Source: Blautia sp. AF19-10LB (GTDB lineage Bacteria > Bacillota > Clostridia > Lachnospirales > Lachnospiraceae). Taken from it: a stretch of DNA of 64,000 nt. Of this stretch, positions 1 through 64,000 are shown piece by piece; position 1 is the first letter of the stretch, and each line of letters begins with the position of its first letter. A program made the translations under genes and the position numbers. The stretch is from positions 203,496 to 267,495 of the forward strand of contig NZ_QTWS01000001.1 of assembly GCF_003461245.1 (NCBI RefSeq), in the 5' to 3' direction. Below the pieces are notes generated by a model, which saw nothing but the letters and a program-made list of their open reading frames with translations, was not told where the DNA came from and made no database searches.

Positions 1-1
1 T

Positions 2-1054
2 TTTAATGCGGCTCCGGTATGGGGCAGGATCTCTGTCGTGGCGGCAGGCCCGGTCTTTAACTTTATTCTGGCATTTATCCTGTCGGTGATCATTGTCGGT
101 TTTGTCGGTTATGATCCGGCAGAGATCGTGGAAGTACAGCAGGATTCTGCCGCGTCAGAGGCAGGACTTGAGGCAGGCGATGTGATCACGGAATACAATG
201 GATACCATGTGGATCTGGCGAAGGATCTGTATGTGTACAGTTATCTGAACTCACTCAATGAGGGAGATACAGTTACACTTAAAGTACGCCGCGATGGCGA
301 AACGAAGGAAATCCAGTATACACCGGATGTTTCGGTGAGATATCTTCTTGGATTTAACCGTTCGGATGCATCTTCGATGACAGTAGAATCTCTGATCGAG
401 GGAATGCCTCTTGAAGCGGCGGGGCTTCAGCCGGGAGATACGATCACGGCGATCAACGGAACAGAGGTTGCGGATGGAGAAGCATATGATGCTTACCTTC
501 AGGAGCACCCGCTTTCAGATGAGCCGGTGGAGATTACTTATGTGCGTGACGGACTGGATTACACGGCAACGATCACGCCGCAGGAATACCGCACACCGGT
601 ACTTGGATTTTCCTATAATCTGGGATATCAGAAGGCGAACGGGCTTGAAGTGCTGAAATATGGTACCCTGGAAGTGAAATATATGATCCGTACTACACTT
701 CTGAGTCTGAAACAGCTTGTTACAGGCGGCCTCGGCTTTAAGGATCTGAGCGGCCCGGTGGGGGTTGTGGATGCGATCGGAACCACTTATGAGGAGAGCA
801 AGAGCGAGGGCGCGCTGATGCTCTGGATGAATATGCTCAACATGGCGGTCCTTTTGTCGGCAAACCTTGGTGTAATGAACCTTCTGCCTCTTCCAGCACT
901 TGACGGAGGAAGACTGGTATTTCTGATCGTAGAAGCAGTCCGCCGCAAACCGATCAACCGAGAGATCGAGGGTATGGTCCATTTTGCGGGGCTGATGCTT
1001 CTGATGGCACTGATGGTCGTGGTCATGTATAATGATATTATGAAGATTTTCTGA
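2..1054 (+). CDS. rseP: RseP-type site-2 zinc metalloprotease, C-terminal part
   Basis: Membrane-embedded site-2 protease of the RseP/YluC family, which cuts transmembrane anchors such as anti-sigma factors within the membrane. The reading frame is open from base 2, so the gene begins before the window and the HExxH zinc site is missing here. About 350 residues are visible. AAGPVFNFILAF is the conserved segment after the first catalytic helix. Two PDZ-like stretches follow (SAASEAGLEAGDVI and PLEAAGLQPGDTI). Near the end LLPLPALDGGRL is the family's LDGG motif carrying a metal ligand, followed by a last hydrophobic helix. The order matches RseP; the physiological substrate cannot be told from the sequence. 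Confidence 0.93.
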   Translation, partial: FNAAPVWGRISVVAAGPVFNFILAFILSVIIVGFVGYDPAEIVEVQQDSAASEAGLEAGDVITEYNGYHVDLAKDLYVYSYLNSLNEGDTVTLKVRRDGETKEIQYTPDVSVRYLLGFNRSDASSMTVESLIEGMPLEAAGLQPGDTITAINGTEVADGEAYDAYLQEHPLSDEPVEITYVRDGLDYTATITPQEYRTPVLGFSYNLGYQKANGLEVLKYGTLEVKYMIRTTLLSLKQLVTGGLGFKDLSGPVGVVDAIGTTYEESKSEGALMLWMNMLNMAVLLSANLGVMNLLPLPALDGGRLVFLIVEAVRRKPINREIEGMVHFAGLMLLMALMVVVMYNDIMKIF

Positions 1055-1081
1055 TATAGTTACAGAAGTGGTATTGAGGTT

Positions 1082-2002
1082 ATGAGAAATAAAATTTTGG
1101 CATCGCTCATGCTGGCAGGACTGTTCCTCGGCAGTGGTTTCTGTTATCCAGAAAGCATGACCCTGGCAGCAGAACAGCAGAAGAATACAGATTATACGAA
1201 TGATGACCTGAATTATGAAACAGATACTCTCAAAGTAAATATAGAGCAGAAGGACACTGGTTATACGAAATACTGGGTAGCACATGTGCAGACATTCAGT
1301 ACCGAACAGCTGAAATCTGCTCTATGTGGTGGAATTTATGGTAATCCGCGCAAGACAACTTCGGAGGAGCTTGCTGCACATGATGGTATCATTGGAATCA
1401 ATGGCAGTGCGTTTTCCTATGGTTCGGGCGAACCTGCACCTGGCAAGACGATGATCAAGAAAGGCATAGTTTATAATGATGTCTATTCCAATGGAAATAT
1501 CTTCTGCGTAACAGAAGACGGCGGGATGTTTACCGCTGCTGCGGGAATGACAACGAAGGATCTTCTGAACCGTGGTGTGCAGGATACATACTGTTTTGGA
1601 CCGACGCTTGTGGAGAATGGTGAAGCAAGTGAGATTTCCGGACAGTTCCACCAGACTTCCAGATATCAGAGAGCAGCAGTCGGGATGGTAAATCCCGGCG
1701 ACTATTATCTGGTGGTTGTAGATGGTAAGGGATACGGCGGTTCTCAGGGAATGACATATCAGGAACTGCAGCAGGTATTTACAGATCTTGGATGTGATTA
1801 TGCATACAATCTTGACGGCGGAGGTTCCGCAACCCTGGTATTCAAAGGCAAAGTGCTGAATACCCTGACCGACAACGGCAAAGAAAGAGCTTGCGGAGAT
1901 ATCCTCTATTTTGTGGATGCGGGTAATGGCTCTGAGGGAAAAGACATTGTTGTACATGAGAATGAAGGAATGATAAGCTCATCGGGAGACTCTATATGGT
2001 AG
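1082..2002 (+). CDS. Secreted phosphodiester glycosidase-like protein (NAGPA/DUF2233 domain)
   Basis: Predicted exported protein of 306 residues. It begins with a short basic N-terminus and a hydrophobic stretch (ILASLMLAGLFLGSGF), as in a signal peptide. The body resembles the NAGPA/DUF2233 phosphodiester glycosidase fold: GIIGINGSAFSY, the central SRYQRAAVGM and the hallmark YNLDGGGSATLV near residue 245. Family members act on glycan phosphodiesters or exopolysaccharide; the substrate here is unknown. It lies 27 bp after the protease gene and may be cotranscribed. Its stop codon is inside the stem of the following terminator. Confidence 0.82.
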   Translation: MRNKILASLMLAGLFLGSGFCYPESMTLAAEQQKNTDYTNDDLNYETDTLKVNIEQKDTGYTKYWVAHVQTFSTEQLKSALCGGIYGNPRKTTSEELAAHDGIIGINGSAFSYGSGEPAPGKTMIKKGIVYNDVYSNGNIFCVTEDGGMFTAAAGMTTKDLLNRGVQDTYCFGPTLVENGEASEISGQFHQTSRYQRAAVGMVNPGDYYLVVVDGKGYGGSQGMTYQELQQVFTDLGCDYAYNLDGGGSATLVFKGKVLNTLTDNGKERACGDILYFVDAGNGSEGKDIVVHENEGMISSSGDSIW

Positions 2003-2015
2003 TCTCCCGATTTTT
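1981..2015 (+). terminator. Rho-independent terminator overlapping the stop codon
   Basis: An 11-bp perfect stem (ATCGGGAGACT with AGTCTCCCGAT) with a 9-nt loop and a T-run. The TAG stop of the upstream gene (2000-2002) lies in the loop and second arm, so the hairpin starts inside the coding region. Confidence 0.9.
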
Positions 2016-2074
2016 GTGCTGTTTTACGCTCCTGTGGCATAAACTATCCTGAGAGCTTTTAGCAGGAGAAATGA

Positions 2075-3343
2075 ATGAGATCTTATGGAGATATCCGGGC
2101 GCAGCAGGAGAACGTTGATGAGGGCGGGCTCAAAGTAACAGTGATGACGGCAGACGGGACACGACCGGTGGAGAATGCACTGGTCAGGATCTCGTATACC
2201 GGGGAGAGTGGTCAGACGATCGAGGAGGTCAGGACGGATTCGTCCGGGCAGACGCCGGTCCTGGAAGTAAAAACACCGCCGCTGGAGTACAGCATGGAGC
2301 CATCGGAGCAGCAGCCATATGCGGAATATACGGTTCAGGTGGAAGCGGAAGGGTTTGAGAATTCCGAGGTTGCCGGGACACAGGTGCTTCCGAGTGTCCT
2401 TGCCCAGCAGACGGTCAGCGTTAATTTTCAGGCAAATGCTTCGTTTGAGCGGCTTGTGATCGGACCTCATACTCTGTGGGGCGAATACCCGCCGAAGATC
2501 GAAGAAGCAGAAGTAAAGCCTGTGGATGAAAGCGGCGAGATCGTTCTGAGCCGCGTAGTGATCCCGGAATACATCGTTGTCCATGATGGTTCCGTGAACG
2601 ATACGACAGCAAGGGACTATTATGTGCGTTACAAAGATTACATCAAAAATGTAGCGAGCAGCGAAATCTATGCGACCTGGCCGGACGATACGATCCGGGC
2701 AAATGTACTGGTGATCATGTCATTTACCCTGAACCGTGTCTATACCGAGTGGTACCGGAACAAAGGCAAAGACTTCACGATCACTTCATCCACAGCCTAC
2801 GACCACAAATGGATCCCGGGAAGAAATATTTTTGACAGTATTTCCAGGATCGTGGATGAACTTTTTGAAAATTATCTGTCCAGACCGGATGTGAGACAGC
2901 CAATCCTGACCCAGTACTGTGACGGGCGTCAGGTGCAGTGCCGTAATCGCGGGTGGATGACGCAGTGGGGCAGCAAGGCTCTGGGAGACCAGGGATATTC
3001 GCCGATCGAAATCCTCAGATATTTCTATGGAAGTGATATATATATCAATGTTGCAGAAGAAGTATCAGGGATTCCGGCGTCCTGGCCGGGATATGATCTC
3101 AATATCGGGGCGACAGGCCCAAAAGTCCGCCAGATGCAGGAACAGTTAAATGTGATCGCCGGAGCATATCCGGCAGTGCCGAAAGTGGGCGTGGACGGAA
3201 TCTATGGAGAGCAGACAAAAGCTTCTGTACAGAAATTCCAGAACGTTTTCGGGCTTCCTGAGACCGGTATCACCGATTATCCGACCTGGTATAAGATCCA
3301 GGAAATCTACGTTGCGGTCAGCAGGATTGCAGAATTGAATTAA
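2075..3343 (+). CDS. SleC-like spore cortex-lytic protein with peptidoglycan-binding domain
   Basis: Protein of 422 residues resembling clostridial SleC-type cortex-lytic proteins, which degrade spore cortex peptidoglycan at germination. An N-terminal Ig/carboxypeptidase-regulatory-like region is followed by a SpoIID-like middle with conserved stretches (VASSEIYATWPDDTIRANV and FTLNRVYTEWYRNKG). The C-terminus is a PG_binding_1 domain (IGATGPKVRQMQEQLN, then GVDGIYGEQTKASVQKFQ). No signal peptide is seen. ATG 2075 has a Shine-Dalgarno AGGAG about 7 bases upstream; an ATG at 2071 is out of frame. The assignment rests on remembered family motifs. An alternative is a SpoIID/PG-binding protein with another spore role. 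Confidence 0.75.
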   Translation: MRSYGDIRAQQENVDEGGLKVTVMTADGTRPVENALVRISYTGESGQTIEEVRTDSSGQTPVLEVKTPPLEYSMEPSEQQPYAEYTVQVEAEGFENSEVAGTQVLPSVLAQQTVSVNFQANASFERLVIGPHTLWGEYPPKIEEAEVKPVDESGEIVLSRVVIPEYIVVHDGSVNDTTARDYYVRYKDYIKNVASSEIYATWPDDTIRANVLVIMSFTLNRVYTEWYRNKGKDFTITSSTAYDHKWIPGRNIFDSISRIVDELFENYLSRPDVRQPILTQYCDGRQVQCRNRGWMTQWGSKALGDQGYSPIEILRYFYGSDIYINVAEEVSGIPASWPGYDLNIGATGPKVRQMQEQLNVIAGAYPAVPKVGVDGIYGEQTKASVQKFQNVFGLPETGITDYPTWYKIQEIYVAVSRIAELN

Positions 3344-3378
3344 ATTTACAAAAAAACGAAAAAATTTCAAAAAAAGGC

Positions 3379-3407
3379 TTGACTTTGCCAATTGTTTCTG
3401 GTATTCT
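3379..3407 (+). promoter_or_regulatory. Sigma-A promoter of first tRNA-Leu
   Basis: TTGACT at 3379-3384 and TATTCT at 3402-3407 with a 17-bp spacer. A leader with complementary GAGGGAA and TTCCC segments separates it from the tRNA. Confidence 0.88.
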
Positions 3408-3458
3408 ACTACATGTCGCGAGGGAAAAGCAAAAAGAATTCCCGAGGAAATGCGATAT

Positions 3459-3543
3459 GCGGAAGTGTCGGAACTGGCAGACGAGCAAGACTAAGGATCT
3501 TGTAAGCATTGCGCTTGTGTGGGTTCAAGTCCCATCTTCCGCA
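3459..3543 (+). tRNA. tRNA-Leu(AAG), copy 1
   Basis: An 85-nt class II tRNA. The acceptor stem is GCGGAAG with CTTCCGC plus discriminator A. The anticodon loop CTAAGGA gives anticodon AAG (Leu, CUU; CUN if A34 becomes inosine). It has a long variable arm and a GGTTCAA T-loop. CCA is not encoded. Confidence 0.96.
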
Positions 3544-3552
3544 TGAAAGAGA

Positions 3553-3583
3553 GCCCTGTATCTACGAAGGTACAGGGCTTTTT
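3553..3583 (+). terminator. Terminator after tRNA-Leu copy 1
   Basis: Stem GCCCTGTA with TACAGGGC, a 10-nt loop, then TTTTT. Confidence 0.9.
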
Positions 3584-3643
3584 GCTACCCGGAAATCCAC
3601 TGAAAAAAGCGGAGAAAAAAATTGAAAAAATTAAAAAAAGGTA

Positions 3644-3672
3644 TTGACTATATGGATAGCATTTGATATACT
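3644..3672 (+). promoter_or_regulatory. Sigma-A promoter of second tRNA-Leu
   Basis: TTGACT at 3644-3649, 17-bp spacer, TATACT at 3667-3672. The leader before the tRNA nearly repeats that of copy 1. Confidence 0.9.
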
Positions 3673-3722
3673 ACCACTTGTCGCGAGGGAAGAGCAAAAG
3701 AATTCCCGAGGAAATGCGATAT

Positions 3723-3807
3723 GCGGAAGTGTCGGAACTGGCAGACGAGCAAGACTAAGGATCTTGTGAGCATTGCGCTCGTGTGGGTTCAAGTCCCATC
3801 TTCCGCA
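3723..3807 (+). tRNA. tRNA-Leu(AAG), copy 2
   Basis: An 85-nt class II tRNA differing from copy 1 only at a few bases, with the same CTAAGGA anticodon loop (AAG). No terminator lies between it and the next copy, whose promoter begins 10 bp after its end. Confidence 0.96.
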
Positions 3808-3816
3808 TGAAAGGTA

Positions 3817-3845
3817 TTGACTTTTACATTACCTTTTGTTATATT
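3817..3845 (+). promoter_or_regulatory. Sigma-A promoter of third tRNA-Leu
   Basis: TTGACT at 3817-3822, 17-bp spacer, TATATT at 3840-3845, immediately after tRNA copy 2. Confidence 0.88.
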
Positions 3846-3889
3846 AATATCTATCGCGAGGAAGCAATTGTTTCCAAGAAATGCGGTAT

Positions 3890-3974
3890 GCGGAAGTGTC
3901 GGAACTGGCAGACGAGCAAGACTAAGGATCTTGTAAGCATTGCGCTTGTGTGGGTTCAAGTCCCATCTTCCGCA
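3890..3974 (+). tRNA. tRNA-Leu(AAG), copy 3
   Basis: An 85-nt class II tRNA that looks identical to copy 1, anticodon AAG, with encoded acceptor pairing and discriminator A. Its upstream leader is the most diverged of the three. Confidence 0.96.
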
Positions 3975-3983
3975 TGAGAGAGA

Positions 3984-4010
3984 ACTCCTGTTAAATCAGG
4001 AGTTTTTTTT
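3984..4010 (+). terminator. Terminator after the tRNA-Leu array
   Basis: Stem ACTCCTG with CAGGAGT, 6-nt loop, run of eight T. Confidence 0.92.
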
Positions 4011-4170
4011 ATGCCATAGCAGATAACTCCATAATGTTCTGCCGATACAAAAAAAGAAATTTTTTTTGAAAAAAAGAGGAATTTGAAACATTATGTAGAA
4101 TATAATTAATATAGGGTATTTTGTCGTTACTGTGAACCATAGTGTTTTTGCACCTGTGGAGGTAGTGCCT

Positions 4171-5178
4171 ATGAATATACGGGAGAAGATGGAACAGCAG
4201 GAACTGGAACTTTTGAGTCCATATGCGGCGTGCAGCGTTCATTCCAGAGGCAGGGAACGCACCGAGGAGGAATGCGATGTCAGGACCGTTTATCAGAGAG
4301 ACCGTGACCGGATTCTCCACAGCAAGGCATTTCGCAGACTGAAAGATAAGACACAGGTGTTTCTTGCACCGCACGGGGACCATTACAGGAACCGGCTCAC
4401 GCATACACTTGAGGTATCGCAGATCGCACGCACGATAGCCAAGGCACTTCGCCTGAATGAAGATCTGGTGGAGGCGATCGCGCTCGGACATGATCTTGGA
4501 CATACACCATTTGGGCATGCGGGGGAGCATGCGCTTGATGAGATCCATCCGGGTGGTTTTACTCATTACCGTCAGAGTATTCGTGTCGTGCAGATCCTGG
4601 AGAAGAACGGTGAGGGACTGAACCTTACATGGGAAGTGAGGGATGGCATTCTGAACCATCGGCTCAGCGGCAGTCCTGCGACACTGGAAGGACAGGTTGT
4701 CCGCTTTTCCGACAAAATAGCTTATATCCATCATGATATGGATGATGCACAGAGAGCAGGTATCCTGACAGAAGATGATATCCCTGTGACGCTTCGGATA
4801 CTTCTGGGGTATACAACGAGGGAGAGACTGAATACTTTTGTGCATGATATCATAGAGAACAGCCTTGAGAGAGACCATATCTGTATGTCGGAGAGAATTT
4901 TCACGGCACTGATGGATCTTCGGACGATTATGTTCCAGAATGTATATACGCATCCGGAGGCAAAGAGAGAAGAACACAAAGCAGTCAGAATGCTTAAGAA
5001 ACTATATGAATATTATATCGAGAACCCGGAACAGATGTCCAGGGAATATCAGGAACTCATGAAGCGAGGAGAGCCCGGATCCCAGGCGGTCTGTGATTAC
5101 CTTTCTGGTATGACAGACCAGTATTCCATGGAGAAGTTCCGGCAGATATACATACCAAAGTCCTGGGAAGGCTATTAA
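4171..5178 (+). CDS. dgt: dGTPase-like HD-domain deoxynucleoside triphosphohydrolase
   Basis: Predicted cytosolic enzyme of 335 residues in the dGTP triphosphohydrolase family, which splits dNTPs into deoxynucleoside and triphosphate. The HD-domain metal ligands are visible: RLTHTLEVSQIA, then ALGHDLGHTPFGHAGEHAL, and DKIAYIHHDMDD. The N-terminal RDRDRILHSKAFRRLKDKTQVF is typical of the family. I chose ATG 4171 (MNIREKM) because GGAGG lies at 4158-4162; an in-frame ATG at 4132 has no such site and adds unconserved residues. It lies 20 bp before dnaG, a common Clostridia arrangement, so the two are probably cotranscribed. Confidence 0.9.
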   Translation: MNIREKMEQQELELLSPYAACSVHSRGRERTEEECDVRTVYQRDRDRILHSKAFRRLKDKTQVFLAPHGDHYRNRLTHTLEVSQIARTIAKALRLNEDLVEAIALGHDLGHTPFGHAGEHALDEIHPGGFTHYRQSIRVVQILEKNGEGLNLTWEVRDGILNHRLSGSPATLEGQVVRFSDKIAYIHHDMDDAQRAGILTEDDIPVTLRILLGYTTRERLNTFVHDIIENSLERDHICMSERIFTALMDLRTIMFQNVYTHPEAKREEHKAVRMLKKLYEYYIENPEQMSREYQELMKRGEPGSQAVCDYLSGMTDQYSMEKFRQIYIPKSWEGY

Positions 5179-5198
5179 GCAGCAGAGGAGGATGGGCA

Positions 5199-7001
5199 AT
5201 GCGTTATTCGGACGATATCATTGAAGAAGTACGTCAGAAGAATGATATTGTAGATGTGGTATCCCAATATGTGAAATTAACCAGGAAGGGCAGTTCCTAT
5301 TTTGGGTTATGTCCTTTCCACAATGAGAAGACACCTTCATTTTCCGTAACACCGGGGAAGCAGATGTATTATTGCTTTGGCTGCGGAGCCGGTGGGAATG
5401 TTTTTAATTTTATCATGGAATATGAGAACTATACGTTTGGTGAGGCTTTGAAACATCTGGCTGACCGTGCGGGAGTGGAACTTCCCCAGATCGAGTATTC
5501 CAAAGAAGTGAGAGAGAAGGCACAGGAGCGCGCAGAGCTTCTGGAGATCAACAAGCAGGCCGCGCAGTATTTCTACTATCAGCTCCGTACAGAGAAGGGC
5601 GCGCAGGGGTATCAGTACCTTACAGGGCGCGGACTCAGTGAGGAGACGATGCGTAAGTTCGGGCTTGGGTATTCGGACAAATTCGGCGGTGGACTGTATC
5701 AGTTCCTTAAGTCCAAGGGTTACGGTGATGACCGGCTTCGGGAATCCGGGCTTTTTAATGTGGACGAGCGTCATGGGATGTATGATAAGTTCTGGAACCG
5801 TGTGATCTTTCCGATCATGGATGTCAATAACCGTGTGATCGGTTTTGGCGGACGTGTGATGGGTGACGGCAAACCGAAGTATCTGAACTCCCCGGAGACC
5901 AAGATCTTTGACAAGAGCCGTAACCTGTACGGACTTAATGTCGCGAGGACAACGAGGAGGAAATATCTGATTCTTTGTGAAGGATACATGGATGTGATTT
6001 CCATGCACCAGGCAGGTTTTACGAATGCAGTGGCCTCGCTTGGAACGGCACTGACTTCCGGTCATGCCAGCCTTTTGAAGCGTTATACGCAGGAAGTCCT
6101 GCTTCTCTACGACAGTGATGAGGCAGGTGTCCGTGCGGCGCTCCGTGCGATCCCGATCCTGCGGGAAGCTGGCGTCAATTCCAGAGTTGTGAATCTGCGG
6201 CCATATAAGGATCCGGATGAATTTATCAAGAACCTTGGAGCGGAAGCTTTTGAGGAACGGCTTGAGCAGGCGTCGGACAGCTTTATGTTCCGGGTCAGTA
6301 TTGCAGAGAGCGAGTTCCCGATGGAGGAGCCGCAGGGGCAGAACCGTTTCTTTGAACGTTGTGCAGAGATGCTTCTGGAACTGAAGGATGAACTGGAGCG
6401 GAACCTCTATATCGAGGCGATCGTTAAGAAGTACCGCGGTCAGTACGGTATCAGCGTGGAGGATCTCCGTAAGAGAGTCAATACACTGGCTCTTAAGGGC
6501 ACACCGGCAGAACGCCGCATCCAGCCAAAGAAAAGTCAGAAAGGTGCACCTAAGAAAAAGAAGGACAGTGCTTCTGATCAGGCGCAGAAACTGATGCTGA
6601 CCTGGATCGTCACCTATCCTAAGATCTTTGACAAAGTGGCACAGTATCTGACACCGGAGGACTTTGTGGTTCCCCTGTACAGGGAAGTAGCGCAGATGCT
6701 TTTTTCTCAGAGGGAAGAAGGCGAGGTAAATCCGGCCAGACTCCTGAACAGTTTCACAGACAGTGAAGAGCAGAGAGAAGTTGCATCGCTGTTTAATGCG
6801 ACGATCCATCTGGAGACTCCCAAGGAGCAGGATCAGGCTTTTGCCGACACGCTTCTTCGGATCAAGACAGAGAGTCTTGCAGAAAGAAACCGCAACTGGA
6901 ATCCCACGGATATGGCGGGACTTCAGGAAATCATCAAAGCAAAAAAAGAATTAGAGGAACTCGGCCGAAAACGCCGGGATCTGCATATTTCTTTTGAATA
7001 A
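5199..7001 (+). CDS. dnaG: DNA primase DnaG
   Basis: Bacterial replicative primase of 600 residues, making RNA primers at the fork with DnaB. The N-terminal CHC2 zinc site is complete (C38, H41, C59, C62). The catalytic core includes YGLNVARTT and the TOPRIM elements LILCEGYMDVISMH and LLLYDSDEAGVRAA. The C-terminal part is a helicase-binding-like region. The length is normal for DnaG. It is followed after 39 bp by rpoD, the classical macromolecular-synthesis gene pair. Confidence 0.98.
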   Translation: MRYSDDIIEEVRQKNDIVDVVSQYVKLTRKGSSYFGLCPFHNEKTPSFSVTPGKQMYYCFGCGAGGNVFNFIMEYENYTFGEALKHLADRAGVELPQIEYSKEVREKAQERAELLEINKQAAQYFYYQLRTEKGAQGYQYLTGRGLSEETMRKFGLGYSDKFGGGLYQFLKSKGYGDDRLRESGLFNVDERHGMYDKFWNRVIFPIMDVNNRVIGFGGRVMGDGKPKYLNSPETKIFDKSRNLYGLNVARTTRRKYLILCEGYMDVISMHQAGFTNAVASLGTALTSGHASLLKRYTQEVLLLYDSDEAGVRAALRAIPILREAGVNSRVVNLRPYKDPDEFIKNLGAEAFEERLEQASDSFMFRVSIAESEFPMEEPQGQNRFFERCAEMLLELKDELERNLYIEAIVKKYRGQYGISVEDLRKRVNTLALKGTPAERRIQPKKSQKGAPKKKKDSASDQAQKLMLTWIVTYPKIFDKVAQYLTPEDFVVPLYREVAQMLFSQREEGEVNPARLLNSFTDSEEQREVASLFNATIHLETPKEQDQAFADTLLRIKTESLAERNRNWNPTDMAGLQEIIKAKKELEELGRKRRDLHISFE

Positions 7002-7040
7002 GGATAAAATATAAACACTATATGGAGGGAATAAGCACCT

Positions 7041-8165
7041 ATGGAAATGAATATGGGCAAATTCAGCGAAAAACTGGTTGAGCTTCTGGAGCTTGCAAAA
7101 AAGAAAAAGAACGTATTGGAATACCAGGAGATCAGTGATTTCTTCAAAGACCAGCCTCTTGAAGTTGAACAGATGGAAAAGGTATACGATTTCCTGGAAG
7201 CCAGCGGAGTCGATGTGCTCCGTATTTCAGGCAATGATGACAGCCTGATGCTGGACGATGATGCAGAGCTGGACAAGCTGGATGATGAGGAAGAGATCGA
7301 ACTGGATAAGATCGATCTTTCTGTACCGGAAGGTGTCAGCATTGAAGACCCTGTCCGTATGTACCTCAAGGAAATCGGTAAAGTCAGCCTTCTTACAGCA
7401 GATGAGGAGATCGAGCTTGCAAAGCGTATGGAGCAGGGCGATGAGGATGCCAAGAAACGTCTGGCAGAAGCTAACCTTCGTCTTGTAGTCAGCATTGCAA
7501 AGCGTTATGTAGGACGTGGAATGCTGTTTCTGGATCTGATCCAGGAGGGAAACTTAGGTCTTATTAAAGCCGTTGAGAAATTCGATTACCGCAAGGGATA
7601 TAAATTCAGTACTTATGCAACATGGTGGATCCGTCAGGCGATCACAAGAGCGATCGCTGACCAGGCAAGAACGATCCGTATCCCTGTGCATATGGTAGAA
7701 ACTATCAACAAGCTGATCCGCGTTTCCCGTCAGTTACTCCAGGAGTTAGGCCGTGAACCTACCCCGGAAGAAATCGCAGAAGAGATGGATATGAATGTTG
7801 ACAGAGTACGTGAGATCCTCAAGATCTCTCAGGAACCGGTATCTCTGGAAACTCCGATCGGTGAGGAGGAGGACAGCCACCTTGGAGATTTCATCCAGGA
7901 TGACAACGTGCCGGTACCGGCAGATGCAGCAGCATTTACTCTTCTCAAGGAACAGCTGATCGAAGTTCTCGGAACTCTTACCGAGAGAGAACAGAAAGTC
8001 CTGAGACTGCGTTTCGGACTGGACGATGGACGTGCACGTACCCTTGAGGAAGTTGGTAAGGAATTCAACGTTACAAGAGAGCGTATCCGTCAGATCGAAG
8101 CCAAAGCACTGCGTAAACTGCGTCATCCGAGCCGCAGCCGCAAACTGAAGGATTATCTGGACTGA
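7041..8165 (+). CDS. rpoD: Primary sigma factor RpoD/SigA
   Basis: Housekeeping sigma factor of 374 residues. An acidic region 1.1 precedes region 1.2 ([17 protein letters not shown]). Region 2 is intact ([33 protein letters not shown]), followed by region 3 and region 4 with its HTH ([20 protein letters not shown]). A GGAGGG site at 7024-7029 supports ATG 7041, though in-frame ATGs at 7047 and 7053 also exist. It is the factor expected to read the TTGACA/TATAAT-type promoters noted here. The TGA stop overlaps the ATG of trmK by one base, suggesting translational coupling. Confidence 0.98.
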
Positions 8166-8908
8166 TGGGCGCATCTGTACAGATTTCCAGGAGACTTGGC
8201 GCGATCGCCGATCTGGTGACACAAGGAAACCGGCTGGTAGATGTGGGATGTGATCATGGATATCTGCCGGTATACCTGAAACTTGAGAACAGGATTCCAA
8301 GCGCGATCGCAACAGATGTTGCGGAGGGACCGTTGTCTCGTGCGCACGAGCATATTGAACAGTACGGACTGGGCTCTTACATAGAGACAAGACGCTGTGA
8401 CGGACTTGCCGATATCGGACATGGCGAGGGAGATACCCTTGTCATTGCCGGCATGGGCGGTCCTCTGATGGAGCGTATCCTTAACGATGGCAGAAGCGTC
8501 TGGGATGATTTTCAGGAAATGATCCTTCAGCCGCAGTCAGATATTCCACATTTCAGGCATTTTCTTCTGGAGAATGGATTCCATATCATAGAAGAAGAGA
8601 TGATCCTTGAGGACGGTAAGTTTTATCCGATCATGAAGGTGAAACGAAATACGGAAACGGAGCCTGAGGTGTGGAGCGCGCAGGAGGAAATGTTTGGAAA
8701 AATCCTTCTTGAGAGAAAGCATCCGGTTCTTGAGAAATTCCTGGAAAGAGAGCTCAGGATCCATGAGGAGATCCTTGAGAAGCTCAAAGAAGCTTCCGGG
8801 GAGAGCGCAGTAAACCGCAAAAAAGAAGTTGAGGAGGAGCGGCAGCTAATCCTGGCTGCCCTGGACCGATATGAAAGTAAAGGAACTGACAGCGTGGCTG
8901 GAGAATAA
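8165..8908 (+). CDS. trmK: tRNA (adenine22-N1)-methyltransferase TrmK
   Basis: SAM-dependent methyltransferase of 247 residues in the TrmK family, which makes m1A22 in bacterial tRNAs. The SAM-binding motif LVDVGCDHGYLPVYL is near residue 30, and IAGMGGPLMERIL is the family hallmark near residue 95. The C-terminal third is a charged, probably coiled-coil helical region, as in TrmK. It starts in an ATGA overlap with rpoD and its 3' end overlaps the next gene by 38 bases. The order rpoD-trmK-nif3-like is common in Firmicutes. Confidence 0.94.
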   Translation: MGASVQISRRLGAIADLVTQGNRLVDVGCDHGYLPVYLKLENRIPSAIATDVAEGPLSRAHEHIEQYGLGSYIETRRCDGLADIGHGEGDTLVIAGMGGPLMERILNDGRSVWDDFQEMILQPQSDIPHFRHFLLENGFHIIEEEMILEDGKFYPIMKVKRNTETEPEVWSAQEEMFGKILLERKHPVLEKFLERELRIHEEILEKLKEASGESAVNRKKEVEEERQLILAALDRYESKGTDSVAGE

Positions 8909-9653
8909 ATATCCGGCAAAAGCAGCAGAACACTGGGACAATGTAGGACTTTTGGTTGGTGATGATGAGGCAGAAGTTTCTCATGTTTTTCTTGCACTGG
9001 ATCTGACGGAGGAAACTCTGGAAGAAGCGATCCAGGCGGGGGCAGATATGATCATTACGCATCATCCGATGATCTTTAGTGGAATCAAAAAGATCAACAA
9101 TCATGATTTCACCGGAAGGAGGATCATGCGCCTGATCCAGAATCATATCTGCTATTATGCCATGCATACGAATTATGATGTCCTTGGCATGGCAGATTTG
9201 AGTGCAGATTATCTGAAACTTGAGGAGCGGGAAGTTCTTTCTGTGACAGAGGAGACCAGGGACCGCTGTGAGGGATTGGGCCGTGTCGGCATGCTTTCGA
9301 AGCAGATGAGCCTCAGAGAATGCGGAGAATTTGTAAAGGCTGCGCTTTCGCTGAATGATGTTAAGATTTATGGAGATCTTGAGCAGCCGGTGCACAGAGC
9401 TGCGATCTGTACAGGAAGCGGCAAGAGCATGATCTCAGACGTGCTCGCCAAAGGTGCGGATGTGTATGTCACCGGTGATATTGACCATCATACAGGAATT
9501 GATGCAGTGGCAGCAGGACTGGCGGTCATCGATGCCGGTCACTACGGCACAGAATATATTTTTATGGATGCCATGAAAAAGAAGCTCGGCGAAAACTTCC
9601 CGGAACTTCCGATCACATGTGCAAAAGTAAAAAGCCCGTATACGATATTGTAG
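8871..9653 (+). CDS. Nif3-like dinuclear metal centre hexameric protein
   Basis: Protein of 260 residues in the Nif3/YqfO family, toroidal hexamers with a two-metal site of uncertain activity. Visible family features are EHWDNVGLLVGD near the N-terminus, IITHHPMIF with metal-binding histidines near residue 64, and the C-terminal AVIDAGHYGTEYIF. It is the short form without the inserted PII-like domain found in some homologues. The start lies inside trmK in another frame, so the two are probably translationally coupled. Function beyond metal binding is unknown. Confidence 0.92.
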   Translation: MKVKELTAWLENKYPAKAAEHWDNVGLLVGDDEAEVSHVFLALDLTEETLEEAIQAGADMIITHHPMIFSGIKKINNHDFTGRRIMRLIQNHICYYAMHTNYDVLGMADLSADYLKLEEREVLSVTEETRDRCEGLGRVGMLSKQMSLRECGEFVKAALSLNDVKIYGDLEQPVHRAAICTGSGKSMISDVLAKGADVYVTGDIDHHTGIDAVAAGLAVIDAGHYGTEYIFMDAMKKKLGENFPELPITCAKVKSPYTIL

Positions 9654-9689
9654 ATATCGAACTATAACTATAAAAACGGGAGGGTTTTT

Positions 9690-11354
9690 ATGGAGAATAT
9701 GGCAAAAGTAACGATCAATGGCGAAACGAAAGAATATCCCTGTGGAACTTCCTACAGGGATATTGTCAATGAATACCAGAAAGATACAGAGGCTCCGATC
9801 ATACTGGTCACGGTGGATGGGAGACTTCGGGAGCTTCATAAGAGGGTCAAGGGTGACTGCCAGGTAGAGTTTGTCACTACCAGAGACCATATTGGCTTTT
9901 CTACGTACAAGAGAAGTGCCTGCCTTGTACTGCTCAAAGCAATCTACGATGTGGCAGGCAAGGACGCGGTCGAGAAGGTGGAGATCCATTATTCCGTTGG
10001 CTCCGGCTATTATTTTACAATGACTGGATTTGCAGGATTGGATCAGGACTTTCTGGATCAGGTCAGAACACAGATGCATGAGATCGTAGATGCAAAGGTG
10101 CCGATCTGCAAGCGTTCCGTCAATACAGATGAGGCGATCGCACTGTTTCACCATCATCACATGTATGACAAGGAGAAGCTGTTCCGGTACCGCCGTGTTT
10201 CCAAGGTGAATATCTATAATATTGGAAACTATGAGGATTATTTCTATGGATATATGGCAGATCATACCGGCTATGTGAAATATTTTGACCTCAAGCTTTA
10301 TGATGAGGGCTTTGTCCTGGAACTGCCGGAGCGTAAGGATCCATCCGTGATTCCGCCGTTTGCTCCGGAGGAAAAAATCTTCCAGGTGCAGAAGGAATCC
10401 CAGGAATGGGCAGAGAAAATGGATATTTCCTATGTCGGCGATCTGAATGACCGCATTACCAGTGAGGGCGTGCGGAACATCCTTCTGGTGCAGGAAGCGC
10501 TCCAGGAAGCTAAGATCTCCAGGATCGCACAGCAGATCGTGGAGGACGGCAGCAAAAAATTCATTATGATCGCAGGACCGTCTTCCTCCGGAAAGACCAG
10601 CTTTTCGCATCGTCTGTCGATCCAGCTCACAGCACATGGCATGAAGCCGCATCCGATCGCCGTAGATAATTATTTCAAAAACAGAGAAGATACGCCTCTG
10701 GATGAATATGGCGAGAGAAATTATGAATGCCTGGAAGCACTGGATGTGGAGAAATTTAATGAGGATATGCTGGCACTTCTTCGGGGAGAGTGCATTGAAC
10801 TGCCGGTATTTAACTTTGTGACAGGTCACAGGGAATACAGAGGAGATTTCCTTGAACTTGGGAAAGATGATGTCCTCGTTATCGAGGGAATCCATGGACT
10901 CAATGATAAACTGAGCCATTCCCTCCCGAAAGAAAGTAAATTCAAAATCTACATCAGTGCACTGACACAGCTGAATGTCGACAAGCACAACCGTATTCCG
11001 ACCACAGATGGCAGACTGATCCGAAGGATCGTGCGTGATGCAAGAACACGTGGAACGAGCGCAAAGGATACGATCGCCAGATGGCCGTCGGTAAGAAGAG
11101 GAGAGGAAGCAAATATCTTCCCGTATCAGGAAGAAGCAGATGTGATGTTCAACTCCGCACTTGTCTATGAACTGGCATGCCTGAAGCTGTATGCAGAGCC
11201 GCTTCTGTTCGGAATCAGTAAGAAGGAACCGGAGTATCTGGAGGCGAAACGCCTTCTCAAATTCTTGGATTATTTTGTTGCAGTACCGAGCGATGATATC
11301 CCGCGGAATTCTCTTCTTAGGGAGTTTGTAGGGGGAAGCTGCTTTGATGTGTGA
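9690..11354 (+). CDS. Nucleoside kinase with TGS domain (uridine kinase-like)
   Basis: Protein of 554 residues. An N-terminal TGS-like domain (VTINGETKEYPCGTSYRDIV) is followed by a ThrRS-like second domain with HHHHMYDKEKLF, and a C-terminal P-loop kinase of the uridine kinase/phosphoribulokinase family. Walker A is IAGPSSSGKTSF near residue 292, and VLVIEGIHGLND is the Walker B-like strand. Such fusions are annotated as nucleoside kinases in Clostridia; the substrate is not experimentally clear to me. ATG 9690 has GGGAGGG upstream. It is the last gene before rnpB. Confidence 0.88.
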   Translation: MENMAKVTINGETKEYPCGTSYRDIVNEYQKDTEAPIILVTVDGRLRELHKRVKGDCQVEFVTTRDHIGFSTYKRSACLVLLKAIYDVAGKDAVEKVEIHYSVGSGYYFTMTGFAGLDQDFLDQVRTQMHEIVDAKVPICKRSVNTDEAIALFHHHHMYDKEKLFRYRRVSKVNIYNIGNYEDYFYGYMADHTGYVKYFDLKLYDEGFVLELPERKDPSVIPPFAPEEKIFQVQKESQEWAEKMDISYVGDLNDRITSEGVRNILLVQEALQEAKISRIAQQIVEDGSKKFIMIAGPSSSGKTSFSHRLSIQLTAHGMKPHPIAVDNYFKNREDTPLDEYGERNYECLEALDVEKFNEDMLALLRGECIELPVFNFVTGHREYRGDFLELGKDDVLVIEGIHGLNDKLSHSLPKESKFKIYISALTQLNVDKHNRIPTTDGRLIRRIVRDARTRGTSAKDTIARWPSVRRGEEANIFPYQEEADVMFNSALVYELACLKLYAEPLLFGISKKEPEYLEAKRLLKFLDYFVAVPSDDIPRNSLLREFVGGSCFDV

Positions 11355-11375
11355 CCTTGTGAAATAAATTTGTAC

Positions 11376-11404
11376 TTTACTTAAAGGCAGATTCGTGTTA
11401 GAAT
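11376..11404 (+). promoter_or_regulatory. rnpB promoter
   Basis: TTTACT at 11376-11381 and TAGAAT at 11399-11404 with a 17-bp spacer, ending 7 bp before the 5' end of RNase P RNA. Confidence 0.85.
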
Positions 11405-11411
11405 AGCATTC

Positions 11412-11762
11412 GTGCGAGCAGGCCAGGTGATCGCGGCTGTACAGACGAAAGGGTACAGACGAGGAAAGTCCGGGCTTCACAGGGCAGGATGCCGGATAAC
11501 GTCCGGTGGAGGTGACTCCCAGACCAGTGCAACAGAAATAAACCGCCTCCTTTGGAGGTAAGGGTGGAAAGGCAGTGTAAGAGACTACCGCCGTTGTGGT
11601 AACAGAACGGGCACATGTAAACTCCATTCGAAGCAAGACCGAAAAGAAAGCAATACGGCTGCCCGTCGTGCTTTCAGGTGGGTCGCTCGAGCCAGCTGGC
11701 AACGGCTGGCCTAGACAGATGATCACTCAACGACATAACCCGGCTTATCGGTCTGCTCGCAC
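11412..11762 (+). ncRNA. rnpB: RNase P RNA (type A), rnpB
   Basis: The catalytic RNA of RNase P, which cuts the 5' leader from pre-tRNAs. The ends pair (GTGCGAGCAGGCC with GGTCTGCTCGCAC). The conserved core is visible: GAGGAAAGTCCGGGCT near the 5' part, ACAGAA and GGTAAGGGTGGAAA in the middle, and GCTCGAGCC and AACCCGGCTTA near the 3' end. The length of about 351 nt fits. Its natural terminator has been split by the ICE that begins 18 bp downstream. Confidence 0.96.
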
Positions 11763-11806
11763 AAAAAAAGAAACGCTCATTTCCCCGCCTCCTAATAAGA
11801 AAACAT
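11763..11806 (+). other. attL of the ICE: half host terminator, half attP arm
   Basis: 11763-11777 (AAAAAAAGAAACGCT) is the left arm of a host terminator whose exact reverse complement lies 38.7 kb away at 50489-50503. The shared core TTTC is at 11780-11783. Inside it, GCCTCCTAATAAGAAAACAT (11787-11806) matches the inverted arm at 50460-50479 at 18 of 20 positions. The boundary was inferred by rejoining the ends. Confidence 0.82.
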
Positions 11807-11886
11807 GAGATAGTCCAGTAAAATCAATGTTTTCAGAGGCAAGGAACACGATGTGAAGTCAAAAAATCAAATACTGGCAGGATAAA

Positions 11887-11917
11887 GGGTGCTGATGTGA
11901 AATATCAGCACCCTTTT
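11887..11917 (+). terminator. First ICE left-end terminator
   Basis: 10-bp stem GGGTGCTGAT with ATCAGCACCC, 7-nt loop, then TTTT. It probably ends rnpB transcripts now that their own terminator is split. Confidence 0.85.
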
Positions 11918-11925
11918 CCTGTCCC

Positions 11926-11955
11926 AAACGCCATAGGGAATCCTATGGCGTTTTT
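11926..11955 (+). terminator. Second ICE left-end terminator
   Basis: 12-bp perfect stem AAACGCCATAGG with CCTATGGCGTTT, GAAT loop, T-run. The rest of the stretch from 11956 to 12136 shows no clear gene; it holds the leader and GGAGGGAGGTGA site of the next gene. Confidence 0.9.
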
Positions 11956-12136
11956 ACTTTCCATCAAGTACACGGAAAACTGTATTGAAAGGGGTGAGAA
12001 ATCGAAGGTATTTCTTCATGTAGGAAATGCAAATCAAGTGTCCATAGGTTTTCCCACATGGAGAAGCAAGTGGGCACAGAATTGAATTTTTTCCGAAAAC
12101 GAACACTTTTCCAGACCGCCGGAGGGAGGTGAGATT

Positions 12137-13036
12137 ATGGCGGTATTTCGCATTGAGAAAACCCGCGACTACACGGTGATGGCAAACCATCATCTGCGGA
12201 ACACGGCACTGTCGCTGAAAGCGAAGGGGCTGCTGTCCCTCATGCTATCCTTGCCGGAGGATTGGGACTACACCACCAAAGGTCTTGCGCGGATATGCCG
12301 GGATGGAGTGGACAGCATTTGTGCTACGGTCCGGGAGCTGGAGGATGCGGGATACATTATCCGTGAAAGAGTCCGCAACGCCAACGGGCGGCTCGGCAGC
12401 ATCGAGTACACGATTTTGGAGCAGCCCAGGCCGCCGGAACCTAAACCGGGAAAACCTGAACGGGAAAATCCAGTTCAGGTAAAACCAGTCTTGGATTCTC
12501 CTGTCTTGGGAAAACCTGAACAGGAAAAACCCGCACAATTAAATACTAAAGGATCAAGTAACCAAATATCAAATACTGATTCATCAAGTACGGAAGGATC
12601 AAATCCTATCCAATCAAGTCCCCAAACCCCCGCAGAGACCAAACGAACCGGACGGGACTGGATGCGGGAGCGAGAGAGCTATCGGGAACTGATTTTGGAG
12701 AATATCGAGTATGACTATCTATGCCGGGATGACCGGCTGGATCGGGATATGCTGAATGAACTGGTGGAACTCATGGTGGATACCGTCTGTTCCCGCAGGG
12801 AAACGATCCGCATTGCCGGGGACGACTATCCGGCGGAGGTGGTCAAATCCCGGTTCCTGAAGCTGAACAGTTCTCACATCGAGTATGTGTTGGACCGTAT
12901 GCGGGAGAACACCACCTATGTCCGCAACATCAAGAAATATCTGCTGGCTGCCCTGTATAACGCCCCGGCCACCATCGACAGCTACTATGCGTCCCTGGTG
13001 AACCACGATCTGTACGGCAGCGGAGAAAGGAGGTAA
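12137..13036 (+). CDS. Replication-initiator-like HTH protein (DUF6017 type)
   Basis: Protein of 299 residues found at the left end of Tn1549-like ICEs. The N-terminus (FRIEKTRDYTVMANHHLRN, LSLKAKGLLSLMLSLPEDWD) is the winged-helix RepA-like domain, with an HTH ending at YIIRERVRN. A proline-rich and polar linker runs from about residue 95 to 170. The C-terminal domain (DYLCRDDRLDRDMLNELVEL) is the DUF6017-like part. The likely role is element replication or its control. A strong Shine-Dalgarno (GGAGGGAGGTGA) precedes ATG 12137. pcfB follows after 6 bp. Confidence 0.82.
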   Translation: MAVFRIEKTRDYTVMANHHLRNTALSLKAKGLLSLMLSLPEDWDYTTKGLARICRDGVDSICATVRELEDAGYIIRERVRNANGRLGSIEYTILEQPRPPEPKPGKPERENPVQVKPVLDSPVLGKPEQEKPAQLNTKGSSNQISNTDSSSTEGSNPIQSSPQTPAETKRTGRDWMRERESYRELILENIEYDYLCRDDRLDRDMLNELVELMVDTVCSRRETIRIAGDDYPAEVVKSRFLKLNSSHIEYVLDRMRENTTYVRNIKKYLLAALYNAPATIDSYYASLVNHDLYGSGERR

Positions 13037-13042
13037 TCACTC

Positions 13043-13531
13043 ATGCAGGAAGAAGTCACCCAGCGCACCGTTGCCCTCTGCGTGGAGGCCACCAAGCTCT
13101 CCGCCGGAATGCTGCAACAGGCCATGAAAAAAGTGCTGGACGAGATGCAGAAAGGCGTGACCGACCACAAGAGTAAACTGCACCACGGCAAGCAGACCCT
13201 CCGGCAACTGATGAAGCACAACACCGGCGTTTCCAACATCGAGATCACCGACCAAAACATCCGGGCCTTTTCCGCCACCGCCAAGAAATACGGCATTGAC
13301 TTCGCGCTGAAAAAGGACACCAGCGGCGAGATACCCCGCTACCTGGTGTTCTTCAAGGGCCGGGATGCCGACGTTATCACGGCGGCCTTCCGGGAGTTCT
13401 CCGCAAAGAACCTGGAGAAAGAGAAAAAGCCCTCCATCCGCAAGGAACTGGAGCAGGCAAAGCAGCAGGCCAAAGCCCAGCACCGCCAGCGGGAGAAGGT
13501 CAAGACCAAAGACCGGGGTGTGGAATTATGA
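13043..13531 (+). CDS. pcfB: PcfB family protein (DUF3801)
   Basis: Protein of 162 residues of the PcfB/DUF3801 family, an accessory of conjugative relaxosome and coupling-protein function in Gram-positive elements. Typical stretches are EEVTQRTVALCVEATKLSA at the N-terminus, FSATAKKYGIDFALKKD and YLVFFKGRDADVITAAF. The C-terminus is basic and probably helical (QAKQQAKAQHRQREK). AAGGAGG precedes ATG 13043, and the stop overlaps the ATG of the virD4 fragment by four bases. The gene order replication protein-pcfB-virD4 is standard for these ICEs. Confidence 0.88.
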   Translation: MQEEVTQRTVALCVEATKLSAGMLQQAMKKVLDEMQKGVTDHKSKLHHGKQTLRQLMKHNTGVSNIEITDQNIRAFSATAKKYGIDFALKKDTSGEIPRYLVFFKGRDADVITAAFREFSAKNLEKEKKPSIRKELEQAKQQAKAQHRQREKVKTKDRGVEL

Positions 13532-13833
13532 CGGTTGACTGGAAGAAAAAGCTGCTCCCCAACCTCCCATATCTACTGTTCGTGTATCTCTTTGATAAGC
13601 TCTGCCAGGCGGTGCGCCTCGCGCCCGGCCTTGACGCCTCTGAAAAGTTTCTGCATTTGAGCCAGGGCTTTACGGAGGCGTTTTCTTCTGCGGCGCCCAG
13701 CCTGCACCTATTAGACCTGCTGGCAGGTATCGCCGGGGCGATCATTGTTCGGCTGGCGGTGTACGCCAAAGGGAAAAACGCCCGCAAATACCGCAAGGGC
13801 ATTGAATACGGCAGCGCCCGATGGAGTGCATAA
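13528..13833 (+). CDS. VirD4 coupling protein, N-terminal fragment of interrupted gene
   Basis: The first 99 codons of the type IV coupling protein (VirD4/TraG family), the ATPase linking the relaxosome to the secretion channel. They encode the N-terminal membrane part (LLPNLPYLLFVYLFDKL, LLDLLAGIAGAIIVRLAVYA) and end at GIEYGSARW. After codon TGG (13822-13824) the nested element begins and adds only Ser-Ala and a stop. The missing continuation GTAADIAPYVDPVPDWN is found in the same frame at 22357. The fragment lacks the Walker motifs and cannot be functional alone. Confidence 0.92.
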   Translation: MTVDWKKKLLPNLPYLLFVYLFDKLCQAVRLAPGLDASEKFLHLSQGFTEAFSSAAPSLHLLDLLAGIAGAIIVRLAVYAKGKNARKYRKGIEYGSARWSA

Positions 13834-13878
13834 TCTTAACTGTAAACAACGACTTTATGGACGCAGGAGGATATGCAC

Positions 13879-15729
13879 ATGAGCAATTACAATAAAATCA
13901 CAGCCCTTTACTCCCGCCTTTCCGTAGGCGACGAAGACAGGGACGGCGGCGAGAGCAACAGCATACAGAACCAAAAAATCTTTTTAGAGAACTACGCCAA
14001 AGGACAGCACCTAACCAATATCCGCCACTACATTGACGACGACGAAAGCGGCAGGTTCTTTGACCGTTCCGCTTATTCCCGCATGATTGAAGATGTGGAA
14101 AGCGGCAAAATCGGTGTCTGCATTATGAAAGACCTTACCCGCTGGGGGCGCGACTATCTCCAAGTTGGCAACGCTATGGAGATTTTCAGACGGAACAATG
14201 TACGCTTTATCGCAGTCAACAACGGTATAGACAGCGAAAACCCCGACACATTAGAGTTTGCCCCCTTTATCAATATCATGTCGGAGTGGTACGCAAAGGA
14301 CATCAGCAAGAAAGTGAAAACGGGCATTAAGACCAAAGGCATGAGTGGAAAGCCGATTGCCACCGAAGCCCCTTACGGCTATATCAAAGCCCCGGACAAC
14401 AAGGATTTTTGGATAATCGACGAGGAAGCCGCCGAGGTTGTACGCCTTATTTTCCGTCTGTTTTTGGACGGGAAAAACCGAAACCAAATCGCCGTATATC
14501 TGACACAGGAGCAAATCCCAACCCCCACTTTCTACATGAAAGACCGCGGGCGGGGAACTTGTAAAAATAAGACGCTCAACGAGGATAACCGTTACAAGTG
14601 GAACAAAGCCACGCTGACCCATATCCTCACGCGGCAGGAGTATTGCGGCGATGTAGTCAACTTCAAGACCACAAAGCATTTCCGGGATAAGCGAAACCAC
14701 TATGTAGACAGAAGCCAGTGGCACATCACAGAAAATGTGCATGAGCCGATTATTGACCGCACCGACTTTGAAAATGTGCAGCGGATTTTGGAAAACGCAC
14801 CTGTCAAACGCCCCAACGGGGACGGAGAAATCCACCCTCTGTCCGGCTTGCTTTTCTGTAAAGACTGCGGTGCAAAAATGCACATTCGCATAGATTACCG
14901 AAACGGCGGCAAGCGCCATGTTGCCTATTGCAGCGAGTACCACAAGGGAAAAGCCAAAAATCCCAAGTGCAGCTCCCCGCACATCATGGACGCGGATCTG
15001 CTTATGCAGACCGTCGCAGATGTGCTGAAAAAAATCGCGGAATACTCTATCAGCAACCGGGCAGAGTTTGAAGCCTTAGTGAAAAAGAGCCTTGCCATGC
15101 AGCAGACCGACAAGACAAAGAAACAGCAGAAGCGTATCCCGCAAATCACGACGCGCCTTGAACAGATTGACAAGGTGCTGAATAAACTTTATGAGGACAA
15201 CGCGCTGGGTACTATCCCACAAGACCGCTATGAGCAGATGTCGCAGAAGTATTCCGAAGAATACTACTCACTGAAAGCCGAGCTTGAACAGCTTAGGGAA
15301 CAGCTATCCGCTTTTGAGAACGCGGGAGGACGGGCGCAGAAGTTTGTAAAGCTGATAGACCGTTACGCTGACTTTACCGACCTTACCCCGACTATCCTCA
15401 ACGAGTTTATCAGCCGGATTGAAGTGCATGAGCGTGACAAGAAAAGGGCGAAACAGGCTATTCAGCATATCGGGATATATTTTAACCATATCGGCAGATT
15501 TGAAAATGAACTGACACAGCTTGCAGAGCCGACAGAGCAGGAAATCCGGCAAATGCGTGAGGAAATCGAAGAAGCAAGAAAGGAAAAGAGCCGCGCCTAC
15601 CACCGCAACTATTCAAGAGAATACCGGGCGAGAAATCTTGAAAAGAGGCGGGAGTACGACCGTATCAAAGCGCGGGAATATCGGGCGAAGAAAAAGGCGC
15701 AGGCTGCCGCCGCACTGTCCGCACCATAA
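13879..15729 (+). CDS. Large serine recombinase of the nested element
   Basis: TnpX-type large serine recombinase of 616 residues, expected to integrate and excise the nested element. The resolvase domain starts ALYSRLSVGDED, whose serine is the nucleophile, and includes [20 protein letters not shown] recombinase domain follows (EAAEVVRLIFRLFLDGKNRNQIA). The zinc ribbon is CKDCGAKM with a later Cys, followed by a long coiled-coil region and a very basic C-terminus. I prefer ATG 13879 because AGGAGG lies at 13865-13870; ATG 13873 is too close. It reads inward from the left end of the element. Confidence 0.93.
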   Translation: MSNYNKITALYSRLSVGDEDRDGGESNSIQNQKIFLENYAKGQHLTNIRHYIDDDESGRFFDRSAYSRMIEDVESGKIGVCIMKDLTRWGRDYLQVGNAMEIFRRNNVRFIAVNNGIDSENPDTLEFAPFINIMSEWYAKDISKKVKTGIKTKGMSGKPIATEAPYGYIKAPDNKDFWIIDEEAAEVVRLIFRLFLDGKNRNQIAVYLTQEQIPTPTFYMKDRGRGTCKNKTLNEDNRYKWNKATLTHILTRQEYCGDVVNFKTTKHFRDKRNHYVDRSQWHITENVHEPIIDRTDFENVQRILENAPVKRPNGDGEIHPLSGLLFCKDCGAKMHIRIDYRNGGKRHVAYCSEYHKGKAKNPKCSSPHIMDADLLMQTVADVLKKIAEYSISNRAEFEALVKKSLAMQQTDKTKKQQKRIPQITTRLEQIDKVLNKLYEDNALGTIPQDRYEQMSQKYSEEYYSLKAELEQLREQLSAFENAGGRAQKFVKLIDRYADFTDLTPTILNEFISRIEVHERDKKRAKQAIQHIGIYFNHIGRFENELTQLAEPTEQEIRQMREEIEEARKEKSRAYHRNYSREYRARNLEKRREYDRIKAREYRAKKKAQAAAALSAP

Positions 15730-15808
15730 AACAGAATAGCAACATCATAGAGGGATTTTCCGAACTACGGGAAGTCCCTTTTTTACGCCCGGAGAAAGGA
15801 GTAACCTA

Positions 15809-16024
15809 TTGACAGAAAAGAAAGGAACACCCACCCCGCCGACCAAACCGGACGGAGTTATCACGACACAGAGAAACGGGCAGACCATTGTTGCGGAGCT
15901 GTTTTTTAACCACAACGCCACAGAAACATTCTCCGACAAGCTGCTGAAAACGATACTTGCCGACAGTCTGCGTTTTTCTGCGTCTGACGGTCAAGAGCCG
16001 GAAAAAACAGAAATCTTGCGATAA
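15809..16024 (+). CDS. TnpW family protein
   Basis: Protein of 71 residues resembling the small TnpW family encoded next to TnpX-type recombinases in Tn4451-like elements. The visible signature is GQTIVAELFFNHNATETFSDKLLKTIL. It starts with TTG at 15809 after AAAGGAG. The role is not established; an excision accessory is possible from its neighbourhood. A second TnpW-like protein lies beside the outer ICE recombinase. Confidence 0.75.
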   Translation: MTEKKGTPTPPTKPDGVITTQRNGQTIVAELFFNHNATETFSDKLLKTILADSLRFSASDGQEPEKTEILR

Positions 16025-16158
16025 CAGCCGCCCCGACGATACATTCCCCGTTTGGGCGGTTTTTATCGTCAAAAACGCAGTTTTCCCCAAGTCAAGAGCC
16101 GAGGAAAACACCCGAAAAACACCCCTATTGCGTAACAGGGACGCAGAAAGGAGCTTGC

Positions 16159-16461
16159 ATGAGAACAGGGCTTACCAAACAGGAAAAGACCACCGATATA
16201 TGGTTTGACGAGAAAGACCCCCTTATCCATATCCGCACCCACAACACCAACCTCAAAAAGCGGCTTGCCGCTTATGCCGAGCAGTACCCCGACGAGTGCT
16301 ACCAGACCGACACAGACCACGAAACAGGCTGCATGGAGTTTGATATTGCAAAGGGGCGTTTCTCTTTCCGTCTGACCGCCCCATACAATGAGCAACGCCG
16401 GAGAGCCGCCAGCGAAGCGGCGAAAGCTAACGCAAGCAATCTCACGCGAAGTGTGGTATAA
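16159..16461 (+). CDS. Conserved hypothetical protein of Tn4451-like elements
   Basis: Protein of 100 residues, not recognised as a named domain. It starts at ATG 16159 with AAAGGAG upstream. The sequence is polar (WFDEKDPLIHIRTHNTNLKKRLAAYAEQYPD), followed by a beta-like stretch (CMEFDIAKGRFSFRLTAPY) and a basic, alanine-rich end. Similar small proteins are, from memory, common between the recombinase and mobilization genes of such elements. I cannot assign a function. Confidence 0.65.
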   Translation: MRTGLTKQEKTTDIWFDEKDPLIHIRTHNTNLKKRLAAYAEQYPDECYQTDTDHETGCMEFDIAKGRFSFRLTAPYNEQRRRAASEAAKANASNLTRSVV

Positions 16462-16544
16462 TTTTTTGAAAAAGTTTGAGATTTGATGTAGTATTCGTCG
16501 TTAAAACCGTAGTATATAGGTGAAGCCGGAGAGGAGGCGGTGCA

Positions 16545-17105
16545 ATGATAGAGGATGAAAAAATCATAGAAATGTTTTTTGAACGTTCAGAACAAGGCAT
16601 ACGGGAGTTGGATATAAAATACGGAACAGTCTGCCACAATCTTTCCTATCATATCGTAGGAAGTAGGCAGAACGCAGAGGAATGTGTAAACGACGCTTAT
16701 TTAGGTGTATGGAACACTATTCCCCCTGCACGACCTAACCCACTTTTATCCTATGTTCTGAAAATCGTTCGGAACATTTCAATCAAAATTTATTGGAGAA
16801 AGGAAGCAGCCAAACGAAGCAGCCATTACACGATTGCTTTGGAGGAAATTGAAACCTATGTAGCAGATACTCACACAGTAGAAGCAGAAATTGAAGCTAA
16901 AGAATTAGCCCGTATCATTGAAAGTTTTTTAGATACGCTGACTACTGAAAACCGCGTTATTTTCATGCGCCGCTATTGGTTTTCTGACAGCTACAAAGAC
17001 ATAGCCGAGGTTGTGGGGCTTTCAGAGAAAAATGTCTCTGTCCGGCTGACCCGTATCCGCGAAAAGATGAAACAATATTTAATTGAAAGAGAGGTCTTTA
17101 TATGA
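16545..17105 (+). CDS. ECF-type sigma factor
   Basis: Sigma-70 family factor of 186 residues with only regions 2 and 4. Region 2 contains QNAEECVNDAYLGVWNTIPP, and region 4 has the HTH FSDSYKDIAEVVGLSEKNVSVRLTRIR after LTTENRVIFMRRYW. GAGGAGG precedes ATG 16545. The stop overlaps the start of the DUF4179 gene (ATGA), a usual arrangement for a sigma factor with its membrane regulator. It is an accessory gene within the nested element; the regulon is unknown. Confidence 0.88.
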   Translation: MIEDEKIIEMFFERSEQGIRELDIKYGTVCHNLSYHIVGSRQNAEECVNDAYLGVWNTIPPARPNPLLSYVLKIVRNISIKIYWRKEAAKRSSHYTIALEEIETYVADTHTVEAEIEAKELARIIESFLDTLTTENRVIFMRRYWFSDSYKDIAEVVGLSEKNVSVRLTRIREKMKQYLIEREVFI

Positions 17106-18124
17106 ACGCAAAGAAGTTTTCCGACGCTATGAGCGAGCTTGACAACAAATACATTGACGAAGCCCTTAACTATAAGAAAAAGGTCAAGAAGCCCATTTGG
17201 ATTAAATGGGGAGCTATGGTAGCCAGTTTGCTCCTTGTTTTTACCATGTCTGTTCCAGCATTAGCGGCAGCAGATTTTGGACCAGCTTATAATCTACTCT
17301 ACAAGGTATCTCCGGCAATTGCCCAAAAGTTAAAGCCTGTTAGTATGTCCTGCGAGGATAATGGGATTAAGTTTGAAGTAATTTCGGCTTATGTTGAGGG
17401 TAGCGAAGCAAAGATTTTTATTTCCGTACAAGATATTGACGGAGATAGAATTGATGAAACGACAGATTTGTTTGATAGCTTTAGTATCAATACACCTTTT
17501 GATTGTAGCAGTTCGTGTGAAAATATAAGCTATGACACCGAAACAAAAACCGCCACTTTCCTAATTTCTATATCACAATGGAATGAAAAAGACATTATTG
17601 GTGAGAAAATTACTTTTTGTGTCCGAGAAATGCTGAGCAATAAGCAGGAATATGATGCGATATTGACAGATTTGGATTTGACCCAAATTAGTGCTACACC
17701 AAAAACAATTACCCCGACTCAAATTTGGGGTGGTGGGGGAACAAACTACAATGAAATGGAAAACAATTTTCAGGCATTGAAAACAACAGGTATTCTGTGT
17801 TCCCCTATTGCTGAGGTAGATATTACAGCCATGGGATATGTGGATGGGAAATTGCATATACAAGTCAAGTACGAGGATAGTTTAGAAACGGATAATCATG
17901 GCTATATCTATTTCAAAAATGACAAAGGAGAGGAAATCCACTGTATCGCAAATATTGCATTTTCTACTGATAGTGAACATCAAGAACGGTATGTGGAATA
18001 TGTTTATGATTTGTCAGATGTTGATTTAACCCAATATAAAGTATATGGATATTTTGTTACGAGCGATACACATATCGAAGGAAATTGGAGTGTTACTTTC
18101 CCTTTAGAAAGCATAAGTCAATAA
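17102..18124 (+). CDS. DUF4179 membrane protein, putative anti-sigma partner
   Basis: Protein of 340 residues overlapping the ECF sigma gene by four bases. A cytoplasmic N-terminus of about 38 residues (KFSDAMSELDNKYIDEAL) precedes one transmembrane segment (WGAMVASLLLVFTMSVPALAA). A large extracytoplasmic beta-rich domain follows. This matches DUF4179 proteins, which commonly sit next to ECF sigma factors and are thought to control them. Codon use is more AT-rich than the surrounding mobilization genes. The trigger signal is unknown. Confidence 0.8.
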   Translation: MNAKKFSDAMSELDNKYIDEALNYKKKVKKPIWIKWGAMVASLLLVFTMSVPALAAADFGPAYNLLYKVSPAIAQKLKPVSMSCEDNGIKFEVISAYVEGSEAKIFISVQDIDGDRIDETTDLFDSFSINTPFDCSSSCENISYDTETKTATFLISISQWNEKDIIGEKITFCVREMLSNKQEYDAILTDLDLTQISATPKTITPTQIWGGGGTNYNEMENNFQALKTTGILCSPIAEVDITAMGYVDGKLHIQVKYEDSLETDNHGYIYFKNDKGEEIHCIANIAFSTDSEHQERYVEYVYDLSDVDLTQYKVYGYFVTSDTHIEGNWSVTFPLESISQ

Positions 18125-18168
18125 GTTTTCGTAGTTACCGATATAAATACAAACCAAATAATTCAATG

Positions 18169-18206
18169 AGAGCAGCCTTTTTCACACAAAAACGGCTGCT
18201 CTTTTC
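18169..18206 (+). terminator. Terminator of the sigma/DUF4179 pair
   Basis: 9-bp stem AGAGCAGCC with GGCTGCTCT, A/T-rich loop, then TTTT. Confidence 0.85.
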
Positions 18207-18237
18207 TATGCTATGAGCAGAAAGGAGCGATCAACCA

Positions 18238-18533
18238 TGACAAAGCCAAGAGAGAAAACCCGCGAGGAACTGCAAGCCGAAATCGAGGACGGAAAAAAGA
18301 AAATCCGGCAGTTTGAGAACCGGGAAAAGGTGCTGCGGCAAAAGCTGTCGCAAGAGGAACGCCGGACACGCAGCCACCGCCTTATTGTCCGAGGCGCAGT
18401 CTTTGAAAGCATTGTGCCGGAAGCAAAGAACATGAGCGACGAGGAAGCCGCAGCACTTCTTAGGTTTGCACTGACGAGTGAGCTGGTACGGGAATATCTG
18501 AAAAAACGAGCCGAGAACGGGAACGCTGAATAA
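18238..18533 (+). CDS. Small coiled-coil protein, DUF3847-like
   Basis: Protein of about 98 residues (from ATG 18238, with AAAGGAGCG upstream) dominated by charged helix (KTREELQAEIEDGKKKIRQF). It ends in a short conserved part (AAALLRFALTSELVREYL). This resembles the DUF3847 family found just before MobQ relaxase genes. It may be a relaxosome accessory by position; the function is inferred, not shown. Confidence 0.7.
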
Positions 18534-18540
18534 ATCCCTT

Positions 18541-18585
18541 AGACACTAAGGGCGCACTTATACACCCTAACGGGCGTGTGCGCTC
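18541..18585 (+). other. oriT of the nested element (MobQ-type nic core)
   Basis: The minus strand reads TAAGTGCGCCCTTA at 18560-18547. This matches the nic-region core remembered from RSF1010/pGO1-type (MobQ) origins (TAAGTGCGCCCT). A flanking inverted repeat, GCGCAC (18552-18557) with GTGCGC (18578-18583), could form the hairpin. It lies about 200 bp upstream of the relaxase gene. Between 18586 and 18776 I see no gene. Confidence 0.72.
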
Positions 18586-18776
18586 TGCCGAGGGCTTTAT
18601 CTTAAGCACAGGGATTTTACCCCGCGCTACGATTGGCGGCTTTGCCGCAGACAGGGGACGCTACACTTCCCCTGCGACAGCTTGCGCTGTCTACCCTTTT
18701 GTGTACTTGCGGAAACCGAACACCTTGCTACGCAAGCTATTCATTTTCCACAAGTTTTATATCCGCTATACTGGAG

Positions 18777-20294
18777 GTGATACCCATAGCCATTTACCAT
18801 TGTAACATCAGCATAGTCAGTCGGGGCAAAGGCAAATCAGCAGTTGCCGCAGCCGCCTACCGAAGCGGCGAAAAGCTGACAAACGAGTGGGACGGAATGA
18901 CCCACGACTACACCCGCAAAGGCGGCGTTGTCCATACCGAAATCATGCTGCCGCCCCATGCCCCGCCCTCTTTCTCTGACCGTTCTACCCTATGGAACAG
19001 CGTGGAACTTTATGAGAAAGCCGGGAACGCCCAGCTTGCGCGTGAGATTGACGCAGCACTCCCCATAGAATTATCACGAGAGGAACAGATACGGCTTGTC
19101 CGGGAATACTGTTCCTCTCAATTTGTTTCTAAAGGAATGTGCGTGGATTTTGCTATCCATGACACCGACAGCGGCAACCCCCATTGTCATATCATGCTGA
19201 CCATGCGACCACTTGACGAGCGCGGCGCGTGGGCGGCGAAGTCTAAAAAGGAATATGACCTTGATGAAAACGGGGAGCGCATACGCTTGCCGAATGGCAG
19301 ATACAAGACCCACAAGGTTGACCTCACAGGCTGGAACGACAAAGGCAACGCCCTCTTGTGGCGCAAAGCGTGGGCTGATATTTCAAACAGCTATCTTGAA
19401 CGCGCCGGAAGCACAGAGCGTATCGACCACCGCAGCAACGCCGAGAGAGGAATTGACGAGATACCTACTGTCCACATGGGCGTAGCCGCCTGTCAAATGG
19501 AGAAGAAAGGCATAGCCACCGAGAAAGGCGAACTGAACCGGGCTATCCGCAAATCAAACAGACTGATAAAGGAAATCCGGGCGCAGATCGGCAACCTCAA
19601 AGAATGGATTGCCGGACTGCTTGCGGCGTGGGAAACTTCCCCAAGAAAACAACAACCGCCAAAATCTCCGAACCTTGCAAATCTTCTGATGAAGTATTTG
19701 GGCGTTCAGAGGGAAAAGAGCCGGAAGTATTCGCAGAGCTGGCAGCACCAACACGCAGCCGACGAACTGAAAACCATATCACAGGCAGCCAATTATCTTG
19801 CGGAGCATGGTATCTCTACACTTGACGAGTTGGACGCTTCTCTTTCCTCTGTCAGTGATGAAGCCTTTTCTATCCGGGAGGGAATGAAAGCCGCCGAGCA
19901 GCGCATGAAAGAGCTGCAAAAGCTGATAGAGAACGGAGAGAATTATTTGCAGTATAAGCCCATTCATGCCGAACTAAAAAAGCTGAAAAACGGCTGGACG
20001 AACAAACGGGATAAGTATGAGGAAGCCCACCGCGCCGAGCTGACCTTATGGAACGCAGCAAGCCGCTATCTCCATGCAAATCTGACGGATACAAAGACGC
20101 TGCCTATCTCCAAATGGAAACAGGAATACGCCGACCTCAAAGAGCAGAGAGATACTGACTACACCAAACTGAAAGCTACCCGCGCCGAAGTTGCCGAGCT
20201 TCAGAAGATACGCAAGTGCGTCGATATTGCGCTGAAAGCCGAGCAGCCGGAGCAAACACAGAGCCGCACCAAGCGGCACGATATAGACCGCTGA
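18777..20294 (+). CDS. MobA/MobL (MobQ) relaxase
   Basis: Relaxase of about 505 residues that nicks oriT and pilots the strand of the nested element. The N-terminus IAIYHCNISIVSRGKGKSA and AYRSGEKL are typical of MobA/MobL. The metal-binding motif is GNPHCHIMLTMRPLDERG. The C-terminal half is charged and helical. The start is uncertain: GTG 18777 overlaps the Shine-Dalgarno GGAGGTG, while the best-spaced codon before conserved sequence is ATA at 18786, which is not a normal start. The in-frame ATG 18633 would translate the unconserved oriT-side region and is unlikely. Confidence 0.88.
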   Translation: MIPIAIYHCNISIVSRGKGKSAVAAAAYRSGEKLTNEWDGMTHDYTRKGGVVHTEIMLPPHAPPSFSDRSTLWNSVELYEKAGNAQLAREIDAALPIELSREEQIRLVREYCSSQFVSKGMCVDFAIHDTDSGNPHCHIMLTMRPLDERGAWAAKSKKEYDLDENGERIRLPNGRYKTHKVDLTGWNDKGNALLWRKAWADISNSYLERAGSTERIDHRSNAERGIDEIPTVHMGVAACQMEKKGIATEKGELNRAIRKSNRLIKEIRAQIGNLKEWIAGLLAAWETSPRKQQPPKSPNLANLLMKYLGVQREKSRKYSQSWQHQHAADELKTISQAANYLAEHGISTLDELDASLSSVSDEAFSIREGMKAAEQRMKELQKLIENGENYLQYKPIHAELKKLKNGWTNKRDKYEEAHRAELTLWNAASRYLHANLTDTKTLPISKWKQEYADLKEQRDTDYTKLKATRAEVAELQKIRKCVDIALKAEQPEQTQSRTKRHDIDR

Positions 20295-20310
20295 AAGGAG
20301 TTGAAATTTT

Positions 20311-22188
20311 ATGTATTACACCCAAGAACAAATAGACTGCGCCAACCAAGCCGACCTTGTTTCTTTTCTGCAAGGACAGGGCGAGCAGCTTACCCGCGCC
20401 GGACAGGAATACCGCTGGAAACGGCATGACAGCTTGACTATTCGGGGAAACAAATGGTACAGGCACAGCCAGAGCAAAGGCGGCGCACCCATTGATTTTG
20501 TCATGGAGTTTTTCGGAAAGAGCTTTACCGAAGCCGTAGAACTGCTGACAGGAGAAAAAGGCGCAGCACCGCCGCCGGACAGACCAAGCCCCGCGTCCTT
20601 TTCTGACTTTCGACTGCCGCCCCACAACACCGACAACCACATAGCGAGGAACTTCCTCACAGCCGCCCGCCACATTGATGAAGATGTGTCGGGCTTTTTC
20701 TTTTCCACCGGGGATATTTACGAGGAAGCCGCCCACCATAACGCCGTATTCGTAGGACGGGACGAGGACGGAGTACCACGATACGCCCACCAACGCGGCA
20801 CAGCCGGGAACTTCCGGCTTGATGTGAAAGGCAGCGACAAAGCCTTTAACTTCTGCTATCGGGGCGAGGGCGAAAGATTGTTTGTCTTTGAAGCCCCTAT
20901 TGACCTGTTATCTTTTCTCTGTCTGTTCAAAAAGGACTGGCAGAAGCAAAGCTATCTTGCGCTGGGTGGCGTGGGAGATAAAGCCCTTATGCGCTTTCTC
21001 TCTGACCGCCCGAACATCAAGACCGTATATCTCTGCCTTGACAGCGACCAAGCCGGAAACGACGCTTGTAGCCGCCTTGTGGAGCTTATGCCGGAGGGCT
21101 TGACCGTCCACCGCCTTATCCCTCTTTTCAAAGACTGGAACGAGGTGCAGACGCGCCGGGGCGAAATCACAGACGGGAAATATCTGCGGGAAGCTGTCTA
21201 TGGATTGAAAGAACCGCCACAGGAAGAAACCGTTGAGATTATCCGCATGAGCGAGGTTGACACACAGACCGTTGAATGGCTATGGGAGCCGTATATCCCC
21301 TTTGGGAAAGTAACCATAGTACAGGGCAACCCCGGCGAGGGAAAGACCACCTTTGCGCTGCGCCTTGCCGCTGCCTGTACCACTGGCGGGACGCTTCCGG
21401 GCATGAAGCCCATACAGCCGTTTCAAGTTATTTATCAGACCGCCGAGGACGGTTTGGGAGATACCGTCAAACCCCGCTTGATAGAAGCCGCCGCAGACCT
21501 TGACCGGGTGCTTGTGATTGATGAAGCAAAACGGGAGCTTACCCTGTCCGACGAGCGCATAGAGAAAGCAATCATACAGAACGGGGCGCGTCTGATTATC
21601 CTTGACCCCATACAGGCGTATATGGGCGACAAAGCCGACATGAACAAGGCAAACGAGGTGCGCCCCATTTTTCGCCGCCTTGCCGAAGTTGCGGAGCGTA
21701 CCGGGTGCGCCGTTATCCTTATCGGACACCTTAACAAAGCTGCCGGAGGACAGAGCGCATACAGGGGCTTAGGTTCTATCGACTTTAGAGCCGCAGCAAG
21801 GAGCGTCCTTTTAATCGGGCGCGTGAAGCGTGAGCCGAATGTGCGTGTTATCATTCACGACAAATCTTCCCTTGCGCCGGAGGGAAAGCCCGTTGCCTTT
21901 TGCCTTGACCCGGAAACAGGCTTTGAGTGGATAGGCGAATATGATATAACTGCCGACGAGCTGCTGTCCGGCGCGGGCGGCAACAACGCCACCAAAACCG
22001 AACAGGCTGAAAAGCTGATACTTGACCTACTGGCAGACGGAAAAGAACTTGCCAGCGAGGACATAGAGAAAGCCGCAGCCGACGCGGGAATTTCTGCCCG
22101 TACTGTCCGGGCGGCAAAGAAAAACCTTGACGGGCGCATTACCTCAAAGCGTATCGGCGCAGCATGGTATCACGCCCTAAAAAAGTGA
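20311..22188 (+). CDS. Primase-like/TOPRIM and RepA-type ATPase
   Basis: Replication protein of 625 residues for the nested element. The N-terminus resembles the CHC2-like primase domain without its cysteines (RWKRHDSLTIRGNKWYRHS). A TOPRIM-like domain follows (FVFEAPIDLLSFL, then VYLCLDSDQAGNDA). The C-terminal half is a RecA/RepA-like ATPase with Walker A IVQGNPGEGKTTFAL near residue 340 and LIILDPIQAYMG as the Walker B strand, ending in an HTH-like tail. The likely role is priming and unwinding after transfer or excision. AAAGGAG precedes ATG 20311. Confidence 0.85.
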   Translation: MYYTQEQIDCANQADLVSFLQGQGEQLTRAGQEYRWKRHDSLTIRGNKWYRHSQSKGGAPIDFVMEFFGKSFTEAVELLTGEKGAAPPPDRPSPASFSDFRLPPHNTDNHIARNFLTAARHIDEDVSGFFFSTGDIYEEAAHHNAVFVGRDEDGVPRYAHQRGTAGNFRLDVKGSDKAFNFCYRGEGERLFVFEAPIDLLSFLCLFKKDWQKQSYLALGGVGDKALMRFLSDRPNIKTVYLCLDSDQAGNDACSRLVELMPEGLTVHRLIPLFKDWNEVQTRRGEITDGKYLREAVYGLKEPPQEETVEIIRMSEVDTQTVEWLWEPYIPFGKVTIVQGNPGEGKTTFALRLAAACTTGGTLPGMKPIQPFQVIYQTAEDGLGDTVKPRLIEAAADLDRVLVIDEAKRELTLSDERIEKAIIQNGARLIILDPIQAYMGDKADMNKANEVRPIFRRLAEVAERTGCAVILIGHLNKAAGGQSAYRGLGSIDFRAAARSVLLIGRVKREPNVRVIIHDKSSLAPEGKPVAFCLDPETGFEWIGEYDITADELLSGAGGNNATKTEQAEKLILDLLADGKELASEDIEKAAADAGISARTVRAAKKNLDGRITSKRIGAAWYHALKK

Positions 22189-22192
22189 ACTG

Positions 22193-22252
22193 GCAAAATC
22201 CAAGTGGCAAAACCCAGATACCTTGCCACTTTGCCACTTCGCCACTTCAACC
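22193..22252 (+). repeat. Short GCCACTT repeats at the right end of the nested element
   Basis: Three tandem copies of a GCCACTT-like unit (22226-22250) face two inverted GTGGCAAAA-type copies just upstream. They may be binding sites for the adjacent replication protein or recombinase. Confidence 0.5.
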
Positions 22253-22261
22253 ATAATCCCA

Positions 22262-22292
22262 CAGCCCCATGTATGACCGCGTGGGGCTTTAT
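22262..22292 (+). terminator. Terminator near the right end of the nested element
   Basis: Stem AGCCCCA with TGGGGCT around a GC-rich loop, followed by a short T-rich stretch. Confidence 0.6.
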
Positions 22293-22353
22293 CGTGGAAA
22301 AAAGAGCATATGTCGCGTCAATAACTCTAAAAAGCACTTGACAAAACGCTTCA

Positions 22354-23922
22354 TGGGGCACGGCGGCAGATATTGCCCCCTATGTCGATCCGGTCCCCGA
22401 CTGGAACATCCCTCTGACCCAGACGGAAAAGCTCACCATGTCCAGCCGCCCGAAAAATCCCAAGTACGCCCGGAACAAAAACATCTTGGTCATCGGCGGC
22501 AGCGGCAGCGGCAAGACCCGTTTCTTCGTCAAGCCCTCCCTCATGCAGATGCACAGCAGCTATGTGGTCACCGATCCCAAAGGACAGCTTTTGTCCGAGG
22601 TGGGAACCATGCTGCGGCGGGGCGCCCCCAAGCTGGACGAGAACGGAAAGCCCATGCGGGACGCCCGCGGGAAGGTCATCTATGAGCCGTACCGCATCAA
22701 GGTCCTCAACACCATCAACTTCAAAAAGAGCATGAAATACAACCCCTTCGCCTACATCCGGTCAGAGAAAGACATCCTCAAACTGGTCAATGTCATCATC
22801 GCCAACACCAAAGGCGACGGAGAAAAATCCTCGGAAGATTTTTGGGTCAAGGCCGAGCGCCTTTTGTACTGCGCTCTGATCGGGTACATCTGGTACGAGG
22901 CGGAGCCGGAGGAGCGAAACTTCCTCACGCTGCTGGAGCTCATCAACGCATCGGAGGCCCGAGAGGACGACGAGGAATTTCAGAGCCCCGTTGACCTGCT
23001 TTTTGCCAAGCTGGAGAAGGAGCACCCGGACCACTTCGCCGTAAAGCAATACCGTAAATTCAAGCTGGCCGCCGGCAAGACTCTGAAATCCATTCTGATT
23101 AGCTGCGGCGCCCGCCTTGCTCCCTTCGATATAGCGGAGCTGCGGGAGATCATGTCGGACGATGAACTGGAGCTGGATACCCTGGGCGACCGGAAAACGG
23201 CGCTGTTCCTCATTATGAGCGACACGGATACCACCTTCAACTTCGTCATCGCCATGCTGCAAAGCCAGCTATTCAATCTTCTTTGTGACAAGGCGGACGA
23301 CGTGTACGGCGGCAGGCTGCCCGTCCATGTACGGTGCCTCCTGGACGAGTTTGCCAATATCGGGCAGATACCCAACTTTGATAAGCTGATCGCCACCATC
23401 CGAAGCCGGGAAATCTCGGCTTCTATTATTTTGCAGTCCCAAAGCCAGTTAAAGACCATCTACAAGGACGCCGCAGATACCATTGTGGGCAACTGCGACA
23501 CCACCTTGTTTTTGGGAGGCAAGGAGAAATCCACCCTGAAAGAAATCTCGGAGCTGCTGGGCAAGGAGACCATCGACAGCTTCAATCAATCCGAGAACCG
23601 GGGCAGCCAGGTTTCCCACGGCCTCAACTATCAGAAATTAGGAAAGGAGCTGATGACCCAGGACGAGATCGCGGTGATGGACGGAGGCAAGTGTATCTTG
23701 CAGCTTCGAGGGGTACGGCCGTTTTTCAGCGACAAGTTTGATATAACGAAGCATCCCCGCTACAAGTACCTTGCCGATGCCGACAAGAAAAACACCTTTG
23801 ACATTGAACGGTACATGAAACGCAGACCGGCCATCGTGAAGCCGGACGAGCCTTTCGATCTGTACGAATTGAAAGCCACCGACCTTCAACCCAACAATTC
23901 AACTGAACGAAAGGAACTGTGA
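22354..23922 (+). CDS. VirD4 coupling protein, C-terminal part of interrupted gene
   Basis: The remaining 522 codons of the split coupling-protein gene. The frame resumes at TGG 22354 with GTAADIAPYVDPVPDWN. It contains Walker A VIGGSGSGKTRFFVKP, VVTDPKGQLL, the Walker B region VRCLLDEFANIGQIPNFDKL and QSQSQLKTIY, all typical of VirD4/TraG. It lacks the N-terminal membrane anchor. Translation might begin at the internal ATG 22438 (MSSRPKNPKYARN), but no good ribosome site is seen there. A full protein of 620 residues would form only after loss of the nested element. Confidence 0.93.
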   Translation, partial: WGTAADIAPYVDPVPDWNIPLTQTEKLTMSSRPKNPKYARNKNILVIGGSGSGKTRFFVKPSLMQMHSSYVVTDPKGQLLSEVGTMLRRGAPKLDENGKPMRDARGKVIYEPYRIKVLNTINFKKSMKYNPFAYIRSEKDILKLVNVIIANTKGDGEKSSEDFWVKAERLLYCALIGYIWYEAEPEERNFLTLLELINASEAREDDEEFQSPVDLLFAKLEKEHPDHFAVKQYRKFKLAAGKTLKSILISCGARLAPFDIAELREIMSDDELELDTLGDRKTALFLIMSDTDTTFNFVIAMLQSQLFNLLCDKADDVYGGRLPVHVRCLLDEFANIGQIPNFDKLIATIRSREISASIILQSQSQLKTIYKDAADTIVGNCDTTLFLGGKEKSTLKEISELLGKETIDSFNQSENRGSQVSHGLNYQKLGKELMTQDEIAVMDGGKCILQLRGVRPFFSDKFDITKHPRYKYLADADKKNTFDIERYMKRRPAIVKPDEPFDLYELKATDLQPNNSTERKEL

Positions 23923-23924
23923 AT

Positions 23925-24146
23925 ATGAGCTTTTTTACTAACGCTATCGACGTTTTGCAGACTCTGGTCATCGCCCTGGGCGGCGGCCTGTGCGTGTGGG
24001 GCGGCATCAACCTTCTGGAAGGTTACGGCCAGGACAACCCGGCCTCCAAGAGCCAGGGCATCAAGCAGCTCATGGCGGGCGGCGGCGTTGCCCTCATCGG
24101 CATCACCCTGATCCCTCTGCTGTCCGGTCTGCTGTCCACCACCTAA
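23925..24146 (+). CDS. Maff2 family small membrane protein
   Basis: Protein of 73 residues with two hydrophobic helices (LQTLVIALGGGLCVWGGINLL and LMAGGGVALIGITLIPLL), as in the Maff2 family of ICE transfer regions. The topology resembles VirB2/pilin-like subunits, so a channel role is plausible but inferred. It follows virD4 by two bases. AAAGGA precedes ATG 23925; GTG 23919 is also in frame. Confidence 0.82.
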   Translation: MSFFTNAIDVLQTLVIALGGGLCVWGGINLLEGYGQDNPASKSQGIKQLMAGGGVALIGITLIPLLSGLLSTT

Positions 24147-24162
24147 TGATTCTCCAAAACCG

Positions 24163-24196
24163 GCGGGGGCTTTCGCTTCATAGCGGGAGCCCCCGC
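24163..24196 (+). promoter_or_regulatory. Intercistronic hairpin before the TrbL-like gene
   Basis: 9-bp perfect GC-rich stem (GCGGGGGCT with AGCCCCCGC) without a T-run, ending just before AAAGGAGGTGATCT of the next gene. It could be an RNA-processing or stability element. Confidence 0.5.
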
Positions 24197-24213
24197 AAAG
24201 GAGGTGATCTCCC

Positions 24214-25080
24214 TTGATATTGGATATGATCCAGGAGTGGTTCAAGGAACTGCTCATTGACGGTATCATTTCAAACCTGACCGGGATGTTTGATACCCTG
24301 AACACAAAGGTGGGCGAGATCGCCGGGGAGGTCGGCATGACGCCCGCCGCCTGGAACAGCAGCATCTTCAACATGATCCGCAACCTCTCGGAGACGGTGA
24401 TCGTCCCCATCGCGGGCATCATTCTCACCTTCGTCATGTGCTACGAGCTGATCCAGCTCATCATCGAGAAAAATAACCTCCACGACTTCGACACCTGGAT
24501 TTTCTTCAAGTGGATTTTCAAGACCTTCTGCGCCGTGCTGATCGTCACCAACACCTGGAACATCGTCATGGCGGTGTTCGATGTGGCGCAGAATGTGGTC
24601 AGCCAGTCGGCGGGGGTCATCATTTCGGACGCGGGCATTGACATTTCCGGCGTAGTGGGCGATCTGGAGACCCAGCTTGCCGACTGGAGCGTGGGCGCCC
24701 TGCTGGGGCTGTGGTTCCAGAGCGTGTTCGTGGGGCTGTGTACGCAGATTCTTTCCATCTGCATCTTCCTGGTGATCTACGGCAGAATGATTGAGGTGTA
24801 TTTGGTCACCTCCATAGGGCCGATTCCCTTTGCCACGATGGTCAACCGGGAATGGGGCTCCACGGGGCAGAACTACCTTCGCTCCCTGCTGGCCCTGGGC
24901 TTCCAGGCCTTCCTCATTATGATCTGCGTGGGCATCTATGCCGTGCTGGTGGAGGGCATCTCCACATCCGGCGACAACATATCTGCGGCCATATGGGGGT
25001 GCATGGGCTATACGGTTCTGCTGTGCTACACATTGTTCAAGACCGGCAGCCTGGCAAAATCCCTGTTCGGCGCCCACTAA
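24214..25080 (+). CDS. TrbL/VirB6-like conjugal transfer membrane protein
   Basis: Polytopic membrane protein of 288 residues, probably part of the inner-membrane conjugation channel. It has about six hydrophobic helices (for example VIVPIAGIILTFVMCYELI and SICIFLVIYGRMIEVYLVTS), and the region SIGPIPFATMVNREWGSTG is characteristic of this ICE family. It starts with TTG 24214 behind a near-perfect AAAGGAGGTGATCT Shine-Dalgarno. It is placed between Maff2 and PrgI as usual, except that a radical SAM gene is inserted next to it. Confidence 0.82.
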   Translation: MILDMIQEWFKELLIDGIISNLTGMFDTLNTKVGEIAGEVGMTPAAWNSSIFNMIRNLSETVIVPIAGIILTFVMCYELIQLIIEKNNLHDFDTWIFFKWIFKTFCAVLIVTNTWNIVMAVFDVAQNVVSQSAGVIISDAGIDISGVVGDLETQLADWSVGALLGLWFQSVFVGLCTQILSICIFLVIYGRMIEVYLVTSIGPIPFATMVNREWGSTGQNYLRSLLALGFQAFLIMICVGIYAVLVEGISTSGDNISAAIWGCMGYTVLLCYTLFKTGSLAKSLFGAH

Positions 25081-25093
25081 AGGAGGCAGATAT

Positions 25094-25990
25094 TTGAGAG
25101 TAGGCCTTATTGATGTGGACTCGCACAATTTTCCCAACCTGTGCCTGATGAAGCTCTCGGAGTATCACACCAGACGCGGGGACCGGGTGGAATGGTGGGA
25201 CCCTGCAAAGCAATATGACCTTGTTTATAAAAGCCGGGTATTTACAGACACCTATTCCAAAGACACCATACAGGTGAGCAACGCGGATAAGGTCATCCGG
25301 GGCGGTACAGGTTACGGCCCCGGCGAAAACCTCCCGCATGAGATTGAGCATATTCGGCCGGACTATTTTCTATATCCGCGGTTTTTAGGTACAGCCTATG
25401 GCTTTTTAAGCCGTGGCTGTCCAAGGAACTGCGGATTTTGCATTGTCAGCGGAAAAGAAGGGCGCAGGAGCGTCCGGGTGGCTGATCTTTCCGAGTTTTG
25501 GAATGGTGAGGAAGAAATCAAACTGATGGACCCGAACCTGCTTGCCTGTCCCGACCATGAAAGGCTCATTGAGCAGCTAATTGAGAGCCGGGCGCTGGTG
25601 GACTTTACCCAGGGGCTCGATATTCGCCTTATCAGCCGTGATAATGTATCTCTGCTGAACAAAGTGCGGACAAAAGCGGTGCATTTCGCATGGGATAACC
25701 CGGACGAGGACCTGACGGAGTATTTTCGTCGCTTTCGTGAACTTACTTCCATAAAGAGCGACCGAAACCGCCGTGTCTATGTCCTGACCAATTACGGCAG
25801 CACCCATGAACAGGATTTGTACCGGGTAAACACCTTGCGGGCATTGGGATATGATCCCTATGTGATGATCTATGAGCGCCCCACGGCTCCACGCATTACT
25901 CGCCATCTGCAAAGATGGGTAAATAACAAACGGATTTTTCATTCCGTATCAGATTTTAAGGACTATGCGCCGATGAAGAAGGAGGTGTGA
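25094..25990 (+). CDS. Radical SAM protein (ICE cargo)
   Basis: Protein of 298 residues starting with TTG 25094 after AGGAGG. The [4Fe-4S] motif is CPRNCGFC (C109, C113, C116), in the CxxxCxxC spacing of radical SAM enzymes. The N-terminus (VGLIDVDSHNFPNLCLMKLS) looks like a B12-binding-type or Rossmann-like segment but has no clear cobalamin motif. It lies within the transfer operon between the TrbL-like and prgI genes, where it has no known secretion role. From memory, related proteins occur in phages and ICEs. The substrate is unknown; nucleic-acid modification is one possibility. Confidence 0.82.
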   Translation: MRVGLIDVDSHNFPNLCLMKLSEYHTRRGDRVEWWDPAKQYDLVYKSRVFTDTYSKDTIQVSNADKVIRGGTGYGPGENLPHEIEHIRPDYFLYPRFLGTAYGFLSRGCPRNCGFCIVSGKEGRRSVRVADLSEFWNGEEEIKLMDPNLLACPDHERLIEQLIESRALVDFTQGLDIRLISRDNVSLLNKVRTKAVHFAWDNPDEDLTEYFRRFRELTSIKSDRNRRVYVLTNYGSTHEQDLYRVNTLRALGYDPYVMIYERPTAPRITRHLQRWVNNKRIFHSVSDFKDYAPMKKEV

Positions 25991-25994
25991 AATA

Positions 25995-26381
25995 TTGGCT
26001 TATGTAACGATCCCGAAGGACCTGAGTCGGATACAGAGCAAGGTCCTGTTCGGGCTGACCAAACGACAAGTGATCTGTTTCGGAGCGGCGGCGCTGGTAG
26101 GCGTGCCGCTTTTCTTTTTGGCAAAGGCGAGCCTGGGGACCACCACGGCGGCGCTGTGCATGATTCTGGTGATGCTGCCCTTTTTCCTGTTCGCCATGTA
26201 TGAGAAGAATGGGCAGCCGCTTGAAGTGTTCCTGGGCCATCTGATCCAGAACAAATTCATTCGGCCGAAGGTCCGCATCTACCAGACCAACAATCTCTAT
26301 TCCGCCCTGGTGCGGCAATCCCAACTGGAACAGGAGGTGAAGCGGATTGCGAGAAAAGGCAGAAAAACCGGCAAAGCGTAA
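25995..26381 (+). CDS. prgI: PrgI family protein
   Basis: Membrane protein of 128 residues of the PrgI family, a conserved component of Gram-positive conjugation channels (VirB3-like position). Typical features are VTIPKDLSRIQSKVLFGLTKRQ followed by two hydrophobic helices. It starts with TTG 25995 after GGAGG. The 3' end overlaps the virB4 gene by 35 bases, consistent with coupled translation of VirB3/VirB4-like partners. Confidence 0.9.
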   Translation: MAYVTIPKDLSRIQSKVLFGLTKRQVICFGAAALVGVPLFFLAKASLGTTTAALCMILVMLPFFLFAMYEKNGQPLEVFLGHLIQNKFIRPKVRIYQTNNLYSALVRQSQLEQEVKRIARKGRKTGKA

Positions 26382-28788
26382 GCTCACCCGTGCCGAGCGC
26401 AAGCAGATCGAGGCGGTGATCCGGCAGGCAAAGGGCGATGGGAAAGCCCATACGGTGCAGGACAGCATCCCGTTTCAGAATATGTTCCCCGACGGCCTGT
26501 GCAGGCTGGAGGGCGGGACCTTCTCCAAGACGATTGCCTTTGAGGATGTGAATTACCGTCTGGCGGGGCCGGAGGACCAGCGGAGCATCTTTGAAAGCCT
26601 TTGCGACTTCTATAACGGCTACGATCCCTCCATCGGCGTCCAGGTCACTTTGGACAGCCGCAGCGGAGGCAGCGCCGCCGATGAAATGTTCGGTATCACC
26701 AGACAGGGCAATGACCTGGACCCCATCCGGGACGAGGCGGTGGACATCCTGCGGATGCAGTATAAGCGGGGCAACAACGGTTATGTGAAAACCAAGTATG
26801 TGACCCTGACCATCGAGGCGGAGAACCTTCCGGCAGCGCGGGCGCGTTTTGCCCGTATCGAGACCGACACCCTGAACCGCTTCAAGGTCATGGGGGCGGC
26901 GGCTCATGTGCTGGACGGAAAGGAACGGCTGGAGCTGCTTTACAACATTCTCCACCCGGCAGACGGCCTCCGTCCGGAGGGTGGGCAGTTCGCCTTTGAA
27001 TGGGACTGGCTCCCGGCCAGCGGCCTTTCGGTGAAGGACTTCATTGCTCCGTCCTCCTTCCACTTCGGAGAGACCCGCACCTTCCGCATTGGCAAACGGT
27101 ACGGGGCGGTGTCCTTCCTGCAAATTCTGGCGCCGGAGATGCACGACCGTATCCTCACCGACTTCATGGAGGCGGACGGGAATATCATGGTAACCATGCA
27201 CATCCGAGGCATCAACCAGAACGAGGCCATCAAAATGGTCAAGCGGAAGATCACCGACCTGGACGCCATGAAGATACAGGAGCAGAAGCGGGCGGTGCGC
27301 AGCGGCTACGATATGGACATTCTTCCTTCGGATCTCTCCACCTACGGCGGCGCGGCAAAGGACCTTCTTACCGACCTGCAATCCCGTAACGAGAGAATGT
27401 TCAACATGACCTTCCTGGTGCTGCACACGGCGGAGACCCGCCAAAAGCTGGAGATCGCCGTATCCCAGGCGGCCAGCGTCGCCCAGACCTACAACTGCCT
27501 TCTGACCCGGCTGGACTTTCAGCAGGAGGACGGGCTTATGAGCAGCCTTCCCCTGGGGCTCAATCGCATCAAGATCGAACGGAGCCTGACCACATCGGCT
27601 CTGGCGGTGTTCGTCCCCTTTGTCACCCAGGAGGTATTCATGGGCGGCGACGCCATGTACTACGGGCTCAACGCCCTTTCCAACAACATGATCCTGCTGG
27701 ACCGCAAGCAATCCCGCTGTCCCAACGGCCTTGTATTCGGCACCCCCGGCAGCGGCAAATCCATGAGCTGCAAGCGGGAGATCACCTTTATCATGCTGAT
27801 GACCCAGGATAATGTCATCATCTGCGACCCGGAGGACGAGTATTCGCCCCTGGTGAAGCGATTGGGCGGTCAGGTGATCCGGCTGTCCCCGTCCAGCACC
27901 GACTATGTGAACCCCCTGGACATCAACCTCAACTACTCCGAGGAAGAAAACCCGCTGGCGCTGAAAAGCGACTTCGTGCTGTCCTTCTGCGAGCTCATTA
28001 TGGGCAGCAAGACCGGCCTGGAGGCCATCGAGAAAACCGTCATCGACCGGGCGGTGCAGATGATCTATCAGCCCTACTTTGCCGACCCCCGGCCGGAGAA
28101 TATGCCGATTTTGGGCGACCTGATGAACGCCCTGCTGTCCCAGCACATCCCGGAGGCCGACCGGGTGGCCCAGGCATTGGACCTGTATGTGAACGGTTCG
28201 CTGAACTTCTTCAACCACCGTACCACCGTGGACATCTCCAATCGCCTTGTCTGCTTTGACATCAAGGGCCTGGGCAAGAACCTGAAAAAGCCGGGGATGC
28301 TCATTGTCCAGGACGCGGTGTGGAATACCGTCACCATCAACCGAGCCATTGGACGGTCTACCTGGTATTTCGTGGACGAGTTCCACCTTCTGCTGAAGGA
28401 GGAACAGACCGCCGCGTACAGCGCCGAGATTTGGAAACGGTTCAGAAAGTGGGGCGGCATCCCCACCGGGGCGACCCAGAACCCCAAGGACCTGCTTTCC
28501 TCTCCGGAGATCGAAAATATCCTGGAGAACAGCGATTTCATCTATATGCTCAACCAGGCAGCAGGCGACCGGAAGATACTGGCGGAGCGGCTGAATATTT
28601 CTTCTGAACAGCTTGCCTATGTGACCAACTCCGAGCCGGGCCACGGGCTGCTGTTCTTCAACAATGTCATCCTGCCCTTTGCGGATGACTTCCCGAAAGA
28701 CACCGAGCTCTATAAATTGCTCACCACCAAGCCCAGCGAGGTTGCACACGAAACTGTGGACGATGAAAAGGAGGACCAGAATGGATAA
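26347..28788 (+). CDS. VirB4-like conjugation ATPase
   Basis: The type IV secretion ATPase (VirB4/TraE family, 813 residues) that energises channel assembly and DNA transfer. Walker A GTPGSGKSMSCKRE is near residue 465, VIICDPEDEYSPLVKRLGG follows, and Walker B is WYFVDEFHLLLKEEQ near residue 680. ATQNPKDLLSSPEIENILEN is a conserved sensor region. It starts with TTG 26347 inside prgI. The length and motifs look intact, so this ATPase is probably functional even though virD4 is split. Confidence 0.95.
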   Translation: MREKAEKPAKRKLTRAERKQIEAVIRQAKGDGKAHTVQDSIPFQNMFPDGLCRLEGGTFSKTIAFEDVNYRLAGPEDQRSIFESLCDFYNGYDPSIGVQVTLDSRSGGSAADEMFGITRQGNDLDPIRDEAVDILRMQYKRGNNGYVKTKYVTLTIEAENLPAARARFARIETDTLNRFKVMGAAAHVLDGKERLELLYNILHPADGLRPEGGQFAFEWDWLPASGLSVKDFIAPSSFHFGETRTFRIGKRYGAVSFLQILAPEMHDRILTDFMEADGNIMVTMHIRGINQNEAIKMVKRKITDLDAMKIQEQKRAVRSGYDMDILPSDLSTYGGAAKDLLTDLQSRNERMFNMTFLVLHTAETRQKLEIAVSQAASVAQTYNCLLTRLDFQQEDGLMSSLPLGLNRIKIERSLTTSALAVFVPFVTQEVFMGGDAMYYGLNALSNNMILLDRKQSRCPNGLVFGTPGSGKSMSCKREITFIMLMTQDNVIICDPEDEYSPLVKRLGGQVIRLSPSSTDYVNPLDINLNYSEEENPLALKSDFVLSFCELIMGSKTGLEAIEKTVIDRAVQMIYQPYFADPRPENMPILGDLMNALLSQHIPEADRVAQALDLYVNGSLNFFNHRTTVDISNRLVCFDIKGLGKNLKKPGMLIVQDAVWNTVTINRAIGRSTWYFVDEFHLLLKEEQTAAYSAEIWKRFRKWGGIPTGATQNPKDLLSSPEIENILENSDFIYMLNQAAGDRKILAERLNISSEQLAYVTNSEPGHGLLFFNNVILPFADDFPKDTELYKLLTTKPSEVAHETVDDEKEDQNG

Positions 28789-29542
28789 CAAGATGGCGGT
28801 TTTCAATAACCGCGAATTTGGCAGCATCCGAGTGATCGAGCAGAACGGCAATTATCTGTTTTGCGGAAAAGATATTGCAAAAGCGCTCGGATACCAACGC
28901 ACGGCTGATGCCATTTCAGCCCATTGCAAAGGGGTCTGCGTTTTACCGACCCCTTCTAATGGCGGGATTCAACAGATGAAATTCATTTCCGAGGGTGATG
29001 TGTACCGCCTGATTGTTCATAGTCGGCTGCCTGGTGCGGAACGCTTTGAAAAATGGGTGTTTGACGAAGTTCTCCCCATGATCCGCAAGACGGGCGGGTA
29101 TATGACTGCCTCCCTTCTGGAGCAGGCGGCGGAAAAGCCGGAAATACTTCTGGCTTTTGCCGACCAGCTTCTTGCCGAGCATGAGAAAAACCGGCAGCTC
29201 TCCGGCGAGGTGGAACGGCTGCGGCCGAAAGCAGATTTCTATGACGCCTTTGTCCATGAAGAAAACTGCACCAATATCCGGGCTACGGCGAAGGAACTGC
29301 AAATCGGGGAGCGTGCGTTTTGCCGTTTCCTGATGGACGCGGGATTTCTGTACCGCTGCCCGGCCGGATACCTTCTGCCCTATGCCAAGCCCTCCAATGA
29401 CGGGTTGTTCCGTGTGAAGGACTTCTGGAAATATGGGCATTTTGGACAGCAGACCTTGATTACGCCCCAGGGCAAAAATGTAATCCGTCTGTTGCTGGAT
29501 GATGGGCAAATGCGGCTGGAATGGAAGGAAAGGATGGGATAA
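28781..29542 (+). CDS. BRO-N/antirepressor (KilAC-like) protein
   Basis: Protein of 253 residues resembling phage antirepressors. The N-terminal BRO domain reads FNNREFGSIRVIEQNG, FCGKDIAKALGY and ISEGDVYRLIVHSRLPGAE. The C-terminal part resembles the ANT/KilAC domain (ENCTNIRATAKELQIGERAFCRFLMDAGF). ATG 28781 overlaps the end of virB4 by eight bases and has AGGAGG upstream. In phages such proteins counter repressors; in an ICE it may influence element regulation or be a passenger. It is an insertion relative to the minimal transfer operon. Confidence 0.85.
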   Translation: MDNKMAVFNNREFGSIRVIEQNGNYLFCGKDIAKALGYQRTADAISAHCKGVCVLPTPSNGGIQQMKFISEGDVYRLIVHSRLPGAERFEKWVFDEVLPMIRKTGGYMTASLLEQAAEKPEILLAFADQLLAEHEKNRQLSGEVERLRPKADFYDAFVHEENCTNIRATAKELQIGERAFCRFLMDAGFLYRCPAGYLLPYAKPSNDGLFRVKDFWKYGHFGQQTLITPQGKNVIRLLLDDGQMRLEWKERMG

Positions 29543-29546
29543 GGAT

Positions 29547-30167
29547 ATGGAACAGGAAAAGCTGTATGTCATCGAGGAAAAGACCTATGAGGCACATATC
29601 GACGAGGAAGTGCATCTCTACGGGCTGCTTCATCAGCTTGCCTTCCTTGCCGGAAAAATCAAGGACCGGGAAGATGTGGAGGCGTTCATTGCGGCGGCGA
29701 AGCGGTACGGCCAGATCGCCGATGACAAGTTTGACGCCTGGAACATTCCCGGCCGTTACCTGGTGTTCGGCGACAAGGCGGACCTTGCCGGGATGAAGGC
29801 GCGAGAGCTGTGCGAACTGGACGCCTTCTATGTGGAGTGTGAGGACGACGAACCCGAACCGGGCAGCGGCCGCCAGGAGGAACACTATCTGATCCCCGGC
29901 AGCGGATTCCGGCTGCTGGTGAGCGAACTGCACATGTTCCTGGTGACTTGGTACAGCATCGCCAAGTGTCTGTCGCAGGCGCAGAACGAGAAGGATTTTC
30001 TCCGCCTGCAAAAGAAATACGGGAACTATGAAAAGACGCTGAACAGGCTGCGCCGCAAGCTGGGTCTTTCCGCTGATAGTAACTTTTGTCAGGATGAATT
30101 GGAGGCGGCGGTCATCAAGCGGTTCCGGGCGGAGCTGATCCCTGGGGAGCAGATCAGCCATGAATAA
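29547..30167 (+). CDS. Conserved ICE protein of unknown function
   Basis: Protein of 206 residues beginning at ATG 29547 after AAGGAT. I recognise no domain. It is soluble and acidic, with a predicted helical C-terminal part (NEKDFLRLQKKYGNYEKTLNRLRRKL). It overlaps the methyltransferase gene start by eight bases, so it is probably cotranslated with it. A transfer or DNA-modification accessory role can only be guessed from position. Confidence 0.6.
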   Translation: MEQEKLYVIEEKTYEAHIDEEVHLYGLLHQLAFLAGKIKDREDVEAFIAAAKRYGQIADDKFDAWNIPGRYLVFGDKADLAGMKARELCELDAFYVECEDDEPEPGSGRQEEHYLIPGSGFRLLVSELHMFLVTWYSIAKCLSQAQNEKDFLRLQKKYGNYEKTLNRLRRKLGLSADSNFCQDELEAAVIKRFRAELIPGEQISHE

Positions 30168-31182
30168 GCTCACCCATGTCAGCCTGTTTTCCGGCATCGG
30201 CGGGCTGGACCTGGCGGCAGAGGCGGCAGGCTTTGAAACGGTCTGTCAATGCGAGTGGGCGGACTATCCATTTTCCATCCTGCAAAAGCATTGGCCGGAT
30301 GTGCCGAAGTTCCGGGACATCACCACATTCACGAAGGAGGCGTTTTTTGAGAAAACAGGACTTGAAACCATCACGATCCTCTCCGGCGGATTTCCATGCC
30401 AGCCCTTCTCCACCGCCGGAAAACGGCGGGGCTTTGCGGATGAACGCTACCTGTGGCCGGAGATGTGCCGCGTTATTGCCGAACTGCGGCCCCGTTGGGT
30501 GCTTGGGGAAAATGTTGCTGGCTTCATCAATATGGGGCTCGACAAAACGATTTTTGACCTGGCAAAAGCGGGATACGCTGTTCTCCCATTCGTATTTCCG
30601 GCTTGCGGCGTCGGCGCATGGCATGAGCGCCAGAGAACTTTTATCGTCGCGGCTGATGTTTCCCACACCCCTTGCCTCCGACAAATCCACGGGGCGGGAC
30701 GCTGCCAACCTGGATGTGTTCCTGTCGGACAATGGGATATTCCGCAAGCGAAACAAGGACGGGACGATCTGGAGCCTGTCCCTGTCGGCGGCGGTGTTCT
30801 ATCTGACCCCGGCGGCGTCGGAGGGCTACCGTTCCACCTTGAAACCGGCGGCCTTCCGGGACAAATCCCCGTCCTCCAACCTGTCGGCCCAGGTGATCCG
30901 GCAGGAGCAGCCCCTTTCCGAGAAAGCGGCGCTGAACCCGGATTGGGTGGAATGGCTCATGGGATTCCCCCCGAAATGGACGGACGCATCCTATGGCGTG
31001 CCGAGCCCGAAGGAGTCCCCCGCATGACCGAGGACACGGACAACCGGGCGCTGCGGCTGAAAACCCTGGGGAACGCGGTCTGCCCACCTCAGGCCTATCC
31101 CATTTTCCAGTACATCGCCATGATCGAAACCGGGGCGTGTGCCAACATCTGCCCCTATGGAACAGGAGGTGACGCACCTTGA
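30160..31182 (+). CDS. dcm: C5-cytosine DNA methyltransferase with unusual dual-frame region
   Basis: DNA (cytosine-5) methyltransferase of 340 residues. Motif I is HVSLFSGIGGLDLAAEAAGF, the catalytic motif IV is SGGFPCQPFSTAGKRRGFAD, motif VI is GENVAGF, and the C-terminal RLKTLGNAVCPPQAYPIFQ is motif X. The expected role is protecting element DNA from restriction or marking host DNA. From 30656 to 31027 the next frame also encodes a convincing methyltransferase-like sequence (FPTPLASDKSTG, LTPAASEGYRSTL, LNPDWVEWLMGFPPKWTD) ending in an ATGA overlap at 31024. The true frame of that part is uncertain. Confidence 0.82.
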   Translation: MNKLTHVSLFSGIGGLDLAAEAAGFETVCQCEWADYPFSILQKHWPDVPKFRDITTFTKEAFFEKTGLETITILSGGFPCQPFSTAGKRRGFADERYLWPEMCRVIAELRPRWVLGENVAGFINMGLDKTIFDLAKAGYAVLPFVFPACGVGAWHERQRTFIVAADVSHTPCLRQIHGAGRCQPGCVPVGQWDIPQAKQGRDDLEPVPVGGGVLSDPGGVGGLPFHLETGGLPGQIPVLQPVGPGDPAGAAPFRESGAEPGLGGMAHGIPPEMDGRILWRAEPEGVPRMTEDTDNRALRLKTLGNAVCPPQAYPIFQYIAMIETGACANICPYGTGGDAP

Positions 31183-33068
31183 AAGAATGGAAAGCCCCCG
31201 AAAAGGAGGCGCAGAAGATGACCCGTGACGGGGCGGTATCCGTCAACCTGGTCACGGGCAAGACTACCTATCACTCTGACCGCACGCCGGAGCAAGACCA
31301 TTCTGCATCCGGCGAAACGGTGGGCGCCGCTGGAAAAGCGGTGGACCGTGTGGAACTGCACCGGGAACAGGCAGCAGCCAAAAAGAAGCGCCGGAAACAG
31401 CGCAGAGCCTATCGGGAGGGCGAGGCGGCAGCGGGTCGCCCATCCTCCCGATTGCAGTTTTCCGAGGCAGACCAGGCCAAGCCGGAGCTGCAAGGGGCCA
31501 TCCGCAAGTCGGACAAGGCGGCGGACCGGCTGGATGCCGCCAGGGACGCGATTCCCAATAAGAGTCCGGGAAAGCCCCACGCCAATCCGCTGTCCCGCCC
31601 CATTCAAGAGGCGGGGGCGGCCATCCACGGCAAGGTTCGGGAGGTGGAGCAGGAAAATTCCGGCGTCCAGTCGGGCCACCTGGGAGAACGCGGCATTGAG
31701 AAGGCTGTGGGCTACGGAAACCGCCGTGTCCAGAACTGGCGGGCGGAACGCAAGCTGAAACCCTGGCGGGACGCAGCAAAGGCGGAGCAGGCGGCGGTCA
31801 AGGCCAATGCGGATTTCTACTATCGGAAAGCCGTGGCGGAGAACCCCCAGCTTGCGTCCAATCCCATCTCCCGCCTGTGGCAGAAACGGAAGCTGCAAAA
31901 GCAATATGCGGCGGCATACCGGGCGGCGGGCAAGACCGCCCAGGCTGGAAAAACAGCGGAAACCACGGCAAAGGCGGCCAAAAAAACCGCCCAGGAGTCC
32001 AAGCGCACCGCCCTTTTCCTGAAACGGCATTGGAAGGGCGCGCTGATCGTGGGCGGCATCGGCCTTCTGCTTGTGATGCTGCTGGGCTCCCTGCAATCCT
32101 GTTCCTCCATGTTCGGCGGCGGGGTGTCCAATATCATGGCATCTTCCTATCTGTCCGAGGATTCCGATATGCTGGCGGCGGAAGAAGCCTACTGCGCCAA
32201 AGAGGATGAATTGCGGGAATACCTGGATACCTACGAGGCCACCCACGACTATGACGAGTATCACTTCGACCTGGACGAGATCGAGCATGACCCCTATGTG
32301 CTGATCTCCATTCTGTCGGCGCTCCATGATGGGGTGTTCACCATCGACCAGGTACAGGGCGACCTTCAAACCCTCTTTGACAAGCAATACATTCTCACCG
32401 AAACCGTGACCACGGAGACCCGCTATCGGACGGAAACAAGGACGGACAGCGAGGGCAACCCTTATACGGTTCGGGTGCCCTATACCTGGACCATCTGCAC
32501 CGTCACGCTGGAAAACTTCGACCTCTCCCATGTGCCGGTCTATATGATGGGCGAGGATCAGCTTTCCTTGTACGCTACCTATATGTCCACCCTGGGCAAC
32601 CGCCCCGACCTGTTTCCGTCCTCCGGGTATGTGAACAAATACATTGAAAACCCGCCCACCGCCTGGGAGATTCCCACTGAATATCTCACGGACGAGCGGT
32701 TCAACACCCTCATTACCGAGGCGGAAAAATACCTGGGTTATCCCTATGTGTGGGGCGGCAGCAGCCCCAGCACTTCCTTTGATTGCAGCGGCTTCGTCAG
32801 TTATGTGCTGACCAACAGCGGCCTGTGCAATACCGGGCGGCTGGGCGCCCAGGGGCTCTACAACATTTCCACCCCGGTATCCGATCCCCAGCCTGGCGAT
32901 TTGGTGTTCTTTGTGGGCACCTACGACACAACCGGCGTATCTCATGTAGGCATTTATGTGGGCGACGGGATGATGCTGCATTGCGGCGACCCCATCCAGT
33001 ATTCCAACCTGAACACGAGCTACTGGCAGTCCCATTTCTACGCATACGGCAGACCGCCGTACAACTGA
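31179..33068 (+). CDS. NlpC/P60 cell-wall hydrolase of the conjugation system
   Basis: Protein of 629 residues. A long, basic, alanine/lysine-rich cytoplasmic region (about 280 residues) is followed by one transmembrane helix (GALIVGGIGLLLVMLLGSLQ) and an extracellular part ending in an NlpC/P60 peptidase domain. Catalytic elements are FDCSGFVSYV (Cys), SHVGIYVG (His) and the downstream MLHCGD. Homologues open peptidoglycan for the mating channel. It starts with TTG 31179 after AGGAGG, overlapping the methyltransferase gene end by four bases. Confidence 0.92.
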   Translation: MKEWKAPEKEAQKMTRDGAVSVNLVTGKTTYHSDRTPEQDHSASGETVGAAGKAVDRVELHREQAAAKKKRRKQRRAYREGEAAAGRPSSRLQFSEADQAKPELQGAIRKSDKAADRLDAARDAIPNKSPGKPHANPLSRPIQEAGAAIHGKVREVEQENSGVQSGHLGERGIEKAVGYGNRRVQNWRAERKLKPWRDAAKAEQAAVKANADFYYRKAVAENPQLASNPISRLWQKRKLQKQYAAAYRAAGKTAQAGKTAETTAKAAKKTAQESKRTALFLKRHWKGALIVGGIGLLLVMLLGSLQSCSSMFGGGVSNIMASSYLSEDSDMLAAEEAYCAKEDELREYLDTYEATHDYDEYHFDLDEIEHDPYVLISILSALHDGVFTIDQVQGDLQTLFDKQYILTETVTTETRYRTETRTDSEGNPYTVRVPYTWTICTVTLENFDLSHVPVYMMGEDQLSLYATYMSTLGNRPDLFPSSGYVNKYIENPPTAWEIPTEYLTDERFNTLITEAEKYLGYPYVWGGSSPSTSFDCSGFVSYVLTNSGLCNTGRLGAQGLYNISTPVSDPQPGDLVFFVGTYDTTGVSHVGIYVGDGMMLHCGDPIQYSNLNTSYWQSHFYAYGRPPYN

Positions 33069-33089
33069 TGGAGGTGATGAAGCATCAAT

Positions 33090-33824
33090 ATGGTTTCCTA
33101 TGGGGGCGGCGCCAACAGCACCGCCCTTTTAATCGGGCTGCACCAGCACCGTATCCCGGTGGACCTGATCCTCTTTGCGGATACGGGGGCGGAGCATCCC
33201 CATACCTATGCCTATCTGGAGGTGATGGATTCCTGGCTGAAGGACCACGGGATGCCGCCCATTACCAGAGTGTATAAGACCACCCGTGACGGGAAACGGC
33301 TGACGCTGGAGGATGAATGTCTGCAAAGTTGCAGCCTTCCGTCTATCGCCTACGGCTTCAAGCGGTGTTCCCTGAAACACAAGATCGGGCCGCAAGAAAA
33401 GTTCTGCAACCATTACCCGCCGTGTCAAAAGGCGTGGGCGGCGGGCAAACGGGTGGTCAAATTCATCGGCTACGATGCGGGCGAGGGCTACCGCAGCGAC
33501 AAGGTTCTGCTGGGCGACCTGGCCGACCGAAAATACAGCAAGTGGTATCCCCTAATGGAATGGGGATGGACGCGGGACGATTGCATCCGGCAGATCGAGG
33601 CGGCAGGGCTGCCCCAGCCGGGAAAATCGTCCTGTTTTTTCTGCCCCAGCATGAAACCCGACGAGATCACCGCCCTGCGGGAGCAGCATCCCGATTTGTT
33701 CCGCCGCGCCCTGGCGCTGGAGGACAACGCCCGGAAAAACCTGAAAACGGTCAAGGGCCTGGGGCGGAACTATTCCTGGAGAGAACGATTTGGAAAGGAG
33801 TTTTGCACACATGGCAACGGTTGA
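33090..33824 (+). CDS. PP-loop ATPase, PAPS-reductase/DndC-like
   Basis: Protein of 244 residues with an N-terminal PP-loop (VSYGGGANSTALL), the nucleotide-binding motif of the PAPS reductase/adenine nucleotide alpha-hydrolase-like family. Cysteine clusters follow (CSLPSIAYGFKRCS, CNHYPPCQ, SCFFCPSMKP), which could bind Fe-S or zinc. Similar proteins occur in phages and mobile elements, and DndC, which works in DNA phosphorothioation, has the same fold. No other dnd genes are present. GGAGGTG is about 13 bases before ATG 33090, a long spacing, so the start is not certain. Confidence 0.78.
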   Translation: MVSYGGGANSTALLIGLHQHRIPVDLILFADTGAEHPHTYAYLEVMDSWLKDHGMPPITRVYKTTRDGKRLTLEDECLQSCSLPSIAYGFKRCSLKHKIGPQEKFCNHYPPCQKAWAAGKRVVKFIGYDAGEGYRSDKVLLGDLADRKYSKWYPLMEWGWTRDDCIRQIEAAGLPQPGKSSCFFCPSMKPDEITALREQHPDLFRRALALEDNARKNLKTVKGLGRNYSWRERFGKEFCTHGNG

Positions 33825-34101
33825 GAAAATCCGCAAGGACATTGAAAAGACGAAGGAGAAGATTTCCGCCCAGCAGAAGCGCCTTCGGGAACTGGAGGCG
33901 CAGCTCACCGAGGAAGAAAACCTGGAGATCGTCCGCATGGTCAAGGCGGTGCGTATGGACAACAAGGAGCTGACCGCCTTCCTGAAGGCCTACGCCAGCG
34001 GCCTTATCACCCTGCCCGACGGGATGATGGAGGCGGAGGCAGCGGCTGACACCGACGACGAGGATGTGGAAGGAATGGAGGATGGCGAAGATGAAGCGTA
34101 A
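33811..34101 (+). CDS. DUF4315 family protein
   Basis: Protein of 96 residues with a charged coiled-coil N-terminal half (TVEKIRKDIEKTKEKISAQQ) and an acidic tail. This is the DUF4315 pattern found next to DUF4366 genes in Tn1549-like ICEs. AAAGGAG precedes ATG 33811, and the gene overlaps both neighbours. The function is unknown; its constant position suggests a transfer accessory. Confidence 0.82.
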   Translation: MATVEKIRKDIEKTKEKISAQQKRLRELEAQLTEEENLEIVRMVKAVRMDNKELTAFLKAYASGLITLPDGMMEAEAAADTDDEDVEGMEDGEDEA

Positions 34102-34789
34102 CAGAGTTTTCCGCCTTCTGGCGTCCTTGACGGTGGTGGTCCTGTGCATGACCGCCTTTTCCGTCACCGCCTTTGCGGGCGGCGGGGATGGAGACTATTA
34201 CACCGGGGAGCCCGCCGAGACGACCCCGGAACCCACCGAGGAACCGGCCACCGGAGGCATGGAGCCGGAGGGCCAGCCCCTTACCCCGGAGGGCAACGCC
34301 ACGCTGGTGGACGATTATTACGGCGATAAGCAGCTTATCACCGTGACCACAAAAGCGGGCAACTATTTTTACATCCTGATCGACCGGGCAAACGAGGACA
34401 AGGAGACCGCCGTTCACTTCTTGAACCAGGTGGATGAAGCTGACCTGATGGCGCTGCTGGAGGACGGACAGACGGAGGAACAGCCTGCGGCTTGTACCTG
34501 CGCCGAGAAATGCCAGGCCGGTGCGGTGAATACTGCCTGTCCGGTCTGTTCGGTGAATATGAGCGAGTGTGCCGGAAAAGCGCCGGAGGTGGAGCCGGAG
34601 CCTGAACCGGAGCTGGAGAAGGAGTCCGGCAGCGGCGGAGCCCTGGTGCTGATCCTGCTGCTGGCGGCCCTGGGCGGCGGCGGAGCCTTTGCCTACATCA
34701 AGTTCATCAAGCCCAAGCAGAGTGCAAAGGTCAGCGCCGACCCGGACGATTATGAGTTTGAGGACGAGGAATACGAAAACGAGAACTAA
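34091..34789 (+). CDS. DUF4366 (CD1107-type) mobile element surface protein
   Basis: Predicted cell-surface protein of 232 residues. It has a signal peptide (FRLLASLTVVVLCMTAFSVTAFA), a proline/glutamate-rich linker and a conserved domain (DKQLITVTTKAGNYFYILID). A cysteine-containing segment, a transmembrane helix (GGALVLILLLAALGGGGAFAYI) and an acidic cytoplasmic tail follow. This is the CD1107/DUF4366 layout. I chose ATG 34091 because GGAGG lies 9 bases upstream. Its role in conjugation is unproven; mating-pair contact is a guess. Confidence 0.85.
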   Translation: MKRNRVFRLLASLTVVVLCMTAFSVTAFAGGGDGDYYTGEPAETTPEPTEEPATGGMEPEGQPLTPEGNATLVDDYYGDKQLITVTTKAGNYFYILIDRANEDKETAVHFLNQVDEADLMALLEDGQTEEQPAACTCAEKCQAGAVNTACPVCSVNMSECAGKAPEVEPEPEPELEKESGSGGALVLILLLAALGGGGAFAYIKFIKPKQSAKVSADPDDYEFEDEEYENEN

Positions 34790-34820
34790 ATTGTAAAAAA
34801 CTTGCTGCATAAGAATAATA

Positions 34821-34852
34821 AAAGCACCAGCGTTTAAGGCACTGGTGCTTTT
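34821..34852 (+). terminator. Terminator after the DUF4366 gene
   Basis: 10-bp stem AAAGCACCAG with CTGGTGCTTT and T-run; it may also serve the opposing gene. Confidence 0.85.
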
Positions 34853-34859
34853 CTGCCGC

Positions 34860-35213
34860 TTAGGTTCTGTATTCTTCTGGATTTATATCATTAAATTTCA
34901 GATTGTAAAGCAGATCAGTCAAATCTTCAATGATAAGGTGGACTATAAAAATCAAGCCATTATTATTGATTCCTCTAACTCTGGCCTCATTTTCGCTTAC
35001 ATATTTTTCTTTTAAAATACCGTTCACATCAGGAATTGTGTCTGGTGAAACATTGATGTTTTTAAAGCCGCACTTTGTCGCAATAAGTTGAACAATAGAG
35101 CCGTTCTCTATGCTTTCACAAACCGTATCAATCGGCAACGACTGGCCCTCATCAATCATTCTCAACAATTCTTTAGCAAAAAATCCCAATTGAGCAAATG
35201 TTGCAGTTTCCAT
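34860..35213 (-). CDS. Hypothetical protein on the opposite strand of the transfer region
   Basis: Protein of 117 residues (METATFAQLGFFAKELLRMI at the start). I do not recognise it. It has no signal peptide or membrane helix. A good Shine-Dalgarno (AAGGAG) lies before ATG 35213. It is AT-rich and runs against the GC-rich transfer operon, so it is probably a recent passenger. Size and setting would suit an immunity or anti-defence protein, but nothing in the sequence shows that. Confidence 0.65.
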   Translation of the reverse strand: METATFAQLGFFAKELLRMIDEGQSLPIDTVCESIENGSIVQLIATKCGFKNINVSPDTIPDVNGILKEKYVSENEARVRGINNNGLIFIVHLIIEDLTDLLYNLKFNDINPEEYRT

Positions 35214-35298
35214 AAGTCAACATTCTCCTTCAAAACTTGGTGTTTAATTAAAATGATAGCATATCAAAAAATTTCAGTCAATGTAAAGGAGGCATCTT

Positions 35299-37398
35299 TT
35301 GAAACTTGTAGTTTGTGAAAAGCCGAGTGTAGCAAAGAGTATCGCATCGGCCCTGGGTGTCACATCCAGGGCCGATGGCTATTTTGAGGGCGGCGGTTGG
35401 CTCATTTCCTGGTGCATCGGGCATCTGGTGGGGCTGGCGGATGCGGCCGCCTACGATGACCGCTACAAGAAATGGCGGTATGAGGACCTTCCCATCCTGC
35501 CTGACCCCTTTCGCTATGTGGTGTCCGAGGAAAAGGCTGACCAGTTCCACGTTCTCCGTTCCCTGATGGAGCGCCCTGATGTGACGGAGCTGGTCAACGC
35601 CTGCGACGCGGGACGCGAAGGTGAGCTGATCTTCCGGCTGGTCTATGAGGCTGCCGGATGTTCCAAACCTTTCTCCCGCCTCTGGATTTCTTCGATGGCG
35701 GACGCGGCGATCCGGGAGGGCTTTGCCAACCTGCGCCCCGGTAAGGACTATGATCCTCTGTATCAGTCGGCACTTTGCCGCCAAAAGGCGGACTGGCTTA
35801 TTGGTATCAATGCCTCACGGCTCTTTTCGGTGTTGTATCATCGAACGTTAAATATTGGGCGGGTGCAGACGCCCACCCTGGCGATGCTGGCCGACCGGGA
35901 CGGTAAGATCGTCCTGTTCCGCAAGGAGAAATACCATCATGTGCGGCTGGCGCTGGAGGGAGCCGAGGCGGTCAGCGACCGCATTGTTTCCCCGGAGGAC
36001 GCCCAGGCCATCCAAAACGCCTGTGAGGGGCAGCGGGCCGTGTGTGTATCCCTGGCGCGGGATAAAAAGACGGAAAGGCCACCCAAGCTGTACGACCTGA
36101 CCACCTTGCAGCGGGAGGCAAACCGGGTATTCGGCTACACGGCCAAGCAAACCCTGGACTACGCCCAGTCGCTCTATGAAAAGAAGCTGTTGACCTATCC
36201 CCGGACGGACAGCCGATATCTGACCGAAGACATGGCGGAGACCGCCTCCGTGGTCCTGCATCTGGCGGCGCGGGTGCCGCCCTTCGACGCCTGCCCGGAG
36301 TTTTTCCCTGATGTTCTGACGCTGGTGAACGACAAGGAGGTATCCGACCACCACGCCCTGATTCCCACCCTAGAGCTGGAAAAGGCGGATGTGCCTGCGC
36401 TGCCTGTGGGCGAGCGCAATATCCTTCTGATGGTCTGCTGCAAGCTGCTGTGTGCGGCAGCGGAGCCTTTTGTGTATGAGACGGTCACGGCCACCTTTGA
36501 TTGCGGTGGCCGCACTTTCACGGCAAAAGGAAAGCAGGTGCTTTCCCAGGGCTGGCAAGCCATCCAGGAGGTGTTCCGTTCCTCCCTGAAGGAGAAGCCG
36601 GAGGATGAAGATACCGAGGGTGTCCTTCCCGCCTTGACCGAGGGGCAGGTCTTTGAGCCGGTCTCCGCCTCCGTCACCGAGCACTTCACTTCGCCCCCCA
36701 AGCCCTACACCGAGGACACCCTTCTGTCGGCTATGGAGAACGCGGGCAAGGAAGATATGCCGGACGAGGCAGAGCGCAAGGGCCTGGGCACCCCGGCGAC
36801 CAGGGCGGCCATCATTGAAAAACTGGTGTCCGGCGGATTCGTGGAGCGCAAGGGCAAAAACCTGATCCCTACAAAGGCGGGTGTCAACCTGGTCACGGTA
36901 CTGCCGGAACTGCTGACCTCTCCCAAACTCACAGCGGATTGGGAGCAGCGGTTGAACGAGGTGGCAAAGGGCCAGGTGTCGCCGGAGGACTTCATGGACG
37001 GGATCGAAGCAATGGCGGCGGAGTTGGTGCGGAAATACTCCCACATTTCCGAGGATGGGCAAAAGCTGTTCCAGCCGGAGAAGGAGACGGTAGGCCTGTG
37101 CCCCCGCTGCGGCAAGCCGGTCTATGAGGGCAAGAAGAACTTCGCCTGTTCGGACCGGGCCTGTCAGTTTGTCATGTGGAAGAATGACCGTTTCTGGACC
37201 AGCCGCCGCAAGGAAATGACCCGGAAGATTGCGGCCGACCTTCTGAAAAAGGGCCGTACCTCCGTCAAGGGGATGTGGTCGGAGAAGAAAGGCTCCACCT
37301 ATGACGCTGTGGTAATCCTGGACGATACCGGCGGCAAGTATGTCAATTTCAAGCTGGAGTTTCCCAAACGAAAGGATGGTGTGCATGGCAAAAAGTAA
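35299..37398 (+). CDS. topB: DNA topoisomerase III
   Basis: Type IA topoisomerase of 699 residues that relaxes or decatenates DNA during element transfer or replication. The TOPRIM domain is visible (KLVVCEKPSVAKSIASALG and ACDAGREGELIFRL). The active-site region LLTYPRTDSRYLTEDM carries the catalytic tyrosine, and the C-terminal CPRCGKPVYEGKKNFACSD is a zinc ribbon. It starts with TTG 35299 after AAAGGAGG. Such TopB homologues are standard in Tn1549-like ICEs. The next gene overlaps its end by 14 bases. Confidence 0.95.
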   Translation: MKLVVCEKPSVAKSIASALGVTSRADGYFEGGGWLISWCIGHLVGLADAAAYDDRYKKWRYEDLPILPDPFRYVVSEEKADQFHVLRSLMERPDVTELVNACDAGREGELIFRLVYEAAGCSKPFSRLWISSMADAAIREGFANLRPGKDYDPLYQSALCRQKADWLIGINASRLFSVLYHRTLNIGRVQTPTLAMLADRDGKIVLFRKEKYHHVRLALEGAEAVSDRIVSPEDAQAIQNACEGQRAVCVSLARDKKTERPPKLYDLTTLQREANRVFGYTAKQTLDYAQSLYEKKLLTYPRTDSRYLTEDMAETASVVLHLAARVPPFDACPEFFPDVLTLVNDKEVSDHHALIPTLELEKADVPALPVGERNILLMVCCKLLCAAAEPFVYETVTATFDCGGRTFTAKGKQVLSQGWQAIQEVFRSSLKEKPEDEDTEGVLPALTEGQVFEPVSASVTEHFTSPPKPYTEDTLLSAMENAGKEDMPDEAERKGLGTPATRAAIIEKLVSGGFVERKGKNLIPTKAGVNLVTVLPELLTSPKLTADWEQRLNEVAKGQVSPEDFMDGIEAMAAELVRKYSHISEDGQKLFQPEKETVGLCPRCGKPVYEGKKNFACSDRACQFVMWKNDRFWTSRRKEMTRKIAADLLKKGRTSVKGMWSEKKGSTYDAVVILDDTGGKYVNFKLEFPKRKDGVHGKK

Positions 37399-37921
37399 AG
37401 CCGAGGTCAACTTCATGGAGCATTTGAAACCGCTGCTCCCCGCAGGTGGTGACGCAAGCGAGCTGGAGGCAGCGGCCCAGACACTTGCCGGACTTCCCCC
37501 GGAGGACCGCGACCTCCTGGCCGCTGTCCAGGAGTCGCCCTATCGCCTGACGACTCTGGAGCAGTTCCGGGAGTTCCCCGCCAACACCGAGTATTTTGTC
37601 CTGGAGCCCAACATCCGCAAAGTGGAGGATGTGGGCTGGCGCTATCTGGCGCAGCATTTGGACGTCCTTCTGCCCCCGGAGCTGCTGGACGCCATTGATC
37701 CCGTTCCCTTCGGCAACCACGCCATGCAGGAGGAACAGGGGTGCTTCACCAGTAAAGGGTATCTCACCCTTTCCGGCGACGAGTGGGAACATGAGCGCCC
37801 CAGAGAGAGGCAGACGGAGAAAAAGCCCTCTATCAAGGAGCGGCTGGAACAGAGCCGGAAGGAATGTGCCAATCAGAGCAGGGCGCAGCCCCATCGGGAA
37901 AAGCCTGCGCCGGAGCGATAA
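37385..37921 (+). CDS. Conserved ICE protein between topB and ardA
   Basis: Protein of 178 residues starting at ATG 37385 inside the end of topB. No domain is recognised with confidence. It has an acidic helical N-terminal half (LEAAAQTLAGLPPEDRDLLA). The tail (KKPSIKERLEQSRKECANQ) resembles the tail of the downstream ArdA-like protein (KKPSIRERLEDAKRECAER) and part of PcfB (KKPSIRKELEQAKQQ). That shared tail may be a common interaction or targeting motif among these ICE proteins. Confidence 0.68.
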   Translation: MAKSKAEVNFMEHLKPLLPAGGDASELEAAAQTLAGLPPEDRDLLAAVQESPYRLTTLEQFREFPANTEYFVLEPNIRKVEDVGWRYLAQHLDVLLPPELLDAIDPVPFGNHAMQEEQGCFTSKGYLTLSGDEWEHERPRERQTEKKPSIKERLEQSRKECANQSRAQPHREKPAPER

Positions 37922-37933
37922 GGAGGTGTCGCT

Positions 37934-39793
37934 ATGCCCCATTATGACTATGACAAAGATTATCCCTTTTCCGCTTTCATCACCAACCTGGGCAAATACA
38001 ACGAGGGCGCCCTTGTGGGCGAATGGGTGAAGTTCCCCACCACGGCGGAGGAACTGAAAAAGGTCTTTGAGCGCATCGGGATCGGTGCGAAGGACGACTT
38101 CGGGCAGACCTATGAGGAATGGTTCATCACGGACTACGACTGCTATGTGGATGGCCTCTATGACCTGTTGGGCGAGTACGCCAACCTGGACGAGCTGAAC
38201 TACCTGGCCTCCAAACTGGACGACATGAGCCAGGATGAATACGAGCGGTTCCAAGCGGCCATGGAGATCGGCGACCACACGGGCAGCATCCAGGAACTTA
38301 TCAACCTGACGGAGAACCTGGACTGCTACGACGTTTACCCCGACATCCACGACCACGACGATCTGGGCCGGTATTACATCGAGGAACTGGACGCCATGCA
38401 GGTGCCGGAGCATCTGCGCAACTACATCGACTATGAGGCCTACGGACGGGACATCGCCCTGGAGGAAAGCGGCCAGTTCACCGACCTGGGCTATGTGCGG
38501 GATACCGGGGACAGTTTCCATGAGTATTACGATGGCGAGCGCGGCAGCATCCCGGAGGAATACCGGGTGATGACCTTCCAGGACGACATCCCTGAAGAAG
38601 AAATTTCGGAATGGGCCATGGACCTTGCCTACGATATGGACGAGTTTTTCCGGCAGAACGATCCGCAGTATGCCGCCGAGCACCCGGAGGAACATGCGGC
38701 GAAGGAAGAAATCTACGAGAACCTTTCCGATTGCCGCATTGCCTCTCTGGAAGAAAAGCTGAAGGCGTTGGGCCAGACCCCGGAGGACTACCTTCCCTCC
38801 GAGTTGGAGAAGTTCAAGGAGGCTGTGGGCTACGAGGCATATTTGGATGTGGACCCGCAGGTGATCCGGGAGGCCATTGAAAACCCGAATCAGTCCCATG
38901 TGGACGAGATGCTGGCCTTTGCGGAGCAGGCAAACCGGGAGTATGAGGCGGAGTTGTACGGGCAGCAAGCGGCGCCTACCCCGGATGACCGAGAGACCGG
39001 CGAGACGGTGCGGACCCCCAGGGGCACCTTCCATGTGACGGATATGAGCCGGGAACAGATGGAAGCAGCCGGATACGGTTTCCACCACGAGTCCGAGGAC
39101 GGAAAGTATCTCATCATGGCCAACGGCAGCCGCGCCTTTGCCATCCCCAGCGGAGACGCACCCGAACATACCGCGCCGGAGAAATTGACTGTCCTGGTGG
39201 TGGAGCCCATGAAGGAACCCTATGTGAAGGAGATCGACCCCGGCCTCCATGCGCTGCAAGCGGAGGTGGGCGGCGACATTGCCGCCTCCTATCCCTTTGA
39301 CGATCCGGTGGGGCTGGTGCTGAACGATGAAGGCAAGCTCATCGGTCTGGACCTGAACCGCTCCCTCCGGGACGAGCATGGGGAGATTTACGACATCGTG
39401 GCGGGCACCTTCCTGGTGGTGGGCCTGGGGCCGGAGAGCTTCGCATCCCTGCCCCCGGACATGATCCAGAAATACACCGAGCAATTCAAGCGGCCGGAGC
39501 TGTTCGCCAGCATCAACGGGCAGATCGTGTCCGTTCCCGTGGAGCCGGAAAACCCGCTGCGCACGGCGGAAATGACCCTGGAGGATGACTACGGCATGAT
39601 CGACGGGATCATCAACAACGGCCGCCGTGGTGAGGAATTGCAGAAAGCCCAGACCGAGGCGCGCAGGACCACGCCGGAGAAAAAGCCTTCCATCCGGGAG
39701 CGACTGGAGGACGCAAAACGGGAGTGCGCGGAACGGAAAAGCCCGGACAAGCCTGCCCCGCAGAAGAAGCCCCCGGAGCTGGGCGACTTATGA
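37934..39793 (+). CDS. ardA: ArdA antirestriction protein fused to DUF3846-like domain
   Basis: Acidic protein of 619 residues. The N-terminal about 165 residues match ArdA, a DNA mimic that blocks type I restriction enzymes (FITNLGKYNEGALVGEWVKFP, ITDYDCYVDGLYDLLGEYANL). A middle helical region and a further conserved domain follow. The DUF3846-like stretch is KEIDPGLHALQAEVGGDIAA with DPVGLVLNDEGKLIGL. The tail carries KKPSIRERLEDAKREC. Normal ArdA is about 165 residues, so this is a multidomain fusion, common in Clostridia ICEs. AGGAGG precedes ATG 37934. Confidence 0.85.
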   Translation: MPHYDYDKDYPFSAFITNLGKYNEGALVGEWVKFPTTAEELKKVFERIGIGAKDDFGQTYEEWFITDYDCYVDGLYDLLGEYANLDELNYLASKLDDMSQDEYERFQAAMEIGDHTGSIQELINLTENLDCYDVYPDIHDHDDLGRYYIEELDAMQVPEHLRNYIDYEAYGRDIALEESGQFTDLGYVRDTGDSFHEYYDGERGSIPEEYRVMTFQDDIPEEEISEWAMDLAYDMDEFFRQNDPQYAAEHPEEHAAKEEIYENLSDCRIASLEEKLKALGQTPEDYLPSELEKFKEAVGYEAYLDVDPQVIREAIENPNQSHVDEMLAFAEQANREYEAELYGQQAAPTPDDRETGETVRTPRGTFHVTDMSREQMEAAGYGFHHESEDGKYLIMANGSRAFAIPSGDAPEHTAPEKLTVLVVEPMKEPYVKEIDPGLHALQAEVGGDIAASYPFDDPVGLVLNDEGKLIGLDLNRSLRDEHGEIYDIVAGTFLVVGLGPESFASLPPDMIQKYTEQFKRPELFASINGQIVSVPVEPENPLRTAEMTLEDDYGMIDGIINNGRRGEELQKAQTEARRTTPEKKPSIRERLEDAKRECAERKSPDKPAPQKKPPELGDL

Positions 39794-39966
39794 GCCGGAG
39801 CAAGAAATGGCGTCTGGAATGGGCGTTCTTCCTGGGCGAGAACGGCAGGCGTCAGTATAACAAGCTCTGCAAAGGCTGCGTTCATCCCTGCAAGCAGAGT
39901 TTCCGGGCGGTGGTGTTGTCCTGTCCGCACTATCTTTCCCTCCGTTCCAAAAAGTGCGGGAATTAG
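39790..39966 (+). CDS. Small cysteine-containing ICE protein
   Basis: Protein of 58 residues beginning in an ATGA overlap with the ArdA gene. It is basic, with cysteines in CKGCVHPC and later SCPHY and KKCG, which could bind a metal. No known family is recognised. It is the last gene of the large transfer operon before a strong terminator. Confidence 0.6.
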   Translation: MSRSKKWRLEWAFFLGENGRRQYNKLCKGCVHPCKQSFRAVVLSCPHYLSLRSKKCGN

Positions 39967-40096
39967 GGTTCAAAACAGGCGAAGAAACAGCCTGTGGCGG
40001 CTTTTCCGTGTAGGGGCAGTATGATTTCCCATGTGGAGCGGCAGGGTGTTTCTGCATAGGAAAAACGCCGGATTTTCACCTTTTATCAAGCAAAAT

Positions 40097-40151
40097 GGGA
40101 GCGTCAACATCGGATGCAGTTATCCGAGGTTGGCGCTCCCATTCTTTTTTT
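40097..40151 (+). terminator. Strong terminator ending the transfer operon
   Basis: A near-perfect 19-bp stem (40097-40115 with 40122-40140) with a short loop, then a run of seven T. Confidence 0.9.
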
Positions 40152-40173
40152 GTTCTGGCTGCGTCGCAGTCGA

Positions 40174-40404
40174 TCAGTCATCCTCTAACAGCTTGGAGGG
40201 TGGGATTTTCAGCACTTGGGCGATCTTGAACAATGTTTCAAGAGATACGCCACGAACCGTACCTGTTCCTTCTACCTGACCAACGAAGTTGACACTTTTC
40301 CCGATCCTCTCCGCAAGGACCTCCTGTGTCATCCCCGCCTTTTTTCTGTAATATGCGATCTTCAAGCCCAAAGTGATATAGCGTTCTGGAAACTCCGTTT
40401 GCAT
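40174..40404 (-). CDS. XRE-family HTH regulator
   Basis: DNA-binding protein of 76 residues with a Cro/CI-type HTH (LGLKIAYYRKKAGMTQEVLA, ERIGKSVNFVGQVE). It is divergent from the SLOG-domain gene. The intergenic space contains a 14-bp direct repeat around that gene's promoter, a likely operator. A GGAGGTGATATT site lies before ATG 40404. It probably represses the divergent gene, itself, or the transfer operon. Confidence 0.88.
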   Translation of the reverse strand: MQTEFPERYITLGLKIAYYRKKAGMTQEVLAERIGKSVNFVGQVEGTGTVRGVSLETLFKIAQVLKIPPSKLLEDD

Positions 40405-40467
40405 AATATCACCTCCTGATATTATGCTACCAACAAAACAGGTAAATTATAATTGAAACCAATTAGA

Positions 40468-40523
40468 GGATTATTTACTTTAAGTCAATGATTGTATATA
40501 ATGAGAAGTGGATTATTTACTTT
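40468..40523 (+). promoter_or_regulatory. Promoter with 14-bp direct-repeat operator
   Basis: TTTACT (40474-40479), 17-bp spacer and TATAAT (40497-40502). The sequence GGATTATTTACTTT occurs at 40468-40481, overlapping the -35 box, and again at 40510-40523, at the expected start of transcription. This suits a repressor site for the divergent XRE protein. Confidence 0.75.
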
Positions 40524-40561
40524 GTTGGAGAGGCTGGCTTGAAAATGGCGAAGATAGAACC

Positions 40562-41047
40562 GTGAACATATTTACCGTTAGTTTTTTTGGACACAGGATC
40601 ATCCCGGAGTTTCGTGAGGCGGAGGATCGTGTGGAGGCGCTGGTTCATGCGCTGCTTTTGGAAAAGGAGTATGTGGAGTTCCTGGTCGGACGGGACGGAG
40701 ATTTTGACCAGATCGTTTCCTCCGCTGTCAAACGCCAGAAGCGGATTGTACGAGATGACAACAGTTCCTTGATTTGGATACTGCCATATCCCACGGCGGA
40801 GTTACACAACAATACGGAAAACTTTGAAGCCTATTATGATGAAATCGAAATATGCGGCAGCGCGGCCAGCAGCCACCCGAAAGGTGCTTTTCAAATTCGC
40901 AACCGGCAGATGGTGAAGCGAAGCGATCTCGTTGTATTCTATGTGGACCATACAGGCGGCGGAGCTTATCAGACCATGCGCTATGCGCAGAAAGAAAAAA
41001 AGAATATACTAAATCTTGCTGGGGAAGGATACGGAGAAAAAGAATGA
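40562..41047 (+). CDS. SLOG-family protein (DUF1273/YpsA-like)
   Basis: Protein of 161 residues. The N-terminus VNIFTVSFFGHRIIPEF and the later SDLVVFYVDHTGGGAYQTMRYA resemble the SLOG Rossmann-like superfamily, which binds nucleotide ligands. I prefer GTG 40562: the ATG at 40508 lies before the expected transcription start. A six-codon ORF (MAKIEP, from ATG 40545) ends in a TGA overlapping this GTG and may couple translation. SLOG proteins occur in some nucleotide-signalling defence systems, but no effector partner is seen here. Confidence 0.72.
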   Translation: MNIFTVSFFGHRIIPEFREAEDRVEALVHALLLEKEYVEFLVGRDGDFDQIVSSAVKRQKRIVRDDNSSLIWILPYPTAELHNNTENFEAYYDEIEICGSAASSHPKGAFQIRNRQMVKRSDLVVFYVDHTGGGAYQTMRYAQKEKKNILNLAGEGYGEKE

Positions 41048-41080
41048 GCGCCATCATCTTTCGGTGATGGCGCTCATTTT
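41043..41080 (+). terminator. Terminator containing the SLOG gene stop codon
   Basis: 14-bp perfect stem (AATGAGCGCCATCA with TGATGGCGCTCATT) and T-run; the stop codon at 41045-41047 is in its first arm. Confidence 0.92.
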
Positions 41081-41243
41081 CAGTAGCAGTAGTAGGTGCT
41101 GTGGGAATGTGTGTAAACGGTCAAAGGGGCGGAGCTGTGGGAAACAATGTTTGCGGGCTGTGGGAAAGCTGACAGCTTTTCCATCGGGCCGTGAATATTT
41201 GTTTTCCATCGGTGAAGCGGCCGTTTTCCACATTTCCATAGTG

Positions 41244-41597
41244 CTATTCTGGGATATAGGAAGTCCCTCTTGTTATGAACAGTCGATAGATGGTCAAGGG
41301 AATATACCAGGCAGACACCAGCAGTCGCCAGACCAGGACGAAACCGCCAATCACTCCGCCAATAATAAAGTTCAGCAGAAACAACGGAAGGGCGGTTCCC
41401 AAAGAGCCGCCCGGCACGATCCAGGCAAACATCCGTGGGATGCCAAAAGGCAGACCGCAAAGGATGAACAGCCATACATAGTCGGTGACTCCATCTTTTG
41501 TGCAGGCGGATTTGAAAATGCAGTACAGCAAAGCCGCCACCGCCACGGGCAGCACGCTCTTTTTGAAAAACTCTTTGATTACTTCGGATTTCGTCAC
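41244..41597 (-). CDS. Small membrane protein (DUF6050-like)
   Basis: Membrane protein of about 117 residues with about three hydrophobic segments (SVLPVAVAALLYCIF, YVWLFILCGLPFGIP, PLFLLNFIIGGVIGGFVLVW). GTG 41597 is preceded by GGAGGTG at good spacing, so I prefer it to upstream ATGs. It lies downstream of the relaxase gene on the same strand and is probably in the mobC-relaxase transcript. The family name is given from memory; the function is unknown. Confidence 0.65.
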   Translation of the reverse strand: MTKSEVIKEFFKKSVLPVAVAALLYCIFKSACTKDGVTDYVWLFILCGLPFGIPRMFAWIVPGGSLGTALPLFLLNFIIGGVIGGFVLVWRLLVSAWYIPLTIYRLFITRGTSYIPE

Positions 41598-41689
41598 AGT
41601 CAGCACCTCCATTCCTGGTTCCATTATATCAGCCGGATAACCATGCGCCCAGGGGTTTTGCAAAGACTGTCAAAAGCGCCCAATCCCCG

Positions 41690-43039
41690 TTACTCCAAGT
41701 CGTTGCTCCGCTGCCGCTGCTGTTCCTGTTCCTTCGGCCTTTCCAGCAGGGCGTCCACATTCTGGCGGAGGGTGTCATATTCCTTTTCCTCCCGTTGTAT
41801 CTTCCGAAGTTCCGTTTGCAGGGCGGCCTTGCGGGCGGAGAGTCCTTCCAGTTCTGCTTTCACCTTATCGGAGGAAGGAAGTTTGGTGAGTCCGGCCTTT
41901 TTGATCTCCCTGGCTGCCGCCTCGAATAAGATGATCTCGCTCTCAAAGCCGCGCAGGAATTTTTCCTTGTCCTTTGATGCCTTGTATCGGTCATAGACAG
42001 GTTTCAGCTTGCGGTAGGTGTCGATCTGCTTTCCCAGAAGGGCATGGTCGGCGATCCGTTGTTCCGTATCCCGCAGGCTTTCCCTGGTACGGATGGAGGC
42101 GGCGGCAACGGCGTCGCACCGTTCCACCAATTCCTCATAGCTGCCGATGCCGTGTTCGGTGAGAAAGTTCATGGTAGCGGCCGCACGTTTCAGATTCTCA
42201 ATGGTTGCCCACCGCTGGTATCCGGCGTTCTGCTGGGCCTTGATATTGTTCTGAATGTCAATGAGCAGGCTGACCCTCCCGCTGCGTTGCCGGGGCTGTC
42301 TGGAGGGGCGGGGGCCTCCGGCAATGCGGGAGACAACGGCTTCTTCCGTGTAATCGGCGCCCAGGGTTTTGAGCCGGGTGAACCTTTCCTGGTCCGGCGC
42401 CCTGGCGGAGATATACTTTCCTCGCTTGATTTCGTACCCTTCCCGCTGCAACCGGGCAAGCAAATCTTCCAGGCTGGAGGACACGGGGATCAGCCGGTCG
42501 ATGGCGGCTTTCAGCTTTGCCTTGTAACTGGTGCCGTTCTGTGCGGCCTGATGCTCAATGTAGCTCTTACCCTTATCCCGGCCAGGGACGATGACGGATA
42601 AGCCGTGTTCTTTACACAGCCGGTCGCTGGCCCGGCGTATCTCGTGATAGCTGCGCTTGTTGGAATGGTAGTGCTTGTGGTCGGTGAAGCTGACCGCATT
42701 GAAAATCAGGTGATTATGGACGTGATCCTTGTCAATGTGAGTGGTGAGGACGAATTCATATTTGCCGCCCAGGACCTCCCGTGCCAGTTCCATGCCGATC
42801 CGGTGGGCTTCCTCTGGCGACACCTCCCCAGGCTCAAAGGCTTGGATCAGGTGGCGGCCCAGGTGTGTGCCCTTGTCAATAGCATGGCGGCGTGTCCATT
42901 CAAATTCAATGTCGGCGGTCTCGGCGGCGCAGCCGAAGGAGGACACCAGCAGTTTCCCATCCGTCTTGTCGGGGTTGCAGATATAGTCAATCGCCGCTTT
43001 CAGCGTTGACTTAATAGGATGCGTCTTTGTAACTGCCAT
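41690..43039 (-). CDS. MobP-type relaxase of the ICE
   Basis: VirD2-like relaxase of 449 residues that should nick the ICE oriT. The N-terminus (VTKTHPIKSTLKAAIDYICNP) and the metal motif THIDKDHVHNHLIFNAVSF are characteristic. The C-terminal half is helical and charged, ending in a glutamine/arginine-rich tail. Its start overlaps mobC by 40 bases, giving the usual mobC-relaxase unit. The order oriT-mobC-relaxase on the minus strand is that of Tn1549-type elements. Confidence 0.9.
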   Translation of the reverse strand: MAVTKTHPIKSTLKAAIDYICNPDKTDGKLLVSSFGCAAETADIEFEWTRRHAIDKGTHLGRHLIQAFEPGEVSPEEAHRIGMELAREVLGGKYEFVLTTHIDKDHVHNHLIFNAVSFTDHKHYHSNKRSYHEIRRASDRLCKEHGLSVIVPGRDKGKSYIEHQAAQNGTSYKAKLKAAIDRLIPVSSSLEDLLARLQREGYEIKRGKYISARAPDQERFTRLKTLGADYTEEAVVSRIAGGPRPSRQPRQRSGRVSLLIDIQNNIKAQQNAGYQRWATIENLKRAAATMNFLTEHGIGSYEELVERCDAVAAASIRTRESLRDTEQRIADHALLGKQIDTYRKLKPVYDRYKASKDKEKFLRGFESEIILFEAAAREIKKAGLTKLPSSDKVKAELEGLSARKAALQTELRKIQREEKEYDTLRQNVDALLERPKEQEQQRQRSNDLE

Positions 43040-43329
43040 ATCTGATCCAGCCTTTCCCGGATTTCCTCCATGTCGGCCTGATAGGTGGGACCTCCGGCGT
43101 TGACTCGTTTGGCGATCTGATTGATGTTCCGGCCAATGGCGGACAGGAGCTTGTTCATCTCCTTGATGTCCCTGGTGTCCACCTGGATGATATATCCGTC
43201 AATCGCCATCTTCCGCAGGTAGGCGCCCATCCTCTTTGTCTGGAGCTGAGCCATCTTCTGTTCCATCAGTTCCTTTTCCTCGGCGGTCACATAGAACTTC
43301 ACCTGGATATTTCGTTTTCGGTTTGCCAT
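43000..43329 (-). CDS. mobC: MobC relaxosome protein
   Basis: DNA-binding relaxosome accessory of 109 residues. The N-terminal ribbon-helix-helix-like part (KRNIQVKFYVTAEEKELMEQ) and the conserved AIGRNINQIAKRVNAGG are the MobC family signature. It helps open oriT for the relaxase. It overlaps the relaxase start and begins just after the oriT region. Confidence 0.9.
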   Translation of the reverse strand: MANRKRNIQVKFYVTAEEKELMEQKMAQLQTKRMGAYLRKMAIDGYIIQVDTRDIKEMNKLLSAIGRNINQIAKRVNAGGPTYQADMEEIRERLDQIWQLQRRILLSQR

Positions 43330-43354
43330 CGTGGTATCTCGCCTCTTTTCGTAT

Positions 43355-43445
43355 CAGGGTTTGGGATGTTCCCAACAAGCATTTTTCGGGTTTAGGGAGA
43401 GGGTTCCCTAAAGCCAAAAATCGCAAGCGGGTACTCGCTTGCTGT
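43355..43445 (-). other. Candidate ICE oriT with three inverted repeats
   Basis: Three palindromes lie upstream of mobC: TTGGGA with TCCCAA (43361-43375), TTTAGGGA with TCCCTAAA (43391-43412), and GCAAGCG with CGCTTGC (43423-43442). This cluster resembles Gram-positive oriT regions. The nick position is not assigned. Confidence 0.7.
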
Positions 43446-43569
43446 GCTTGCTATCTACTCCATACCCCCACCGAAAGGCGGTATTTGTTGCGCGTTCCTT
43501 TGATTTTGGACGCAAAAAAAGATTGCAGCCGCCATGCGCTGCAATCTCCCGATTTCTCATATTGTGAGG

Positions 43570-43932
43570 TTAATCCTCTGCTTTTTCGACTTCCGTTATC
43601 TCCCTTGCTGTTGCGGTTACAATCCGTATGCCTTTATCGCTCATACCGTCCAGCAGCGCGTCAAGCTGCCGCCGCCCGGTGGATTTCTCCGCATTGCTGT
43701 TCGGGAAGAAAAATTGATCTACCGAAATATGATACCGGGTTACAAGGTCATAGAATACCTGTAAACTCGGCTGTTGTCCCTTGTTCTCGATATTCGCAAG
43801 GTAGCGCGGGGAAATATATAACTCGTCGCTTACCTTTTTGCGGCTCTCGCCGTATTCATTTCTCGCGGCTTTTATAGCTGCCCCGAAAGCCTTAAAGTCG
43901 TACAATGGTACGGGTCTTTTTGCCATTTTCAT
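43570..43932 (-). CDS. XRE-family regulator, Tn916 Orf9-like
   Basis: HTH protein of 120 residues (KVSDELYISPRYLANIENKG is the recognition region, then QQPSLQVFYDLVTRYHISVD). In position and direction it matches Orf9 of Tn916, the repressor facing away from the orf7-orf8 genes. Here cargo and an IS lie between it and those genes. It probably controls the recombination or transfer regulators of the ICE. Confidence 0.8.
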   Translation of the reverse strand: MKMAKRPVPLYDFKAFGAAIKAARNEYGESRKKVSDELYISPRYLANIENKGQQPSLQVFYDLVTRYHISVDQFFFPNSNAEKSTGRRQLDALLDGMSDKGIRIVTATAREITEVEKAED

Positions 43933-44019
43933 TCACCCTGTTACATTTTACAGTTCACCTTTCTTTTTGGATATGTCCACACAATTCATATCATTAGGTT
44001 AAATACTTCCTGTTGTGTA

Positions 44020-44048
44020 TTGACAGTAGACTGATTTTCTGATAAAAT
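44020..44048 (+). promoter_or_regulatory. Consensus promoter of the KTR/Cfr-like module
   Basis: Perfect TTGACA at 44020-44025, 17-bp spacer, TAAAAT at 44043-44048. It drives the leader ORF and, past the terminators, the methyltransferase genes. Confidence 0.9.
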
Positions 44049-44076
44049 AAAATTTATGTAAAAGGAGGCGGCGTTT

Positions 44077-44103
44077 ATGTTGCATAGCATGCGTATTAGA
44101 TAA
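44077..44103 (+). CDS. Leader peptide MLHSMRIR
   Basis: An eight-residue ORF with a strong AAAGGAGG site, ending 20 bp before a terminator-like hairpin. I recall the same leader upstream of tet(W)-type genes. Such leaders sense antibiotic-stalled ribosomes and relieve attenuation. Its role here is inferred from this layout. Confidence 0.72.
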   Translation: MLHSMRIR

Positions 44104-44123
44104 GCATTGAAAAAAAGGATTTT

Positions 44124-44147
44124 CCCATTTTCAACATGGGCTTTTTT
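44124..44147 (+). terminator. Leader-proximal attenuator
   Basis: Short stem CCCAT with ATGGG, then CTTTTTTG. It lies directly downstream of the leader ORF and is a candidate attenuator. The stretch from 44148 to 44255 has no gene but has self-complementary A/T-rich parts. Confidence 0.7.
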
Positions 44148-44255
44148 GTCATGCTTATTTTGCGGATGCTATACAAAAAACTAACGACGTATAGATATAG
44201 TATAGACATAGTGCAAGCTATGCCTTAGTTTTGTTGTACTGCTCTGTGCATTATA

Positions 44256-44301
44256 AATGCAGGTCAATGCTCATGTTGAGGATTGACCTGCATTTTTTTG
44301 T
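44256..44301 (+). terminator. Second terminator before the KTR gene
   Basis: 13-bp perfect stem (AATGCAGGTCAAT with ATTGACCTGCATT) and TTTTTTT, 24 bp before the KTR gene start. Without readthrough control it would block expression of the two genes after it. Confidence 0.9.
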
Positions 44302-44324
44302 GTAAAAAGGACGAGTGAAATATA

Positions 44325-44510
44325 ATGCTTAAAAAATATTGGATAAAATGTCCGATTTGTAACGGAAAGACGAGAGTTCAAGTATTTCATAATACTGTAT
44401 TAAAAGATTTTCCTCTTTTCTGCCCTAAATGCAAATTGACGCATATCATTGATGTAGAAAAATTAGAGATTGTAATCAAAAATACAGAAAAACAAACTTT
44501 TATTATTTAG
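44325..44510 (+). CDS. Cysteine-rich KTR zinc-ribbon protein
   Basis: Protein of 61 residues with paired cysteines (CPIC at 9-12 and CPKC at 33-36) around GKTRVQVFHNT, the KTR-domain pattern. It is probably a small zinc-binding protein. From memory, such proteins often accompany resistance genes such as ribosomal protection genes. It is 16 bp upstream of the methyltransferase and likely cotranscribed. It is AT-rich, unlike the ICE backbone. Confidence 0.85.
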   Translation: MLKKYWIKCPICNGKTRVQVFHNTVLKDFPLFCPKCKLTHIIDVEKLEIVIKNTEKQTFII

Positions 44511-44526
44511 AAGAAAGGATATAAAA

Positions 44527-45510
44527 ATGAAACGTTTACCTAAATATACGCCTGCGGAAGTACGGAATGATCCATACGGATTTACTTACAAAGAAATGTC
44601 GGAAGTTATTGGCGAGAATGAAGCAAAAGCCTTATATGAAGAATTATATAAGCAATTACCACGCAAAAAAAATCTATCAATGTTGGTAAAAAATATTTGC
44701 AAAAGCAGTGATACTGAAAAGTATGTTTACGAACTGAAAGACAACAAATACATTGAAACGGTTTTTATCAAGCGGCGAGATGGTGGAACTGTTTGCGTGA
44801 GCACACAAGTCGGTTGTCCTGTTGGTTGTATTTTTTGTGAGTCCGGGCGAAATGGCTTTGTTCGTAATCTAACATCGTCAGAAATCGTACAACAGATTAT
44901 ATTGTTGCGTCGAAAAGTAAACCGTATCGTTTTTATGGGTATGGGAGAGCCTTTATTCAATTATGACAACTTGATAAAAGCAATCCATATTCTCCGAGAT
45001 AGATATGGGCTCAACTTTCCAACCGACGGCATTACCATATCAACAGTTGGTCCGGTCGATCAATTAAAAAAATTGCGCGAGGAACATCTTAAAATTCAGT
45101 TGACAATATCTTTACACGCAGCAACACAATCTGCAAGAAATCGTATTATTCCTCACATGCGCATATATGCTATTGAAGATGTTGTTAAGCAAGCCTTATC
45201 CTATTCTGAAAGGCATAATCGCAAAATTGTCTTTGCGTATTTGCTTTTACCGGGTATAAATGACCGGCCCTCAGATGTAAGACAACTTGCAAAATGGTTT
45301 CGGGGCAAAAAAGTTATGATTAACGTGTTACAATACAACCCAACAAGCAATTCAAGAATTAAAGCACCACAGAAACGGGAAATAGTTGCATTCAAACATC
45401 AATTAGAGCAAGCAGGACTTGAAGTTACTATGAGAGTTTCTCATGGCAGAGAGATTAACGCGGCTTGTGGACAGTTAGCTAACACATATAATAAATTCAA
45501 AAAAAAATGA
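44527..45510 (+). CDS. RlmN/Cfr-family radical SAM rRNA methyltransferase, divergent
   Basis: Radical SAM enzyme of 327 residues in the family that methylates A2503 of 23S rRNA: RlmN at C2 (housekeeping) and Cfr at C8 (resistance to several peptidyl-transferase drugs). The iron-sulfur motif is C97, C101, C104 (CPVGCIFC). The two catalytic cysteines are conserved as C90 (VCVSTQVGC) and C314 (INAACGQL). FMGMGEPLFNYDN and YLLLPGINDRPSD are family motifs. It is about 20 to 50 residues shorter than most members at the N-terminus, and it matches neither typical RlmN nor the Cfr sequences I recall. Its location behind an attenuated leader suggests resistance. AGAAAGGA precedes ATG 44527. Confidence 0.88.
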   Translation: MKRLPKYTPAEVRNDPYGFTYKEMSEVIGENEAKALYEELYKQLPRKKNLSMLVKNICKSSDTEKYVYELKDNKYIETVFIKRRDGGTVCVSTQVGCPVGCIFCESGRNGFVRNLTSSEIVQQIILLRRKVNRIVFMGMGEPLFNYDNLIKAIHILRDRYGLNFPTDGITISTVGPVDQLKKLREEHLKIQLTISLHAATQSARNRIIPHMRIYAIEDVVKQALSYSERHNRKIVFAYLLLPGINDRPSDVRQLAKWFRGKKVMINVLQYNPTSNSRIKAPQKREIVAFKHQLEQAGLEVTMRVSHGREINAACGQLANTYNKFKKK

Positions 45511-45538
45511 TTAAAAGTGCCAGACGCATAGACGCAGA

Positions 45539-45586
45539 GCCGATAACGCATTAGGTCAAAAAACCTATGTGTTATCGGCTTTTTTA
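45539..45586 (+). terminator. Terminator of the Cfr-like gene
   Basis: A long stem (GCCGATAACGCATTAGGT with its near-complement ending TTATCGGC) and TTTTTT. Confidence 0.9.
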
Positions 45587-45607
45587 TTTAATATTGCGCA
45601 AAAGCCG

Positions 45608-46954
45608 GGTCAGGTAGAATAAGTTTCGCAAAAAGACAAAGAGACATGGTTTGCAGATGTCTGGTAGAATGAAGTTGCGACACCACCATTCGAAAGGAGA
45701 CAGCAAACCATGTCCGAAAAGATTGTACAGCTAAACGAAGAAGTTATCAAGGGGCAGCTCAAGGAACTTGTGCGCGGAAGCGTAGAGGAAACCCTCAACG
45801 AGCTGCTGGAGGCCGAAGCGGAGAAGCTGACCCAGGCGGCCCGGTACGAGCGCAATGAGCAACGCCAGGGCTACCGCAGCGGCCACTACAACCGCAACCT
45901 TACCACCACTTCTGGGGATGTCACACTCAAGATGCCCAAGCTCAAGGGGATCTCCTTTGAGACTGCCATCATTGAGCGGTATCGCCGCCGGGAGAGTAGC
46001 GTGGAAGAGGCTCTCATTGAGATGTACCTGGCTGGCGTATCCGTCCGGCGTGTAGAGGATATTACCGAGACTCTCTGGGGCAGTAAGGTCTCTCCCTCCA
46101 CCATCAGTGAGCTGAACAAGAAAGCGTATGTCCACATCGAGGATTGGCGTAACCGTCCTCTGCAAGGCGGGCGGTATCCGTATGTCTATGTGGATGGGAT
46201 CTATCTGCGCCGCAACTGGGGTGGAGAGTTTGAAAATGTGGCCATCCTGGTGGCAATCGCGGTCAATGAGGACGGATATCGTGAGGTTTTAGGTGCCGCC
46301 GAGGGCATGAAAGAGGACAAGGCCAGTTGGATCAACTTCTTCCAGTGGCTGCGTGGCCGTGGCCTGGACGGCGTGAAACTCATCGTTGGAGATAAGTGCC
46401 TTGGTATGCTGGAGGCCGTGGGCGAAGTGTTCCCTGAAGCCAAATACCAACGCTGCACCGTCCACTTTTACCGTAATGTGTTCTCTGTCACACCTCGCTC
46501 CAAGGTGAAACTGGTAGCCAAAATGCTCAAGGCGATCCACGCCCAGGAGAGCAAAAAAGCCGCTCGTGAAAAGGCCAGGGCCGTAGTGGAGGAGCTGTGT
46601 TCCATGAAGCTGAAAGAGGCTGCTAAGAAGGTGGAGGACAGCATCGAGGAGACTCTGACCTATTGTGATTTTCCCAGTGAGCATTGGACCCGTATCCGCA
46701 CCAACAATGTCATTGAGAGGCTGAACCGGGAGATCCGCCGCCGTACTCGTGTAGTGGGCAGCTTCCCGGACGGCAACTCTGCCCTTATGCTGGTCTGTGC
46801 CCGGCTACGCCATGTAGCTGGCTCCCAGTGGGGCAACAAAAAGTACATGAATATGAAGCACCTGGAGGCCGCCATTGAGGATGCCTCCATTGCCGGCTGA
46901 CTCCATTCATGCCAGAGCTTGCAAACTAAAGTGCGAAAAAATCTTGACACGACC
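45608..46954 (+). mobile_element. IS256-family insertion sequence with 8-bp target duplication
   Basis: A 1347-bp IS. The ends are imperfect inverted repeats of about 23 bp sharing GGTC and TTTCGCA. Both flanks carry AAAAGCCG (45600-45607 and 46955-46962), an 8-bp target duplication typical of IS256. It lies between the Cfr-like gene's terminator and the orf7-like leader. Confidence 0.93.
45710..46900 (+). CDS. IS256-family (mutator) transposase
   Basis: Transposase of 396 residues with the IS256/mutator layout. The N-terminal DNA-binding half contains YRSGHYNRNLTTTSGDVTLK and AGVSVRRVEDITETLWG. DDE-type residues are in PYVYVDGIYLRRNW and VKLIVGDKCLGM, with a glutamate near the C-terminus (NNVIERLNREIRRRTRVVG). 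It appears intact, so the IS may still be active. GGAGAC-type sequence precedes ATG 45710. Confidence 0.95.
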   Translation: MSEKIVQLNEEVIKGQLKELVRGSVEETLNELLEAEAEKLTQAARYERNEQRQGYRSGHYNRNLTTTSGDVTLKMPKLKGISFETAIIERYRRRESSVEEALIEMYLAGVSVRRVEDITETLWGSKVSPSTISELNKKAYVHIEDWRNRPLQGGRYPYVYVDGIYLRRNWGGEFENVAILVAIAVNEDGYREVLGAAEGMKEDKASWINFFQWLRGRGLDGVKLIVGDKCLGMLEAVGEVFPEAKYQRCTVHFYRNVFSVTPRSKVKLVAKMLKAIHAQESKKAAREKARAVVEELCSMKLKEAAKKVEDSIEETLTYCDFPSEHWTRIRTNNVIERLNREIRRRTRVVGSFPDGNSALMLVCARLRHVAGSQWGNKKYMNMKHLEAAIEDASIAG

Positions 46955-47018
46955 AAAAGCCGCTGTTCCCTATTATAGAATGGATTGCGGGTAGTGTATT
47001 AAAGTCGCCCTTTTTTAA

Positions 47019-47060
47019 GGATACGGCGGTATCGGGGAGGTATCGCCGTGTCCATTTTTA
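47019..47060 (+). terminator. Terminator in the orf7-like leader region
   Basis: 10-bp stem (GGATACGGCG with CGCCGTGTCC, one G-T pair) then ATTTTTA. It is one of two terminators upstream of the sigma-like gene. Confidence 0.8.
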
Positions 47061-47175
47061 TTTACTGTAACCCGCCTAATGCTTTGCGGTCAAAAAAAGC
47101 TATGCTCCGCAAGCGGGATATTCCGGCTATGAGTATGAACTGTCAATACATCTAAATACTTCTTACATTTCCTTT

Positions 47176-47217
47176 GCGCTCGTCCGCGTCTTGCGGACGG
47201 GCGCATTTTGCTTTTTT
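47176..47217 (+). terminator. Second terminator in the orf7-like leader region
   Basis: Stem GCGCTCGTCCGC with GCGGACGGGCGC, then ATTTTGCTTTTTT. The stretch 46955-47338 shows no gene; it holds these two hairpins, suggesting control by readthrough. Confidence 0.82.
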
Positions 47218-47338
47218 CAACTTTTTTCTGAAAAACGCACTCAAGAGCCATCTCCCGAACGGGTACGGAGCGAAAGGGGCAGAGAGGACAAGCCCTTAAC
47301 TCCCGTCCTCTACTCCACGCGGGAAGGAGGTGAACTCT

Positions 47339-47776
47339 ATGGAGCTATCTTCTTCCGACAAGGAAAGAATACAACATCAGTACGACGCATTAGCAAAGAA
47401 AACTTTGGTTGGCGAAGCGAAAAGCCACCGCCGCACTCTTGCGAAACGCGCAGCACGCGAAGTACCTTTTTCGGATTTGAGCGAAAGCGAACTCGCGCAG
47501 CTTTTCACAACGGACGAATACAAAAGCGATTATTTCCGTTTTCAAGTGTCCGGCTTTGATGTACTCGTCAAAAATGAACTGCTTGCCGAAGCCCTTAACG
47601 CTTTGCCCGAAAGGAAACGCGACATTATCCTTTTGTCCTACTTCTTGGACATGAGCGACGCGGAAATTGCTGAACTGCTGAATGTTGTACGCACGACGGT
47701 TTTCCGGCACAGGAAATCCGCGCTTGCGAAAATCAAACAGTATTTGGAGGGAAAAGCAGATGATGAATACCGTTAG
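47339..47776 (+). CDS. Sigma-70-like regulator (Tn916 Orf7-like)
   Basis: Protein of 145 residues. The C-terminal half is a sigma region 4-like HTH (LPERKRDIILLSYFLDMSDA, EIAELLNVVRTTVFRHRKSA). It corresponds in place to Orf7 of Tn916, which promotes expression of excision and transfer functions. AAGGAGG at 47324-47330 supports ATG 47339. The next gene overlaps its end by 17 bases. Confidence 0.85.
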   Translation: MELSSSDKERIQHQYDALAKKTLVGEAKSHRRTLAKRAAREVPFSDLSESELAQLFTTDEYKSDYFRFQVSGFDVLVKNELLAEALNALPERKRDIILLSYFLDMSDAEIAELLNVVRTTVFRHRKSALAKIKQYLEGKADDEYR

Positions 47777-48002
47777 GAAATCTGAAAATCTGTTGCCGTT
47801 CCCTGTCATTTCCGCAGCGGCAAACGGCGACACAACCGCCATGTGCGCGATCTTGAAGCATTACGAGGGTTACATAGCGAAACTTTGTACCCGCACGCTG
47901 AAAGACGACGCGGGCAATACCTATTCCTATGTGGACGAGGAAATGCGTAACAGGCTGCAAGTGCGCCTTATTACCCGCACTCTTGCGTTTCATGTAGGCT
48001 AA
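47760..48002 (+). CDS. HTH protein, Tn916 Orf8-like
   Basis: Protein of 80 residues (LPFPVISAAANGDTTAMCAI, LKHYEGYIAKLCTRTL) matching the small HTH domain protein that follows the sigma-like gene in Tn916-type elements. GGAGG lies 9 bases before ATG 47760. It probably acts with the sigma-like protein in regulating the element. Confidence 0.82.
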   Translation: MMNTVRKSENLLPFPVISAAANGDTTAMCAILKHYEGYIAKLCTRTLKDDAGNTYSYVDEEMRNRLQVRLITRTLAFHVG

Positions 48003-48465
48003 CTCTTTAAGCCCATGCGGGGAGCGTATACCCCTTTCCACGCTTCCCGTTATGGGCTGTTTGTCGTTCCGTAAAAGCATATCGGAAACGGTATGTTTTT
48101 ACAGGCTGACAAAGCCTTATTGTTCCTTGACAAAGAAAGCCTTCGGGCAGCATAAGGCAGACGGATACAATTTGTCTGTGTGGAGCCGGTCGGCCGGTGC
48201 GCCATGACCCTGTTGCAAGTCCGCAGGACGGGACCCCTACCAAACAGGTGAGCGACAAAACCAGGCCGCAAAACAGGTGTGGCAACCTGTGGGCGAGGAT
48301 ACGCAGACAGGATAATGAGACTCCCGCGTTGAACGCCCTCAAAGCATTGCGCGGCGCACCCATCAGCATGGGCCGGGGTGAGATTCCCGTGGAGCTGCGG
48401 CCAGCAGCCGTCCGTTTTCTGCCTCTTTTATGGTTTTAATGAAATGGCATGAAAGGGGCCTTATT
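48003..48465 (+). other. Structured non-coding stretch before TnpW and the recombinase
   Basis: I see no convincing gene in these 463 bases. They begin with a double-stemmed hairpin (AGCCCAT 48010-48016 with ATGGGCT 48052-48058, inside it CGGGGAGCGT with ACGCTTCCCG). Further self-complementary parts follow, such as ACAGGT with ACCTGT and CCCAT with ATGGG. It could be a structured RNA or a control leader for the recombinase. Confidence 0.5.
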
Positions 48466-48639
48466 ATGCAGAAAATTCAATCTGAAAATAAATATGCCCC
48501 GCCTATGCGGAGCAAAAAGAAGATCGGCAACACGACCTTTATCGTCAATTCTTTTTTCCCTCAAACGGGAAATCAGACGATAGCCTCCAAACTGGAGAAC
48601 CTGATAAAAGCCGATGTTCAGAAACAAACTGTGACTTGA
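48466..48639 (+). CDS. TnpW family protein of the ICE
   Basis: Protein of 57 residues (KKIGNTTFIVNSFFPQTGNQ, TIASKLENLIKADVQ) resembling TnpW, the small protein next to TnpX-type recombinases. I chose ATG 48466; an in-frame ATG at 48430 has no good ribosome site. It lies 91 bp upstream of the recombinase. Confidence 0.72.
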   Translation: MQKIQSENKYAPPMRSKKKIGNTTFIVNSFFPQTGNQTIASKLENLIKADVQKQTVT

Positions 48640-48721
48640 AAACCTCTTAACAGGCAGACAGGGAAAAGAAAGCGCGGTATAATGAAGTTGGACTTCAATA
48701 TCGTGTTTGACTGCCAGATAG

Positions 48722-50413
<1,692 letters not shown>

Positions 50414-50445
50414 GAAAAACGGCATAGCCGAAGCTATACCGTTTC
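50414..50445 (-). terminator. ICE right-end terminator, serving pyrI
   Basis: Hairpin AAACGG-ATAGC with GCTAT-CCGTTT (one mismatch, CGAA loop). On the minus strand it is followed by TTTTT, so it can end pyrBI transcripts running into the ICE; on the plus strand the T-run is weak. Confidence 0.72.
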
Positions 50446-50459
50446 TCTCTTGCCCCACG

Positions 50460-50504
50460 ATGTTTTCTTATCGGGAGGCACCTTTCGAAGCGTTTCTTTT
50501 TTTT
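50460..50504 (+). other. attR of the ICE: half attP arm, half host terminator
   Basis: ATGTTTTCTTATCGGGAGGC (50460-50479) is the inverted partner of 11787-11806. The core TTTC is at 50483-50486. AGCGTTTC plus T-run (50489-50504) is the right arm of the host terminator split by the ICE. Confidence 0.82.
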
Positions 50505-50518
50505 GTTCTGAAACAGGA

Positions 50519-50956
50519 TTATTTATTGCGTTTACCGCGATATTTCTCCTCACAATACTTACATCTGTAAACTTCCTTCTCCGGGTCAGCGAGGATGAAT
50601 ACGTGATCCAGGCCCTGCTCGATGGAAGTGATGCAGCGTGGGTTCTTACATTTGATGACGTTTGTGATCTGTTTTGGAAGTTTCAGGATCCTTTTCTCAA
50701 CGATCTTCTCGTCTTTGATGATGTTGACGGTGATGTTGTGATCGATGAAACCGAGGATGTCCAGGTCGAGGTTCTCGATAGGGCATTCTACCTTGATGAT
50801 GTCCTTGACACCCATTTTGTTGCTCTTGGCATTCTTGATGATGGCAACGGTGCAGTCAAGTTTGTCGAGTTTCAGGTCATGATAAATAGTCATGGCTTTG
50901 CCGGCCTTGATATGGTCAAGTACGAAACCTTCGTGAAGTGCTCCAACGTTTAACAT
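50519..50956 (-). CDS. pyrI: Aspartate carbamoyltransferase regulatory subunit
   Basis: PyrI of 145 residues, the nucleotide-binding regulatory chain of the PyrB-PyrI holoenzyme in pyrimidine synthesis. The N-terminal allosteric domain precedes a C-terminal zinc domain with CKNPRC and CKYC as ligands. Its ATG overlaps the pyrB stop by one base, so the subunits are translationally coupled. Its downstream terminator is split by the ICE, 23 bp past the stop codon. Confidence 0.95.
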   Translation of the reverse strand: MLNVGALHEGFVLDHIKAGKAMTIYHDLKLDKLDCTVAIIKNAKSNKMGVKDIIKVECPIENLDLDILGFIDHNITVNIIKDEKIVEKRILKLPKQITNVIKCKNPRCITSIEQGLDHVFILADPEKEVYRCKYCEEKYRGKRNK

Positions 50957-51876
50957 TATACTTCCACCTCCAGTAATCTAAGAATCAGTGCCATACGGAC
51001 ATAGACACCATACTGTGCCTGCTTGAAGTATGCGGCACGCGGATCATCATCTACTTCAACAGCGATCTCGTTTACACGCGGAAGCGGATGAAGAATGTAC
51101 ATATCCTTTGGAGCCAGTTCCATTTTCTGTTTGTCGAGGATGTAGAAATCCTTCATGCGTACGTAATCTTCTTCGTTGAAGAAACGTTCTTTCTGTACAC
51201 GTGTCATGTAGAGGATGTCAAGCTTCGGAAGTGCATCTTCCAGACGCTCTACTTCTTCGAATTCTACGTTATTCTTCTCAAGGATATCTTCACGGATGTA
51301 GCTTGGTACACGAAGTTCTTCCGGTGAGATCAGAACGAATTTCACATTGGAATAACGAAGTACCAGCGCCTCGATCAGAGAATGAACGGTACGGCCGAAT
51401 TTCAGGTCGCCACACAGACCGATCGTAAGGTTGTCAAGTCTTCCCTTGAGGGAACGGATAGTAAGAAGATCAGTGAGGGTCTGAGTAGGATGCTGATGAC
51501 CACCGTCACCGGCGTTGATAACAGGAATAGAAGAAGCCATAGAAGCTACGAGCGGAGCGCCTTCTTTCGGATGACGCATAGCACAGATATCTGCATAACA
51601 GGAAACAACACGAATCGTATCGGCAACACTTTCGCCTTTGGAAGCGGAACTGGAACCGGCAGAAGAGAAACCTAAAACCTTGCCGCCAAGATTCATCATG
51701 GCTGCTTCAAAACTTAAACGTGTACGTGTACTTGGTTCATAAAAACAGGTGGCAAGTCGCTTATCATCGCAGACATGCGCATACTTTGATGGATTTTTTT
51801 CAATGTCGCTGGCAAGAGTCAGAAGATCGTCAAGTTCTTCTTTGGAAAGATCCAGCGGGCTCATTAAATGTCTCAT
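50956..51876 (-). CDS. pyrB: Aspartate carbamoyltransferase catalytic subunit
   Basis: PyrB of 306 residues, which joins carbamoyl phosphate and aspartate in the second step of pyrimidine synthesis. The carbamoyl-phosphate motif [16 protein letters not shown] and the [12 protein letters not shown] and [10 protein letters not shown] motifs are intact. GGGAGG precedes the ATG at 51876, which follows a clear promoter on the same strand. It forms an operon with pyrI. Confidence 0.97.
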
Positions 51877-51930
51877 AAGAAACCTCCCTTATTGATGTTG
51901 CGAAAATTCAATAAAATTCTCTCTTGCACA

Positions 51931-51959
51931 ATCATATACTACAAGAATCGATTTTTCAA
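51931..51959 (-). promoter_or_regulatory. pyrBI promoter
   Basis: On the minus strand TTGAAA (51959-51954), 17-bp spacer and TATGAT (51936-51931). The leader to pyrB is about 50 bases, and I see no attenuator hairpin in it. Confidence 0.8.
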
Positions 51960-52351
51960 GCAGATTTCGTAAGTATTTTTTCAAAAATCAATCCTGCGGC
52001 AAACCAGAGAGGAGCATAGTCGAGCCGGATGATTCCTCTGTACTGAAAACGGGCAGCGGAGTAATCCCATGGACAGATGCCGATTTCTTTGAGAAAACTG
52101 CCGCTTATGAATTCGACCATATAAAATCCCAGCATATAGAGAAGTCCGCGGCAGACGAAAGACAGGGAGGAGATCCGTGCATACAAAGGAGCGATGATGG
52201 CAGCACAGCCGTAGATCGGGAACATGAGAAGCGAACTTTTGCCTGTCATTGTCCACTGGCCGGACAAAAGGGAGTGAAGCCCGGTCCAGAAAACCTCCAT
52301 GCACCATCCGATCGAGCCGCAGAGAAAAAAGTTTGTCAGATTCTGGTTCAT
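51956..52351 (-). CDS. Putative ABC-transporter type IV membrane protein (CmpB-like)
   Basis: Membrane protein of 131 residues with about four hydrophobic helices. SIGWCMEVFWTGLHSLL and ICPWDYSA resemble the putative ABC_trans_CmpB family (PF06541), common in Firmicutes with unknown function. It lies upstream of pyrB on the same strand; the pyrB promoter overlaps its 3' end. Confidence 0.72.
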   Translation of the reverse strand: MNQNLTNFFLCGSIGWCMEVFWTGLHSLLSGQWTMTGKSSLLMFPIYGCAAIIAPLYARISSLSFVCRGLLYMLGFYMVEFISGSFLKEIGICPWDYSAARFQYRGIIRLDYAPLWFAAGLIFEKILTKSA

Positions 52352-52491
52352 AGCGGTTCCTCCTGAAGTAAAAAAGATTTGATCAAAACCAATATTAACG
52401 ATGCGTTAATTAGTATGGCTGGTCTTGAAAAAAAGATACACAGATGTTATATTTATACAAATAACACATTTAAGAAACAGGAGCATACAAC

Positions 52492-53817
52492 ATGGATTAT
52501 CAGCAAAGCAGGGCATACATCAGAGACGCAGAGCAGTACGCAGGCGGTGCCCTGGATCTTACCAATATAAAGGAAATTATGAAGCGCCTTGGCAATCCCC
52601 AGGATCAGCTTAAATATGTTCATGTAGCAGGAACCAACGGCAAGGGATCCGTGATCGCGTATTTATATACGACACTGACCAATGCCGGATATCACGTTGG
52701 ACGGTATATTTCCCCATCCGTATATTCTTACAGAGAAAAGATCGAGGTGGAGGGAACACCGATCAGCAGAGAGCAATTTGCAAAACATACGACCAGGGTT
52801 GCTGCAGTGATCGAAGAAATGACCGCAGAAGGTCTTGCACATCCCACCCCATTTGAAATCGAAACGGCGGTGGCATTTTTATTTTTTGCAGAAGAAAAAT
52901 GTGATCCGGTCATCCTGGAAGTAGGCATGGGCGGTATCACAGATGCGACAAACCTGATCCGCACGACAGAACTTGCTGTTCTCGTACCGATCAGCATGGA
53001 TCATCAGTCCTTCCTTGGCAACACGATCGCAGAGATCGCGGAGAAAAAAGCCGGCATCATCAAACCAGGCTGCAGCGTGGCAACGATCGGACAGGAACCG
53101 GAGGCACTGAAGGTCATAGAGAACGTAAGTCATGAGGCAGGGACAGACCTCTGCGCGGCAGATATTTCCCAGGCAGAAGTGCTGGAAGCAGATTTTACCG
53201 GACAGCGTTTCCTCTACAAAGGAGAGGAATACACACTTTCTCTCGCCGGTTCCTACCAGACGGAGAATGCAGTCCTTGCACTGGAAGCCTTACGTATCCT
53301 GGATGAGAGAGGCTATCATACCACGACAGAGCAGCGCAGGGAAGGACTTAAGGCAACCCACTGGAACGGAAGACTGACCATCATCCACAGAGATCCGCTG
53401 TTTATCGTGGACGGAGCACACAATCCGGCTGCGGCAGATATGCTCGAGGATTCTGTACGGAAATATTTCAAAGACCGCAGGATGTTTTTTATCATGGGTG
53501 TTTTCCGGGACAAGGATTATCCATATATTATCCGGAAACTCTGCCCTTATGCAGAACAGATCATTGCGATCGAGACACCGGATAACCCGAGGGCACTCCC
53601 GGCGGAGGAACTTGCCGAAGCGATCTGTCCATGCAACCCACATGTCCACGCGGAGAAAAATATCGCAAAAGCGGTCGAGGAACTGTTTGAGATGGCAGGG
53701 AAGGACGATGTGATCCTGTCCTTTGGCTCACTGTCCTTTATCGGGGACATCACCCGGATCGTAAATACAAGAAAAGAGGTATCCGGATCACCGGTATCGG
53801 AAGGGAATAACGAATGA
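52492..53817 (+). CDS. folC: Folylpolyglutamate/dihydrofolate synthase
   Basis: FolC of 441 residues, a Mur-ligase-type enzyme that adds glutamate to folates (and may also act as dihydrofolate synthase). The P-loop VHVAGTNGKGSVIAYLY, LEVGMGGITDATN and IVDGAHNPAAADML are signature motifs. AGGAG precedes ATG 52492. The gene overlaps pheA by four bases, an unusual but clear coupling of folate and phenylalanine genes. Confidence 0.95.
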   Translation: MDYQQSRAYIRDAEQYAGGALDLTNIKEIMKRLGNPQDQLKYVHVAGTNGKGSVIAYLYTTLTNAGYHVGRYISPSVYSYREKIEVEGTPISREQFAKHTTRVAAVIEEMTAEGLAHPTPFEIETAVAFLFFAEEKCDPVILEVGMGGITDATNLIRTTELAVLVPISMDHQSFLGNTIAEIAEKKAGIIKPGCSVATIGQEPEALKVIENVSHEAGTDLCAADISQAEVLEADFTGQRFLYKGEEYTLSLAGSYQTENAVLALEALRILDERGYHTTTEQRREGLKATHWNGRLTIIHRDPLFIVDGAHNPAAADMLEDSVRKYFKDRRMFFIMGVFRDKDYPYIIRKLCPYAEQIIAIETPDNPRALPAEELAEAICPCNPHVHAEKNIAKAVEELFEMAGKDDVILSFGSLSFIGDITRIVNTRKEVSGSPVSEGNNE

Positions 53818-54962
53818 TAGATTTACAGGAATGCCGCAAGGAGATCGATGTCATCGACAAAGAGATCTTACGGTTATTTGAAAAACGAATGAAAGTCTGC
53901 GAGGATGTTGCAGAATACAAGATACATACAGGAAAGCAGGTACTTGACCCGAAGAGAGAACAGGACAAACTGGATGTTCTCAAGAATCAGGCACATGGAA
54001 GCTTCAACAGCCTTGGTGCGCAGGAGCTTTTTCAGCAGATCATGGCGATCAGCCGCAAACGCCAGTACCAGCTTCTGACCAAGAATGGTGTCGGAACAGA
54101 GCGAAACTACAAGATGGTCGACGAACTTCCGCTCAAAGATGTAAACGTTGTTTTTCAGGGAGTTGAGGGCGCATACAGCTATGCGGCCATGAGAGCATAT
54201 TTCCCGGAGGAGATCAACAGCTACCATGTCAAGACCTTCCGTGCAGCGATGGAGGAGGTTGCTTTTGGCAAGGCTGATTATGCAGTCCTTCCGATCGAGA
54301 ATTCCACAGAGGGGATCGTGACGGATATTTATGATCTTTTGACAGAATATCAGCTTTATATCGTCGGGGAGCAGGGGGTCCGCGTACAGCACGTGCTTCT
54401 GGGACTTCCGGGCGTGACCGTGGACGAGATCGACACCGTCTATTCCCATCCACAGGCACTTGCACAGTGTAAACATTATCTCGAAGAACATCCGTCATGG
54501 AAAACCGTCAAGGCAGAGAACACAGCAGCTTCAGCCAAGAGGATCAAGGAAGAGCAGAAGAGAAACCAGGCGGCGATCGCAAGCCGTGCAGCAGGCGAGC
54601 TCTACGGACTTTCTATCCTTGCCGAAAACATCTGCCACAATGATCAGAATGTGACACGTTTCATCATTGTCAGCAGTAAACCGATCTATGAGAAAAATGC
54701 AGGAAAGATCAGCGTATGCTTCGAACTGCCGCATGCAAGCGGTACTCTGTATCACATGCTGTCACATTTTATCTACAACAGCCTGAGCATGACAAAGATC
54801 GAGTCCAGACCGATCCCGGGACAGAACTGGAAATACCGTTTCTTTGTAGATTTCGAAGGAAACCTGGAAGATCCGGCGGTCAAAAATGCACTTCGAGGTC
54901 TTGAAGCAGAGGCGATCGGGGTACGTGTACTTGGAAATTACGGACAGCAGGAGGAAATATAA
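53814..54962 (+). CDS. pheA: Bifunctional chorismate mutase/prephenate dehydratase
   Basis: P-protein of 382 residues making phenylpyruvate from chorismate. It has an N-terminal AroQ-type mutase (LQECRKEIDVIDKEILRLFE), a central prephenate dehydratase (FQGVEGAYSYAAM, LPIENSTEGIV) and a C-terminal ACT-like regulatory domain beginning around KISVCFELPHASGTLYHML. The dehydratase substrate-binding TRFIIV motif is present. The start overlaps folC, and the DUF815 gene follows after 2 bp. Confidence 0.96.
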   Translation: MIDLQECRKEIDVIDKEILRLFEKRMKVCEDVAEYKIHTGKQVLDPKREQDKLDVLKNQAHGSFNSLGAQELFQQIMAISRKRQYQLLTKNGVGTERNYKMVDELPLKDVNVVFQGVEGAYSYAAMRAYFPEEINSYHVKTFRAAMEEVAFGKADYAVLPIENSTEGIVTDIYDLLTEYQLYIVGEQGVRVQHVLLGLPGVTVDEIDTVYSHPQALAQCKHYLEEHPSWKTVKAENTAASAKRIKEEQKRNQAAIASRAAGELYGLSILAENICHNDQNVTRFIIVSSKPIYEKNAGKISVCFELPHASGTLYHMLSHFIYNSLSMTKIESRPIPGQNWKYRFFVDFEGNLEDPAVKNALRGLEAEAIGVRVLGNYGQQEEI

Positions 54963-54964
54963 AA

Positions 54965-56272
54965 ATGACCAGAGTAAAAGAATGCGTATTATACAGAGGA
55001 TTTGAACATGGAGAGATCCTTGACAAGATGACAGCACTTATGGATGCCTGTGAGAAGTCAGCCGTAAACGCAAAAGAAATGGAAGAAGATTTCTATGAAT
55101 GTGTCAACGGTCTGATCGAGACAGCAGGTTCCTATGGATTTGCAGGAAACCTGTGGCACAATTATCTGACTCTGCTTCTTGTGAACAACGAGAATGCATT
55201 CAGCACCGCGAGCGAGATCCGTGGACATATCGACGGAAGCATCAATGAGCTGGCACTCCATGATTTTGCAATCTTCAAGGAACTGTATGATTTTGACCTG
55301 AATCTTCTGGACAAAGTATTCCATACTTCCTGCTGCGGTATCCTCTGCGACTATCAGGCACCGAAGGACAGTGGAAAGATGTTCAACAAACGTATCCGCG
55401 ACCGTATCTGCGAGATGAGCCGCACACTGGCAGCAGCCAAGGATACAAAGGAATTCATGGAAGATATGGTCCAGTTCTATAAGGATTTCGGCGTAGGCAA
55501 GCTGGGACTTCATAAGGCTTTCCGTATCGAGAAAGACGAGAATGGAAAAGCACAGATCGTTCCGATCACAAGGATCGCACATGTACGTCTGGATGACCTG
55601 GTAGGCTATGAGATCCCGAAACAGAAACTGATCGAAAACACAGAAGCATTTGTCCGAGGCAGAAAAGCAAACAACTGTCTGCTGTTCGGTGATGCAGGTA
55701 CAGGTAAATCCTCCAGTATCAAGGGAATCCTGAACCAGTATTATGATGAGGGACTTCGTATCATTGAAGCTTACAAGCATCAGTTCCAGGATCTGAACGA
55801 GATCATTGCTCAGATCAAGGACCGCAATTACAAGTTTATCATCTACATGGATGACCTTTCCTTCGAAGAATTTGAAATTGAATACAAATATCTGAAAGCT
55901 GTGATCGAAGGTGGTCTGGAGCGTAAACCGGACAATATTCTGATCTATGCGACCAGCAACCGTCGTCACCTTGTCCGCGAAAGAGCAGGGGACAAACTGG
56001 AAGTTGGAGATAGTGACGATATCCACTCCTCTGATACCGTACAGGAAAAACTTTCTCTGGTATATCGTTTTGGCGTTCGTATCTACTTCGGCGCACCGGA
56101 CCGCAAGGAATTCCACACGATCGTCAAGACACTGGCAGCCCGTCATGGCATCCAGATGCCGGAAGACCAGCTCCTTGCGGAAGCTGGCAAATGGGAGATC
56201 TCTCATGGAGGACTTACCGGAAGAACTGCACAGCAGTTTATTGATCACCTTCTCGGAAAAGAGGAAAACTAA
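54965..56272 (+). CDS. DUF815 AAA-type ATP-binding protein
   Basis: Protein of 435 residues. The C-terminal half is a DUF815-type AAA ATPase with Walker A LLFGDAGTGKSSSIKG near residue 240 and Walker B-like IIYMDDLSFEEFEIEY. The ATSNRRHLVRER region is characteristic. Its cellular role is not established. It sits between pheA and the polyphosphate genes, with tight spacing on both sides. Confidence 0.88.
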   Translation: MTRVKECVLYRGFEHGEILDKMTALMDACEKSAVNAKEMEEDFYECVNGLIETAGSYGFAGNLWHNYLTLLLVNNENAFSTASEIRGHIDGSINELALHDFAIFKELYDFDLNLLDKVFHTSCCGILCDYQAPKDSGKMFNKRIRDRICEMSRTLAAAKDTKEFMEDMVQFYKDFGVGKLGLHKAFRIEKDENGKAQIVPITRIAHVRLDDLVGYEIPKQKLIENTEAFVRGRKANNCLLFGDAGTGKSSSIKGILNQYYDEGLRIIEAYKHQFQDLNEIIAQIKDRNYKFIIYMDDLSFEEFEIEYKYLKAVIEGGLERKPDNILIYATSNRRHLVRERAGDKLEVGDSDDIHSSDTVQEKLSLVYRFGVRIYFGAPDRKEFHTIVKTLAARHGIQMPEDQLLAEAGKWEISHGGLTGRTAQQFIDHLLGKEEN

Positions 56273-56298
56273 TAGATAAGCAGGAAGGGGTATGGGAT

Positions 56299-57834
56299 AT
56301 GGCAATTACAACATTTGCAGCGATTGATATCGGTTCTTATGAGATCAGCATGAAGATCTTTGAGTTTTCCAAAAAGATCGGATTCCGTCAGCTGAACGAT
56401 GTAAGATACCGCCTGGAGATCGGAAAGGGAGCCTATTCATCGGGAAGACTGGAACCTGAGATCGTGGATGCGATCTGTGGGATCTTGAAGGATTTTGACA
56501 AGATGATGAAGGAATTCGGAGTTTCCGATTATCGTGCCTGTGCGACCAGTGCATTCCGTGAGATGGTAAATCCGCTGATCGTTCAGGAACAGATCTACCG
56601 CCGTACAGGGATCCATGTAGAGATCCTCAGCAATGCCGAGCAGCATTTTCTGGGCTACAAATCGATCGCGGCAAAAGAATCCAGCTTCAAAAAGATGATC
56701 CAGAAGGGAACTGCGATCCTGGATGTCGGAGGCGGCGGGCTGCAGGTGTCTCTTTTTGACAAGGATGCACTTGTAACAACACAGAGCCTCAAGATGGGAA
56801 GCATGCGTATCCGTGAACGGCTCAAAGAACTTGAGAAGACCACGACGCATTACGACCAGCTGATCATGGAATTTATCCGAAATGACCTAACCGCTTTTCA
56901 GCGGCTGTATCTGAAAGACCGGGAGATCAAAAATGTGATCCTGATGGGGGATTTTCTTGCAGATACGATCTTTCAGGAGCATATCGGAGAACATATCCTC
57001 ACAATGGAAGAGTTTGGGAAGCATTATGAGGAAACGGTATACAAGACAGAGCAGGCACTGGCAGATGAGATGGGGATCGATCTGGAGTATGCGTCCCTGA
57101 TCGTTCCGACGATGGTCATCTGCAAAAACTTCATCGACATTTTCCAGGCAGAAGCAGTCTGGGTTCCGGGAGTTTCTCTTCTTGATGGAATTGCCTACGA
57201 TTACGGAGAAAAGAAGAAGTTCATCAAGAGCGCCCACAATTTCGAAAATGACATTCTGGTTGCTTCCAGAAACATTGCCAAACGCTATTCCAGCGGCAAA
57301 AACCATATCCAGGGCACAACGGATATCGCACTGACGATCTTTGACAGCATGAAGAAAGTCCACGGTATGGGTGCAAGAGAACGTCTTCTTCTCCAGATCG
57401 CCGTACAGCTCCATGACTGCGGTAAATACATCAGCATGGGCGATGTGGCAGAGTGTTCTTACCGCATCATCATGGCGACCGAGATCATCGGACTTTCCAC
57501 AGAAGAGCGAAGAGTCATTGCCAGCGCGGTACGTTATAATACGACAGAATTCGTTTATTATGGAAATTATGACGATGGTCCGGGACTCGACAAGGAACGT
57601 TATCTTCTGGTAGCGAAACTGACCGCGATCCTTCGCCTTGCGAATGCCATGGACCGCAGCCATTATCAGAAAGTGCAGGGGCTCAAGGCTGTGCTCAAAG
57701 ACAGAGAACTGCAGCTTATGATCGACTCCAGCCGTGACATTTCTCTGGAACTTGGACTTCTCAAGGACAAAGTAGCGTTCTTTGAGGAAGTCTTTGGAAT
57801 ACATCTTGTGCTGAAACGCCGCCGCAGAGCGTAG
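56299..57834 (+). CDS. ppx: Ppx/GppA-family exopolyphosphatase with HD domain
   Basis: Protein of 511 residues that should remove phosphate from polyphosphate or pppGpp. The ASKHA-type N-terminal part has FAAIDIGSYEISMKIFE and ILDVGGGGLQVSLF. A C-terminal HD-like domain carries VQLHDCGKYISMG. It is 12 bp upstream of ppk1, so synthesis and breakdown of polyphosphate are encoded together. Confidence 0.9.
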   Translation: MAITTFAAIDIGSYEISMKIFEFSKKIGFRQLNDVRYRLEIGKGAYSSGRLEPEIVDAICGILKDFDKMMKEFGVSDYRACATSAFREMVNPLIVQEQIYRRTGIHVEILSNAEQHFLGYKSIAAKESSFKKMIQKGTAILDVGGGGLQVSLFDKDALVTTQSLKMGSMRIRERLKELEKTTTHYDQLIMEFIRNDLTAFQRLYLKDREIKNVILMGDFLADTIFQEHIGEHILTMEEFGKHYEETVYKTEQALADEMGIDLEYASLIVPTMVICKNFIDIFQAEAVWVPGVSLLDGIAYDYGEKKKFIKSAHNFENDILVASRNIAKRYSSGKNHIQGTTDIALTIFDSMKKVHGMGARERLLLQIAVQLHDCGKYISMGDVAECSYRIIMATEIIGLSTEERRVIASAVRYNTTEFVYYGNYDDGPGLDKERYLLVAKLTAILRLANAMDRSHYQKVQGLKAVLKDRELQLMIDSSRDISLELGLLKDKVAFFEEVFGIHLVLKRRRRA

Positions 57835-57846
57835 AGGAGGAAAAAT

Positions 57847-60000
57847 ATGGATTTAAGTAAATTTGAAAAACCGGAATACTATGTAAACAGGGAATTAAGC
57901 TGGCTGAAATTCGATGAGAGAGTCTTGAGCGAAGCCAGGGATAAATCCCTCCCCCTGTTTGAAAGACTGAAATTCTTAAGCATCACCTCTTCAAACCTGG
58001 ATGAGTTTTTTATGGTGCGTGTCGCATCCCTCAAGGATCAGGTGCATGCAGGTTACAAGAAAAAAGACATCGCAGGAATGACCTCCGAAGAACAGCTCCG
58101 TGAGATCAGCAAACAGACACATGAGCTGGTAAAAGTACAGTATAGCACCTTCAACCGTTCTGTCCTTCCGGCACTTGAGAAAGTGGGACTTCACCTGATT
58201 GCAGAGCATGAGGATCTGAACCAGAAACAGCAGGAATTTGTTGACCGGTATTTCGAGGACAATGTGTATCCGGTACTGACTCCGATGGCCATGGATTCTT
58301 CCAGACCATTTCCACTCATCCGCAATAAGACTCTGAATATCGGCGCACTGATCGCCAAGAAAAATAACAAAAAACATACCAAAGAGCTGGAATTTGCCAC
58401 CGTTCAGGTGCCTTCTGTACTTCCAAGGATCGTAGAGATCCCTTCCGCAAAAAAAGGCGACCGTACCGTGATCCTTCTGGAAGAGATCATTGAGCGCAAT
58501 ATCGGCAAGCTTTTCCTGAGCAATGATGTTGTCTGCGCGCATCCGTACCGTATCATGCGTAATGCGGACCTCACGATCGACGAAGATGAGGCAGAGGATC
58601 TTCTGGTAGAGATCCAGAAACAGCTCAAGAAACGCCAGTGGGGCGAGGTCATCCGACTTGAGGCAGAAGAAAAGATGGATGCACGTCTTCTTGATATCCT
58701 CAAGAAAGAATTTGAGATCAAGGAAGCAGATATTTACAGCATCAATGGACCGCTGGATCTTACCATGCTGATGAAACTTTATGGACTGGAAGGCTTTGAC
58801 GAGTACAAGAGCCCGAAACATACACCGGCACCTGTGCCGCAGTTCCAGAATGACAAGGATATCTTTGAGGTGATCCGCGAGGGAGATGTCTTCCTGCATC
58901 ATCCATATATGAGCTTTGATCCGGTCGTAGATTTCGTGCGCCAGGCAGCGAAGGATCCTGGTGTCCTCGCGATCAAGCAGACACTTTACCGCGTCAGCGG
59001 CCATTCACCGATCATCGCAGCGCTTGCACAGGCAGCAGAAAATGGTAAACAGGTTTCCGTACTGGTGGAACTGAAGGCCAGATTCGACGAGGAAAATAAC
59101 ATCGTCTGGGCAAAAATGCTCGAAAAAGCCGGCTGTCATGTAATCTACGGTCTTGTCGGTCTCAAGACACACAGCAAGATCACTCTGGTCGTTCGAAGAG
59201 AAGAGACCGGCATCCGCCGTTATGTGCATCTGGCAACCGGTAACTACAACGATTCCACAGCCAAACTTTATACAGACTGCGGTATCTTTACCTGCGATGA
59301 ACGTTTCGGAGAGGATGCGACGGCTGCATTCAACATGCTTTCCGGTTATTCTGAGCCAAAGCGCTGGAACCGTCTGATCGTCGCACCGATCTGGATGAAA
59401 AACCGTTTCCTGCAGATGATCGAGAGAGAAGCAGAACATGCGAAACAAGGACTTCCGGCATGCATTGTTGCCAAGATGAACTCTTTATGTGACCCGGCGA
59501 TCATTTCAGCTCTTTATCATGCTTCTTCCTGCGGCGTGCAGATCTATCTTCTGGTACGAGGCATCTGCTGCATGAAAGTGGGAATCCCGGGAGTGAGCGA
59601 AAACATCCATGTGCGCTCCATCGTCGGAGAATTCCTGGAACACAGCAGGATCTTTTACTTCCAGAATGGCGGAGCTGAGGAGATCTACATGGGAAGTGCA
59701 GACTGGATGCCGCGAAATCTGGACCGCCGTGTCGAGATCGTATTCCCGGTAGAGGATGAGCAGATCAAGAAAGAGATCAAGCACATCCTGGATCTGGAAT
59801 TCCGTGACAATGTAAAGGCACATCTGCTTCAGCCTGATGGAACGTATGAGAAACAGGACAAGAGAGGCAAAACTCTCATCAATTCTCAGATGGAATTCTG
59901 CGCAGAAGCACAGAAAAAAGCAAAAAAACAGAAAAAAGCCGAGAAAAACCATTCCAGAGTGTTCATCCCGGCAGAGCCGGTCAAAGATCCGGAAGAATAA
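57847..60000 (+). CDS. ppk1: Polyphosphate kinase 1
   Basis: PPK1 of 717 residues, polymerising the gamma-phosphate of ATP into polyphosphate. The N-terminal domain starts YVNRELSWLKFDERVL. The two phospholipase D-like catalytic domains contain VGLKTHSKITLVVRRE (phospho-accepting histidine region) and YVHLATGNYND. A lysine-rich tail follows the last domain. The length is normal. AGGAGG precedes ATG 57847, and it is paired with ppx. Confidence 0.96.
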   Translation: MDLSKFEKPEYYVNRELSWLKFDERVLSEARDKSLPLFERLKFLSITSSNLDEFFMVRVASLKDQVHAGYKKKDIAGMTSEEQLREISKQTHELVKVQYSTFNRSVLPALEKVGLHLIAEHEDLNQKQQEFVDRYFEDNVYPVLTPMAMDSSRPFPLIRNKTLNIGALIAKKNNKKHTKELEFATVQVPSVLPRIVEIPSAKKGDRTVILLEEIIERNIGKLFLSNDVVCAHPYRIMRNADLTIDEDEAEDLLVEIQKQLKKRQWGEVIRLEAEEKMDARLLDILKKEFEIKEADIYSINGPLDLTMLMKLYGLEGFDEYKSPKHTPAPVPQFQNDKDIFEVIREGDVFLHHPYMSFDPVVDFVRQAAKDPGVLAIKQTLYRVSGHSPIIAALAQAAENGKQVSVLVELKARFDEENNIVWAKMLEKAGCHVIYGLVGLKTHSKITLVVRREETGIRRYVHLATGNYNDSTAKLYTDCGIFTCDERFGEDATAAFNMLSGYSEPKRWNRLIVAPIWMKNRFLQMIEREAEHAKQGLPACIVAKMNSLCDPAIISALYHASSCGVQIYLLVRGICCMKVGIPGVSENIHVRSIVGEFLEHSRIFYFQNGGAEEIYMGSADWMPRNLDRRVEIVFPVEDEQIKKEIKHILDLEFRDNVKAHLLQPDGTYEKQDKRGKTLINSQMEFCAEAQKKAKKQKKAEKNHSRVFIPAEPVKDPEE

Positions 60001-60044
60001 AAAAGTTCTGGATAACAAATAAACTTTACGAGGGGAAAGAGATT

Positions 60045-61181
60045 ATGAGCAACGAAAAACAAAGCTTTCTGAAGCGGAAGAACGTGATCATATCGTTCAA
60101 ACGCTACGGGATCGATGCGATGGGTTCCATGGCACTGGGACTTTTTGCGTCACTTCTGATCGGTACGATCATCAACACCATAGGGCAGAATGTATGCCCG
60201 GGAAGTTTCGTTTCAGAGAAGCTTCTGGAGATCGGTGGTTATGCGACCAGTGTGACAGGTGCTGCGATGGCACTTGCGATCGGTCATGCGCTCCAGGCAC
60301 CGCCGCTGGTCATGTATTCCTTGTGTGCAGTAGGAGCTGCCTGCAATGCGATCGGCGGTTCCGGCGGACCACTGGCAGTATTTTTTGTGGCAGTCATCAC
60401 CTGTGAGATCGGAAAACTGGTTTCCAAGGAGACAAAGATCGACATCATCGTGACACCGGCAGTCACCGTGATCGTTGGCGTAGTTCTGGCGATGCTTCTG
60501 GCACCTGTATGCAAGAGTGTCTGCGATGCACTTGGTTCCTTTATCGGATGGGCAACAGATCTAAGACCGTTCTGGATGGGGATCATCGTATCGGTAGTAG
60601 TTGGAGTTGTCCTGACACTTCCGATCAGTTCGGCTGCGATCTGTGCCGCAATCGGCATCAGCGGCGGGGCAGTCCTCGTCGGTATTGCGGATGGCAGCGT
60701 GACAATGGAAGTCTGGAACGGACTGGCACTGGCAGGCGGAGCAGCAACTGCAGGATGCTGTGCACATATGCTCGGTTTCGCGATCTTGAGCTTTCCAGAT
60801 AACGGGATCGGCGGGTTTGTTGCACAGGGACTGGGAACTTCCATGCTCCAGGTTCCGAACCTGATGAAAAAACCAGTTCTCTGGCTCCCTCCGGTCATCA
60901 CTTCTGCGATCACCGGACCGATCGCAACCTGCGTGTTCCATATGCGGAACAATGGCCCTGCGATCTCATCCGGAATGGGAACTTCCGGTCTGGTAGGACC
61001 GATCGGCGTGATCACAGGATGGGCACAGATGCCGGAAGGCTATACAACGGGAGCGTTTGACTGGGTCGGAATGATCCTGATCTGTTTTGTGCTTCCATTA
61101 CTCATTACCTGGGTGATCGGCAAGATCTTCCGTGCAAAAGGGATCATCAAGCCGGGAGATCTCAAGATCGATCTCGGCTGA
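60045..61181 (+). CDS. PTS_EIIC_2-type (PfoR-like) membrane protein
   Basis: Polytopic membrane protein of 378 residues with about nine helices. GIDAMGSMALGLFASLLIGT and the glycine-rich MGTSGLVGPIGVITGW belong to the PTS_EIIC_2/PfoR-type family. No EIIA or EIIB domain or gene is adjacent, so sugar phosphotransfer is doubtful; the substrate is unknown. It is followed by a strong terminator. Confidence 0.82.
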   Translation: MSNEKQSFLKRKNVIISFKRYGIDAMGSMALGLFASLLIGTIINTIGQNVCPGSFVSEKLLEIGGYATSVTGAAMALAIGHALQAPPLVMYSLCAVGAACNAIGGSGGPLAVFFVAVITCEIGKLVSKETKIDIIVTPAVTVIVGVVLAMLLAPVCKSVCDALGSFIGWATDLRPFWMGIIVSVVVGVVLTLPISSAAICAAIGISGGAVLVGIADGSVTMEVWNGLALAGGAATAGCCAHMLGFAILSFPDNGIGGFVAQGLGTSMLQVPNLMKKPVLWLPPVITSAITGPIATCVFHMRNNGPAISSGMGTSGLVGPIGVITGWAQMPEGYTTGAFDWVGMILICFVLPLLITWVIGKIFRAKGIIKPGDLKIDLG

Positions 61182-61217
61182 TCTGCACAGGATACAGATC
61201 ATCTGAATGAAAGAGGA

Positions 61218-61262
61218 CAGGGCTGCTGCCGCAGTTTCATGCGGAAAACAGCCCTGCTTTTT
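61218..61262 (+). terminator. Terminator of the PTS-like gene
   Basis: Outer stem CAGGGCTG with CAGCCCTG enclosing a smaller GCCGCA/TGCGG hairpin, then TTTTT. Confidence 0.88.
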
Positions 61263-61301
61263 CAGTTTTTCAAAAAAATTTAAAAAAATTAAAAAAAGTA
61301 C

Positions 61302-61330
61302 TTGCATTTTTGAAAACACTGGTATATACT
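61302..61330 (+). promoter_or_regulatory. Promoter of the tRNA-Glu array
   Basis: TTGCAT (61302-61307), 17-bp spacer, TATACT (61325-61330). Confidence 0.82.
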
Positions 61331-61369
61331 AAGCAAGTCGGTTGCGAACAGAGATCGACAGAGCAGTAT

Positions 61370-61441
61370 GGCCAGTTGGTCAAGGGGTTAAGACGTCGCC
61401 CTCTCACGGCGAAAACACGGGTTCGATTCCCGTACTGGCTG
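61370..61441 (+). tRNA. tRNA-Glu(CTC), copy 1
   Basis: A 72-nt tRNA with acceptor GGCCAGT/ACTGGCT (first pair G-T), discriminator G, and anticodon loop CTCTCAC giving CTC (Glu, GAG). T-arm GGTTCGATTCC is present. CCA is not encoded. Confidence 0.92.
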
Positions 61442-61518
61442 CTTGAGAAGTTTTGCTTCTCGAATCAAACTACATATTCATCTGTCGAGGTGAGAATGAA
61501 GAATCGGCAGAGCAGCGT

Positions 61519-61590
61519 GGCCAGTTGGTCAAGGGGTTAAGACGTCGCCCTCTCACGGCGAAAACACGGGTTCGATTCCCGTACTGGCTG
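61519..61590 (+). tRNA. tRNA-Glu(CTC), copy 2
   Basis: Sequence identical to copy 1 through the tRNA, anticodon CTC. No separate promoter of clear quality is seen in the spacer, so the three are probably one transcript. Confidence 0.92.
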
Positions 61591-61667
61591 CTTGAGAAGT
61601 TTTGCTTCTCGAATCAAACTACATATACATCTGTCGAGGTGAGAATGAAGAATCGGCAGAGCAGCGT

Positions 61668-61739
61668 GGCCAGTTGGTCAAGGGGTTAAGACGTCGCCCT
61701 CTCACGGCGAAAACACGGGTTCGATTCCCGTACTGGCTG
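61668..61739 (+). tRNA. tRNA-Glu(CTC), copy 3
   Basis: Identical to copies 1 and 2, anticodon CTC. The repeat unit ends here and the array terminator follows. Confidence 0.92.
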
Positions 61740-61745
61740 CTTAAG

Positions 61746-61778
61746 AATAATCAGAGTTTTCTCTGGTTATTTTTTTTT
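61746..61778 (+). terminator. Terminator of the tRNA-Glu array
   Basis: 11-bp stem (AATAATCAGAG with CTCTGGTTATT, one G-T pair), TTTT loop, long T-run. Confidence 0.9.
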
Positions 61779-61817
61779 CCAAATCTATCGAAGAATATCG
61801 AATCCCCAAAAACTGTC

Positions 61818-61846
61818 TTGAAAAATTCAGAAGGATACGGTATGAT
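61818..61846 (+). promoter_or_regulatory. Promoter of the topoisomerase operon
   Basis: TTGAAA (61818-61823), 17-bp spacer, TATGAT (61841-61846). The leader contains the hairpin GTTACTGT with ACAGTAAC (61873-61899). Confidence 0.78.
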
Positions 61847-61931
61847 ATAGAACAAATGTTTGAGTATCAGGCGTTACTGTTCACTCCGTTCACAGTAACT
61901 ATCAGGCTCCGAATGGAGCATAAGAAAGGAA

Positions 61932-63869
61932 ATGAATATACCCATGGCAAAAAAGCAAACCTATGATGCTGGCAGTATCTCGGTTCTGGAAGGACTGGAG
62001 GCAGTCCGGAAACGACCGGGTATGTATATTGGAAGTGTATCCCGCAAGGGACTGAATCATCTGATCTATGAGATCGTAGACAATGCAGTAGATGAGCACC
62101 TTGCCGGATATTGCAGTGAGATCCATGTGACACTGGAGAAGGACGGTTCCGCGACCGTAACAGATAACGGACGAGGAATCCCGGTAGATATGCATGAGAA
62201 AGGAATGTCCGCGGAGCGTCTTGTCTTTACGACCCTGCATGCAGGCGGCAAGTTCGACAATGCCGCATACAAGACCAGCGGCGGTCTCCACGGTGTCGGT
62301 TCCTCTGTTGTCAATGCGCTTTCTACTTATCTGGATATCAAGATCAGCAGGGATGGATATGTACATCATGACCACTATGAAAGAGGAATCCCGACCATCG
62401 AACTGGAGGAGGGGCTTCTCCCGAAACTTGGACGCACGAAGGCGACCGGAACCTGCATCAATTTCCTTCCGGACCCGGAGATCTTTGAGAAGACCCGTTT
62501 CTCTGCAACAGAGGTCAAGAGCCGTCTCCATGAGACAGCATACCTGAATCCTGCCCTGACGATCTATTTCGAGGATCTGCGCGGTGCGGAGCCGGAGAAA
62601 CTGGAATACCATGAGCCGGAGGGGATCATCGGATACATCCGTGATCTGAACCACAGTTCTGAGGCACTTCATGAGCCGGTCTACCTCAAGGGAGAGGCAG
62701 ACGGCATCCAGGTAGAGGTGGCTTTCCAGTACACCAGTGATTTCCGCGAGAATGTTCTGGGCTTCTGTAATAACATCTACAATGCAGAGGGCGGTACACA
62801 CCTGACAGGATTTAAGACAACTTTTACGACTGTCATGAACAGTTATGCGCGAGAGATCGGTGTCATCAAGGACAAGGATCCGAATTTTACAGGAGCAGAT
62901 ATCCGAAATGGAATGACAGCAGTTGTTTCCATCAAACACCCTGCACCGAGATTCGAAGGACAGACTAAGACAAAACTCGACAACCAGGATGCTGCCAAAG
63001 CGACAGGCAAGGTCCTGGGCGAGCAGCTTGTCCTCTATTTTGACAGAAATCTGGAGACACTCAAGGCGATCCTTTCCTGTGCAGAGAAGGCAGCCAAGAT
63101 CCGCAAGACCGAGGAGAGAGCCAAGACAAACCTTCTGACCAAGCAGAAATATTCCTTTGATTCCAATGGCAAGCTTGCCAACTGTGAGAAGAAAGATCCA
63201 TCCCAGTGTGAGATATTTATCGTAGAGGGAGATTCCGCAGGCGGTTCTGCCAAGACAGCCAGAAATCGTAATTATCAGGCGATCCTTCCGATCCGTGGTA
63301 AGATCCTCAACGTTGAGAAGGCAACGATCGACAAGGTTCTTGCCAATGCAGAGATCAAGACGATGATCAATGCGTTTGGATGCGGTTTTTCCGAAGGATA
63401 CGGCAACGACTTTGATATCAGCAAGCTCCGTTATGACAAGATCGTGATCATGGCCGATGCCGATGTCGATGGTGCACATATTTCGACACTTCTTCTGACA
63501 CTGTTTTATCGTTTTATGCCGGAACTGATCTATGAGGGGCATGTCTATATCGCAATGCCGCCTCTCTACAAGGCAATGCCGAAAAAAGGCCCGGAAGAAT
63601 ATCTTTACGACGACAAGGCACTGGAGAAATACCGTAAGGCGCACAAACCGGGCAGCTTTACGCTCCAGCGATACAAAGGTCTTGGAGAGATGGATGCAGA
63701 ACAGCTCTGGGAGACAACGCTGAACCCGGAGACAAGAAGGATGAAGCGTGTGGAGATCGAGGACGCGCGTCTGGCATCCAGCGTGACAGAGATTCTTATG
63801 GGAAGCGAAGTACCGCCGCGTAAGGCGTTCATTTACGAACATGCAGCAGACGCGGAACTTGACATCTAA
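61932..63869 (+). CDS. parE: Type II topoisomerase B subunit (ParE/GyrB)
   Basis: ATPase subunit of a type IIA topoisomerase, 645 residues, acting with the A subunit that follows. The GHKL ATP site is [15 protein letters not shown], with [17 protein letters not shown] and [16 protein letters not shown]. The TOPRIM domain has [17 protein letters not shown] and [11 protein letters not shown]. Absence of a nearby dnaA/recF and the ParE-ParC order favour topoisomerase IV over gyrase, but sequence alone does not settle it. ATG 61932 is very close to its AAGGA; ATG 61944 (MAKKQTY) is an alternative start. Confidence 0.9.
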
Positions 63870-63883
63870 GGAAGGGATTTTTT

Positions 63884-64000
63884 ATGGAAACAAAACAGGA
63901 AAATGTGATCCGTACAGACTATTCGGAGATCATGCAGAAATCATATATCGATTATGCCATGAGCGTTATCATCTCCCGAGCACTCCCGGATGTAAGAGAT
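63884..64000 (+). CDS. parC: Type II topoisomerase A subunit (ParC/GyrA), N-terminal start only
   Basis: The first 39 codons of the partner A subunit ([27 protein letters not shown]), which runs off the window. The conserved N-terminal strand of GyrA/ParC is clear. It begins 14 bp after the B subunit gene. ParC versus GyrA depends on sequence outside the window. Confidence 0.88.

Follow-up and report, generated by a model that had tools for sequence, protein, structure and literature searches.

An mrmA operon behind a putative macrolide attenuator on a conjugative element of Blautia sp. AF19-10LB

The 64,000-nucleotide stretch of Blautia sp. AF19-10LB DNA analysed in this study (the window) contains a module in which a short leader reading frame and hairpins precede a KTR zinc-ribbon gene and a radical SAM methyltransferase gene. 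The question raised by this locus is whether it represents an undescribed, ribosome-sensed resistance system with a Cfr-type action on A2503, as the original prediction had it. The promoter, the leader ORF MLHSMRIR-stop, the two hairpins, the KTR gene and the radical SAM gene were all found where that prediction had placed them (Table 1). The module is an mrmA operon with a small KTR gene, and is cargo of a conjugative element. The best explanation of the locus, to which we assign a probability of about 85%, is that this operon stands behind a macrolide attenuator of the mef/erm(K) type. The locus does not represent an undescribed Cfr-like system, because the gene has been published as mrmA and the MICs reported for it lack the Cfr spectrum. 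The enzyme was already known, and its control by a leader switch is apparently new.

Table 1. Features of the mrmA module and the evidence used for each (window coordinates)
Feature	Position	Strand	Basis
Putative promoter, sigma-70-type TTGACA-17-TAAAAT	44020..44048	+	consensus scan, 11/12 matches
Ribosome-binding site of the leader ORF, AAAAGGAGG	44060..44068	+	sequence
Leader ORF MLHSMRIR-stop, predicted macrolide arrest peptide	44077..44103	+	leaders of relatives; likeness to Mef(E)L / Erm(K)L
Attenuator RNA (probable), match to Rfam RF02862 (sRNA_1300)	44079..44300	+	49.5 bits against gathering cut-off of 48.8
Leader hairpin, arm 44080-44110 with 44149-44176	44080..44176	+	folding; pairs kept in relatives
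Terminator-like hairpin T1, CCCAT/ATGGG with CTTTTTT	44124..44147	+	terminator scan; stem 44124-44140
Terminator-like hairpin T2 with T7	44258..44299	+	folding; stem 44258-44292
Cysteine-rich KTR zinc-ribbon gene, 61 aa	44325..44510	+	PF14205, 75.4 bits
mrmA (high probability), predicted RlmN/Cfr-superfamily radical SAM rRNA methyltransferase, 327 aa	44527..45510	+	primers, families, trees, fold
Hairpin with T-run 3' of mrmA	45539..45585	+	sequence reading
Block of HTH gene, attenuator, KTR and mrmA	43422..45607	.	megablast

The signals around the genes belong to common classes. Nine promoter-class sites were found in the consensus scan against 6.7 +/- 2.4 expected, a class no rarer than chance, and the terminator scan of 43900-45720 gave two hairpins against 1.0 +/- 0.9 expected, so that the T1 class is not rare. 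T2, for which folding predicts a stem of 14 pairs and an inner one of 4, was absent from the list of that scan, as was the hairpin 3' of mrmA, which is likely the operon terminator. Most of the leader ORF lies in the 5' arm of the leader hairpin. The GC content of 44010-45590 was 35.4%, compared with 56.8% for the neighbouring ICE DNA (26000-43400), which upheld the view that an AT-rich module was acquired separately by a GC-rich ICE. The module is surrounded by MobC/relaxase, HTH, sigma-factor and serine-recombinase genes of the ICE. By megablast, the block given in Table 1 was 99.86-99.91% identical in three other loci (L139, L004 and L137); left of the block these loci had no match, and the next piece matched on the right was 92-97% identical.

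Primer matches, length and product mass identify the radical SAM gene, with high probability, as mrmA. Both printed mrmA cloning primers matched the 984-base window gene exactly in their gene-specific parts, at offsets 3 and 961, directly after the start codon and in the last codons, and the predicted mass of the untagged window protein was 37.7 kDa, against a band of 40 kDa in PMC11983580. There (Emerg Microbes Infect 2025), macrolide resistance methyltransferase A (MrmA; reference protein WP_002584956.1) is described as an RlmN-type enzyme of the C. difficile elements Tn6110 and Tn7806. Its expression in an efflux-deficient E. coli K-12 (tolC deletion) is reported to raise the erythromycin MIC 512-fold, from 2 to 512-1024; for streptogramin B, the text gives a 4-fold rise and the table a change from 64-128 to 1024. 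No MIC rise is reported for tylosin, pristinamycin IIA, clindamycin, tiamulin, linezolid or chloramphenicol, and ermB-negative carriers of mrmA are given with erythromycin >256 mg/L (PMC11983580). According to the same report, mrmA is also carried by Tn6105, an element that PMC3158075 records in C. difficile strain R20291. A machine-learning study names the region 136 bp downstream of a 23S rRNA methyltransferase in Tn6110 as a predictor of azithromycin/clarithromycin resistance (PMC5037627), an independent hint of a link to macrolide resistance. In the main text of PMC11983580, supplements apart, there is no mention of a leader, of attenuation, of regulation or of KTR, and a search of the open PMC literature that included 2024 onward found no further paper on mrmA.

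Both catalytic cysteines and the CxxxCxxC cluster that had been claimed for the enzyme were confirmed by alignment. C90, C97-x3-C101-x2-C104 and C314 were present in 34 of 34 mrmA-group rows, which therefore have the radical SAM CX3CX2C cluster and the two catalytic cysteines of RlmN, and in the window protein they align with C105/C112/C116/C119/C338 of Cfr and C118/C125/C129/C132/C355 of E. coli RlmN. The protein nonetheless remained under the curated cut-offs of both families, with a score of 277.6 against 290 for the RlmN model TIGR00048 and of 192.9-199.5 against 468-550 for the NCBIfam Cfr models; its identity to Cfr(A-D) was 30-34%, and no MrmA model was among the 13 NCBIfam families that matched it. 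The N-terminal region, noted earlier as short and unusual, is shorter than in RlmN and Cfr, but the predicted fold (AlphaFold model of MrmA, pLDDT 90.1) matches RlmN-type structures, with the alignment beginning at model residue 10-14, and the best structure matches were of the RlmN type.

Two trees were built, in which most of the RlmN row labels were assigned by similarity in the present analysis. The quick tree comprised 93 rows (34 mrmA-like, 15 alphaproteobacterial, 4 Cfr and 40 RlmN-type), drawn from the database proteins (40 of 240), the eligible control loci (39 of 87), a single Bacillus RlmN and a set of selected loci. It gave one mrmA clade (SH-aLRT 99), one alphaproteobacterial clade (100) and a union of the two at 100, with Cfr placed elsewhere, among the RlmN rows. 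For the careful tree of 55 rows, 8 long-branch RlmN and 2 mrmA rows were removed, and the mrmA and alphaproteobacterial rows were thinned to 13 and 6; support was 100/100 for each of mrmA, the alphaproteobacterial clade, their union and Cfr, and the window protein fell outside the exclusive Cfr(A-D) clade. The mrmA clade is separate from Cfr(A-D) and from the sampled RlmN, with an alphaproteobacterial sister clade. The expectation that the enzyme would be neither a typical RlmN nor a Cfr was borne out, and the phylogenetic check suggested with it did not place the protein firmly within RlmN (277.6 < 290; clade at 100/100). An AU test did not reject a clade of mrmA, the alphaproteobacterial proteins and Cfr (p 0.13), after which the idea that MrmA and Cfr have no common descent was dropped.

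The positions that contact RNA differ between the families. The H90-contact residues S182/R184/R185 of Cfr are replaced by P/D/G in MrmA, and the position of RlmN R206, which is R in 92% and K in 7% of the 40 RlmN-type rows, is D in 88%, N in 5%, S in 2% and R in 2% of the 34 mrmA rows. This loss of RNA-contact residues common to Cfr and RlmN fits a target other than A2503, although it does not prove one. That MrmA is a new Cfr, methylating C8 of A2503 and giving Cfr-type multidrug resistance, would agree with its catalytic cysteines and fold, with its mobility in ICEs and with the common clade that the AU test did not reject, but it is very improbable: the Cfr family scores, the Cfr clade of its own, the altered H90 contacts and the flat MICs for clindamycin, tiamulin, linezolid and chloramphenicol all speak against it, and the reading was rejected on the family scores, the tree and the published MICs. 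These MICs describe resistance to a 14-membered macrolide and streptogramin B, without the Cfr spectrum, so the A2503/Cfr-type role first proposed was not supported.

An RlmN paralogue that makes m2A2503 or tRNA m2A37, with macrolide resistance as an indirect effect, would explain why the best curated model is RlmN, its cut-off being missed slightly, why the best folds are RlmN-type and why three relatives in plasmid records are annotated rlmN; it is still unlikely. The E. coli test host presumably keeps its own RlmN, so that more C2 methylation at A2503 would be expected to have little effect; the reported erythromycin MIC nevertheless rose by the factor given above. The predominance of D at the R206 position argues against this reading too, as does the patchy distribution of the gene. 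At E <= 1e-90 the mrmA clade was found in 3 of 398 phylum genomes, which is not the near-universal presence of a housekeeping RlmN, and at E <= 1e-30 the RlmN/Cfr superfamily was matched in 59 of 60 relatives. Two genomes (G001 and G312) encode an identical MrmA protein, each with a second RlmN-like gene at 37-39% identity. The target base of MrmA is probably other than A2503. We tentatively consider, at somewhat less than even odds, that MrmA represents a third functional branch of RlmN/Cfr, carried by Firmicute ICEs and plasmids, which methylates C2 or C8 of a non-A2503 adenine and is switched on by macrolide-stalled leaders. In detail, this adenine would lie in the macrolide/streptogramin B site, and the leader peptides would be common with mef-type systems in Firmicutes. 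If so, we know of no earlier case of drug resistance in which a radical SAM enzyme methylates an rRNA base beyond A2503.

The region from the leader ORF to T2 matched the Rfam family RF02862 ('Enterococcus sRNA 1300'), narrowly passing the gathering cut-off (E 4e-8 over the window). A survey of 299 phylum genomes and 14 control genomes (Infernal, stricter filters) gave matches in 8 of the 299, 6 of them above the cut-off, and in none of the 14 controls. Ten places were reported; one was a weak opposite-strand match to another and was left out, and the nine forward places were followed. Mef(A) above its cut-off stood downstream at three, an Msr ABC-F protein above its cut-off at three, and at the remaining places a Mef-like pump under its cut-off, mrmA, and a 75% identical mrmA homologue, once each, so that 9/9 forward places in the 299 sampled genomes precede macrolide-type genes. 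The leaders were MTASMRLR (two places), MYSVRLR, MYSIRLR, MHSIRLR, MNPMYSVRLR, MLHSMRIR and MLHSIRIWK; at the ninth place no leader was recognised. PMC4335068 describes MTASMRLR as the Mef(E) leader, which macrolides require to induce mef(E)/mel through transcription attenuation in S. pneumoniae, and gives MRLR as where Erm(K)L stalls. The window leader has an MR[L/I]R motif and its own ribosome site, and by homology is strongly suggested to be a macrolide attenuator of the mef/erm(K) type. A ribosome-sensed attenuator in front of a resistance gene of the rRNA methyltransferase type, as originally predicted, is therefore probable, given the RF02862 match and the R-x-R leaders. By blastn, plasmid matches to the leader were found only in Subdoligranulum and Monoglobus records, and none in phages.

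The same leader could be a generic one of Tn916-type cargo in the style of tet(M), with no sensing of macrolides, since plasmid records show a KTR gene behind tet(M) and tet(S) too, and a leader peptide is annotated for tet(M). This is very unlikely. PMC5593968 describes the RNA upstream of tet(M) as sRNA_0030, which is distinct from sRNA_1300 (RF02862), located in an E. faecium genomic island, and the R-x-R endings match the mef/erm(K) leaders of PMC4335068; with the macrolide-type genes downstream of all followed places, these two points led to the rejection of a tet(M)-type leader.

A macrolide attenuator is also suggested by the upstream regions of mrmA relatives, of which 20 entries contained 8 duplicates and 12 distinct regions. 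The pattern of a Shine-Dalgarno site and a short ORF ending in R-x-R, with one extra Lys allowed, was defined with the first leaders already in view; it occurred in 7 of the 12 distinct mrmA-family upstreams, in 0/101 RlmN/Cfr-type control upstreams and in 3/2000 shuffled upstreams. The seven were MLHSMRIR in the window, L005, L006, L085 and L087, the similar MLHSIRIRK in L007, and MIINFMRIR, a leader of another kind, in L002, a homologue at 63%; L001 has the MLHSMRIR leader as well. The five upstreams without the pattern were diverse: a mef cassette is inserted inside the leader of L110; in L086 a beta-lactamase-like fragment, preceded by a mef-type gene and a transposase-like ORF (named by eye), has taken the place of the leader and the beginning of KTR; L134 has the degenerate leader MLHSIRIWK; and no leader was found in the L008 and L088 upstreams. 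T2 is not kept in every copy, because in L085, with an identical mrmA, the leader and T1 are kept and T2 is replaced by ~257 bases of strongly folding DNA.

In an alignment of seven leaders (six distinct), 88.6% of the window pairs were kept, as is partly expected of a structure taken from the window itself, against 37-48% with the partner strand slid. Changes on both sides of a pair were seen twice among the seven leaders, a number reached by 38/500 shuffles, and the covariation score of the leader hairpins was reached by 132/500 (not significant); covariation is not claimed as proof of the hairpin, since shuffles reach the observed values. Folding with blocked bases gave T1 a pairing probability of 0.89-0.99 when only the ORF was blocked (to 44103) and of 0.19-0.69 when the block extended to 44106-44115, and T2 stayed paired in every blocked fold tried. 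Simple folding therefore does not account for antitermination, because T1 needs blocking beyond the ORF and T2 never weakens. No antiterminator like the published dIR1/dIR2 pairing of mef(E) was recovered on folding the window leader.

The proposed mechanism is as follows. Transcription would start at the promoter of Table 1, as its consensus suggests. Without drug, the ribosome would complete MLHSMRIR, the hairpins would form and most transcripts would end at T1/T2. A ribosome carrying a 14- or 15-membered macrolide would stall at the MRIR codons and hold the 5' arm (44080-44110); by homology with mef(E), for which leader-dependent transcription attenuation has been shown experimentally (PMC4335068), the RNA may then refold and the polymerase read on into KTR-mrmA. 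MrmA, with C90/C314, the CX3CX2C cluster and SAM, would methylate a 23S rRNA adenine, a chemistry suggested by the conserved residues, and erythromycin and streptogramin B would bind poorly, in line with the resistance seen in E. coli (PMC11983580).

The KTR gene scored well above the PF14205 gathering cut-off of 25.5 bits, and its product shared 40% identity with the KTR protein behind tet(M) over 43 aa. It is probably not required, because the L134 homologue shows no KTR gene in front. Mef-type genes were found <=2 kb upstream of the mrmA genes in L138 and L002, and by eye in L086. A Paraclostridium plasmid homologue stands behind a Mef-like pump (under cut-off) and an HflX-type GTPase, near tet(P) genes, and an alphaproteobacterial homologue on a Rhodobacter plasmid is one gene (LysR) before floR, near tet(G). 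A role as an MphR-like macrolide sensor was considered for the TetR gene next to the Rhodobacter homologue and discarded, since that gene showed only weak AcrR/MtrR similarity, far under the cut-offs. Among viral contigs, a 38-base probe of the cargo site matched one contig, the same as the L085 source, which carries mrmA; PADLOC gave no match.

Resistance scans may miss mrmA, because its relatives are annotated rlmN and no MrmA model is among the matching NCBIfam families, and the gene is thus easily overlooked. The leader also suggests an identity for Rfam sRNA_1300, as a macrolide attenuator that serves pumps, ABC-F proteins and one methyltransferase alike. Provided that the switch acts as proposed, resistance would be expected to vary in level with earlier exposure; if it is present in the ermB-negative carriers, it does not hide their resistance, since erythromycin values there are reported as >256 mg/L. 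The question of the MrmA target has become more testable, because the conserved RNA-contact changes argue against A2503.

Compared with the published MrmA, the window locus is alike in its primer-exact gene ends, product mass, RlmN-like class and mobile element, and differs in being an ICE copy with a KTR gene and a putative attenuator, neither of which the main text of PMC11983580 mentions. MrmA shares its superfamily, catalytic cysteines and mobility with Cfr(A-D), but forms a separate clade, has another resistance spectrum and has lost the H90-contact residues; it differs from RlmN in a score under the cut-off, its accessory nature, the lost R206 position and the shorter N-terminal region. 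Erm methylates N6 of A2058 and has a fold unlike that of MrmA. The erm(K)/erm(D) attenuators, with the leader MTHSMRLR, transcription attenuation and an rRNA methyltransferase behind it (PMC4335068), resemble the window locus by the leader peptide. In the mef(E)/mel attenuator and RF02862, as in the window, a short leader ORF ends in MR[L/I]R, the leader arm lies inside a long hairpin and a terminator-like hairpin precedes the resistance gene, with T2 positioned like the R5/R6 terminator of mef(E). The leaders themselves differ (MLHSMRIR in the window, MTASMRLR in mef(E)), and the gene behind them is a methyltransferase in the window and a pump in mef(E).

The mrmA gene, encoding a radical SAM methyltransferase of the RlmN/Cfr superfamily, was found with altered upstream regions in compared loci. 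At L085, the position of the terminator-like hairpin T2, between the leader and the KTR gene, was occupied by approximately 257 bases with inverted repeats (L085:5515-5771); the module was otherwise identical. The DNA of this segment folds strongly (z -4.7), and by eye it looks like a small non-autonomous insertion. The mrmA leader of L138 was interrupted by a mef cassette (about 6880-9180, reverse complement), which places a Mef-type pump immediately 5' of mrmA; by eye, the cassette has a terminator-like leader of its own. At L086, a Mef-type gene and two ORFs, all named by eye, stand before an 86% mrmA homologue and replace its leader.

Features of the window and of two compared loci
Feature	Location	Remark
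tRNA-Leu(aag) x3	window 3458-3975	close to left window end
340-aa ORF	window 17102-18121	adjoins MobA/MobL gene
IS256-family transposase gene	window 45710-46900	within insertion 45608-46953
pemK RNA, Rfam RF02913	window 48312-48392	45.1 bits vs threshold 34.8
tRNA-Glu(ctc) x3	window 61370-61740	close to right window end
Mef-type gene, transposase-like ORF, short class A beta-lactamase-like ORF	L086:2699-5835	names by eye
Alphaproteobacterial sister of MrmA	L003:7797-8807	Rhodobacter plasmid

In the window, the insertion that contains the IS256-family transposase gene has an 8-base direct repeat, AAAAGCCG, on either side (45600-45607 and 46954-46961), and L139 lacks the insertion at the equivalent position. 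The pemK RNA match lies within the ICE. The 340-aa ORF, which had no match in Pfam, lies in a region of low GC (38.5% over window 17001-18000).

The alphaproteobacterial sister gene has a TetR gene on one side and a LysR gene on the other, and lies ahead of floR and tet(G). At L002:1893-4330, an mrmA homologue has its own leader, MIINFMRIR, and is directly preceded by an HflX-type GTPase. The GTPase and the homologue may constitute a linked macrolide-resistance pair.
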